Assembly: GCA_029570205.1 (NCBI GenBank)
Contig: JAKQSI010000042.1
Location: 116,936-149,124, forward strand
Direction: 5' to 3'
Source: Candidatus Omnitrophota bacterium
Lineage (GTDB): Bacteria > Hinthialibacterota > Hinthialibacteria > Hinthialibacterales > JAKPRU01
DNA length: 32,189 bases
Made by a program: the position numbers and the translations under genes. A model generated the notes under the pieces. The model was not told the DNA's origin and did not search any database. It saw nothing but the letters and a program-made list of their open reading frames with translations. Position 1 is the first letter of the stretch, and the number at the start of each line of letters is the position of its first letter. Positions 1 through 32,189 of this stretch are shown piece after piece.

Positions 1-605
1 GTTCCGAACGCCAGCGCCGCCACAGCCCCCGCTCCCCCCATCCGCAATACCTCATGGACACCGATCTTCCGCGCCGCATACAGCGTCCCGTCATCCACAC
101 TCCCGTCCCTGCACGGCGGCGAGACCGCAACAATCCGCTCCACACCCGCCACTGCTGCCGGAATACCCAGCATCAGCATCACGGATGGATAACTCGCCGT
201 CCCCCGTGGAACATAGAGCGCGACGCTTGGAATCGGCACAATTTTCTCACCCGCAAACACTCCAGGAGCCACTTCCAGCATCCAGTATTCTTGTGGAATC
301 TGCGCCTCGTGAAACCTGCGGATATTCTCGCAGGATCGGTCAATCGCCGCTTTCACTTCAGGGTCGAGACGATGAACCGCCCGCTCGATTTCCTCCTCCG
401 ACACGCGAATTCCCAACTTGCTCAGGTCCGCGCCGTCAAACCGCCTCGCCTGGTCGATCAGCGCCGCGTCGCCCTTTTCAGCCACCTCGTCAATGATCTT
501 TCGGGCGTCCGCCTCGAATCGTTCAATATCCTCACCGGACCGGCGCAAAATCCGCTCCCGCTCTTTCGGCGAGGTCTCTTTCCATCGATAAATCGGAACC
601 TGCAT
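1..605 (-). CDS. hisD: Histidinol dehydrogenase, N-terminal part (cut by window edge)
   Basis: The reverse strand encodes about 201 residues of histidinol dehydrogenase, the NAD-dependent, zinc-containing enzyme that oxidises L-histidinol to histidine in the last two steps of histidine synthesis in the cytoplasm. The best marker is the family segment ALYVPRGTASYPSVMLM, followed by GIPAAVAGVERIVAVSPP and MGGAGAVAALAFG near the window edge. The family is usually about 430 residues, so the C-terminal half, with most zinc and catalytic residues, lies outside. Two in-frame ATGs are possible, at 611 and 605. I chose 605 because AAGGA sits about 6 nt before it. The canonical VPGGTA is VPRGTA here. 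No other his gene is visible. Confidence 0.93.
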   Translation of the reverse strand, partial: MQVPIYRWKETSPKERERILRRSGEDIERFEADARKIIDEVAEKGDAALIDQARRFDGADLSKLGIRVSEEEIERAVHRLDPEVKAAIDRSCENIRRFHEAQIPQEYWMLEVAPGVFAGEKIVPIPSVALYVPRGTASYPSVMLMLGIPAAVAGVERIVAVSPPCRDGSVDDGTLYAARKIGVHEVLRMGGAGAVAALAFG

Positions 606-644
606 CTCCATTCCTTTCAAACTGCGCTCCATTTCATCCACACC

Positions 645-732
645 TTAACCCCCTCCCTCAATCCCCCCCCATAAACGGGAGGAAGGATCTTTTTCTCCCT
701 CCCCGTTTACGGGGAGGGCCGGGGTGGGGTTC
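645..732. repeat. GC-rich palindromic intergenic repeat (type A, copy 1)
   Basis: The 327-nt gap between hisD and the aldo/keto reductase holds this element. Its core at 697-718 is a perfect hairpin with a 10-bp stem and a TT loop. A partial second copy of one arm lies at 671-681, and AACCCC (647-652) pairs with GGGGTT (726-731) on the outside. There is no T-tract, so a rho-independent terminator is not clearly indicated. It resembles another copy at 12458-12494. Confidence 0.7.
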
Positions 733-880
733 TTCCCGTCGACCAGGGTGATTTCCTCCCACCAGACTTCTCCCACTGAAATATCGTGGCATACCCTCTT
801 TCTTTTGTCACGCTACCTGTGCATAGATCCCATTTGTCTTATTTGTCCAATCCCTCTTTCCATCCTTTGACCGGACGCCA

Positions 881-908
881 TTGTTCACGCTAAAAACCTG
901 GATATACT
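881..908 (+). promoter_or_regulatory. Putative sigma70-type promoter of the aldo/keto reductase gene
   Basis: TTGTTC at 881-886 and TATACT at 903-908 are separated by 16 nt. The pair lies about 30 nt before the ATG at 939, with AGGTG as a ribosome site in between. This is a match to the general sigma70 consensus only. Confidence 0.5.
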
Positions 909-938
909 TTGCTGATCCACTACTTAACAGGTGCCATT

Positions 939-2075
939 ATGAAACGCCGTGATTTCCTGCACCGTGGCGCTCTTGGAGCCGCCGGCTTGGTTGCCGCAGG
1001 CCGTGCATCGGTCTCTCAGGCAGATATCTCGAATGCCCCTCCGGTCGAACACCGCGTGCTGGGACAGACCGGCCTCAAAGTCAGTGCGGTCTCCTTTGGG
1101 GCAAAACAGGTAGATCATCCCTCTCTTCTCATGGCCGCATTCGATGCCGGTATCAACTACTTCGACACCGCCCGTATTTACGGGGAAGGCCGAAACGAAC
1201 AGGTGATCGGCGAGTTTCTGAAAACCTGCCGCGACAAGGTCTACATTGCCACAAAAGCCCATCCCAGCTGCAAAAGCGCTCAGGATGTTGAGAAATGTCT
1301 CCATGCCAGCTTAAAATCCCTTCAGACCGACTATGTGGATATTTATCAAATTCATCGTGTCCACACCTTCGAACAGCTCAAGAATGAGGACATCCGCTCA
1401 TTTCTGTTGAAAGCGCGCGAGCAGGGCAAGATTCGCTTTATGGGGATCACCATGCACAAAAACTCCGCCGAGGTCCTTTCCGCTGCAGCGGAGGATGGTT
1501 TCTTCGACACCGCGCTGGTGGCCTATGGGTACAAAAATCGGGATGACCAGCCGCTTATCGAGGCCATCGAGAAAGCGCATCGCGCCGGAATGGGCATCAT
1601 TGCCATGAAAACCCAACAGGGTGGCTATAGAATGAAAGAAGGCGAACCGGGCACTCCGCACCAGGCGCTCTTGCGCTGGGCGCTCAGTAACCCGAACATT
1701 TCCTGCGCCATCCCCGGAATGAACACCTTTGAAATGATTGACCAGAACACCGCCGTAATGGGCACAAAACTCAGCTCGGCGGATCTCCGGGACTTACAGC
1801 GCTATGAGCAACAGACCGCTTCCGTCTTCTGCCGAATGTGTGGAATGTGCAACGGCACATGCCGAAATGGGCTTGCCATTTCCGAGACCTTCCGATGCCT
1901 CATGTACGCCGAGGGATATAATGACCTTCGAATGGCACGGGCAGAATATCAAAGCCTGATGCCTTCCGAACGCGCCGACCTGTGCCGCCTGTGTTCGGAA
2001 TGCACCGCCAAATGCGTCAAGGGGCTGCGGATCCACGAACGGATGCTTGTCGCCGACCGCCTCCTCTCCGCGTAA
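939..2075 (+). CDS. Tat-exported aldo/keto reductase with two C-terminal 4Fe-4S motifs
   Basis: The 378-residue protein starts with a twin-arginine signal (MKRRDFLHRG, then a short hydrophobic Ala/Gly stretch to about residue 28), so it is probably exported folded, with cofactor, to the periplasm. Residues 38-290 are an aldo/keto reductase barrel. The catalytic tetrad is visible: D76 and Y81 (YFDTARIYG), K106 (YIATKAHP) and H139 (IYQIHRVH). The C-terminus has two cysteine clusters, CRMCGMCNGTC and CRLCSECTAKC, each a CxxCxxCxxxC iron-sulfur pattern. This layout is known in bacterial oxidoreductases of unknown substrate. The ATG at 939 is preferred over an upstream TTG because it begins the Tat motif and has AGGTG before it. 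The DUF6599 gene follows 92 nt later. Confidence 0.9.
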   Translation: MKRRDFLHRGALGAAGLVAAGRASVSQADISNAPPVEHRVLGQTGLKVSAVSFGAKQVDHPSLLMAAFDAGINYFDTARIYGEGRNEQVIGEFLKTCRDKVYIATKAHPSCKSAQDVEKCLHASLKSLQTDYVDIYQIHRVHTFEQLKNEDIRSFLLKAREQGKIRFMGITMHKNSAEVLSAAAEDGFFDTALVAYGYKNRDDQPLIEAIEKAHRAGMGIIAMKTQQGGYRMKEGEPGTPHQALLRWALSNPNISCAIPGMNTFEMIDQNTAVMGTKLSSADLRDLQRYEQQTASVFCRMCGMCNGTCRNGLAISETFRCLMYAEGYNDLRMARAEYQSLMPSERADLCRLCSECTAKCVKGLRIHERMLVADRLLSA

Positions 2076-2095
2076 CAGCTGAGATATACTGGAAA

Positions 2096-2134
2096 GTCTC
2101 TCCCCCGAAGATCGGGAGAGAGACAGAGGGGGTT
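2096..2134. repeat. GC-rich hairpin repeat (type B, copy 1)
   Basis: A 7-bp perfect stem (2098-2104 with 2114-2120) encloses a 9-nt loop and is followed by a GACAGAGGGGGTTGAA tail. A closely similar element with the same tail order lies at 18025-18065. It sits between the reductase and the DUF6599 gene. It lacks a T-tract. Confidence 0.65.
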
Positions 2135-2167
2135 GAAAATGTGGGACCGATAAAATTGGAGATCAAC

Positions 2168-3112
2168 ATGCGAAATCTTTTCCTTTCTGCACTCTTGCCG
2201 GCATTGCTTCCACTCACCCTCGCTGCTCAGGACCTTCTGTCCTCGGACAATATCGAATCGGCCACCTGGACCCAGGAGCCCGAAACCGTTCTGCCCAAAC
2301 CGGAGAATCTTGCCGGTTGGCATCTCGATGGCAAAATCGATCTTTACAATCCCGATAACCTTTATGAATACATCGATGGCGCTGCGGAGGCTTACCTTCT
2401 GTATGGCTTTCAAAAACTGGCCACCTGCCGATTTCTTCAGGATACGAACGACAACAACGAAATCACCATTGATATTTACGATATGAAAACCCCTTTGCAG
2501 GCATTCGGTATGTATGCCTCGGAATCTTCGCCGGATCTGGACTTCATCCCCCTGGGTGGGCAGGGACATGCCTCGGATACGTTTTTGGCGTTCTGGCAAG
2601 CCAAGTTCTATATCAAAATGATGTTCTTCGGCGACCTGAAGGATTCCAAAGATATTCTCCTGGACATCGCAGGGAAAATATCCAAATCCATCGAGGGCAA
2701 TCCCCCCCAACCGAAGTTCTTCAGCCTGTTTCCCGAACAGGGGCGGGTTCCCCATACCGAACAGATTCTCCTGAAAGCTCCCCTGGGGCATGAATTCCTC
2801 GCCCCCGCGTATCAGGTCTCTTATCAGGCCAGGGAACGCCCCGCCACGGTCGTGGTCTCGGTTGCCGACACACCCGAACAGGCTGCCGAGCGATTCGAGA
2901 AGTACCGCGAATTCCTCAAACAATCAAAATCCCCCGAATCCCCGGCTCACGGGTTCCCGGAGGGATGCCTTCAAATGGAAGATCGGTATTTGGGAAAATC
3001 CTATCTCGCAAAAACCGGACGCTATTTCATTCTCTTCGTCGGAGAACCTCTGGATGGGGCCAAAATTATGACCAAACTCCTGGAAAACCTGCAAGACAAA
3101 AAGACCCCATAA
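2168..3112 (+). CDS. Exported DUF6599-family protein
   Basis: This is a 314-residue protein with an N-terminal signal peptide (residues 1-20, hydrophobic SALLPALLPLTLAA followed by Q). The mature part carries the family segment GWHLDGKIDLYN, then LYEYIDGAAEAYLLYGF, as I recall it for DUF6599. No catalytic motif is known to me. The ATG at 2168 was chosen because it begins the signal peptide and has GGAG 7 nt before it; the open frame extends further upstream into the reductase gene but that part looks like shadow. It follows the Tat reductase on the same strand, so the two may be co-transcribed and both act outside the cytoplasm. The function is unknown. Confidence 0.8.
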   Translation: MRNLFLSALLPALLPLTLAAQDLLSSDNIESATWTQEPETVLPKPENLAGWHLDGKIDLYNPDNLYEYIDGAAEAYLLYGFQKLATCRFLQDTNDNNEITIDIYDMKTPLQAFGMYASESSPDLDFIPLGGQGHASDTFLAFWQAKFYIKMMFFGDLKDSKDILLDIAGKISKSIEGNPPQPKFFSLFPEQGRVPHTEQILLKAPLGHEFLAPAYQVSYQARERPATVVVSVADTPEQAAERFEKYREFLKQSKSPESPAHGFPEGCLQMEDRYLGKSYLAKTGRYFILFVGEPLDGAKIMTKLLENLQDKKTP

Positions 3113-3168
3113 CCCCCCTGTCCGCTCTCTTTACCCCATCCACTTTGTCCGTGTGCGTCCGCACCTGC

Positions 3169-3187
3169 TTCAATTCTTAATTCTCCC
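3169..3187. repeat. Short copy of the AT-rich TTCAATT...TTAATTC element
   Basis: This short stretch resembles the start of the 35-bp elements at 4826-4860 and 6715-6749. It overlaps the last codons and the TGA stop of the minus-strand DUF4380 gene. Confidence 0.45.
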
Positions 3188-4177
3188 CACCTTCTCCTTC
3201 AACTCCCGATCAATACTCTCCTCATCCAACGTGGCCGATATGCCTTTCAGAAGCCGCCAATGTTCTACATGCTCCACTGTCTCGCCCGGAAGAATCCGCC
3301 AGAGCGGGCCGAGCGTCTCGAACTCCAGTGTTTCGTTGTCCGTAAAGGATTCCAGCGAACAGCCCATATCGGGATACGCCGCTTCCGGATCGTGTGAATG
3401 ATACTTCACAAAAGCGTGGTCCCCGCGCTCGTACGCTGCCCAGCCCTCCACATTCGCCACCCCGAACTTATTCGGTTTCGTGCGGGTGGAGTCCTGCTCC
3501 AGAATTATGTATCGATTGCCCCAGTGGAATTGCGGATCCCCCATCTCCGAGTACTTCCACAGGGCAATTGTCCGTACCGGAAGAAGGTTCTCCGCATGAG
3601 GGCCATACGGCGGATTCGGCACAATCAGCCGTCCGCCCGGCTTCATAAATGTCGGTGCCCAGACAGCCAGCTCGATGGTCCACTCATTGCGATTTGTGAT
3701 CCGATGCGTAATCCGCACTGCATCTTTGCCGACAAACTCCACCATCATTTCCTTCTGAATCCCGCTGGACCCTTCAAATTCGGGATTCCGCTCCACCGGC
3801 GCGGTCAGAATAAGAGCCTGATCTTTTTCAGTAACCGTAACCGGCACATTATCGGGATAGTATGTTCTCGGTTTCGCTTCCGGCGCGGCCCACAGACGAT
3901 GGCCGCCGTACGGATGCCATTCGAGTCCGCCTGTCTTGCCCAGCGTCTCTTTCCAGACATGAAATTCATTCTCATCGCCGGTAAATCCGAATGAAATTAT
4001 CCTCGGACCGATATCCGCAACCGCGATCAGGTCAATCGTTCCGTTGGACATCCGCCGGCAATTCTTCCATCCCTCAAACTCAACTTTCTCAATCTTCACA
4101 TCGACGCAAAAAGCCGGTGAAGACAAAACCCATGCAAAGACAATCAGGGTGACACCGAAAATCTGTTGTGGTTTCAT
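3170..4177 (-). CDS. Exported DUF4380 / aldose-epimerase-fold protein
   Basis: The 335-residue protein has a Sec signal peptide (about residues 1-24, IFGVTLIVFAWVLSSPAFC). The mature part resembles the DUF4380 family, which has the galactose mutarotase-like beta-sandwich fold; useful segments are LIAVADIGPRIISFGF near the start, GGHRLWAAPE and GPLWRILPGETVEHVEHW near the end. A carbohydrate-related role follows from the fold only. A Cys at the end of the signal could indicate a lipoprotein, but the lipobox (SPAFC) is poor. I chose the ATG at 4177, 4 nt after the stop of the upstream SnoaL-like gene, instead of one at 4237 inside that gene. The last codons (GRIKN, stop) come from an AT-rich repeat. 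Confidence 0.75.
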   Translation of the reverse strand: MKPQQIFGVTLIVFAWVLSSPAFCVDVKIEKVEFEGWKNCRRMSNGTIDLIAVADIGPRIISFGFTGDENEFHVWKETLGKTGGLEWHPYGGHRLWAAPEAKPRTYYPDNVPVTVTEKDQALILTAPVERNPEFEGSSGIQKEMMVEFVGKDAVRITHRITNRNEWTIELAVWAPTFMKPGGRLIVPNPPYGPHAENLLPVRTIALWKYSEMGDPQFHWGNRYIILEQDSTRTKPNKFGVANVEGWAAYERGDHAFVKYHSHDPEAAYPDMGCSLESFTDNETLEFETLGPLWRILPGETVEHVEHWRLLKGISATLDEESIDRELKEKVGRIKN

Positions 4178-4181
4178 TGTC

Positions 4182-4643
4182 TTATCTCGTACCTGGAATT
4201 GCGGAAAAATGCGCATGAAGGATTTTCCACTTCCCATTGATTGGAATCATCACAAGCGAGAACCGGGAGGAATACCGGCGACGGATTTCTTTCGCGCCCG
4301 CGCGGAGCACCTGGTATCCCGTCGCAATGGCGACTGCATCGGCGCAGTCAAAGCGGACATCGTCGAAACGCATGTCCGGGTCCCGAAGCGCCGCCAGGAC
4401 ATCTGCCGTCCCACGAATATCCTCCGCGCTCATTCGATAGGGAGCGGAGGTCTCAAAAACACTGAACCGGGGGTCGTCCAGCGCAAATTCCTCCAACAAT
4501 GCCTGCGCGTCATGACCGTGTATCGCCTCCGCCACTCGACGCAATACCTGGAATGCATCCATCGATTTCCTGTCGATTTCCTGGTCCTGGGCTAAACGAA
4601 CAAGCCACGAGGAATCCGATGGTTCATTCGTTTCATTCATCAT
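4182..4643 (-). CDS. SnoaL/NTF2-like small protein
   Basis: The 153-residue protein shows the pattern of the NTF2-like fold as in SnoaL_3/DUF4440 proteins. An N-terminal helix (DAFQVLRRVAEAIHGHDAQALLEEFA) leads to FSVFETSAPYRMSAEDI and a C-terminal sheet that ends in SRFSLVMIPINGKWKILHAHFS, the usual closing strand of this family. Such proteins may be enzymes or ligand-binding modules; no catalytic residues can be assigned here. It has no signal peptide. Two adjacent ATGs (4643 and 4640) are possible behind AAAGGTG. It lies 4 nt upstream of the DUF4380 gene on the same strand, so the two probably form a transcription unit. Confidence 0.75.
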   Translation of the reverse strand: MMNETNEPSDSSWLVRLAQDQEIDRKSMDAFQVLRRVAEAIHGHDAQALLEEFALDDPRFSVFETSAPYRMSAEDIRGTADVLAALRDPDMRFDDVRFDCADAVAIATGYQVLRAGAKEIRRRYSSRFSLVMIPINGKWKILHAHFSAIPGTR

Positions 4644-4685
4644 CCATGCACCTTTCTATCTATACACCTCCCTGAAAGTCGGTTC

Positions 4686-4714
4686 ATTTAACCCCACCCG
4701 GTATACAACCTCAA
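4686..4714 (-). promoter_or_regulatory. Possible sigma70-type promoter of the SnoaL-like/DUF4380 pair
   Basis: On the minus strand TTGAGG (4714-4709) and TTAAAT (4691-4686) are 17 nt apart, each matching the consensus at 4 of 6 positions, about 40 nt before the gene start. Two GTATAC palindromes (4701-4706, 4735-4740) flank the -35 region. Confidence 0.3.
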
Positions 4715-4788
4715 CGGAACACTCTGTCGATCGAGTATACGCCTTCCCCCACCACCTCCACAAGACAGAATTCCTTCCATCCCTTCCG

Positions 4789-4815
4789 CCCCATTCGTCC
4801 CATCCGTCCCATTCG
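4789..4815. repeat. 9-nt tandem repeat (TCCCATTCG-like, 3 units)
   Basis: Three consecutive 9-nt units are seen: CCCCATTCG, TCCCATCCG and TCCCATTCG. A related triplet of units lies at 6754-6780. A decayed run of the same flavour occurs near 830-860. Confidence 0.7.
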
Positions 4816-4825
4816 ACCTACTCTC

Positions 4826-4860
4826 CTCTTCAATTCTTTATTTTTAATTCTCTTCTTTCC
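4826..4860. repeat. 35-bp AT-rich intergenic element, copy 1
   Basis: The 35-bp stretch matches the one at 6715-6749 at 32 of 35 positions in the same orientation. It lies in the pyrimidine-rich gap before the DUF115 gene, next to a 9-nt tandem repeat. Confidence 0.65.
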
Positions 4861-4901
4861 CCTCCCTTCATAATTCACCTTTCCCCCTTCATCCTGCCCC
4901 C

Positions 4902-6656
4902 ATGTCCCTCTTCGATCACAACCTCACTCTCCTCGACTCCCTTGACCCTGCACTGGCAGAACGCCTGTGCTCCGACATCGAGGATGAATCCGTCGTCATT
5001 ATGAATACCTCCGAGGGCGTCCCCACATTGGGTATTCGCCGGGGAAACAGCCTGTTTCTCTTGCATCACCCCGAAGCACCCCTAGCGGATACCCGGCGGT
5101 TTCTTTCCACAATCCCGGACATCCAAAGCGGATGGAACTTCGTGGTTTTCGGTCTCGGCCTGGCCTATGTTCCGATGTGCCTTCTGGAGAGCCGCGTCTG
5201 CCCTCCGAATCTGCTTCTCTTGGTGGAACCTTCATTATCGGTCTTTCGAGCCGCCTGTCAGGCAGTAGATTGGCGGCCCATTCTGGAATGCCCGGCCTGC
5301 CGATTGCTTGTGGATCTCCCGGCAAGCGCCACTTACGAAACATTATGCAACCATCTCATCCATATCCAGGCAAATCAGGCTGTTGTCATCAAGTACTCTC
5401 CCACTGAAAAACTGTATCCAGGCTGGATGAAAGAACAGGAGGAGGCATTCGCAGAGGCATGGCGGTTCGGCGAAACCAGCCTCCTCACCAAACAGCAGTG
5501 TGGACCCCAATTCGTCTCCAATTTGATCGAGAATCTCCCCTCTTTCGTCCGATCCAGGGGAGTGCATCGTGGCAAAGGCATTTTACGCGGGGTTCCGGCA
5601 GTCATTGTCGCCGCCGGGCCATCGCTCAGAAAAAACATGGATCGCCTTCCCGATTTAAGGAAACACTCTCTTCTGATCGCCGTCGATACTGTCCTGGATC
5701 GTCTCCTTGATGCCGATATCACACCTCACCTCGCGGTAACCCTGGACCCCTCGCCCTTAAATCTCCGCCACTTCCGAAAAAACTTCTATGCCAGTGTCCG
5801 TCTTGCCTTCGATCCCGAAAGTTACCCCGTGACCGAACGGTTCGGCTCGGAAACCCTCACCTTGGTGACCGACCATGCCCCCTTTTTCGATTGGCTGGAT
5901 TCCGTCCTGGGTCCGAAAGGCAAAATCCCCAAAGGATTGATGGTTTCCCATCTCGGCTTTCATCTCGCCGCATATTGGGGTTGTGATCCGATCATTCTCG
6001 TGGCCCAGGATCTCGCCCTGGATCCCGACACCGGACAAACCCATGATTCCGAATCGGCCTTTTTGCAGAGAGTCTCATTGAGCGAACAAGAGGTTTACTG
6101 GGTGTCCGGTTTGAACGGCGAGCCGGTCCCTACGCTTAAAAAACTCCTGATTTATCTCCGCGCCCTGGAGCGGGATATCCTTCACACTTCTTCCCGCGTA
6201 ATTGATGCTACCGAGGGTGGCGCGCGGATCGCCGGGACGGAGATCCTCTCCGCCGACGGGGCCTTGGCGAGAATTCACGATAGGTCCTTCGATTTTGAAT
6301 CCTTCTGGTCCTGGTTGGGGATCGGCCCCCCGTCCGCAGAAGAAACAAACCTGGATTTTGTCAGGCACGAAATGGCTCGCCGCGTGTCCTCACTTGCAGA
6401 GTCTATTCGCCAGACTGCGGAAATCACTCAGGACCGACTCGACTCCCTTGCCGCGACTCTCTTTCGTGATCCCGTCACGGAATACCTGGTAGGTCATCTC
6501 TCCGCCGCAACCCTCTTCGATTTCTTCCGATGGGGACCCGCAAATGCCGACATGGAACAAAAAGGAAGGGAACTGCACCGCTGTTATACCGCCCTCTCAA
6601 ATGCCATCCGCCAGACTCGCACCCAACTTTTCTCCTGCCCGGATACCGACGCCTGA
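4902..6656 (+). CDS. DUF115 / MptE-like (Maf-family) protein
   Basis: The 584-residue cytoplasmic protein belongs to the DUF115 group (6-hydroxymethylpterin diphosphokinase MptE-like fold), which includes motility-associated Maf proteins that glycosylate flagellin. An N-terminal region carries VVFGLGLAYVPMCLLE (residues 81-96). The DUF115 core begins around residue 231 with VPAVIVAAGPSLRKNMDRL, continues with LIAVDTVLDRLLDADITPHL and TLDPSP, and includes VSHLGFHLAAYWGCDPIILV followed by AQDLALDPDTGQTH. No flagellar gene or sialic-acid pathway is in the window, so a Maf-type transferase role is only an inference. The ATG at 4902 follows a pyrimidine-only leader and has no Shine-Dalgarno match, yet it is the first in-frame start. 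Confidence 0.82.
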   Translation: MSLFDHNLTLLDSLDPALAERLCSDIEDESVVIMNTSEGVPTLGIRRGNSLFLLHHPEAPLADTRRFLSTIPDIQSGWNFVVFGLGLAYVPMCLLESRVCPPNLLLLVEPSLSVFRAACQAVDWRPILECPACRLLVDLPASATYETLCNHLIHIQANQAVVIKYSPTEKLYPGWMKEQEEAFAEAWRFGETSLLTKQQCGPQFVSNLIENLPSFVRSRGVHRGKGILRGVPAVIVAAGPSLRKNMDRLPDLRKHSLLIAVDTVLDRLLDADITPHLAVTLDPSPLNLRHFRKNFYASVRLAFDPESYPVTERFGSETLTLVTDHAPFFDWLDSVLGPKGKIPKGLMVSHLGFHLAAYWGCDPIILVAQDLALDPDTGQTHDSESAFLQRVSLSEQEVYWVSGLNGEPVPTLKKLLIYLRALERDILHTSSRVIDATEGGARIAGTEILSADGALARIHDRSFDFESFWSWLGIGPPSAEETNLDFVRHEMARRVSSLAESIRQTAEITQDRLDSLAATLFRDPVTEYLVGHLSAATLFDFFRWGPANADMEQKGRELHRCYTALSNAIRQTRTQLFSCPDTDA

Positions 6657-6714
6657 TCCCCTCAACCCCTGTCCTGCGTATCTTGTGCCCTTCAGCCTTC
6701 TTCGTCCCCTTCTT

Positions 6715-6749
6715 CTCTTCAATTTTTAATTTTTAATTTTCTTCTTTCC
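6715..6749. repeat. 35-bp AT-rich intergenic element, copy 2
   Basis: It matches 4826-4860 at 32 of 35 positions. On the minus strand it encodes the last residues (KLKIKN) and supplies the TGA stop of the methyltransferase gene. Confidence 0.65.
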
Positions 6750-7543
6750 TCCCTCCCATTCATCCCATCAGTCCCATTCCCCTCGATGCGTTCCAACACA
6801 ATATAGGCAAATAAGCCGCATTCGCCGATCCACTGCCGGAATAATCGCTCTGTCTTTGCCCAAAAACCAAATGTCCATGCCGGACTGATTGTCGGTGCCG
6901 ACATCCCGCCCGAAAGCAGATAACGAAACGACATGCAAGGTTCAATCTTCAGCAGCCGCCACTCCGGGAATTCCTGCTCAAAACGAGACCGATCCCTTCT
7001 GAAAAGAATCCACGGCAAGGCCGAATTGGCTCCCGAAAGCGGCCCGGTAGAGGGAAACTCCCACGCTTTTGCATCCGGATCAAAAGGCTCATGATGCAGC
7101 CGGCGAAACACAAATCGGGACCATGGCGTGACCCACGGTTCCACCATCAGCAGCATTCCGCCCGGTCGGACGGTTCGAGTTGCCTCGGCGAAAAACAAGC
7201 GGCATCTGGGTATATGGTGCAACACATTAACCATTACGATTGCGCGCAAAGATGAATCCGAAAACGGCACATGATGCCCATCTGCAATCAAATCCAATTG
7301 TCTGGATGGAATGACATCAGAAGTTACAAGGTCAGGAATATAGTCGCGAAGAAATCCTGCACCGGATCCCAATTCCAGAACGGCCCCCTGGCCCGCCGGT
7401 AACGCCGCCAGTATTGCGTCGTACCACTCCTTATATACCTTCCGAAGAAACTTCTTTCTCCGGACAATCTCATACCGCAGTTCCGTCGTTTCCGGATCGT
7501 CGATATTCAACCCCCTGTTCCTGAACATCGTCCATCGAATCAT
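6719..7543 (-). CDS. Class I SAM-dependent methyltransferase
   Basis: The 274-residue protein has the SAM-binding motif I at residues 54-64 (AVLELGSGAGF), a second-strand region LDLIADGHHVPFSDSSLRAIVMV, then NVLHHIPR and VRPGGMLLMVEPW, the usual order for a small-molecule or lipid methyltransferase of the UbiE/type 11 kind. The substrate is not evident. It lies 73 nt downstream of the methyltransferase-glycosyltransferase fusion gene on the same strand, which suggests joint action on a glycan or lipid. GAGG is 13 nt before the ATG at 7543; an ATG at 7528 is an alternative. The last 20 or so residues are unlike the family: they are encoded by the 9-nt repeat (6754-6780) and the AT-rich element. 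Confidence 0.85.
   Translation of the reverse strand: MIRWTMFRNRGLNIDDPETTELRYEIVRRKKFLRKVYKEWYDAILAALPAGQGAVLELGSGAGFLRDYIPDLVTSDVIPSRQLDLIADGHHVPFSDSSLRAIVMVNVLHHIPRCRLFFAEATRTVRPGGMLLMVEPWVTPWSRFVFRRLHHEPFDPDAKAWEFPSTGPLSGANSALPWILFRRDRSRFEQEFPEWRLLKIEPCMSFRYLLSGGMSAPTISPAWTFGFWAKTERLFRQWIGECGLFAYIVLERIEGNGTDGMNGREERRKLKIKN
6754..6780. repeat. 9-nt tandem repeat (TCCCATTCA-like, 3 units), inside coding sequence
   Basis: Three 9-nt units (TCCCATTCA, TCCCATCAG, TCCCATTCC) relate to those at 4789-4815. On the minus strand they are translated as NGTDGMNG within the methyltransferase C-terminus. Confidence 0.6.
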
Positions 7544-7616
7544 ACGTCGTATTTATCCTCACAGGTAAATAATGGCCACCCACGTACGGCAACAGTTCTA
7601 TCCGCCGAACCAACCG

Positions 7617-9014
7617 TTAATGCCCCCTCAATTTGACGGTACGAAAGCCATGCCAACACGCTTTGAAAAGATTCTTTGCATGGGAAAAGGGCCTCATTTT
7701 CGAAACGCCTGCTTTGCGTTCTTTGTAATGAATCGGAACTTCTACAATCCTCCGGCGCAGCCGTGCAATACCGAACAGCAGATCGAAGTCGCCCCAGGGA
7801 TCGTGTCCCATGTCGAAGAAAGAATAGTCGTCCCGAAAAAAGGCCTTCGTTCCGCACAGTGTGTCACTAACCCGTTGATCAATCAGCCAGCTAACCAACA
7901 AACTGAATACTTTATTGCCGAAGTAATTTGCAAATTTCATCGCACCTTGCTCCATAGGATAAATGGCGCGTGTCCCGTTCACAAAGTCTGCATATCCGGC
8001 GGCAAGTGGTTCATAAAAGCGAGGCAAATCCTCCGGGCGTACGGTCATGTCGGCGTCCAGGATCATGAGAATCTCCCCAGTTGCAGCCTGAAATCCCGTA
8101 CAGATCGCATGAAGCTTCCCCCGATTCGGAGAATACCGAATCACCCGAACCTCACAATCCTCATTCCGCGCTTCTTCCGCGCGCTCCGCTGTCCCATCGG
8201 TGGATCCGTCATCGACAACAACCATTTCTGTTCGATTCCCGATTCGCGCAGCCCGAAAGATACACGCGGGAATATTCTCCGCTTCATTGTAACACGGAAT
8301 AATGATGGAGACACTGTATTCATGCCGTGTTCGAAGCGGCGTGGCGACAATGAACTGCGTCGACGACAAATAACGAAATAACGGAAGATGCGGCACGACA
8401 AGGTTCAATGCGGGACCAACTAGAGGAATACCGATCGGAACGGGATATCGGTAACCTGAGAATAAACACTGATATCCCGTCACCGTTAACAGGTTCCGAA
8501 TGTCCTCATTGGTAATGAAATTCCGACGTTCAAATTCCGGACGTCGAATCCCGATTTCGGAAGCGGCGCGGAGTACAGGTTCCCAGAGCGGATTAATGGT
8601 CGTGATGACCAGGATCCCCCGGTGCGTCAGCATCCGACGGCATGCAGTGAGGAGGCTTTGAATGTCCTGGATATAGTCAATCAAATTATGGAGAACTACA
8701 TAGTCGTATCTCTCGGAAGGTTCGTAAGTCAGAGCGTCTGCGACCTCGAATTGAAGATGCGGATAGGAACGGCGGGCGAGATCAATCATGTTCGGACTGA
8801 GGTCGATTCCGACACCCGCCTGCGGACTAATCGCCGCTAAAAGCTGACCTGTTTCGCAACCGAGTTCCAACACTCGGCTGTGCGGGAGGATCACAGACTG
8901 GTGAAAAGCGGCAATCCGCCCGAGGTAATGCTTATTTCGTAACAACCTGAGCCGCGGGCCTGCCGCCAATTGGTCGAAGAATTCGCGAACGGCCTCGGTA
9001 TGTGACTTTTCCAT
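7617..9014 (-). CDS. Methyltransferase - GT2 glycosyltransferase fusion protein
   Basis: The 465-residue protein joins two enzymes. Residues about 1-225 are a class I SAM methyltransferase with motif I at 48-56 (VLELGCETG), then GVGIDLSPNMIDLARR and YVVLHNLIDYIQD. Residues about 235-460 are a family 2 glycosyltransferase of the DPM1/DPG synthase type: SIIIPCYNEAENI, MVVVDDGSTDGT, NRGKLHAICTGF, the DXD region ILDADMTVRPEDL, and a C-terminal VEVPIHYKERKAGVSKM. No membrane segments follow, so it probably makes a lipid-linked sugar at the inner membrane face. The start at 9014 has AAGGAG 9 nt upstream; the open frame extends to 9095 but without support. The neighbours are another methyltransferase and, across a divergent gap, a third one and a GT39-like protein. 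Confidence 0.88.
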   Translation of the reverse strand: MEKSHTEAVREFFDQLAAGPRLRLLRNKHYLGRIAAFHQSVILPHSRVLELGCETGQLLAAISPQAGVGIDLSPNMIDLARRSYPHLQFEVADALTYEPSERYDYVVLHNLIDYIQDIQSLLTACRRMLTHRGILVITTINPLWEPVLRAASEIGIRRPEFERRNFITNEDIRNLLTVTGYQCLFSGYRYPVPIGIPLVGPALNLVVPHLPLFRYLSSTQFIVATPLRTRHEYSVSIIIPCYNEAENIPACIFRAARIGNRTEMVVVDDGSTDGTAERAEEARNEDCEVRVIRYSPNRGKLHAICTGFQAATGEILMILDADMTVRPEDLPRFYEPLAAGYADFVNGTRAIYPMEQGAMKFANYFGNKVFSLLVSWLIDQRVSDTLCGTKAFFRDDYSFFDMGHDPWGDFDLLFGIARLRRRIVEVPIHYKERKAGVSKMRPFSHAKNLFKACWHGFRTVKLRGH

Positions 9015-9046
9015 GCGCAAGTCTCCTTCCGTTCCATTTCCGGCGG

Positions 9047-9076
9047 TATATTGCTGTAATTCAGCCGGATCAGCAA
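9047..9076 (-). promoter_or_regulatory. Possible promoter of the fusion gene
   Basis: On the minus strand TTGCTG (9076-9071) precedes AATATA (9052-9047) by 18 nt, about 33 nt before the start at 9014. The rest of this divergent gap (9015-9226) shows no clear promoter for the plus-strand gene. Confidence 0.28.
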
Positions 9077-9226
9077 GCGATGTCACCCTGTCCACTCACG
9101 TGTCCTGATCTCTTCTTTTCGGACCGATTGAGGTCAGGTAGACTGGAAATGTCGCTTGTGGGTGATGCCGGGCGCGGTGCGGTATGGTTGGCGCCACAAT
9201 TCGTATTCCGGCAAAATGGACCATCT

Positions 9227-10000
9227 ATGAACAGAAATACACAGGTGGAGACAGGTTACCAGGAATGCCCATCGCGTGCGGCCCATGAGATCGAACATGG
9301 AAAAAAATTGGCGCGGGGAGATCCCGAGACCATTTGGGGATGGGGTTCACCTGCCGGGCGTGTCCGGGCGCAGCGACGTGCCCAACTGATTGCCGGCGGC
9401 GCACAACTTCGGCCCGGGGTTCGCGCCCTGGAGATCGGATGTGGGACAGGATTGTTTACCGAAATGTTTGCCGCAACCGGAGCCGACCTTGTTGCCGTAG
9501 ATATCTCCGCGGAATTATTGGCTAAGGCCCGCGCGCGAAACCTTCCGCCCAATCAAGTCATCTTTCTTGAAAAAAGATTTGAGGATTGCGGGGTCGATGG
9601 TCCCTTCGATGCCGTAATCGGATCTTCTGTATTGCACCATCTCCATATAGAGTTCGCACTGGACAGGATATGTGACCTTCTCAAACCCGGCGGGCAAATC
9701 AGTTTTGCCGAGCCGAATATGTTGAATCCGCAAGTGTTTTTAGAACGAAAGCTACCCTTTTTGCGCAACCGCTTCTGGTATATTTCTCCGGATGAGACTG
9801 CATTTGTCCGGTGGTCATTCGCCGTTCTTCTGAAAAAGCACGGTTTCCAGGATGTCCGTATCGTGCCGTTTGACTGGGTTCACCCGGCGATCCCCGCTCA
9901 CCTCATCCAAGTCATGTCCGCTTTGGGGCGCAGCCTTGAGTGTATCCCGATTCTGCGTGAGTTCTCCGGCTCCTTATTGATTCGTGCATTGCGGCCCTGA
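9227..10000 (+). CDS. Class I SAM-dependent methyltransferase
   Basis: The 257-residue protein opens with GDPETIWGWGSPAGRVRAQRRAQLI, a segment typical of one group of type 11/12 methyltransferases. Motif I is at residues 68-75 (LEIGCGTG), followed by DLVAVDISAELLAKARAR, FDAVIGSSVLHHL and LLKPGGQISFAEPN. The C-terminal region (FWYISPDETAFVRWSFAVLLKKHGF) is that of lipid or quinone-type substrates, but the actual acceptor is unknown. The frame is open back to 9002; the ATG at 9227 is chosen because recognisable sequence begins soon after it, though only a weak TGGA precedes it. It is divergent from the fusion gene and 223 nt before the GT39-like gene. Confidence 0.85.
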   Translation: MNRNTQVETGYQECPSRAAHEIEHGKKLARGDPETIWGWGSPAGRVRAQRRAQLIAGGAQLRPGVRALEIGCGTGLFTEMFAATGADLVAVDISAELLAKARARNLPPNQVIFLEKRFEDCGVDGPFDAVIGSSVLHHLHIEFALDRICDLLKPGGQISFAEPNMLNPQVFLERKLPFLRNRFWYISPDETAFVRWSFAVLLKKHGFQDVRIVPFDWVHPAIPAHLIQVMSALGRSLECIPILREFSGSLLIRALRP

Positions 10001-10223
10001 ACTGAATGCTTCATCTGTTGACGGAAACACGATTTTCATCCTGTCTCCGCAGCAAAGTTAATCCATTCTCGGATACCCACGTAAAATGAAACTGTTGAAC
10101 GGCCCCCCTGATTGGCACACAAGTCTCTGCGGTGTGATCTTGACATGCACTTGGCCTCGTGTCACAAATCTTCATTGGGTTCATCGAAGGTCTAACCCTC
10201 CACGAAAAGGATCCGGTTCTCCA

Positions 10224-11807
10224 ATGTTCTTATGGTCCGCACAATGCCTCCGATCGTTTGTTATTCGAATTCTTTTTCGCTGTCGTACGGCAATTCTCTT
10301 GGCTTCTATCATTCTTTGTATGATTGGGATGGCGACGCATCATCTCGTATTGAATTACGTTTGTCGATCTTTTCAGCATGACTATGACATTTGGTTCTAC
10401 ACCGGCCGCGTTGCACCGTTTTCGTTTAATTTTCCAATCATCCGCCTGTCATCCGCTTTAGCCGGCTTATTTCTTTCTCTGGCTTTCTTTCCTTCCCGCG
10501 TTCGATTCGGTTTCCTAGGGGCGCTGGTTTGTGCCGCCATTCCTTCGAAGTATTCGCCGGGGGTTTTCTTTACGGTCTTTACGTGTTGGTGGGCATATTG
10601 CGTATATTCTGAACGGGAGATTCCTCCGACCGTATCTCGCTGGGCCTTCGTAGCAGCTCTCGTTTTGGGTACGGGGCTACGGGTGGATGCCTGGGCCCAC
10701 ACGGCATATGCCCCGCTGGGACAGGATGTCGGCCCCATGGTTGGCATGGCACGGGACACGCACCGGTTCTATGATTCCGGCCTTCGCGAACCTTTGTGGG
10801 TCAACATTGCAAAGTTGAGCACAACGCTCTTGCATACCGAAGATTCCTGGGCGGTTTCCCTTCCTTTTTTGCTGATATCCCTGGCGTGGATGCCGGCCGT
10901 CTATTTCATTGGAGGCTCAATTTTTAACCGGCGTTTAAGTCTTTGCTCTGTCTGGCTCGTTGCAGTCAATCGGTCTTTGGTCTATTACGCGACCCGCGGT
11001 ATGCGTGTTGAACTCTATGGACTCTTACTCTTTCTTGTAATCGGTTTTGTATGTAGTCGCGTAGAACTCGATGGGAAACGAACGGTGGCACTCGCTCTTT
11101 CCATTGCGGCCATGTGCTTGACGCGGCTCAACGGACTTATTTTGGGCATATACTTCCTCGCAGTACTCATCATCACCCGCCGACTTCACTGGCTTCGTGT
11201 CTTATTTGTTTTCGCTGTCATCATGGGTGCGATGTCTCCATATTTGATATACGCAAAACGCAAATATGGCCATGCTGACTACATGTTACGAATGAACGCC
11301 ACCTGGACCTTGAACATGGAATTTGCAGGCCAACCGGGATTTCCAACGAAAGAGGAAATAGCAACGGATGCTTGTGTCGGCAAAAAAATTACTTTTACGC
11401 AGTATCTCTTCGAGTACCATACAGTCGCACAGGTCATCAAGTTCTACCTGATTGGACTCGCCAAGGCCACCCTTGGGCAACATGCGTCCTATGTTCATTA
11501 TACACCTGGTGGTCCATGGTGGATACTCTGTTTTATTGTTGGATGTCTTGCGTGTTTATTTCGACCACAGCGAGCGTGGCTGGTATTGCATTATATCGTT
11601 TCGCTCCATGCTGTCCCCATTATGATCGGATCGGTGAATCTGGATTGGCGACATGTCCTTTCGATTTACCCGCTTATCTCCCTTTTGACGGCATTCGGGT
11701 TTGCTTCCATTCTGGACCCGACCGTCATGAGTCCAGATGAGGGGCACGATGTTCAGGTACCCGCCGGCTGTCAAACGATCGGGGACTCTTCGAATGATGT
11801 AGCGTAA
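10224..11807 (+). CDS. Polytopic membrane protein, GT39/ArnT-like glycosyltransferase
   Basis: This 527-residue integral membrane protein has about ten or more hydrophobic segments, among them TAILLASIILCMIGM, LFLSLAFF, WAFVAALVLG, LPFLLISLAWMPAVYFIGG, LYGLLLFLVIGFVC, YFLAVLIITRR and YPLISLLTAFGFASIL. A periplasmic-loop region with an Asp (residues about 160-185, LGTGLRVDAWAH then APLGQDVGPM) and the YYATRGMRVELYGLLLF segment resemble the GT-C superfamily (PMT_2/GT39), which transfers sugar from a polyprenyl phosphate donor. That fits the DPM1-like synthase domain nearby. The frame extends back to an ATG at 10086; 10224 is preferred because AAGGA lies 12 nt before it and the extra 46 residues look non-coding. 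The sequence is visibly more AT-rich than its neighbours, perhaps acquired. Confidence 0.7.
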   Translation: MFLWSAQCLRSFVIRILFRCRTAILLASIILCMIGMATHHLVLNYVCRSFQHDYDIWFYTGRVAPFSFNFPIIRLSSALAGLFLSLAFFPSRVRFGFLGALVCAAIPSKYSPGVFFTVFTCWWAYCVYSEREIPPTVSRWAFVAALVLGTGLRVDAWAHTAYAPLGQDVGPMVGMARDTHRFYDSGLREPLWVNIAKLSTTLLHTEDSWAVSLPFLLISLAWMPAVYFIGGSIFNRRLSLCSVWLVAVNRSLVYYATRGMRVELYGLLLFLVIGFVCSRVELDGKRTVALALSIAAMCLTRLNGLILGIYFLAVLIITRRLHWLRVLFVFAVIMGAMSPYLIYAKRKYGHADYMLRMNATWTLNMEFAGQPGFPTKEEIATDACVGKKITFTQYLFEYHTVAQVIKFYLIGLAKATLGQHASYVHYTPGGPWWILCFIVGCLACLFRPQRAWLVLHYIVSLHAVPIMIGSVNLDWRHVLSIYPLISLLTAFGFASILDPTVMSPDEGHDVQVPAGCQTIGDSSNDVA

Positions 11808-11814
11808 TTCTATG

Positions 11815-12327
11815 CTCGCCCAGCCGGGAGCCTATCTGGCCTTCCAGGAGTGACTTCAGGAGCACGGCTAGCACACTGTGATTGTCCTCGGACGACAGGG
11901 CCTCGCCGAGACCGCCGGGATCGACACGTATGGATTCGAGGGCAATCAACACCTCCAGGAGTCAGACAAAACAGGCAATCCGAAACTGGGTGCGTGGGGG
12001 CTTCGCCCCGCGCTCGAATGGGATGATCCCGATCTGCCACGATACCTGGCTCTGACCGATGTCCGATGGCTGCCTGACCGAACTTACGACGACAAGTTCA
12101 TTCAATTTCACCATATCGATTTGGCAAATCCCACTCACCGCTTTCCTGAGTTTTCCATCACCTACTATTACGCCGAGTACTATGCCCTGTATGCAAAACT
12201 CCGTTGTATCTTCCAACCCTCCCTGACCGAGGAAAAAGCGAAGAATGTCAAGGCGCTGCGGGATCGTTACGAGCGCGACAGCCTTTTCGTTTACGAAATT
12301 CCGCGCAGGATGAATCCTGGCGGATGA
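11815..12327 (+). pseudogene. Degraded reading frame, perhaps the lost C-terminal domain of a GT39-like protein
   Basis: One frame reads coherently from 11815 to 12327 but is broken by a TGA (11854-11856) and a TAG (11869-11871): PGAYLAFQE, stop, LQEHG, stop, HTVIVLGRQGLAETAGIDTYG, then a 100-residue stretch ending IFQPSLTEEKAKNVKALRD, then RYERDSLFVYEIPRR. The composition looks like a folded protein and the remaining open part from a GTG at 11878 is 149 codons. It lies 7 nt behind the GT39-like gene in another frame, where such proteins can carry a soluble periplasmic C-terminal domain. I infer decay by point mutation and frameshift. An alternative is a short intact gene starting at 11878, but no ribosome site or known family supports it. 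Confidence 0.45.
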
Positions 12328-12382
12328 CCGAAACGCCTCCATTGACCCTGCAAGGCAAGGCGGTAAGATCTCTCCTGAATTG

Positions 12383-12411
12383 GTCGGAGATCCTCGCAGA
12401 TCTTCTCCGAC
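12383..12411. terminator. Stem-loop between convergent units (possible bidirectional terminator)
   Basis: GTCGGAGA (12383-12390) pairs perfectly with TCTCCGAC (12404-12411) around a 13-nt loop. It lies between the plus-strand degraded frame and the minus-strand galK end. No U-tract follows on either strand, so termination is only suggested. Confidence 0.3.
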
Positions 12412-12457
12412 ACGCCGGGCATGATGTGGCAACTGGGCCCTCCAGGAGAGCACACTC

Positions 12458-12494
12458 TTCCCCCTCTCTCCGGGAGAGGGTTGGGGTGAGGGGC
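12458..12494. repeat. GC-rich palindromic repeat (type A, copy 2)
   Basis: A 7-bp stem (12462-12468 with 12474-12480) is followed by TTGGGGTGAGGGG. This is the widespread intergenic repeat that is often mistranslated as PLTPTLSRREGE, which does appear on the minus strand here. Apart from this repeat, the stem-loop at 12383-12411 and the degraded frame, I see nothing in 11808-12601. Confidence 0.7.
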
Positions 12495-12601
12495 ATTCGC
12501 GGCAGGACAGGCGTCTCTACCTGTCGGAGGTCTCGATTCTTCCGGTACGATCCATAATAGGTCTTATCCGTCACGCTCGACCCATCTCTTTCTCCCATTC
12601 C

Positions 12602-13768
12602 TCAAAACACATCCACTATCGCCGCACCGGAGCCGGGACGGGTTACATAAATCTCCGGCTCACGTCCCGTCTTCCGGGCATAACGGCTAATAACATGCGC
12701 GCAGAATTGGTCCAGGCAGGATCTCTCAACAAGACTTACCGTGCATCCGCCGAACCCCGCGCCGGTCATCCGGGATCCGGCAACTCCGCGACATTCTATC
12801 GCCAGATCCACCAGCAAGTCGAGTTCCGGGCAGGAGACCTCATAGTCATCCCGAAGGCTCCTGTGGGATTCCAACATCAGCCGCCCGAACTTCGCCGGGT
12901 CGCCGCTCTCCAATGACCGCACGCCTTCAAGAACACGCGGATTCTCCGTCATAACATGCCTGCATCGGCGGTATACCGGATCGCTCATTCGTTCCCTGCA
13001 CATTTCCAGATCGTCGAGACTCGCATCGCGCAGCGCACAGATTCTCTCGCCGAACTTCTCTCGCAATACGTGGACGCCTTCCCGACACTGTGCGCGACGA
13101 ATGTTGTATTCGGATCCCGAAAGATTTCTCTGCACCTTGGAATCACAGATGACTATCTCGGTATCCTTAAGATGTGCGGGGACTTGCCGAATCTCCAGGC
13201 TCCGGCAATCCAGAAGCAACGCATGGTCTACCTTGCCGAATGTAGACGCAAACTGGTCCATGACTCCGCACTGCACGCCGACATACATATTTTCGGCCCG
13301 CTGACACAGCAAAGCCATCTCGCGATCTTCCATCGGCAATTGAAACATTTCGCGGAGAACCGTCCCTGTGGCTACCTCTACCGCCGCCGAACTGGACAAT
13401 CCCGCCCCCAGCGGCACATCCCCGCCGATGACCGCATCCCAACCACCGGATGCATACCCTTCCTGCTGAAATACCGACACAACGCCCAGCAAATAATCCG
13501 ACCAGGATAATTCTGTACCTCGATGCAAATCGTTTACGTCCGATTCATGCCTTTCGTTGTAGTTCAAGGAAACCAGACAGATTCGTGTATCTTCACGCGC
13601 CCGCGCCAGGATCCATACAGCCGGTTCAATCGCGCATGGAAGAACAAATCCATCGTTGTAATCGGTATGCTCCCCGATCAGATTCACACGCCCCGGTGCA
13701 CGGCCCAGCTTGGCGCCCCAGACTTCGCCGAATTCCTCTTTCCAGCGATCCAGTAGTTGTTGAATCAT
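12602..13768 (-). CDS. galK: Galactokinase
   Basis: The 388-residue cytoplasmic enzyme phosphorylates alpha-D-galactose at C1 with ATP, the first committed step of the Leloir pathway. All GHMP kinase signatures are present: the galactokinase signature GRAPGRVNLIGEHTDYNDGF (residues 22-41), the ATP loop DVPLGAGLSSSAAVEVA (about 117-133), GVMDQFAS with the catalytic-type Asp, and the C-terminal SRMTGAGFGGCTVSLVE. The length is normal for the family. The ATG at 13768 overlaps the galT stop as ATGA, so its translation is coupled to galT; a longer open frame to 14011 is only overlap with galT. No galE or galM is beside it. It is the last gene of a dnaE2-galT-galK unit. Confidence 0.97.
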   Translation of the reverse strand: MIQQLLDRWKEEFGEVWGAKLGRAPGRVNLIGEHTDYNDGFVLPCAIEPAVWILARAREDTRICLVSLNYNERHESDVNDLHRGTELSWSDYLLGVVSVFQQEGYASGGWDAVIGGDVPLGAGLSSSAAVEVATGTVLREMFQLPMEDREMALLCQRAENMYVGVQCGVMDQFASTFGKVDHALLLDCRSLEIRQVPAHLKDTEIVICDSKVQRNLSGSEYNIRRAQCREGVHVLREKFGERICALRDASLDDLEMCRERMSDPVYRRCRHVMTENPRVLEGVRSLESGDPAKFGRLMLESHRSLRDDYEVSCPELDLLVDLAIECRGVAGSRMTGAGFGGCTVSLVERSCLDQFCAHVISRYARKTGREPEIYVTRPGSGAAIVDVF

Positions 13769-14772
13769 CTCTCTATCTCGCCTTGTGCCTTGCGGAAAGC
13801 CACCTGTAACTCTTCCGCTTTCTGTTCCGGATACGATGGATTGCAGTGCGCATTTCCAACGGTCTCGCAGGTCGCGCAGTACTTGATATTGTCCGGTCCG
13901 CGATGCAACGGCGTGAACTTTACATAAAACCGAAATCCGGGATATTCGCGCGGCTCCGTCGGCCTCTGGTGCAACGACATCATAAACGGTAACTCGAATC
14001 CGTATAGACAATTGTATGTACGCACCATTCGGCGAATCGTCCGCATCAACTGCAATCCCCTCGCGTCGTCAAAATCCAATAGAGATACTTCATCGCTGTT
14101 CGGATGAATGTGTACCTCATAAGGAAAATCCGCAAAAAACGGAATAAATGTCGTAAACTCCTCCTCCTGAAAAATCACACGCAAACCGTCCTCTATCTCC
14201 CGGTCCCGGATGGCATTCAATAGATTCTTTCCCGTTCGCCTGTAATACTCCTCGGCTTGTCGCAATTCTTTCTCCAGTCGTGGCGGAATAAATGGAAATG
14301 CGTACAGTTGTCCGTGGGGATGCGGCATGGTTACGCCAATCACGGCTCCCTTGTTCTCGAAAATCAACACATATCGAATTTCCTTCTTCTTTCCCAAAAA
14401 CTCATACCGTTCCCGCCATAGCCGAAACAGATCCAGCAAATGGTGATCCGGCAGATTTGCAATGGAACCGTGATGATCCGGCGTGTACAGAATTACCTCG
14501 CAATGCCCGCGCGCAGGCAAAACATGATAGAGATCACGGTCCGGCTGCGTGGTCTCCCGTGGGGGGTCCGAAAGCGCGGGGAAATCGTTCGGATAGGCAT
14601 ACACCCGGTAATGCTCCGGTACTTTTCCCGATCCCGGGCAGAACGGGCAGCCGTCTGTCGGCATCTGGGGCCGCGCCTGGCGGTGTCCGGCGGTCATTAC
14701 ATAGCGGTCCTCGAGCGGATTGTAACGCAGTTCGGTCAAGATATTTTCTCCGTATGGTGATCGGGAAATCAT
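13765..14772 (-). CDS. galT: Galactose-1-phosphate uridylyltransferase
   Basis: The 335-residue HIT-superfamily enzyme exchanges UMP between UDP-glucose and galactose 1-phosphate. The active-site motif HPHGQ is at residues 151-155 (within TMPHPHGQLYAFP), so H153 is the expected nucleophile that carries UMP. Zinc-site residues are visible: C42 and C45 (CPFC) and H151. The substrate-side strand PFFADFPYEVHIHP and the C-terminal YPGFRFYVKFTPLHRGPDNI complete the two HIT-like halves. The length is as usual for bacterial GalT. The start ATG at 14772 overlaps the dnaE2 stop as ATGA, and its own stop overlaps the galK start in the same way, so all three are translationally coupled. Confidence 0.96.
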   Translation of the reverse strand: MISRSPYGENILTELRYNPLEDRYVMTAGHRQARPQMPTDGCPFCPGSGKVPEHYRVYAYPNDFPALSDPPRETTQPDRDLYHVLPARGHCEVILYTPDHHGSIANLPDHHLLDLFRLWRERYEFLGKKKEIRYVLIFENKGAVIGVTMPHPHGQLYAFPFIPPRLEKELRQAEEYYRRTGKNLLNAIRDREIEDGLRVIFQEEEFTTFIPFFADFPYEVHIHPNSDEVSLLDFDDARGLQLMRTIRRMVRTYNCLYGFELPFMMSLHQRPTEPREYPGFRFYVKFTPLHRGPDNIKYCATCETVGNAHCNPSYPEQKAEELQVAFRKAQGEIER

Positions 14773-17700
14773 ACAGGCGTGGGACTCGGCAGAACAGTTC
14801 GCACCGCATGAACATTGACCACAAAACCGTTCCGGTTCTCGAACGGTTCCAGCGTCCCGTGGTATTCGAGAACCCCGTTTCCGGCTGTCAGGCGACCGTA
14901 TTGATGGTATACCGGCGGAAACAGAACCAGCTCCGCAATGCCGGTCCGATCCGCCACCGAAACAAATTTCATGTATTCCCCTTTCAGAGTTTTTGTGGCC
15001 CGCCGTTCGACAATTGTTCCACAGATCGTGACAGTCGCATTCGGATATTGGGGCAAGGAAACAATCGGCGTGTATGGCCGCCAGTCGAGATACCCATCGT
15101 AATAGTCCAGCGGGTGCCCCGACACCGTGAATCCGAGCGATTCCATCTCGATTTCCATTTTTCTGCGAAACGGATAATCACGATGCCCGCGCAACATGGC
15201 GAAACGGGCCTCATTCTCCGGTTCGAATAGGGACATCTGCGGGCTGGATGCGTTACAGGTTCCAGCTCTGGTGGGCCGGCGGGTCAACGATTCCATCTCC
15301 CAGAGCAGGGCAGGGCGGGGAACTCCCCAGCTGTCACCCGCGCCGCAGCGAATCAGCGCGCGCAACACCGCCGGATCCATCCTGACCCGCCGCATCAGAT
15401 CCTCCGGCGACTTGAACGGCCCGCGAACACCGCGTTCCGCCACAATCTGCCGGGCCACCCTGCCGGGCACATCCTTCACCTGTTCCAGCGGAACACGGAT
15501 CTGATTCCCCTCAACCGTGAATCGCGCCGCGTCTGAGGCATTAAAATCGGGCAGCAAAAATCCGATGCCCAACTGCCGCGCTTCCAGTGTGTAAACAAAC
15601 CGCGAGTAAAATCCCCTTCCGCTTGACAGCGCCGCCGCCAGAAACGCCGCCGGGTAATGCGCTTTCAAATACGCGGCCTGGTACGCCAGAATTGCATACG
15701 ATGCCGAATGCGCCTTATTAAACGCATACCCGGAGAACTCCGTGATGTACCTCCAGACCGTGTCGATCTCTTTGTCCGCGTATCCTTTTGCGCGAGCGCC
15801 CCGCCGGAATTCCGCCTCGAATTCCTCCACCGTGTTCCGGCAGTTCCATTTGGTAAGCGCCCGACGAAGAAGGTCGGCGCGACCCAGGTTCATTCCCGCG
15901 AATGCGTGCGCAATCATCAGCACATGCTCTTCATAAACCATCACCCCGTAGGTACGTTCTAACACCGGTTTCAGCGCCGGATGCGGATATGTCACCGGCT
16001 CTATCCCCTGGTATCGCCGCGAAAATTGCCGCATTTTCCCGTGGTTGCTCGCGCCGGGACGGATAATCGAAAGCGCCGCGATCAGGCATTCCATATCGCG
16101 GCAATTCAACATCTTCAGCAGGTTGCACATCGCAGGCGATTCGATCTGAAAACATCCCCGTGCCTGCCCGCCCGCGATCAGCTCCCAGGTCTTCGGATCA
16201 TCTTCCGGGATTTCATAAGGATTGATCTCTATCCCATGCTGTTGCCGGATTGTCTCAATAGTCTCTGAAATCACAGTCAGCCCCGCCTGACCCAGCAAAT
16301 CGATCTTAACCAGCCCCAGTTCCTCCACCGGCTCCATATCGAATTGCGTGACAATTGGTCCCTTCGCGCTTTTCTGCAAAGGCACAAGATCGGTCAACGG
16401 TTGCCGGCTGACCACCAATCCACACGGATGCATCCCGGTGTGACGGGGCGCTCCTTCCAGGCATTTGGCAATCGCCAGAAGTGTCCGCAGCGGTTCCCGG
16501 TCCACCGGCAAATCGGAGCACTCCGGCAGCACATGAATTTTCTCCTCCAGCCGCTCAGCGGAACCATAAGGCAGTCGTTTGGTCAGACTGCGGATTTCCC
16601 GTTCCGCAAGGCCGAGAACTTTGCCGACTTCCCCGATAGCGGTCCGCGCGTGCATTCGGACCATGGAACAGATCGTCGCACAGTGATCCGCCCCATACCG
16701 CTGATACACATACTCCACCATCTCATCCCGACGGTCCCATGGAAGATCCAGGTCGATATCCGCCAGGCCGCTGTGAATCATTCGTTCGGGGTTGAGAAAC
16801 CGTTCGAAATAAAGATTGTATCGAACCGGGCAGACATGGCTGATCCCCAGTGCATAGCACACCATGCTGTCGGCGGCGCTGCCCCGCGCAACTGCCCATA
16901 TCCCGCGACGGTGCGCCTCACGGCAGATATCCCAGGTCATCAGGAAATACTCACTGTAGCCCACTTGCTGAATGATCCGCAATTCGTATTCCAGCCGCTC
17001 GCGAATCGGTTCCGACAAATCGCCATAACGTTCAACAGCCCCCGCGAAACAGAGCTTCCGCAGGTAGGACGCCGCACTCTCCCCCTCCGGCAGCGGAAAA
17101 TGCGGAAAAATCGTCCGCCCCAGCGAGAGCGGGAGTTCACACCGCTCCGCCGCGCGAAATGTGTTCTCCAACACCTCCGGGTAATCCCGAAACCGGCGCG
17201 CCATCTCCGCCGGTCCCGGCAAATCCAGCGACAGGCGAAGTTCCTTTTCGGGATGTCGGTAATGCAGCGCGGTTCCCGTTCGAATAGACACAAGAATCCG
17301 GTACAGCATTTCATCCGCCGGATCGACATAGTGCGCGTTCGGCACGGCAAGGCACGCAACACCGACCCGTCGGCCCAACGCCGCAATTTCGGACAACAGC
17401 CAACGATCACGGCTGTCCGGCCCCCAGTGCATCTCAAGGAAGAAATCCTCCGCGAAAATCTCCCGAAATCCGGTTGCTTCCTGCACAGCCTTCTCACCCT
17501 GCCGGGCCAGTATTCCCCGCGCCGGCGGCCCTTTCCGACACCCCGAAAGACACAGCAATCCCTCACGATGATTTGCAACTGCCTGTCGCGAGATCCCTTC
17601 CGGATGATCGATCAGGAAAGTAATCAGACGGCTCAAGTTTCGATATCCGACTCCGTTCTTAATCAACAGCACAATCCGGCTTCCGTCATCCAGCGAAACT

Positions 17701-17894
17701 TCCGCTCCCAGAATCGGCTTGATCCCGCGCTTCTGGGCCGCCTTGTAAAACGGTACAGCGCTGTATATCCCGTCATAATCGGTGATCGCAATGCCGGGCA
17801 TCCCAAACCGAGATGCCGCCCCCACAAGGTCCTCCACCGAGGCCGGGCTGCTCAGGAACGAGTAATAGCTATGCACATGAAGCGGAACATACAT
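14769..17894 (-). CDS. dnaE2: DNA polymerase III alpha-like subunit, error-prone DnaE2/ImuC type
   Basis: The 1041-residue protein has an N-terminal PHP domain (LHVHSYYSFLSS, residues 5-16; GIAITDYDG, 34-42), the C-family polymerase palm with D379 and D381 (LADIDLDLP) and D532 (LVKIDLLGQ), the helix-hairpin-helix region, and a C-terminal OB fold (VTICGTIVERR...GEYMKFVSVAD). It ends right after the OB fold and lacks the tau-binding tail of replicative DnaE (about 1160 residues), which with its length points to the DnaE2 type used in translesion synthesis. The PHP motif reads TDY, not TDH, so the PHP metal centre is probably impaired. GGTGAG precedes the ATG at 17894. A promoter with a LexA-like palindrome lies just upstream. 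No imuA/imuB genes are near. Confidence 0.87.
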   Translation of the reverse strand: MYVPLHVHSYYSFLSSPASVEDLVGAASRFGMPGIAITDYDGIYSAVPFYKAAQKRGIKPILGAEVSLDDGSRIVLLIKNGVGYRNLSRLITFLIDHPEGISRQAVANHREGLLCLSGCRKGPPARGILARQGEKAVQEATGFREIFAEDFFLEMHWGPDSRDRWLLSEIAALGRRVGVACLAVPNAHYVDPADEMLYRILVSIRTGTALHYRHPEKELRLSLDLPGPAEMARRFRDYPEVLENTFRAAERCELPLSLGRTIFPHFPLPEGESAASYLRKLCFAGAVERYGDLSEPIRERLEYELRIIQQVGYSEYFLMTWDICREAHRRGIWAVARGSAADSMVCYALGISHVCPVRYNLYFERFLNPERMIHSGLADIDLDLPWDRRDEMVEYVYQRYGADHCATICSMVRMHARTAIGEVGKVLGLAEREIRSLTKRLPYGSAERLEEKIHVLPECSDLPVDREPLRTLLAIAKCLEGAPRHTGMHPCGLVVSRQPLTDLVPLQKSAKGPIVTQFDMEPVEELGLVKIDLLGQAGLTVISETIETIRQQHGIEINPYEIPEDDPKTWELIAGGQARGCFQIESPAMCNLLKMLNCRDMECLIAALSIIRPGASNHGKMRQFSRRYQGIEPVTYPHPALKPVLERTYGVMVYEEHVLMIAHAFAGMNLGRADLLRRALTKWNCRNTVEEFEAEFRRGARAKGYADKEIDTVWRYITEFSGYAFNKAHSASYAILAYQAAYLKAHYPAAFLAAALSSGRGFYSRFVYTLEARQLGIGFLLPDFNASDAARFTVEGNQIRVPLEQVKDVPGRVARQIVAERGVRGPFKSPEDLMRRVRMDPAVLRALIRCGAGDSWGVPRPALLWEMESLTRRPTRAGTCNASSPQMSLFEPENEARFAMLRGHRDYPFRRKMEIEMESLGFTVSGHPLDYYDGYLDWRPYTPIVSLPQYPNATVTICGTIVERRATKTLKGEYMKFVSVADRTGIAELVLFPPVYHQYGRLTAGNGVLEYHGTLEPFENRNGFVVNVHAVRTVLPSPTPV

Positions 17895-17911
17895 GACGGC
17901 TCACCGGATAT

Positions 17912-17940
17912 ATTGTACATCTGTTCAGTATCCGATGCAA
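17912..17940 (-). promoter_or_regulatory. Putative promoter and LexA-like operator of dnaE2-galT-galK
   Basis: On the minus strand TTGCAT (17940-17935) and TACAAT (17917-17912) are 17 nt apart; the -10 matches 5 of 6. A 14-bp imperfect palindrome, TGAACAGATGTACA on the minus strand (17927-17914), overlaps the spacer and -10. It has the GAAC-N4-GTNC shape of the Gram-positive LexA box, with one mismatch in the second half-site core. It lies about 20 nt before the ATG. Confidence 0.45.
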
Positions 17941-18024
17941 GAAAAACCTGCCCGGTCCACCGTCGAACAGGCCAGGGCGAAAACCCCTGTATCTGTCGCA
18001 GGACCGCAAATCAGCGTATAAACT

Positions 18025-18065
18025 TTCCCCCGAAAATTGGGGGCGACAGACAGGGGGGGTGAATT
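18025..18065. repeat. GC-rich hairpin repeat (type B, copy 2)
   Basis: CCCCC (18027-18031) pairs with GGGGG (18039-18043), extended by G-T and A-T pairs, and is followed by GACAGACAGGGGGGGTGAA. It is similar to 2096-2134. It lies in the 469-nt gap (17895-18363) between the regulator gene and dnaE2. Confidence 0.65.
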
Positions 18066-18086
18066 CTTTCAACGCACAAGTCCGCT

Positions 18087-18377
18087 TCATATTCCGGGGA
18101 GCATTGCGAGTATATTTCGATTGTTGCAGTTGCGGGTCATATTGATTTCGGAATCCGCAAAGTAGAACAGCATGATCCGATAATTCAAAATCATTGCGGA
18201 AAAGCGTCCTGCGGGTATGTTGCCTACTCGCTTCGATTGAGGGATGTCTGCCTCGGCCGGCAGGGGGATACCTATGAACAAGCGCCGGTCGGTGTCAAAT
18301 CCTGCACAGCCCGCAATGTCCGATTGCGTGGGATGGCCCTCCTTCCAACGGGTGCGGGGCGCGTCAGTTAATTTCAT
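18087..18377 (-). pseudogene. Short frame, possible remnant of a GyrI-like effector-binding domain
   Basis: A 96-codon frame overlaps the end of the regulator gene by 14 nt and reads FDTDRRLFIGIPLPAEAD, then IPQSKRVGNIPAGRFSAM. The IPAGR(F/Y)S/A pattern after a strand and loop recalls the GyrI-like / AraC C-terminal effector-binding fold, which is normally about 150 residues. The first 20 and the last 35 residues do not look like the family, and the ATG at 18377 has no well-placed ribosome site (a G-run lies one base before it). I see it as a fragment or chance frame; the resemblance is from memory only. Confidence 0.25.
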
Positions 18378-19737
18378 ACCCCTGTTTTGTGTACCGTTGG
18401 ATTTTATAGAGCAGAGCGCGGCGACTGATACCGAGTTCTCTGGCGGTTCCACTGCGGTTAAAGGCGTTTTTGCGCAGTGTCTTGAGAATAGCCTCACGTT
18501 CAATATCTTCCAGTTTTCGACGGTTCGCGGGCAGGTTATCGTCGGCATTATCCTCCGAGAAGGCTGCCAGAATACGCTTGGGGAGATGCTCGCGGATAAT
18601 CAAGTCGCCTCGTGCCATCAGGGTGGCACGCTCCATGGCATTGCGCAGTTCGCGGACATTCCCCGGCCACTCATACTCTTCCAGACAGCGGACAACCGAA
18701 GGCGAAAGGCGCGGCCGGCCATCCATGAAAGCGGCAGCAAAATAATTCGCTAGGGGGATGATATCCTCGCGTCGTTCGCGCAATGGAGGGACGTAAATTT
18801 CCATGACATTCAGGCGGAAAAACAGGTCTTCGCGGAACTTGCCCTGTTCGACTTCTTTCTCCAGGTTGCGGTTGGTGGTCGCCAGAATGCGGACATTGGT
18901 TTTGCGAACCAGGTTGGATCCGACCCGCTGGAATGTGCCGTCCTGGGTAATTTGAAGGAGTTTGGCCTGTAACGGGGGCGACATTTCACCGATTTCATCG
19001 AGCAAAATGGAGCCGCCATCCGCCTCTTCGAAACGTCCGATGCGCTGTTGGGACGCTCCGGTGAACGAACCGCGTTCATGGCCGAACAGTTCGCTCTCCA
19101 GGAGGGCTTCCGGGATTGTGGCACAATTCACCTTCACCAGAGGTTTACTCACGCGCCCACTGCGACGATGGATAAAATCGGCCAGGACCTCTTTTCCAAC
19201 TCCACTCTCGCCTGTGATGAGAATCCGGCTGTCGGAGGGCGCAACAAACGCGGCCTCCCGAAAGATTTGGAGAGTTAGAGGGCTTTCCGCGATGACATCT
19301 TCCGGGAGGTCCGGCCGTTCCAGACCCTGAAGAGGGGCGGATTCGCAGATTCCGATCGCTTTTTGAACGGAGGACAAGAGCTCGTCCAGGTCGATGGGTT
19401 TTTCCAGGTAATTGACGGCTCCATCCTGCATGGCCCGAACCGCGTCGCGGATATCGGCATAAGCCGTGACCAGGAGGACCGGCAAGGTCGGGAACCGCTT
19501 CCGAGCCAGCCGTAACGTATCCAGGCCGGACATGCCGGGCATACGTACATCGGAAATTATGATGTGGATATCCTCCTCCCGGTTTAGAATCTCAATTGAT
19601 TCCTCTCCGGATGCTGCGGTCAAGACTGTAAATCCCTGGCCGGATAGGAACGACGCCAGCAGGCTTCGCTGTCCGCCATCGTCATCCACGATCAGGATTC
19701 GATATTTGGAACGTTCTTCCTGAAATTCACCTGTCAT
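18364..19737 (-). CDS. NtrC-family sigma54-dependent response regulator
   Basis: The 457-residue protein has three domains. The receiver (residues 12-130) has the acidic pair in VDDD, the phosphoacceptor D63 (IIISDVRMPG), T91 and K113. The AAA+ domain (about 150-385) has Walker A GESGVGKE (176-183), the sigma54-contact loop ESELFGHERGSFTGA (214-228), Walker B LLDEIGEM and the arginine-finger region FREDLFFRLNV. The C-terminal Fis-type helix-turn-helix is at about 425-450 (RSGTARELGISRRALLYKIQRY). The usual GAFTGA loop is GSFTGA here. Its ATG overlaps the kinase stop (ATGA), so the pair is coupled. As the last gene of the secretion operon, it may control that operon with RpoN. Confidence 0.95.
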   Translation of the reverse strand: MTGEFQEERSKYRILIVDDDGGQRSLLASFLSGQGFTVLTAASGEESIEILNREEDIHIIISDVRMPGMSGLDTLRLARKRFPTLPVLLVTAYADIRDAVRAMQDGAVNYLEKPIDLDELLSSVQKAIGICESAPLQGLERPDLPEDVIAESPLTLQIFREAAFVAPSDSRILITGESGVGKEVLADFIHRRSGRVSKPLVKVNCATIPEALLESELFGHERGSFTGASQQRIGRFEEADGGSILLDEIGEMSPPLQAKLLQITQDGTFQRVGSNLVRKTNVRILATTNRNLEKEVEQGKFREDLFFRLNVMEIYVPPLRERREDIIPLANYFAAAFMDGRPRLSPSVVRCLEEYEWPGNVRELRNAMERATLMARGDLIIREHLPKRILAAFSEDNADDNLPANRRKLEDIEREAILKTLRKNAFNRSGTARELGISRRALLYKIQRYTKQGYEIN

Positions 19738-21257
19738 TCTGGGTTGCCTTTGGATAGAACATTGAAGCCGAAAATACGGAAAACGGCTCCAGGTTCTTCG
19801 GTTGGAACATACCGGATTTCCCAGCCATGAGCCAAAACAATCTGACTCACCACGGCGAGGCCCAAGCCGGTTCCATGTTCCCGCGTAGTGAAATATGGTT
19901 GAAAAATCTTGCTCTGGTTTTCTACGGGCACTCCCGGACCGTTGTCCCGGATTTCAAGAAAGGGTTTTTGTCCTTTTTCCTGCCCGAATCGGATCCGGAT
20001 CAACCCTCCCTCATCCACGGACTGAATCGCATTCAACAGCAGGTTGAAGAGGACCTGCCGGAAAAACGATTCGTCTGCCTCAATGGTCGTATCCGGGATT
20101 TCAACTTTCAGGTCGATTTTTTTGTCGCCGAGGTCGGATAACAGGGCCTGTTCGACCTCCCTGGTTACGGCGGCCAGATTGACGGGAGTCGGTTTCGGCT
20201 CACACGGCTTGGAATAGTTAATGAACTCGTTGAGTTGTGCGGTGATCTGATCGACCTCTTCCGTAATCTGTAAGGCCTGGGTTTGGGTTTCGGGTCGCGT
20301 GCCGGTATCGCGTGCGATGACCTGCGCCAGCCCGCGAACAAGATTCAGCGGATTGCGTGTTTCATGCGCCAGACCGGCGGCAGCGAGATTCATTCTGCGT
20401 AAATGGACGTTCATTTCGTTGGCCCGTACCAGGCGCACCTGCAAATCCGACGAGCGAACCAGACTGCGCCACGCCAACCCGAACCCTAACAGGGCCACAA
20501 GGGTAGACGCGACAATGGGGATTCGCAGCCAGACATCTTTCTTAATAGCCAAATCATATTGTTTTGTGGACATCTCAATCGCGAATCCATGAAGTCCCGC
20601 TTTTTGAACTAACGATTGGTATTCTTCCTCATCCATTCCTCGCGGGCGTCGAATTCGTGGTCCGGGCCGGTTCCTTTCCCGGCGAACATGGTCTCCGGCT
20701 CGGGTAGCCGATTCAATGTTGCTGTCGGCAGGTTCCGGGGGCAAAGGTCGGGGTTCGTTATCCTCAAAGGCTTCCATTTCCGGCGGAGGCGGCCGCATCC
20801 GGTGAAGAATGCCTCGATCATTTTCCTGAAGGATCAGAGTGGGGGTGTCCCAATCCTCGAGTGGGGATTCCACTTCCAGATCGACAAGACTGACCATCCA
20901 AACGGAGTTTTTGTCCCACTTTTCTCCAGCCTCAATCAGACTGTCCAAATCGGAGATGTCGATATCGCCCGCCGAACACACAATTTCACCATAAGCATTA
21001 AACAGTATAACGGACTTGAAGTCTTCGGAGCGGACAAGTTCGAGCAAGGCGGCTTCCAGTCGAGGTTGAAAAACAACACCCCCGAAAAAACGCTGGGACC
21101 GGATTACTACAGCGAGAGTATTGGCGATATCACGTCCCCGATTGCGCAGGGCGGTCCGGCCGTCCGCAACGACTCGCTGATGCTCCAGGTACTGCCACGC
21201 CACGACCGCCAGCCAGAAGATTGTCAACACAATGGGGATCACCCGTTTGAGAATCAT
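19734..21257 (-). CDS. Membrane sensor histidine kinase
   Basis: The 507-residue inner-membrane kinase has two transmembrane segments (about residues 5-22 and 246-265) that enclose a periplasmic sensor region of about 220 residues. That region contains a Pro/Glu-rich and an Arg-rich stretch (about 155-205). After the second segment come HisKA with H298 (GLAHETRNPLNLVRG), and the ATPase domain with the N box FNLLLNAIQSV (404-414), G1 DNGPGVP (438-444), an F box IFQPYFTT and G2 HGTGLGLAVV. It probably autophosphorylates and passes phosphate to D63 of the next gene's product. Its ATG at 21257 overlaps the secretin stop as ATGA, so the sensor is part of the secretion operon. The signal sensed is unknown. 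Confidence 0.95.
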   Translation of the reverse strand: MILKRVIPIVLTIFWLAVVAWQYLEHQRVVADGRTALRNRGRDIANTLAVVIRSQRFFGGVVFQPRLEAALLELVRSEDFKSVILFNAYGEIVCSAGDIDISDLDSLIEAGEKWDKNSVWMVSLVDLEVESPLEDWDTPTLILQENDRGILHRMRPPPPEMEAFEDNEPRPLPPEPADSNIESATRAGDHVRRERNRPGPRIRRPRGMDEEEYQSLVQKAGLHGFAIEMSTKQYDLAIKKDVWLRIPIVASTLVALLGFGLAWRSLVRSSDLQVRLVRANEMNVHLRRMNLAAAGLAHETRNPLNLVRGLAQVIARDTGTRPETQTQALQITEEVDQITAQLNEFINYSKPCEPKPTPVNLAAVTREVEQALLSDLGDKKIDLKVEIPDTTIEADESFFRQVLFNLLLNAIQSVDEGGLIRIRFGQEKGQKPFLEIRDNGPGVPVENQSKIFQPYFTTREHGTGLGLAVVSQIVLAHGWEIRYVPTEEPGAVFRIFGFNVLSKGNPE

Positions 21258-22471
21258 GAACGTGTCCTTGATTGGTTCTTCCGGCTTTTCTTCGTGTTGG
21301 AGTTCTTACTGGTGTTGTCATCCGAGGGCGCGGGTTTTGTGTCGGATGTCGGCTCGTCCGATGATTTCTTGACCTGCGCTTCGGGCAAGCCATCCATGAA
21401 TTTCGTGAATTGGTCTTCCGGGAAGGCCTGAGGCATCAGTTCGGACTCGCTCCGTTCTTTCGCGGTGACATCCACCAGTTTCTCCGGGCCTTCCACAACA
21501 TAAGGCGTGAGGAAGATCAACAATTCCGTTTTCTCGCTCCCCTTGACTTTCCGCTGGAAGAGCAGTCCCAGGCCGGGAATGTCTCCCAACACCGGGACCT
21601 TGTTTCGCGTCTCCGTCGTATTATCCGACATCATACCCCCAATCACAACGGTTTGGCCGTTTGGTGTGACAACGACGGTGTCGGCGGATCGCTTGGCAAA
21701 CACCGGCGAGTTGATGGTATCGGAGATCGGCACGGTTTCGTCCGTGATCGTAGAGATTTCGGGAGCCAGAATCATTTCGACGAGGCCCTCTTTTGTGATA
21801 AACGGAGTCACCCGGAGAATAATCCCGATATCTTCGTACTCGACCGTATTGATGGTCTGACCGTCCGAGGTGACCCGACTGTTTGTAATGAAAGGAACTT
21901 CCTTACCGACGGTAATCACGGCCTCCTGATTGTTGCGCGTAAGGATCGATGGACGAGACAGCACTTCCAGTTTTCCGGCCTCCTGAATAGCCCGAAGAGT
22001 AACATTAACATCGTCCTCGAGGAGTTTGTAAAAGCTGCCTCGCGACTCTGCCGCCAACCCGTACGCGGTTTCAAATACGTTGGAACCGGGGCGGTCGCCA
22101 TTGATGTCAAGCATTCCCTCTACGCCGATATCCACATCGTCCCGATAGGTTACCTCAGCAAATACCACTTTGATCAGTACCTGCTGAATCGGACGGTCGA
22201 GGCTCTCGATGATCTGCCGGATATGCTCGTTGGAGTAATCATCCGAAATCACGATAATCGACCGACTGTCCCGATCCGCCTCGATAACGGCTTCGCCGAT
22301 CGTACCCTGGCCGTAATAAATCCGCTGTACGGACGAAGAACTGAGCGAACTGGAGCTGCCAAACTGGCTTTGCCCAAACCCCATGCTCCCTCCAGTCCGC
22401 TGAGCCGAAACCGACCGGGATACCACCGTGCCGGACAGAACGAATAATATCACAACAACCAGACGCTTCAT
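21254..22471 (-). CDS. gspD: Type II secretion secretin, C-terminal (channel) half
   Basis: The 405-residue protein has its own Sec signal peptide (residues 1-23, LVVVILFVLSGTVVSRSVSA). A Ser/Gly-rich stretch (24-50) leads to only the second half of an N domain (GTIGEAVIEADRDSRSIIVI, then IIESLDRPIQQVLIKVVFAEV). The secretin pore domain follows, with LSRPSILTRNNQEAVITVGK (171-190), PFITNSRV, GIILRVTPFI and the hallmark VPVLGDIPGLGLLF (292-305). The tail from about 350 is low complexity, polar and basic. Ordinary GspD is 600-700 residues in one chain; here N0-N2/N3 come from the gene just upstream. AAGGAAGGGAGG precedes the ATG at 22471, so this half is translated on its own. It should form the outer-membrane ring. 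Confidence 0.93.
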   Translation of the reverse strand: MKRLVVVILFVLSGTVVSRSVSAQRTGGSMGFGQSQFGSSSSLSSSSVQRIYYGQGTIGEAVIEADRDSRSIIVISDDYSNEHIRQIIESLDRPIQQVLIKVVFAEVTYRDDVDIGVEGMLDINGDRPGSNVFETAYGLAAESRGSFYKLLEDDVNVTLRAIQEAGKLEVLSRPSILTRNNQEAVITVGKEVPFITNSRVTSDGQTINTVEYEDIGIILRVTPFITKEGLVEMILAPEISTITDETVPISDTINSPVFAKRSADTVVVTPNGQTVVIGGMMSDNTTETRNKVPVLGDIPGLGLLFQRKVKGSEKTELLIFLTPYVVEGPEKLVDVTAKERSESELMPQAFPEDQFTKFMDGLPEAQVKKSSDEPTSDTKPAPSDDNTSKNSNTKKSRKNQSRTRS

Positions 22472-22492
22472 TGTTCGGCCTCCCTTCCTTGG

Positions 22493-23944
22493 CTAATCTG
22501 AACTTCGAATCGACTGCGAACCCGACGAATCCGTGCTCACCGTTCGATTGCTGAGCGTATTCGCATTCGTGTCCGATGTCTCGGACCTGTTTGTGGACGA
22601 GTACTCGTTCTCAAATATATTCCGTAGAATCTCGGCTACATTGTCGACATCCGCATATTCCAAGTGATATACGAACACCTTCTTCTTCCGCGCGGGATCG
22701 CAATCCAGCTGCTCGACCATCTGGGCAATCTGGACCATTGTTTCATGCGCGGCCAATACCAACACAGAATTGGTACGCGGATCTGCGACGCATCGAACCG
22801 TGGTTTGCTCCAATTTGCGATCACTAGTCGTAGTTTGCTCGGAACCGCCTCCCATCCCGGGCATCATTCCGGGTCCCCCGCCGCCCGGGCCGAAACGCGG
22901 GGCAAACGGGTTTTGGCTGCTGCTCGACTCATCAGGAAACAACTCCTGAATTTGCTCGGCCAGTTCCGACGCATCTGCCTGCTTCAAAGTGAACACACGG
23001 ACCTCTGTGAGGTCCTCCGTTGGAGTGTCTACCTCCTTCACAATCGCCTCGATTGTGGGCATCAGATCCGCAGGGGCATTCACAATCAGTGAGTTCGTCT
23101 TGTCGTCGGCCACGGCTACGACACGGGCGGCTGCCCGCCGAGCCTCACTGCTGGTCTGCGGTTCACTCGCACCGCCCATCGCACCCATTTCGCTACCCGG
23201 GCCCCCTAAGCGCCCAAACCGAAAGCCGGTCCGCTGATTCCAGCGGCTGCTCGAATCCTCGCTTTGAAACAGTTGCGTAATCGTTTCAGCCAAATCCGAC
23301 GCATCGGCATATTGCAGAAGAAAGACACGGATCGAGGCGATCGTTGAAATCGAGGTATCCAGCGATTCAATGATCTTTACCATACGATGAACGTTGTTTT
23401 GCGTGTCGGTAATGATGACGGCATTGCTGCTCTCGTTTGCGCTCATGCCCGCATACGACGGCAGCAAAGGTTGCAGGTTCTCGATCAGCTTCACGGCATC
23501 GACATAACGGACCGGGACAATCTGTGTAACCATTTCATCCGTTCGCGGAATGGCCTCCGCCACATTCCCCGTTTGGACCGGAATGTCTTTTTGCTTGGCC
23601 TCCTCCCTCTTTACTATTACAAGGGTCCGGCCCCGCCGGATTGCCGCATAGCCTTTCTCATATAAAACCGTGTTAAGCAGATCCACGGCTTCTTCCTGCG
23701 TGAGGGGTTGCCGGCTCACTACGTCTACCTCCGCCTCCACATTCACCTGCTTGACAATCGCAAATCCGACTGCTTGACTGAAATAGTCCAGTACTGTGTC
23801 CAGGCTGGCGCCCCGGAAATTGAGACGGATCCCGTTACCGCCTTGCGCTTGGGCGGAGGGGGTGGCGTCCTCAAGGGCCACCGCATCGGTTACGTCCGGA
23901 ATAACCAGCGCAATAAACAGTATAACCGCGAAGCCGGATTTCAT
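22493..23944 (-). CDS. Secretin N-domain protein (N-terminal half of split GspD)
   Basis: The 483-residue exported protein (signal peptide about 1-22) consists of secretin periplasmic domains and has no pore domain. N0 is at about 38-115 (IRLNFRGASLDTVLDYFSQA). Three N1-type modules follow: 138-200 (VPVRYVDAVKLIENLQPLL), 204-308 (VFLLQYADASDLAETITQLF with TNSLIVNAP) and 310-420 (VFTLKQADASELAEQIQELF with TNSVLVLAA), the last two with Ser/Gly-rich loops. It ends with the first half only of another module (VFVYHLEYADVDNVAEILRN) and a Ser/Thr/Asn-rich tail. The matching second half begins the next gene, 21 nt on. The two products should assemble into one periplasmic vestibule. The start ATG overlaps the GspC-like stop (ATGA). 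Confidence 0.9.
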   Translation of the reverse strand: MKSGFAVILFIALVIPDVTDAVALEDATPSAQAQGGNGIRLNFRGASLDTVLDYFSQAVGFAIVKQVNVEAEVDVVSRQPLTQEEAVDLLNTVLYEKGYAAIRRGRTLVIVKREEAKQKDIPVQTGNVAEAIPRTDEMVTQIVPVRYVDAVKLIENLQPLLPSYAGMSANESSNAVIITDTQNNVHRMVKIIESLDTSISTIASIRVFLLQYADASDLAETITQLFQSEDSSSRWNQRTGFRFGRLGGPGSEMGAMGGASEPQTSSEARRAAARVVAVADDKTNSLIVNAPADLMPTIEAIVKEVDTPTEDLTEVRVFTLKQADASELAEQIQELFPDESSSSQNPFAPRFGPGGGGPGMMPGMGGGSEQTTTSDRKLEQTTVRCVADPRTNSVLVLAAHETMVQIAQMVEQLDCDPARKKKVFVYHLEYADVDNVAEILRNIFENEYSSTNRSETSDTNANTLSNRTVSTDSSGSQSIRSSD

Positions 23945-24567
23945 AATTCTTTTCTCTCCTGTTTTCGTCTCTCCATCATTCTTTGCAATAAATCGCTGCC
24001 GGCTCCCTGCGCCGCCGGTTCGGACTTTGTCACGGCAGGCTCGGCGCTGTCCCGACGGTTCCCCGGTTCATGCCCCGGCAATGTTTTCCGCGCCGGCACG
24101 GCGGCCACTTCCCATCGACCGCCATCCTGCCTGACTATGCGCGACCCGACCGGGAGATCCAGTGACGTCCCGGAGCTTTGAAGCGAAACATGTCCGGGGT
24201 CTATCACCGTAACGGTGCATCCCGCGATCGTGTCGCCCACGCTGAGTACCCCTTGATAGTCCGCATCGCTTCCCTCGAAGAAGGCATACGTTCCCGCTCC
24301 GGTATCGATCATACCGACGTAGATTATCTCCTCTACTGTCGGCGTGCGGGCGACCGGGGAAGGCAGCGATTCTGCGCTTACATGTTTCCGATTGGGATTA
24401 AAGATATTTCGACTGATAATTAACTGAAAAGACTCGTACTTCTGCGCCGAATGGTTGTCTTTCGGTTCGGCTATATCCTGGCAGACACTGTGCCCGCCAA
24501 GAACTGCCGTTATACACATCATACGAACCAAAGCCGCAATCAAGTCTCTTGATATTCCCCTGTTCAT
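23941..24567 (-). CDS. GspC-like T2SS inner-membrane/periplasmic protein
   Basis: The 208-residue protein has one N-terminal hydrophobic segment (about residues 8-28), then a periplasmic HR-like domain with the landmark IISRNIFNPNRK (about 50-61) and a small beta domain (IYVGMIDTGAGTYAFFEG, VLSVGDTIAGCTVTVIDPGHV). This is the pattern of GspC/PilP proteins, which link the inner-membrane platform to the N0 domain of the secretin. There is no PDZ domain; the C-terminal 60 residues are polar and end in a charged helix (LLQRMMERRKQERKEL). It is immediately before the secretin N-domain gene and overlaps both neighbours by ATGA, as expected for partners. The assignment rests on position plus the RNIF motif. 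Confidence 0.75.
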   Translation of the reverse strand: MNRGISRDLIAALVRMMCITAVLGGHSVCQDIAEPKDNHSAQKYESFQLIISRNIFNPNRKHVSAESLPSPVARTPTVEEIIYVGMIDTGAGTYAFFEGSDADYQGVLSVGDTIAGCTVTVIDPGHVSLQSSGTSLDLPVGSRIVRQDGGRWEVAAVPARKTLPGHEPGNRRDSAEPAVTKSEPAAQGAGSDLLQRMMERRKQERKEL

Positions 24568-25103
24568 GATATTTCCTCCTCCTTCACAAATTGGACACCG
24601 CTGAATGTAACATCGATAGCCAGCGATTGACCGCCGTCGTCCCGACTGATGATTGCAACAGTTTCAATTTTCAGACACAGCGGGTCAATCTCCAGTTCGT
24701 AAAGAAATCGGCTGATTTCAGAAATTCCTCCCTGAGCGGATGCGCGACACTCGAGAGTATTGTAATGTTCCTCGTGGGTTTTCCATAATTGCTTCAAAGA
24801 AACCAAAGTGATCCGGCTGGCGGTCACCCAACGGTCAACGGATTTGAGCACCTGATTTTCCGCCTGTGACGCATCCTCTGACAGCGCGTCGTGTTGCATT
24901 TCTTGCCAACGTTCTCGGATTTCGCGCTCCCGGGTGAGCAGTAAATGCCCTCGGCTGAGAGTGTTGTTAAGGCGTGTTATCCCTTCTGCGCGGTATTTCC
25001 AGAAGTGGAGACACGGAGTAACAATGAGTCGGTCACCCACCAGGCCGGCGAGACAGAGAATGGCGGCAAGAAGAAGTAATCGTTCGCGATTGGGGGTTGT
25101 CAT
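24564..25103 (-). CDS. gspM: GspM/PilO-like T2SS protein
   Basis: The 179-residue bitopic protein has an N-terminal transmembrane helix (about residues 8-27, LLLLAAILCLAGLVGDRLIV), a long charged coiled-coil-like segment (35-90) and a C-terminal ferredoxin-like fold (LECRASAQGGISEISRFLYEL, then LAIDVTFSGVQFV). That is the layout of GspM and PilO, which pair with GspL/PilN in the assembly platform. Sequence identity in this family is low, so the call is from topology, length and position between gspL and gspC. GGGAG lies 10 nt before the ATG at 25103, and 4 nt separate it from the gspL stop. Confidence 0.75.
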   Translation of the reverse strand: MTTPNRERLLLLAAILCLAGLVGDRLIVTPCLHFWKYRAEGITRLNNTLSRGHLLLTREREIRERWQEMQHDALSEDASQAENQVLKSVDRWVTASRITLVSLKQLWKTHEEHYNTLECRASAQGGISEISRFLYELEIDPLCLKIETVAIISRDDGGQSLAIDVTFSGVQFVKEEEIS

Positions 25104-25107
25104 GCTG

Positions 25108-26511
25108 TCATTCTCCCGCCCAACATAAAGTTAATCGGAATTGCGTCGGGCTTCTGCCCTGAACTTGCTGGACTTGTAACTGCGTGACCCGTCTGTCCTG
25201 ATTGAGCCGATCAAGAACCTTCAGCAATTCCGTGCTGCCACTTGCATAGCCCTCGCACGAAATAGCCGAGCCGTCTTTAATTTCAACGGCTTTTGCCCAT
25301 GCGGAGCCTTCTTCAGGAAATGCCTCCGTAAGGGTCAGAATTGCGTTCAAGGTCGGGATGCTGTCGCCGAACCAGGGCCTGAACAAACGGACCTTATCCT
25401 GTAGCGCTTCGATTTCGGAGACCTGAGTCTTGATGGCGCCCCATTCGGACTCTAGTCGTGCGAGTTGCATGTGTTGCCACAGGAAGGCAAGCATGGCGAC
25501 AAGGACGACTACCGCGCCGATTCCACCAAAGAAGAGATTGCCACGCGATGACATTCTGGAAACAATACGCTGGAACGAACCTGTCTTCGCAGGAAGAAAC
25601 TCAAACAGGCGGTCCTGACCGTTCAGGATGCGCGATAATGTAACATATAGGGGCCACGCTCCGGGGGCATTGCTGCCGACGGGATCAGGCGCCATGTCGA
25701 TCCTTGCGGCCGGAATGAATGGTCGTATCCAGTCCACGAGGGCGGACTGGAAACGGGACCGCCAGGGTTCGACCCCCTGTATAACAATTGTGCCGATCAA
25801 TTCGCGGACCGGGGACGGTAGTTCACTCAATGTGAGGCGTATTTCGCGCAACACAGCATCGTCTGGATCGCCGGTGTGCGGATCCCCGTCGCCGTTTTCT
25901 GACGCAAGCCATCGCAGCGTGACGACTCCCCCGCCGCCGACCACCGTGACATCGATGCCTGCCTCACGTTGTTGTACGCACAGGACTCCTTCGTCCTGAG
26001 GTAGCGGATGAGGAACCGGAACTCCAACGGTAATACTAATCGGCCGTAGTTGGGCTATGTTGCACACCGCCTCGAGTGCGCGAACGTAGGTCAATGGAAT
26101 TGCCAGGATCGTAACATAGCGCTTTCCATCAGGGGCGCTAAATGTGGAAATGGATATCGAGAGGTCCTCCAGAGAAAACGGGAATTCCCGCTCTGCATGG
26201 AGATGGATAAAGCTCTGTTGATCGTCGCTCCCCAAGTCCGGTAATTCGATGCAATGCTTGAGTAGCCATTTCAATGGAAGGCATATTACGCAACGTGTTT
26301 CACGGATCCCCGCCTCCTGTAATCTGTTGCGGATCTCCTGACCGAGAAGTTCGGGCGTTGCGGCCAATGGGTCAAGAACCAAAGGAACCTGTATCTGCTT
26401 CTTTATCTGTGTGCCGTCGCCGGTGCGTGACACGAGAGCGGCCCGCAGACATTGGTCACCGAACTCGATCCCCAAAAGGGTCTTATAGGCTACTTTCCGC
26501 TGCGCAGTCAT
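25108..26511 (-). CDS. gspL: GspL-like (PilM-PilN fusion) T2SS assembly-platform protein
   Basis: The 467-residue protein has a cytoplasmic actin-like PilM-type domain (residues about 10-320: LLGIEFGDQCLRAALVSR, CVICLPLKWLLKHCIELP, FIHLHAEREFPFSLEDL), one transmembrane segment at about 345-366 (GGIGAVVVLVAMLAFLW) and a periplasmic PilN-like domain (coiled coil, then SAISCEGYASGSTELLKVLDRL). This is the standard architecture of GspL, which recruits the ATPase GspE and contacts GspM. The start at 26511 is chosen because it makes an ATGA overlap with gspK, like most other junctions here; an ATG at 26529 and a start at 26568 are alternatives. Its partner GspE is disrupted in this window. Confidence 0.85.
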   Translation of the reverse strand: MTAQRKVAYKTLLGIEFGDQCLRAALVSRTGDGTQIKKQIQVPLVLDPLAATPELLGQEIRNRLQEAGIRETRCVICLPLKWLLKHCIELPDLGSDDQQSFIHLHAEREFPFSLEDLSISISTFSAPDGKRYVTILAIPLTYVRALEAVCNIAQLRPISITVGVPVPHPLPQDEGVLCVQQREAGIDVTVVGGGGVVTLRWLASENGDGDPHTGDPDDAVLREIRLTLSELPSPVRELIGTIVIQGVEPWRSRFQSALVDWIRPFIPAARIDMAPDPVGSNAPGAWPLYVTLSRILNGQDRLFEFLPAKTGSFQRIVSRMSSRGNLFFGGIGAVVVLVAMLAFLWQHMQLARLESEWGAIKTQVSEIEALQDKVRLFRPWFGDSIPTLNAILTLTEAFPEEGSAWAKAVEIKDGSAISCEGYASGSTELLKVLDRLNQDRRVTQLQVQQVQGRSPTQFRLTLCWAGE

Positions 26512-27917
26512 CTCGTTGACGCCCTCCATTCCGACAGTTGAGAGCGGATATCCTTTCCCAATGCCCATCCGAGATCGGTCCTGTCCCTCCGGTAAACCGC
26601 CTTTGCCTGCCCGTCACTGATATCCAGGACATAATAGATTCTTCGGCAGCCCCTCCCGTATTGCCCCACGGCGGCCACGTCTGCACTGAATTGGTAGGTA
26701 TGAGTAGTCAAATAGGGGCCGGCCTGTATAGCGGCGTCTTCGTCCAGTACCTGTGCTACCCAGGCGACGGAATGCAGATTCTTCGTGTGCCCCAGGCGGT
26801 AGGCGACGAGGGCGGAGGCACAGGACGAACCGATTCCCGGTATGCAGCTCAGAACCTCCTCGCAGGCGGTATTGACGTTGATCGGGACGATCTCCGTTTC
26901 CATATCTGACCCCGCGCCGGACTGTGATCCGGAATCCGCACCTGAAACGGTAAGAGAATCGGCAAGTGTATCACATTCATCCGGCGTCATCTTGCTGCGG
27001 ATATAGAACTCAAGGATGCTTCGGAACTCCGCCCCCGCGCCGAGTTGCGACAAAATATCATTTGCTCGAGTTTCACCAAGGGTCTCCCTCAGTAGACTAC
27101 GCAGGTCCTCTTGATCTTTAGTATTCACATCAACGACGGACCCGCCGTCCGCGGTTTCTACAGGTTGGCTACTTCGACTATAAACCGTGAGGTACTCCAC
27201 GATTCCGGGATCCAATTCCCCGTCCTGATTGTCACTCGGCGGCGACGCTTCACCGTCGTTCTCGTTCGGGTCCAAAATGCCGTTGAGGTTCGTGTCTTCC
27301 CCGAACAATATCTCATCCTTCGCGCCATAAACCATCTTCAACTCGAGTACCGTCTCGAACGGGCCGTTCTTACAACGGTAGGCCGGTTTTCGGAGAGTAT
27401 AGGTTTCCGCTTCAGCGCCGTTTTCCGAGACTTGACTGTCTGCGTCACGCCAGTCTACAATTGCCGCGGCACATTCCGGAGTCATTCTGGGGAGGTTCGC
27501 CAGCATTTCGACTGTAGCCGTATTCAGATTCAGTTTTGAGCATTCGTCTACCAGGCTGAACACAGGCATTGTGTCCGGCTGTGCATCGGGATGACGGCCC
27601 AGCAGCCAATAGGTTGCGTCGCCGACAGGCACAGCCTCCGCTTTATATTCATCATTGTCCACATCCGGCATCGTCCCCGGTTCTTCGAGATTCTCGAGCA
27701 CGTAGCACACGTAGCGCATTGCGCTTTCCGCCGCCTGCTCTGCCTGAATTCCGGCAACGGTGGAATCCGCGGAACGGTATTGGAGGACAATAATTTGCCC
27801 GAACACAAGGACCAGCGCGACCAGACCGGCGCATATCCACAGGACGACGATCAGTACCGCCGCCTCTCTGTAGCCGAGGTCCGGTTTCTGATATCGGAGA
27901 TAGTGTGCGCGAATCAT
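26508..27917 (-). CDS. gspK: GspK minor pseudopilin with calcium-loop insert
   Basis: The 469-residue minor pseudopilin has an N-terminal hydrophobic helix (about 19-45, AAVLIVVLWICAGLVALVLV). Its domains include helix-hairpin-helix-like SAM parts (KLNLNTATVEMLANLPRMTP near 130 and INVNTACEEVLSCIPGIG near 355). GspK caps the pseudopilus tip with GspI and GspJ. An insert near residues 205-240 carries DTNLNGILDPNE and DNQDGELDPG, both EF-hand/dockerin-like calcium loops (DxNxNGxxDxxE). GspK is longer than the usual 320-350 residues. The glycine expected before the hydrophobic helix is not at its usual place: the sequence reads YREAAVLIV, so processing may be after an Ala or after G15. ATGA overlaps join it to gspJ and gspL. 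Confidence 0.92.
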   Translation of the reverse strand: MIRAHYLRYQKPDLGYREAAVLIVVLWICAGLVALVLVFGQIIVLQYRSADSTVAGIQAEQAAESAMRYVCYVLENLEEPGTMPDVDNDEYKAEAVPVGDATYWLLGRHPDAQPDTMPVFSLVDECSKLNLNTATVEMLANLPRMTPECAAAIVDWRDADSQVSENGAEAETYTLRKPAYRCKNGPFETVLELKMVYGAKDEILFGEDTNLNGILDPNENDGEASPPSDNQDGELDPGIVEYLTVYSRSSQPVETADGGSVVDVNTKDQEDLRSLLRETLGETRANDILSQLGAGAEFRSILEFYIRSKMTPDECDTLADSLTVSGADSGSQSGAGSDMETEIVPINVNTACEEVLSCIPGIGSSCASALVAYRLGHTKNLHSVAWVAQVLDEDAAIQAGPYLTTHTYQFSADVAAVGQYGRGCRRIYYVLDISDGQAKAVYRRDRTDLGWALGKDIRSQLSEWRASTR

Positions 27918-28717
27918 CTGCCTGCACCTCCGGTTTCATCCGCGCCTTGGGAGCCGGTACCCGTTGCTCCGTCTGCTTGCTGGTCTTGCCACGAGGGAGC
28001 GGCCCCGCCGGAATTCGTGCTTTCCTCCGCCTCCGTCGATATGGCGTGTGACACGACTGGAACGGTAACTTGAATTGTCGATTGGCTTGGTCCGCGGGGC
28101 GGTCCTGTACTCGCCGAATTGTCGGGGACGATCGTGACACGGATCGCCGCAGGAAGCGCCGGATCTTCCGCGGACGAATCCCAGCAGGTTCGCCAGGAAG
28201 TGCCGTCATAGTACTCGAAAATAAGACTACTGATACGCTCTAAAAGAGGCTCGTATTCCGGTTCCTCCTGTACCGTGGACAACAGATTCCGCGTGACTCC
28301 GCGCAGAAGGTAAAGCCCCTCTTTGGCGCCGGGGCAATCCAGAGACGAAAGAGTATATTCAATTTGTTGAATATCCCCCCAGGGATCGCCTTCGGTTAAC
28401 GTTCCCGATGTGGAGAATAGAATCAATTCAGCGCCAGACTGGGAAACCATGCTCTCCTGCCCGCCGATCATGTCACCGATCAGAAGGCCATTGGGCGCGG
28501 CGGCATTGGCTAAGTCACGTTTAATTATTTCAATCGCATATTGCCGGGACAACTGCGTATCCTCGGCCTGATAGGCACGGTCGCGCAAGTGAATTGCATT
28601 AGAAAACACTGCGTTAATGGATAGGACAAGGATGGCCCCGATGGCCGTTGCCACCAGCAATTCAACCAGGGTTACACCGTGCCGAGAACCCCAGGAATGG
28701 GCGCTATCACGAATCAT
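27914..28717 (-). CDS. gspJ: GspJ minor pseudopilin
   Basis: The 267-residue protein has a type IV prepilin leader with cleavage after G14 (SRHG, then VTLVELLVATAIGAILVL), including the Glu at mature position 5. The globular part has the GspJ-like order of a helix (YAIEIIKRDLANA), LILFSTSG, IEYTL and LYLLRGVTRNLL. It is larger than GspG/H/I. The last 40 residues are Gly/Ser/Gln-rich and look disordered. It is a minor pseudopilin of the tip complex. Its start overlaps the gspI stop and its stop overlaps the gspK start, both as ATGA. Confidence 0.92.
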   Translation of the reverse strand: MIRDSAHSWGSRHGVTLVELLVATAIGAILVLSINAVFSNAIHLRDRAYQAEDTQLSRQYAIEIIKRDLANAAAPNGLLIGDMIGGQESMVSQSGAELILFSTSGTLTEGDPWGDIQQIEYTLSSLDCPGAKEGLYLLRGVTRNLLSTVQEEPEYEPLLERISSLIFEYYDGTSWRTCWDSSAEDPALPAAIRVTIVPDNSASTGPPRGPSQSTIQVTVPVVSHAISTEAEESTNSGGAAPSWQDQQADGATGTGSQGADETGGAGR

Positions 28718-29139
28718 GATGACACCTCCGCCACCACTAGGGTACTTAAGCGAACATTCTGCTCCCGGCCCTGTACCGGGAAATACACAATCAGGGTCAA
28801 GAGATAGAAGTTGTCGTCCGTCCAGGGTTGCTTAAGCAATGCCCACCGATAGTCGGCCCACTCCGATCCAAAATTACCCTTTGCCGATGAATACTGCCAC
28901 TGCCGCGTTACAGACAGCTCGTTCAGGTACTGCTCGGCCAGACGAACGGCTATCGATTGGCGTTCGGCCAATACGGAGACACCGTTCGCGATGCGGATAC
29001 CTTTCAACGTCACGGGTATCACGGTCGCAGCCAGAACCATAGCCGCAAGAACTTCCGGGAAGGTGAAACCCGCTGCGCGGAATAACACCGCGTTAGAGGC
29101 AGAGCCGAGCCGATTGTCCTTACGAGATGCCGCGTTCAT
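28714..29139 (-). CDS. gspI: GspI minor pseudopilin
   Basis: The 141-residue protein has a leader that ends RAAG, then FTFPEVLAAMVLAATVIPV, with Glu at mature position 5 and the Pro before it that replaces the usual Leu-Leu pair. The remaining part (SIAVRLAEQYLNEL, WADYRWALLKQPW, LLTLIVYFPVQGRE) is like the GspI/PilV type. I chose ATG 29139 because GAGGAGG lies 6 nt before it; it overlaps the gspH end by 20 nt. The leader is long (about 23 residues). A start at 29175 is less likely. Confidence 0.9.
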   Translation of the reverse strand: MNAASRKDNRLGSASNAVLFRAAGFTFPEVLAAMVLAATVIPVTLKGIRIANGVSVLAERQSIAVRLAEQYLNELSVTRQWQYSSAKGNFGSEWADYRWALLKQPWTDDNFYLLTLIVYFPVQGREQNVRLSTLVVAEVSS

Positions 29140-29659
29140 TCTGTGCCTCCTCTTCCGTGAGAACGGACCATTCATGGCCGATAAGCGGGCGTGCGACTAT
29201 AATTCTGTCATCGCCGTGTCGAAAGCGGATGTATTGCAGACCATCGCTTTCCATGATTCCATCGGGCCGGAAAGTGATTGTTGCGACGCCGTTAACCAAA
29301 GGTTGGCCTGGGTATAGTTCCATCGCCGTATCCTCGTCGAGATAGAACTGAACTTGCCGATCGGTTGCCCACTCATAACCTGTCATGGCATGCAGACCGT
29401 AGCGGTTGTTCCGTGTATCCATCCACAGCTCCAGCGGCACACCGCTCGCTACAGACTCGCGAAACGCGTATCGAATCAGCGACAGCAGTCGGTGAGCCTC
29501 TCCGTCCAGTGCCTGGCCGCGGAAAAATCGGGACAGTCTCGGCGCGGATGCCACCGCGACCGCGCTTAAAATAGCCATCACCAGGATGAGCTCCATGAGC
29601 GTGAATCCAGGCGAACCGACCGGCTTATTGTTCGTTCTGCTTATAGTTTGTGATATCAT
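29120..29659 (-). CDS. gspH: GspH minor pseudopilin
   Basis: The 179-residue protein has a prepilin leader ending SPG, then FTLMELILVMAILSAVAVASAPRL with Glu at mature position 5. A GspH-like body follows: LLSLIRYAFRESVASGVPLEL, then WMDTRNNRYGL, VQFYLDEDT and ATITFRPDG. The ATG at 29659 is chosen because GGGAGG lies 5 nt before it; a GTG two codons earlier is the other choice. Its beginning lies inside the end of gspG (35-nt overlap). It joins the GspG filament to the tip complex. Confidence 0.9.
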   Translation of the reverse strand: MISQTISRTNNKPVGSPGFTLMELILVMAILSAVAVASAPRLSRFFRGQALDGEAHRLLSLIRYAFRESVASGVPLELWMDTRNNRYGLHAMTGYEWATDRQVQFYLDEDTAMELYPGQPLVNGVATITFRPDGIMESDGLQYIRFRHGDDRIIVARPLIGHEWSVLTEEEAQNERGIS

Positions 29660-30077
29660 CGTCACCTCCCGACCGGCCGTCCGGCCCCATGGAGACTAGA
29701 TCAAAGCCTTGCGGATTGCGTTTGCCGGGGTATTCATACAAATAAGCATTTCCCCACGGATCCAACGGAATGTCCTCGATGTACGGGCCGCGCCAGTTTT
29801 TGGCATAACTCGGCTGCTCTACCAGATCCCGCAGACCGTTGCTTCCTTTTGGGTAGGTCCCGTTATCCACCTCGAACGAGTCCAGCACTATTTCCAGATT
29901 AGCGATCTGCGTCTGGGCGGCGGTAATTCTCGCCTGTTCCGAACGTCCCGCAAATTTTGGAACGACGATGGCCGCCAGGGTTGCCAAAATAACGAGAACG
30001 AGAAGCATTTCCACCAGGGTGAAACCGCCTTGCGCGCAATGTCGTTGTTGTATGCATTGTGTTTTGACAGAAGCCAT
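29625..30077 (-). CDS. gspG: GspG major pseudopilin
   Basis: The 150-residue major pseudopilin has a leader ending AQGG, then FTLVEMLLVLVILATLAAIVV (Glu5 present), and the conserved body of GspG: VPKFAGRSEQARITAAQTQI, LDSFEVDNGTYPKGSNGL, WRGPYIEDIPLDPWGNAYLY and a C-terminal calcium-loop region MGPDGRSGGDDDI. It polymerises into the pseudopilus that pushes substrates through the secretin. ATG 30077 is chosen because GGAGG precedes it by 8 nt; ATG 30092 is an alternative. The acidic C-terminal loop is the known calcium site of the family. Confidence 0.96.
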   Translation of the reverse strand: MASVKTQCIQQRHCAQGGFTLVEMLLVLVILATLAAIVVPKFAGRSEQARITAAQTQIANLEIVLDSFEVDNGTYPKGSNGLRDLVEQPSYAKNWRGPYIEDIPLDPWGNAYLYEYPGKRNPQGFDLVSMGPDGRSGGDDDITNYKQNEQ

Positions 30078-30097
30078 TTCTATGTCCTCCATACCGG

Positions 30098-31324
30098 CTA
30101 TTTGATGTAGTCCTGAATCGTGAAAATGGGGATCACCATCCCAATGAAAATTGTCCCGATGAATCCCGCGATGAAAAACAACATGAGCGGCTCAGCTAAT
30201 GCGACCGCTGAGCGCAACTGCCGTTCCAATTCCTGCTCCGTCGTTTCTGCAATCCGGATGAGTTCTTTGTCCAGGCGGCCGGTTTCTTCGGCTACAGATA
30301 TCATTTCCAGTACGGCGTTTGAAAATAGTTGACTACAATTCAAGAAGCTGCCGGAAAGTCGGTCCCCCTTCTTGACGCGCTCGATGCCATCGGCGACGGC
30401 ATCGGCCAGGATGCGATTTGGGATGGATTTCCGCGCAACATTCAAGCCCTGAATTAGAGGGACACCGGCGGCGAGCAGGGTTCCCAACATGCGGCAGAAT
30501 CGAGCCATGGCGAACCGCGCCATCAGCGGCCCGATAATGGGTAAGCGAAGAAACATGCTTTCGCGCACGCGAATCCCGCGCTCTGTAGAGAGCCATTGGC
30601 GGAGGAAGTACGCGAGAACGGCTACCAGAACGACGACAAACGGCCCCCAATCTCGGATCAGACCGCTGGTCCCGACAATCGCCCGCGTGATGAGGGGCAA
30701 TTCGGCGCCGAAACTCTTGAACATGGATTGAAATCTCGGAATGAAGAAGACCAGGAGAAAAATCAATACGGAGATCGCGAGGACCAGGAGAACAGACGGG
30801 TAAATGAGGGCGGCCATCAACCGAGAGCGGAGGTCTCTGTCACGGCTTTGAAACTCGGCGATCTGGTTGAGAACTAAATCGAGAAAACCCCCTGTTTCCC
30901 CTGCCTGTACCATGGCGATATAGACTCGGGGGAAAATATCAGGGAATTGGGCCATGGAGTCGGCCAGTGTTGTGCCGTCGATGACACGATCATGAATAGC
31001 CTTCCATTGTTCTGCTGTTGTGGGATTACCGGCCTCTCGGTAGAGGAGGGCGAGCGAGCGGCTGAGCGGGATCCCGGAGGCGAGTAAACTGGAAAGAAGG
31101 CGGGTAAAATGCTCTAATTCCTTAAAAGTCACTTTTCCGTTACGCCATGGAAGGCGGAGCCACGGGCGCTGTGGCGCAGCCGGGTGAGTCAATTCGGAGA
31201 TGCGGATCGGTTGCCAGCCGCGCGCAAGGATCTGATTAAATACATCCTGACGGCCCGGCGCCTCTACCTGGCCCTCGGCGAGGGTCCCATCCGTTTGCAA
31301 TGCACGATAATGAAAGTGAACCAT
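30098..31324 (-). CDS. gspF: GspF inner-membrane platform protein
   Basis: The 408-residue protein has the two repeated T2SSF domains (residues about 65-190 and 270-395) and three transmembrane segments: around 170-195 (YPSVLLVLAISVLIFLLVFF), 220-240 (FVVVLVAVLAYFL) and 375-400 (LMLFFIAGFIGTIFIGMVI). N-terminal FHYRALQTDGTLAEGQVEA is the usual opening. GspF is the core of the inner-membrane platform and contacts GspE and GspL. The ATG at 31324 follows gspE by 30 nt with GGAG 11 nt before it. The gene is intact even though gspE upstream is cut by an insertion element. Confidence 0.96.
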   Translation of the reverse strand: MVHFHYRALQTDGTLAEGQVEAPGRQDVFNQILARGWQPIRISELTHPAAPQRPWLRLPWRNGKVTFKELEHFTRLLSSLLASGIPLSRSLALLYREAGNPTTAEQWKAIHDRVIDGTTLADSMAQFPDIFPRVYIAMVQAGETGGFLDLVLNQIAEFQSRDRDLRSRLMAALIYPSVLLVLAISVLIFLLVFFIPRFQSMFKSFGAELPLITRAIVGTSGLIRDWGPFVVVLVAVLAYFLRQWLSTERGIRVRESMFLRLPIIGPLMARFAMARFCRMLGTLLAAGVPLIQGLNVARKSIPNRILADAVADGIERVKKGDRLSGSFLNCSQLFSNAVLEMISVAEETGRLDKELIRIAETTEQELERQLRSAVALAEPLMLFFIAGFIGTIFIGMVIPIFTIQDYIK

Positions 31325-31354
31325 GGTGACACGGTCTCCATAATCCGTTGTCGG

Positions 31355-32052
31355 CTACCACCATTCGAATTGCTCATCTTTGCTGACCCGGAGCACTTCC
31401 TGTACCGTGGTCGCGCCTTCCAGGACGAGGCGCCAGCCGTCTTCGCTTAACGACTTCATCCCCGCGCGAGAGGCGGCCAGCCGAATTTCGCCGGCGGAAT
31501 GTTCGTGCAGGACCATGTCGCGGATTTCCGTATTGAGCATCATCATTTCGAACACGGCGCGGCGGCCATGGAATCCTGTATGGCGACACTGTTCGCATCC
31601 GACAGCGCGGAACACGGTCCGGTCATCCGGCAAGCCGAGACGTTTCCGCAGGGCCAGGGTTCGTTCCGATGTGTCTTCCGTTTTGCAGTGGGGGCAGAGC
31701 ACGCGAACAAGACGCTGGGCTATTACGGCTTCGAGTGACGAGGCAACCAGGTAGGATTCGACCCCCATATCCACCATCCGTGTAATCGCTCCGGGGGCGT
31801 CATTTGTATGAAGGGTCGAAAAGACTAAATGGCCGGTTAATGATGCTTGAACGGCGATCTGCGCGGTCTCCTGGTCGCGGATTTCTCCGACGAGGAGGAC
31901 ATCCGGGTCGTGTCGAAGGATTGAACGCAGACCGCGCGCAAAAGTCAGTCCGGTTTTTTCCGAGACCTGGATCTGGTTGATTCCTTTCAACTGGTATTCG
32001 ATGGGGTCTTCAATGGTAATGATTTTTCGTTCGGAATCGTTAATTTCGCTTA
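31355..32052 (-). pseudogene. gspE: GspE secretion ATPase, 3' remnant cut by an IS630-type element
   Basis: The 232 codons left encode the C-terminal half of the T2SS ATPase: the Asp box ([12 protein letters not shown]), Walker [21 protein letters not shown], the His box [17 protein letters not shown], the conserved [15 protein letters not shown] and a zinc site CPHC...CEQC. In family proteins the Walker A loop (GPTGSGKTTTLY) should lie about ten residues before SEINDSERK. Here the homology stops exactly at the codon before AGC (32050-32048), at a TA (32051-32052). Further upstream the minus-strand frame meets TGA codons and no Walker A appears. A TTG at 31990 could be mistaken for a start but lies inside the conserved domain. 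The N-terminal part may lie beyond the insertion. Confidence 0.93.
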
Positions 32053-32084
32053 CTAATCCAAACCATATATAGTAGGCATGTGGC

Positions 32085-32112
32085 TTGACTAACGAATGGA
32101 TTCGGGTAGAAT
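32085..32112 (+). promoter_or_regulatory. Putative transposase promoter
   Basis: TTGACT (32085-32090) and TAGAAT (32107-32112) are 16 nt apart, just before the transposase ATG at 32121; each is a 5-of-6 match to the sigma70 consensus. The space between the -10 and the ATG is only 8 nt, so a transcript from it would be nearly leaderless. Confidence 0.45.
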
Positions 32113-32120
32113 GTGTAATT

Positions 32121-32189
32121 ATGACAAAATCGGATGCACGTTCGCTGAGTCAAGAGAGTCAAGAGGACCTTCGGATGCGGGTGGTGCGC
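32121..32189 (+). CDS. IS630-family transposase, first 23 residues
   Basis: Only the beginning is visible: [18 protein letters not shown], then MRVVR. This matches the start of IS630-type transposases, which commonly read M-x-K-(S/P)-(D/L)-A-R-x-L-S-x-(E/A)-x-(Q/R)-E-x-L-R before the helix-turn-helix domain, as I remember them. The rest, including the DDE catalytic domain, lies beyond the window. It is oriented opposite to gspE. Confidence 0.75.

What the first reader, a model, noticed from the sequence alone, without database searches (positions are those of the whole stretch)
17912..17940. LexA-like palindrome on the promoter of dnaE2-galT-galK
The minus-strand TGAACAGATGTACA palindrome overlaps a TTGCAT-N17-TACAAT promoter 20 nt before an error-prone polymerase gene. 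Its GAAC-N4-GTNC shape is near the Gram-positive SOS box (GAAC-N4-GTTC), and dnaE2 genes are classic LexA targets.
Basis: partly seen in the sequence, partly recalled or inferred. Interest (0 to 1): 0.6.

Follow-up and report, generated by a model that had tools for sequence, protein, structure and literature searches.

The report
LexA operator before SOS polymerase operon
The palindrome is very probably a genuine DNA-damage (SOS) control site: the same box recurs, twice, on the promoter of the genome's own lexA gene and before its other repair-polymerase genes, so this uncultured bacterium likely switches on a spare DNA polymerase when its DNA is damaged, by a known kind of switch.

Summary
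The 14-mer TGAACAGATGTACA is present (17914-17927, minus strand). Within the window the loose GAAC-N4-GTNC shape means nothing (3 hits, 4 expected); genome and relatives settle it. The genome has one LexA, whose promoter carries two such boxes (TGAACAGATGGTCA, TGAACAGAAGTGCA). The box also stands before a small-ORF/dinB operon, a catalytically dead Y-family polymerase, a Hel308-like helicase and a zinc-ribbon gene; recA has a weaker form. The box is kept at these places in a diverged sister species, and tandem boxes occur at lexA promoters in another family of the order. So it is a LexA operator of the Gram-positive type (TGAAC-N4-GTTCA) in an uncultured lineage labelled Candidatus Omnitrophota. 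Corrections: the polymerase is a short second DnaE that fails the curated error-prone DnaE2 model and forms a clade apart from DnaE1 and ImuC/DnaE2; no imuA-imuB cassette lies beside it, and likely partners sit elsewhere under their own boxes; the -35 (TTGCAT, 3/6) is weak. galT and galK follow with 4-nt overlaps and probably ride along. Verdict: real; new member of a known kind. LexA binding and damage induction remain untested.

The parts
17914..17927 (-). LexA operator (SOS box) TGAACAGATGTACA, 11/12 to TGAACA-NN-TGTTCA
   Evidence: Sequence; same motif twice at the lexA promoter; kept in sister genomes G001 (TGAACATAAGTACA) and G002 (identical)
17912..17917 (-). -10 element TACAAT, overlapping the box
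   Evidence: Sequence; invariant in the three-species alignment; promoter role inferred
17935..17940 (-). possible weak -35 element TTGCAT, 17 nt before the -10
   Evidence: Sequence; only 3/6 to TTGACA, not found by the promoter scan; first four bases TTGC kept in G001
17900..17905 (-). likely ribosome-binding site GGTGAG
   Evidence: Sequence, conserved in G001 and G002
14769..17894 (-). second, short DnaE-type DNA polymerase (1041 aa: PHP, Pol3-alpha, fingers, HhH, OB; clamp-like motif QMSLF; ends after the OB region)
   Evidence: Pfam, NCBIfam, tree; the genome also holds a full-length DnaE1 on C120
13765..14772 (-). galT, overlapping the dnaE-type gene by 4 nt (ATGA)
   Evidence: Pfam, TIGR00209; same junction in G001 (L108)
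12602..13768 (-). galK (start re-assigned to the ATG at 13768, overlapping galT by 4 nt)
   Evidence: Pfam, TIGR00131; start inferred from the reading frame

Best explanation
The palindrome is a LexA operator. In undamaged cells a LexA dimer would sit over the -10 region and keep the dnaE-galT-galK transcript low. After DNA damage, RecA filaments would trigger LexA self-cleavage and free the promoter, giving a burst of a spare, short DnaE polymerase for translesion synthesis. The polymerase probably works with a catalytically dead Y-family protein (contig C16) and RecA, and perhaps with a small ImuB-C-like protein made with DinB; each of these is under its own copy of the box (recA's is weak). 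galT and galK probably follow passively as downstream genes. Shown here: the box, its recurrence before lexA and repair genes, its conservation, and a LexA with the family's cleavage-site and catalytic residues by sequence. Inferred: binding, repression, induction, the polymerase complex and the passive role of gal.
For: One lexA in the genome. Two boxes in its promoter, one between TTGACA and TAAAAT and one 13 bp after it. TGAACANNTGNNCA occurs at 13 places in 4.39 Mb (14 strand hits) against 4 hits for the reversed control. Sites lie before lexA, the window's dnaE, the small-ORF/dinB operon, the inactive PolY, a Hel308-like helicase and a zinc-ribbon gene. All of these are kept in sister species G001, sometimes with changes at weakly conserved positions only, and at the dnaE gene the box is kept while the DNA further upstream has diverged. 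Boxes at the lexA promoters of six genomes of the same order, mostly in tandem. recA has TGCTCAAATGTTTA in G000 and G001 and close variants such as TATACAAATGTTCA in five of six f2 genomes. Published Gram-positive motif GAAC-N4-GTTC (PMC3323433).
Against: No binding or expression data. The -35 is weak. The box is not recognisable before the only more distant ortholog in the class, in G009, where the lexA boxes themselves have drifted to TGTAC-N4-GTACA-like sequences. recA's box is weak in the window's genus (9/12). About nine sites scoring 11 or more are expected genome-wide by chance, so single sites without other support cannot be trusted.
Confidence: 0.93

Rival explanations
1. A chance palindrome: such a shape occurs now and then, and its place before a polymerase gene is coincidence.
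For: The loose shape is no more common than expected in the window; some genomic sites of the same strict pattern lie inside genes.
Against: The same motif lies in the promoters of lexA (twice), the dinB operon and the inactive PolY and is kept across species; about 0.0002 sites of this quality are expected per 100 bp.
Confidence: 0.03
2. The site is an operator for a different repressor, for example another S24/CI-like regulator or a galactose regulator acting on galT-galK.
For: Two sugar genes lie in the operon; some relatives carry extra LexA-like proteins.
Against: The window's genome shows only one LexA-family hit; the boxed loci with recognisable function are lexA plus repair or replication genes, none of them sugar genes.
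Confidence: 0.04
3. The box is a LexA site, but the polymerase is an ordinary replicative or redundant DnaE and not a translesion enzyme.
For: It scores higher on DnaE1 models than on the error-prone model and has a canonical-looking clamp motif QMSLF.
Against: The genome has a separate full-length DnaE1 (about 1175 aa); this one is short, SOS-boxed, and its clade-mate in G014 lies directly behind a Y-family polymerase gene.
Confidence: 0.2

Closest known systems
LexA/SOS regulon of Gram-positive bacteria (GAAC-N4-GTTC box; B. subtilis, M. tuberculosis)
   Same: Same palindrome core and spacing, box over the promoter, lexA autoregulation, translesion polymerases among the targets
   Different: Found in an uncultured lineage labelled Candidatus Omnitrophota; outer T..A conserved (TGAAC-N4-GTTCA) with the right half degenerate at two positions; recA only weakly boxed in this genus
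imuA-imuB-dnaE2 (ImuABC) mutagenesis cassette
   Same: LexA-controlled second DnaE plus a catalytically dead Y-family homolog
   Different: No cassette: the polymerase sits with galT-galK; the dead PolY, an ImuB-C-like small ORF and dinB lie on other contigs; the polymerase is outside the ImuC clade
DnaE2B-iPolY-RecA and DnaE2X-iPolY-ImuB-C-RecA modules (PMC12926913)
   Same: Second DnaE without an imuAB cassette, with an inactive PolY that has a clamp motif and a RecA-NT-like tail, RecA, and possibly a standalone ImuB-C-like small protein
   Different: Assignment to DnaE2B or DnaE2X could not be tested; the parts are dispersed under separate boxes

Membership tests
LexA-controlled SOS regulon | A LexA protein with HTH, Ala-Gly cleavage site and Ser-Lys dyad is encoded | tested here: met
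   TIGR00498 177.5 bits over cut-off 110.95; sequence shows GRVPAG, GDSM and ATVKTY
LexA-controlled SOS regulon | Same operator before lexA (autoregulation) | tested here: met
   Two boxes on the lexA promoter in G000, G001 and G002 and similar boxes in six f2 genomes
LexA-controlled SOS regulon | Same operator before recA | tested here: inconclusive
   9/12 box between -35 and -10 in G000 and G001; 9-11/12 boxes in five of six f2 genomes
LexA-controlled SOS regulon | LexA binds the site and damage induces the gene | not testable with these tools
   Needs gel shift and expression data
Gram-positive type LexA motif | GAAC-N4-GTTC core | tested here: met
   GAAC-N4-GTAC at this site (one base off); GAAC invariant and GTTC-like right half over the collected sites; motif published in PMC3323433
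DnaE2/ImuC error-prone polymerase | Passes the curated error-prone polymerase model NF004225 (cut-off 939) | tested here: not met
   634.5 bits; reference DnaE2 proteins of Thermomicrobium and Burkholderia reach 1030.9 and 1517
DnaE2/ImuC error-prone polymerase | Falls in the ImuC/DnaE2 clade | tested here: not met
   Separate 8-row clade (SH-aLRT 97); ImuC clade 100, DnaE1 clade 100; unrooted, so a sister relation to DnaE2 is not excluded
imuA-imuB-dnaE2 cassette | imuA and imuB next to the polymerase gene | tested here: not met
   Neighbours are galT and galK and a two-component pair upstream; the inactive PolY is on C16. A genome-wide search for imuA was not made
DnaE2B/DnaE2X-iPolY-RecA module | Inactive PolY with clamp motif and RecA-NT motif, co-regulated | tested here: inconclusive
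   C16 protein lacks the catalytic acidic residues, has QILLF and a tail resembling RecA-NT, and has a LexA box; complex formation not tested
DnaE2B/DnaE2X-iPolY-RecA module | Standalone ImuB-C protein (DnaE2X) | tested here: inconclusive
   92-aa ORF before dinB; its G009 homolog hits DUF6504 only at E 0.023, and hhalign with ImuB C-termini gives probability 2.6% (two near-identical rows)
DnaE2B/DnaE2X-iPolY-RecA module | Polymerase groups with DnaE2B or DnaE2X reference sequences | not tested
   The reference sequences of PMC12926913 were not available

The most novel reading that the evidence does not exclude
The SOS polymerase here belongs to a DnaE lineage that is neither DnaE1 nor ImuC, and forms a dispersed mutasome (DnaE, dead PolY, ImuB-C-like small protein, RecA), each part with its own LexA box, in a regulon that also includes a Hel308-like helicase fused to an OmpR-type DNA-binding domain.
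Probability: 0.3. Interest if true: 0.55.

Novelty: new member of a known kind. Interest (0 to 1): 0.4.

Why it matters
It supplies a well-supported LexA motif and a first predicted regulon for an uncultured lineage for which no LexA study turned up in the one literature search made. The box tied together the scattered parts of a likely mutagenic polymerase. It shows SOS control falling on a short DnaE outside the classical DnaE2/ImuC group, and suggests that LexA motifs differ between families of one class (TGAAC-N4-GTTCA in f1 and f2, TGTAC-N4-GTACA-like in f3), which bears on how LexA specificity evolves.

Tried and rejected
Searching the loose GAAC-N4-GTNC shape in the window gave no signal, and GAACNNNNGTNCA genome-wide gave a long noisy list (108 against 60 for the reversed control). 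The first DnaE tree contained wrongly read rows and was redone with corrected frames. A profile comparison of the 92-aa ORF with ImuB C-termini was not significant. The box was looked for before the G009 ortholog in both motif forms and not found. The perfect palindrome on C59 (TGAACATCTGTTCA) lies just after what looks like a 5S rRNA gene, with no clear target, and was not counted as support. Strict-pattern hits inside genes or without clear promoters (C52, two on C88, C89, C108) were treated as unsupported. Assignment to Candidatus Hinthialibacterota was considered from genome size and kinship but not tested; only the record label Candidatus Omnitrophota is reported. Structure prediction was not used.

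Full report
Observation. The minus strand of 17912-17940 reads TTGCAT, 17 nt, TACAAT, with TGAACAGATGTACA at 17927-17914 inside it and overlapping the TACAAT; the ATG of a 1041-aa ORF (14769-17894) follows 17 nt after the TACAAT. The loose shape GAAC-N4-GTNC is not enriched in the window (3 against 4.07 expected). Scored as the 12-position palindrome TGAACA-NN-TGTTCA it has 11 matches, is the only site of 10 or more in the window, and such a site is expected about 0.0002 times per 100 bp. The -35 is weak (3/6), and the promoter fails a simple sigma-70 scan. In the inactive-PolY and helicase promoters a -10-like hexamer lies immediately before the box, so the true -10 here could also lie a few bases upstream; either way the box covers or abuts it.

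Genome test. The window lies in a 4.39-Mb, 131-contig genome (93% complete). It encodes one LexA (C38, 177.5 bits). Searching TGAACANATGTNCA with one mismatch returned 19 strand hits against 1 for the reversed control, two of them in tandem on the lexA promoter: TTGACA-CTGAACAGATGGTCAG-TAAAAT, then TGAACAGAAGTGCA. The strict form TGAACANNTGNNCA gave 14 strand hits (13 places) against 4. Supported places are: the window's dnaE; lexA; an operon of a 92-aa ORF and dinB (box between TTGACA and TAAAAT); a Y-family protein on C16 whose box overlaps its likely start codon just after TATAAT; a Hel308-like helicase with a C-terminal OmpR-type domain on C86; and a 62-aa zinc-ribbon-like ORF on C128 with two boxes. 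recA carries TGCTCAAATGTTTA between TTGACG and its -10.

Conservation. In sister genomes G001 (89% identical polymerase) and G002 (96%) the dnaE box is kept as TGAACATAAGTACA and TGAACAGATGTACA; in G001 the changes fall only in the middle of the box, while the DNA further upstream is largely diverged. Boxes before lexA, the dinB operon, the inactive PolY, the helicase, the zinc-ribbon ORF and the C78 regulator are also kept in G001. In six genomes of another family of the order, lexA promoters carry boxes of the same type, mostly in tandem, and recA carries TATACAAATGTTCA, TAAACAAATGTTCA or TACTCAAATGTTCA in five of the six. In G009 (a third family) the two lexA boxes read TGTACGTCTGTATA and TGTACTTTTGTACA, and no box of either form was seen before its dnaE ortholog. 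The two closest named records bear the label Candidatus Omnitrophota (JAKPRU, JAKPYU).

The polymerase. It has PHP, Pol3-alpha, fingers, HhH and a weak OB hit, a clamp-like motif QMSLF, and ends after the OB region. The genome has a second, full-length DnaE on C120. It does not reach the curated error-prone DnaE2 cut-off (634.5 of 939) although two reference DnaE2 proteins do. In a tree it groups with short second DnaEs of G001, G009, G014, G045, G047, G053 and G058 (97), apart from ImuC/DnaE2 (100) and DnaE1 (100) (SH-aLRT only, unrooted). In G014 the clade member follows a Y-family polymerase gene on the same strand. A 2026 survey describes DnaE2B and DnaE2X polymerases that lack imuA/imuB and are associated with active or inactive PolYs, RecA and sometimes a standalone ImuB-C protein (PMC12926913). 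The C16 Y-family protein fits that picture: it lacks the catalytic acidic residues, has QILLF and a tail resembling the RecA N-terminal motif, and is closest among the compared proteins to the G014 PolY (26%, E 1e-20). The 92-aa ORF before dinB is found in G000, G001 and G009; in G009 it lies between lexA and dinB. These are also the genomes of the class with the short DnaE found (G002 has that DnaE, but the ORF was not found in its fragmented assembly). The likeness of the ORF to ImuB-C rests on weak DUF6504 hits and is unproven.

Operon. galT begins in the stop codon of the polymerase gene (ATGA), and the same junction is kept in G001; galK probably starts in the stop of galT. Co-transcription is inferred from these overlaps.

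Verdict. What needs correcting is the gene name, and what remains open is direct proof of binding and induction. It is a new member of a known kind.

Noticed in passing
L130:2106-2119 and downstream ORF (G000 C86): A Hel308-like SF2 helicase with a C-terminal OmpR-type (Trans_reg_C) domain has a LexA box in its promoter, kept in G001 and G002; no paper in the searched library holds the words Hel308, LexA, bacteria and SOS together.
   Followed up: partly
L131:4311-4499 (G000 C128): A 62-aa zinc-ribbon-like protein with two LexA boxes before it, conserved in G001 and G002; no significant family match.
   Followed up: partly
L129, minus strand between 5085 and 4413 (G000 C2); L151:3275-3523 (G009): A small ImuB-C/DUF6504-like ORF directly before dinB; in G009 the order is lexA-small ORF-dinB. 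Within the class it was found only in genomes that have the short DnaE.
   Followed up: partly
L011:1501-1514 (G000 C78): A LexA-like box lies just before a sigma-54-like TGGCAC-N5-TTGC promoter of a sigma-70-region-4-like regulator; the box is kept in G001 and G002.
   Followed up: no
L076 and L078 (G005, G006): Short S24 (UmuD-like) genes in family f2 have boxes TGAACATTTGTTTA and TGAACATTAGTTCA upstream.
   Followed up: no
L067, L069, L070, L071: LexA motifs seem to differ between families of the class: TGTAC-N4-GTACA-like before lexA in f3, and a TTGCAT..TGTGCA-like sequence before lexA in f4.
   Followed up: partly
L132:3839-3852 (G000 C59): A perfect TGAACATCTGTTCA palindrome stands just after what looks like a 5S rRNA gene, with no obvious target gene.
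   Followed up: no

What the first reader, a model, noticed from the sequence alone, without database searches (positions are those of the whole stretch)
21254..23944. T2SS secretin split inside an N domain into two separately exported proteins
GspD is normally one chain of N0-N1-N2-N3-secretin. Here the upstream gene holds N0, three full N1-type modules and only the first half of a further module (VFVYHLEYADVDNVAEILRN), then a polar tail. The next gene has its own signal peptide, a Ser/Gly-rich linker and only the second half of such a module (DSRSIIVI...IIESLDRP), then the pore. The break falls in the long disordered loop that these modules carry. The two chains would have to complement each other to rebuild one N domain in a periplasmic ring. 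Both reading frames are clean, and the second has a strong ribosome site and real signal peptide, so this is not a simple frameshift.
Basis: partly seen in the sequence, partly recalled or inferred. Interest (0 to 1): 0.8.

Follow-up and report, generated by a model that had tools for sequence, protein, structure and literature searches.

The report
Secretin pore gene split mid-domain
In a group of little-known bacteria spread over several phyla, the outer-membrane pore of the type II protein export machine is made from two separately exported proteins, because one ancient event cut its gene inside a folded domain, and both halves of that domain have been kept ever since.

Summary
In a gspE-F-G-H-I-J-K-L-M-C operon, the place of gspD is taken by two genes. 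D1 (483 aa) carries a signal sequence, N0, three N modules and the beta-alpha half of a fourth. D2 (405 aa) carries its own signal sequence, the beta-beta-alpha half and the secretin pore. I found this arrangement in 36 distinct loci: the window's phylum (every ortholog found) and records labelled Verrucomicrobiota, Lentisphaerota and Sumerlaeota. D1 and D2 each form a single clade in independent trees. In both, the sister sequences are single-chain GspDs (705 and 721 aa); the 705-aa one ends an E-to-C operon of the same order. In these fused sisters the same two half motifs are joined by a loop of about 55 residues inside one intact N3 module. So one gene was split once, in the disordered, pore-facing N3 loop. 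Both halves are as conserved as intact modules. The frame between the genes and the stop codon vary, which excludes frameshift, readthrough and sequencing error. Reassembly of one N3 domain from the two chains is strongly implied but not shown; the available fold model has low confidence. Split secretins are known only from rhizobial-type T3SS, with a different origin. New variant of a known kind.

The parts
22493..23944 (-). D1 (gspD N-part), 483 aa: signal sequence, N0, three full N modules, first half of the last N module, polar tail
23873..23944 (-). D1 signal sequence region (residues 1-24)
   Evidence: sequence; poorly conserved, dN/dS 0.50
23627..23824 (-). N0 domain (residues 41-106)
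   Evidence: PF21305, E 3e-10
23348..23536 (-). N1 module (residues 137-199)
23021..23332 (-). N2 module with long Gly/Ser loop (residues 205-308)
22697..23005 (-). additional full N module with long Gly/Ser loop (residues 314-416)
22607..22690 (-). first half (strand-helix) of the last, split N module (residues 419-446)
   Evidence: Secretin_N positions 1-38 together with tail; 2.64 bits/column; dN/dS 0.04
22496..22606 (-). D1 polar Ser/Thr/Asn tail = left half of the former module loop
   Evidence: 1.92 bits/column
22479..22490 (-). ribosome binding site AAGGAAGGGAGG before D2
   Evidence: sequence
21254..22471 (-). D2 (gspD C-part), 405 aa: own signal sequence, polar linker, second half of the split N module, secretin pore domain, polar C tail
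22400..22471 (-). D2 signal sequence (residues 1-24)
   Evidence: hydrophobic peak 3.12 in window, 1.9-3.3 in 36 split loci against at most 1.66 in fused controls
22298..22399 (-). D2 Ser/Gly-rich linker = right half of the former module loop
   Evidence: 1.65 bits/column
22181..22297 (-). second half (strand-strand-helix) of the split N module (residues 59-97)
   Evidence: Secretin_N positions 26-69; 2.83 bits/column; dN/dS 0.086
21491..21991 (-). secretin pore domain (residues 161-327)
   Evidence: PF00263, E 1.3e-49; genome match
23941..24567 (-). GspC-like protein directly upstream of D1
   Evidence: NF041515 GspC, E 1.7e-4, below its cut-off; conserved upstream of D1
24564..32189 (-). rest of the T2SS operon: GspM (24564-25103), GspL/PilM-like (25108-26568), GspK (26508-27917), GspJ (27914-28717), GspI-like (28714-29175), GspH (29120-29665), GspG (29625-30092), GspF (30098-31324), GspE (31355 onwards, cut by window end)

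Best explanation
A single ancestral gspD was split once, in the long disordered loop of its last periplasmic ring module (N3). A stop codon, ribosome site and second signal peptide arose within that loop. Shown from sequence: the two genes, their order, their single origin, the fused sister and the conservation of both halves. Inferred: both chains are exported by Sec; D2 forms the outer-membrane pore; D1 carries N0, which docks on GspC at the inner membrane, and the periplasmic rings. In each ring position the strand-helix of D1 and the strand-strand-helix of D2 fold together into one N3 domain, so the secretin is a two-chain ring with 1:1 stoichiometry at the N3 level. The polar tail of D1 and the linker of D2 would hang into the pore, where the N3 loop lies in one-chain secretins.
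For: Two-gene form with both half motifs in 36 distinct loci. Split form is one clade in the D2 tree (support 100/100) and in an independent D1 tree (97, quick method), both sister to the same fused GspDs L065 and L095. Operon E-F-G-H-I-J-K-L-M-C is followed by one fused gspD in L107 and by D1-D2 in L108 and the window. In fused sisters the same half motifs sit in one module with a loop of about 55 residues that covers all of Secretin_N 1-69, against 1-38 and 26-69 for the split ends. Split halves are as conserved as intact modules (2.64 and 2.83 against 2.58-3.01 bits/column; tails and linker 1.65-1.92); dN/dS is 0.04 and 0.086. The frame between the genes is 0, 1 or 2 and the stop TAA, TAG or TGA. 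All 36 D2 proteins have a signal-like segment. In the read-through model the split module has the same strand-helix-loop-strand-strand-helix order as intact modules, and alignments to N3+secretin of solved chains start at D1 residue 418-421 and run across the break into D2 (5w68, 9k8v, 5wln, 6ve2).
Against: The pairing is not shown directly. The read-through model has mean pLDDT 48 (62-74 over the D2 half) and joins the chains covalently; D2 alone gave mean pLDDT 44, about 50-59 over the half, so part of the difference may come from model quality. No expression, export or structural data exist for these organisms. Which module was added in this lineage was not worked out.
Confidence: 0.86

Rival explanations
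1. D1 and D2 are separate working proteins that do not share a domain: D2 forms the pore, D1 a stand-alone periplasmic ring, and the two half modules are remnants or serve only as tails.
For: No direct evidence of pairing; fold models are low confidence.
Against: Both halves are kept in every split locus examined and are as conserved as intact modules, unlike the tails and signal sequences; they derive from one module in the sister.
Confidence: 0.1
2. Partial gene replacement as proposed for rhizobial RhcC1/RhcC2: the pore gene came from another system and the old secretin kept only its N part.
For: This is the published explanation of the known split T3SS secretin (PMC3459982).
Against: D1 and D2 trees have the same sister genes, which are one chain; gene order is preserved; the halves do not overlap but complement within one module.
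Confidence: 0.02
3. Sequencing error, frameshift, pseudogene or stop-codon readthrough: the real product is one GspD chain.
For: In the window the two genes are in the same frame, one stop plus seven codons apart.
Against: Frame and stop codon differ among relatives; D2 always has its own signal-like segment; strong purifying selection on both genes; 36 loci. A true frameshift case (L105) looks different: no signal peptide and the module continues in another frame.
Confidence: 0.02

Closest known systems
GspD of one-chain type II secretion systems (PulD, XcpQ, GspD; PDB 6hcg, 5wln, 5wq7)
   Same: N0, N modules and secretin domain in the same order, T2SS operon context, high similarity of both parts
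   Different: Two genes with two signal sequences; break inside the last N module; one more N module in this lineage
Split T3SS secretin RhcC1/RhcC2 of rhizobia and of Pseudomonas syringae T3SS-2
   Same: An N-terminal part and the pore part of a secretin made as two proteins (PMC3459982, PMC3574062, PMC3973906)
   Different: T3SS not T2SS; the genes are not adjacent and are reported to have distinct origins, RhcC2 from Tad; no half-domain complementarity is described in the passages I read
TadB/TadC gene fission in the type IV filament superfamily
   Same: Fission of one machine gene into two adjacent genes (PMC6668835)
   Different: Inner-membrane platform protein, split between whole domains

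Membership tests
GspD secretin of the type II secretion system | Secretin pore domain PF00263 | tested here: met
   D2 residues 161-327, E 1.3e-49; best NCBIfam hit type_II_gspD
GspD secretin of the type II secretion system | N0 domain followed by ring-building N modules | tested here: met
   D1: PF21305 and four PF03958 stretches; type_II_gspD E 4.6e-69
GspD secretin of the type II secretion system | All domains on one polypeptide | tested here: not met
   Two genes here and in all 36 split loci
GspD secretin of the type II secretion system | Encoded in a T2SS operon next to gspC | tested here: met
   E-F-G-H-I-J-K-L-M-C-D1-D2; the GspC assignment is weak by score
GspD secretin of the type II secretion system | Forms an outer-membrane ring of about 15 subunits | not testable with these tools
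   needs biochemistry or cryo-EM
Rhizobial-type split secretin (RhcC1/RhcC2) | Located in a T3SS cluster | tested here: not met
   Cluster is a T2SS
Rhizobial-type split secretin (RhcC1/RhcC2) | The two parts have different evolutionary origins | tested here: not met
   D1 and D2 trees share the same one-chain sister

The most novel reading that the evidence does not exclude
The split N3 works as a snap joint. Pore (D2) and periplasmic shaft (D1) are exported, targeted and perhaps exchanged separately and then lock together through the shared domain, so that assembly, or the mismatch between a 15-fold pore and a lower-symmetry inner-membrane platform, is handled at this joint instead of by flexible linkers in one chain.
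Probability: 0.2. Interest if true: 0.85.

Novelty: new variant of a known kind. Interest (0 to 1): 0.65.

Why it matters
Secretins are treated as single chains that run from the inner-membrane docking domain to the outer-membrane pore. Here a natural, old and widespread version is cut inside the domain that links the two, which suggests that the covalent link is not needed. It gives a ready-made two-part system for asking how secretins reach the outer membrane, in what order the rings form, and what ratio of shaft to pore subunits is needed. The 15:12 symmetry conflict between pore and inner-membrane partner is an open question for one-chain secretins (PMC10550240). A cut inside N3 instead of between domains predicts a locked 1:1 ratio at that level, which can be tested. 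It also means that searches expecting one gspD gene can misjudge T2SS in these phyla.

Tried and rejected
Sequencing error, frameshift and readthrough were rejected. Partial gene replacement was rejected. L090 first looked like a fused gene (977-aa open frame) but is split; the long frame is chance. Short N0-containing frames in other bacteria (L099, L100, L103, L104) are short one-chain secretins and L101/L102 are cut by contig ends, so no independent T2SS fission was found among those seven checked; this was not exhaustive. AlphaFold2 models were poor (mean pLDDT 44 and 48, shallow alignments), so they are used only as weak support; no coordinates were available to measure contacts. Paper searches for a split GspD in T2SS found only the rhizobial-type T3SS case; the library holds open-licence papers only. 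In the survey of 387 genomes of L044's phylum only the best few candidates per genome were scored, so the 9 positives are a lower bound.

Full report
WHAT IS THERE. On the minus strand, 23944-22493 encodes D1 (483 aa) and 22471-21254 encodes D2 (405 aa). D1 matches the GspD N0 domain (E 3e-10) and four stretches of Secretin_N; [quoted passage not shown] Both match NCBIfam type_II_gspD: D1 profile positions 1-335, D2 263-600. The overlap of about one module means this lineage has one N module more than the model. Submitted alone, the D1 end covers Secretin_N 1-38 and the D2 start 26-69. With a module profile built here, the last D1 stretch aligns at positions 2-41 and the D2 start at 18-62 of 64, against 1-28 plus 26-63 for the two halves of each intact module. 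The genes are separated by 21 bases holding AAGGAAGGGAGG.

CONTEXT. Upstream in the same direction lie GspE, F, G, H, I-like, J, K, L/PilM-like, M and a GspC-like protein. The GspC assignment rests on a weak but specific hit (NF041515, E 1.7e-4, below its cut-off) and on position. So this is a complete T2SS operon with gspD replaced by D1-D2. The own genome holds five further secretin domains, including a fused GspD-like paralog of about 970 aa.

HOW WIDESPREAD. All close relatives have the same two adjacent genes. In the window's phylum all 14 held genomes were searched; 10 carry the ortholog and every copy is split, with open frames of 397-437 aa. The split form also occurs in records labelled Verrucomicrobia, Victivallales (Lentisphaerota) and Sumerlaeota, in further members of the phyla of L044 and L042 and in one genome of unnamed group (L064). 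In total 36 distinct split secretins were analysed. In each, the D1 protein examined ends in the motif VxVYxLxxADxxxVxxILxxMF followed by a Ser/Thr/Asn/Gly-rich tail (L041 is masked by N in this stretch), and D2 begins with a hydrophobic segment, a signal-peptidase-like site, a polar linker and IxxDxxTxSIIVITDEETNxxIxxVIxxLDRPxPQVLIKV. The hydrophobic peak of D2 is 1.9-3.3 in all 36 and at most 1.66 in the matching region of 21 fused secretins.

ONE ORIGIN, FROM A FUSED GENE. A tree of the secretin part of 60 proteins puts all 36 split ones in one clade (100/100), with the fused L065 (721 aa) and L095 (705 aa) as nearest relatives. An independent tree of the N0-N1 part gives the same result: 31 split in one clade (SH-aLRT 97, quick method), again with L065 and L095 next. 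So D1 and D2 descend from the two ends of one gene. The operon of L095 (L107) runs E-F-G-H-I-J-K-L-M-C-gspD in the same order. In L065 and L095 the two half motifs sit in one module, for example QAVFIYSLKNGKAKNLETVLNNLF, a loop of about 55 residues, then QVYVVANEDTNSLMVMTATKNFEVVKQIIADLDRPVPQVLIKV, which covers the whole of Secretin_N. The cut fell in that loop. In some Verrucomicrobiota split loci D1 has one module fewer (L052), so the split module is the last one before the pore, canonical N3, whatever the number of others.

WHY THE LOOP TOLERATES A CUT. The alignment of L065 to PulD places this loop around PulD chain residues 286-304, matching the stretch 288-303 that could not be modelled in the PulD cryo-EM structure, which also reports constriction at N3 (PMC6882859). 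In the phage secretin pIV the N3 domain has a disordered loop pointing into the pore (PMC8563730). Free chain ends there would be solvent-exposed.

ARE THE HALVES STILL ONE DOMAIN? Inferred, with three supports. First, constraint: information per column is 2.64 (D1 half) and 2.83 (D2 half), like intact modules (2.58-3.01) and unlike tail and linker (1.92, 1.65). Between this genome and a genus relative dN/dS is 0.04 and 0.086 for the halves against 0.50 and 0.58 for the signal sequences. Second, ancestry from one domain. Third, structure: because the genes happen to be in frame here, the stop could be read as a residue and the joined chain folded. The model is of low confidence (mean pLDDT 48), but the split module shows strand 422-427, helix 433-451, disorder, strand 553-557, strand 562-567, helix 569-582, the same order as the intact modules. 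Structural alignment to solved secretins that begin at N3 starts at D1 residue 418-421 and continues into D2 (5w68, 9k8v, 5wln, 6ve2, 5tcq). D2 alone gave lower confidence over its half (about 50-59 against 62-74); this is suggestive only.

NOT AN ARTEFACT. The relative frame of the two genes is 0, 1 or 2 in different loci, the stop is TAA, TAG or TGA, and the spacing ranges from overlap to tens of bases. A genuine frameshift in another genome (L105) looks quite different.

MECHANISM. Most likely both chains are exported by Sec, D2 assembles in the outer membrane, D1 binds GspC through N0, and D1 and D2 join by completing N3, giving a two-chain secretin with 1:1 stoichiometry at that ring. Export, assembly and stoichiometry are inferred. 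A cut inside N3 differs from one between N2 and N3: each D2 needs a D1 half, so the split would not by itself free the number of shaft subunits from the 15-fold pore.

RELATION TO KNOWN SYSTEMS. Split secretins are described for rhizobial-type T3SS (PMC3459982, PMC3574062, PMC3973906), explained as partial replacement by a Tad secretin. I found no report of a split GspD in a T2SS, within an open-licence library. The present case differs by system, by origin (fission) and by the position of the cut. I class it as a new variant of a known kind.

Noticed in passing
L111:955-11583 (G012:C6, same class as the window): A 3542-aa open frame with an N0/N1 match near its start, a secretin match near its end and 29 hits (half or whole) to the N-module profile: a giant secretin with roughly twenty N modules, in a family that lacks the split GspD.
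   Followed up: partly
L112:1585-6876 and 6866-11752 (G010:C48): Two overlapping frames of 1763 and 1628 aa full of N modules; the second begins inside a module without an evident signal peptide. This looks like one giant secretin broken by a frameshift, real or artefact.
   Followed up: partly
L109:7415-10327 (G000:C38): The window's own genome has a second, one-chain GspD-like secretin of about 970 aa with several extra N modules, downstream of its own F, H, J and K-like genes.
   Followed up: partly
L110:4001-4984 and 4981-6000 (G000:C86): Two short secretin-domain frames (327 and 339 aa) in tandem with a 4-base overlap; function unknown.
   Followed up: no
window 18364-21257: Directly after D2, overlapping its end by 4 bases, lie a sensor histidine kinase and an NtrC-type response regulator (assigned by reading the translations), suggesting regulation linked to the T2SS operon.
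   Followed up: no
L105:1922-3769 (G763:C99): A gspD in another genome broken by an apparent frameshift, useful as a contrast: the second frame has no signal peptide.
   Followed up: yes
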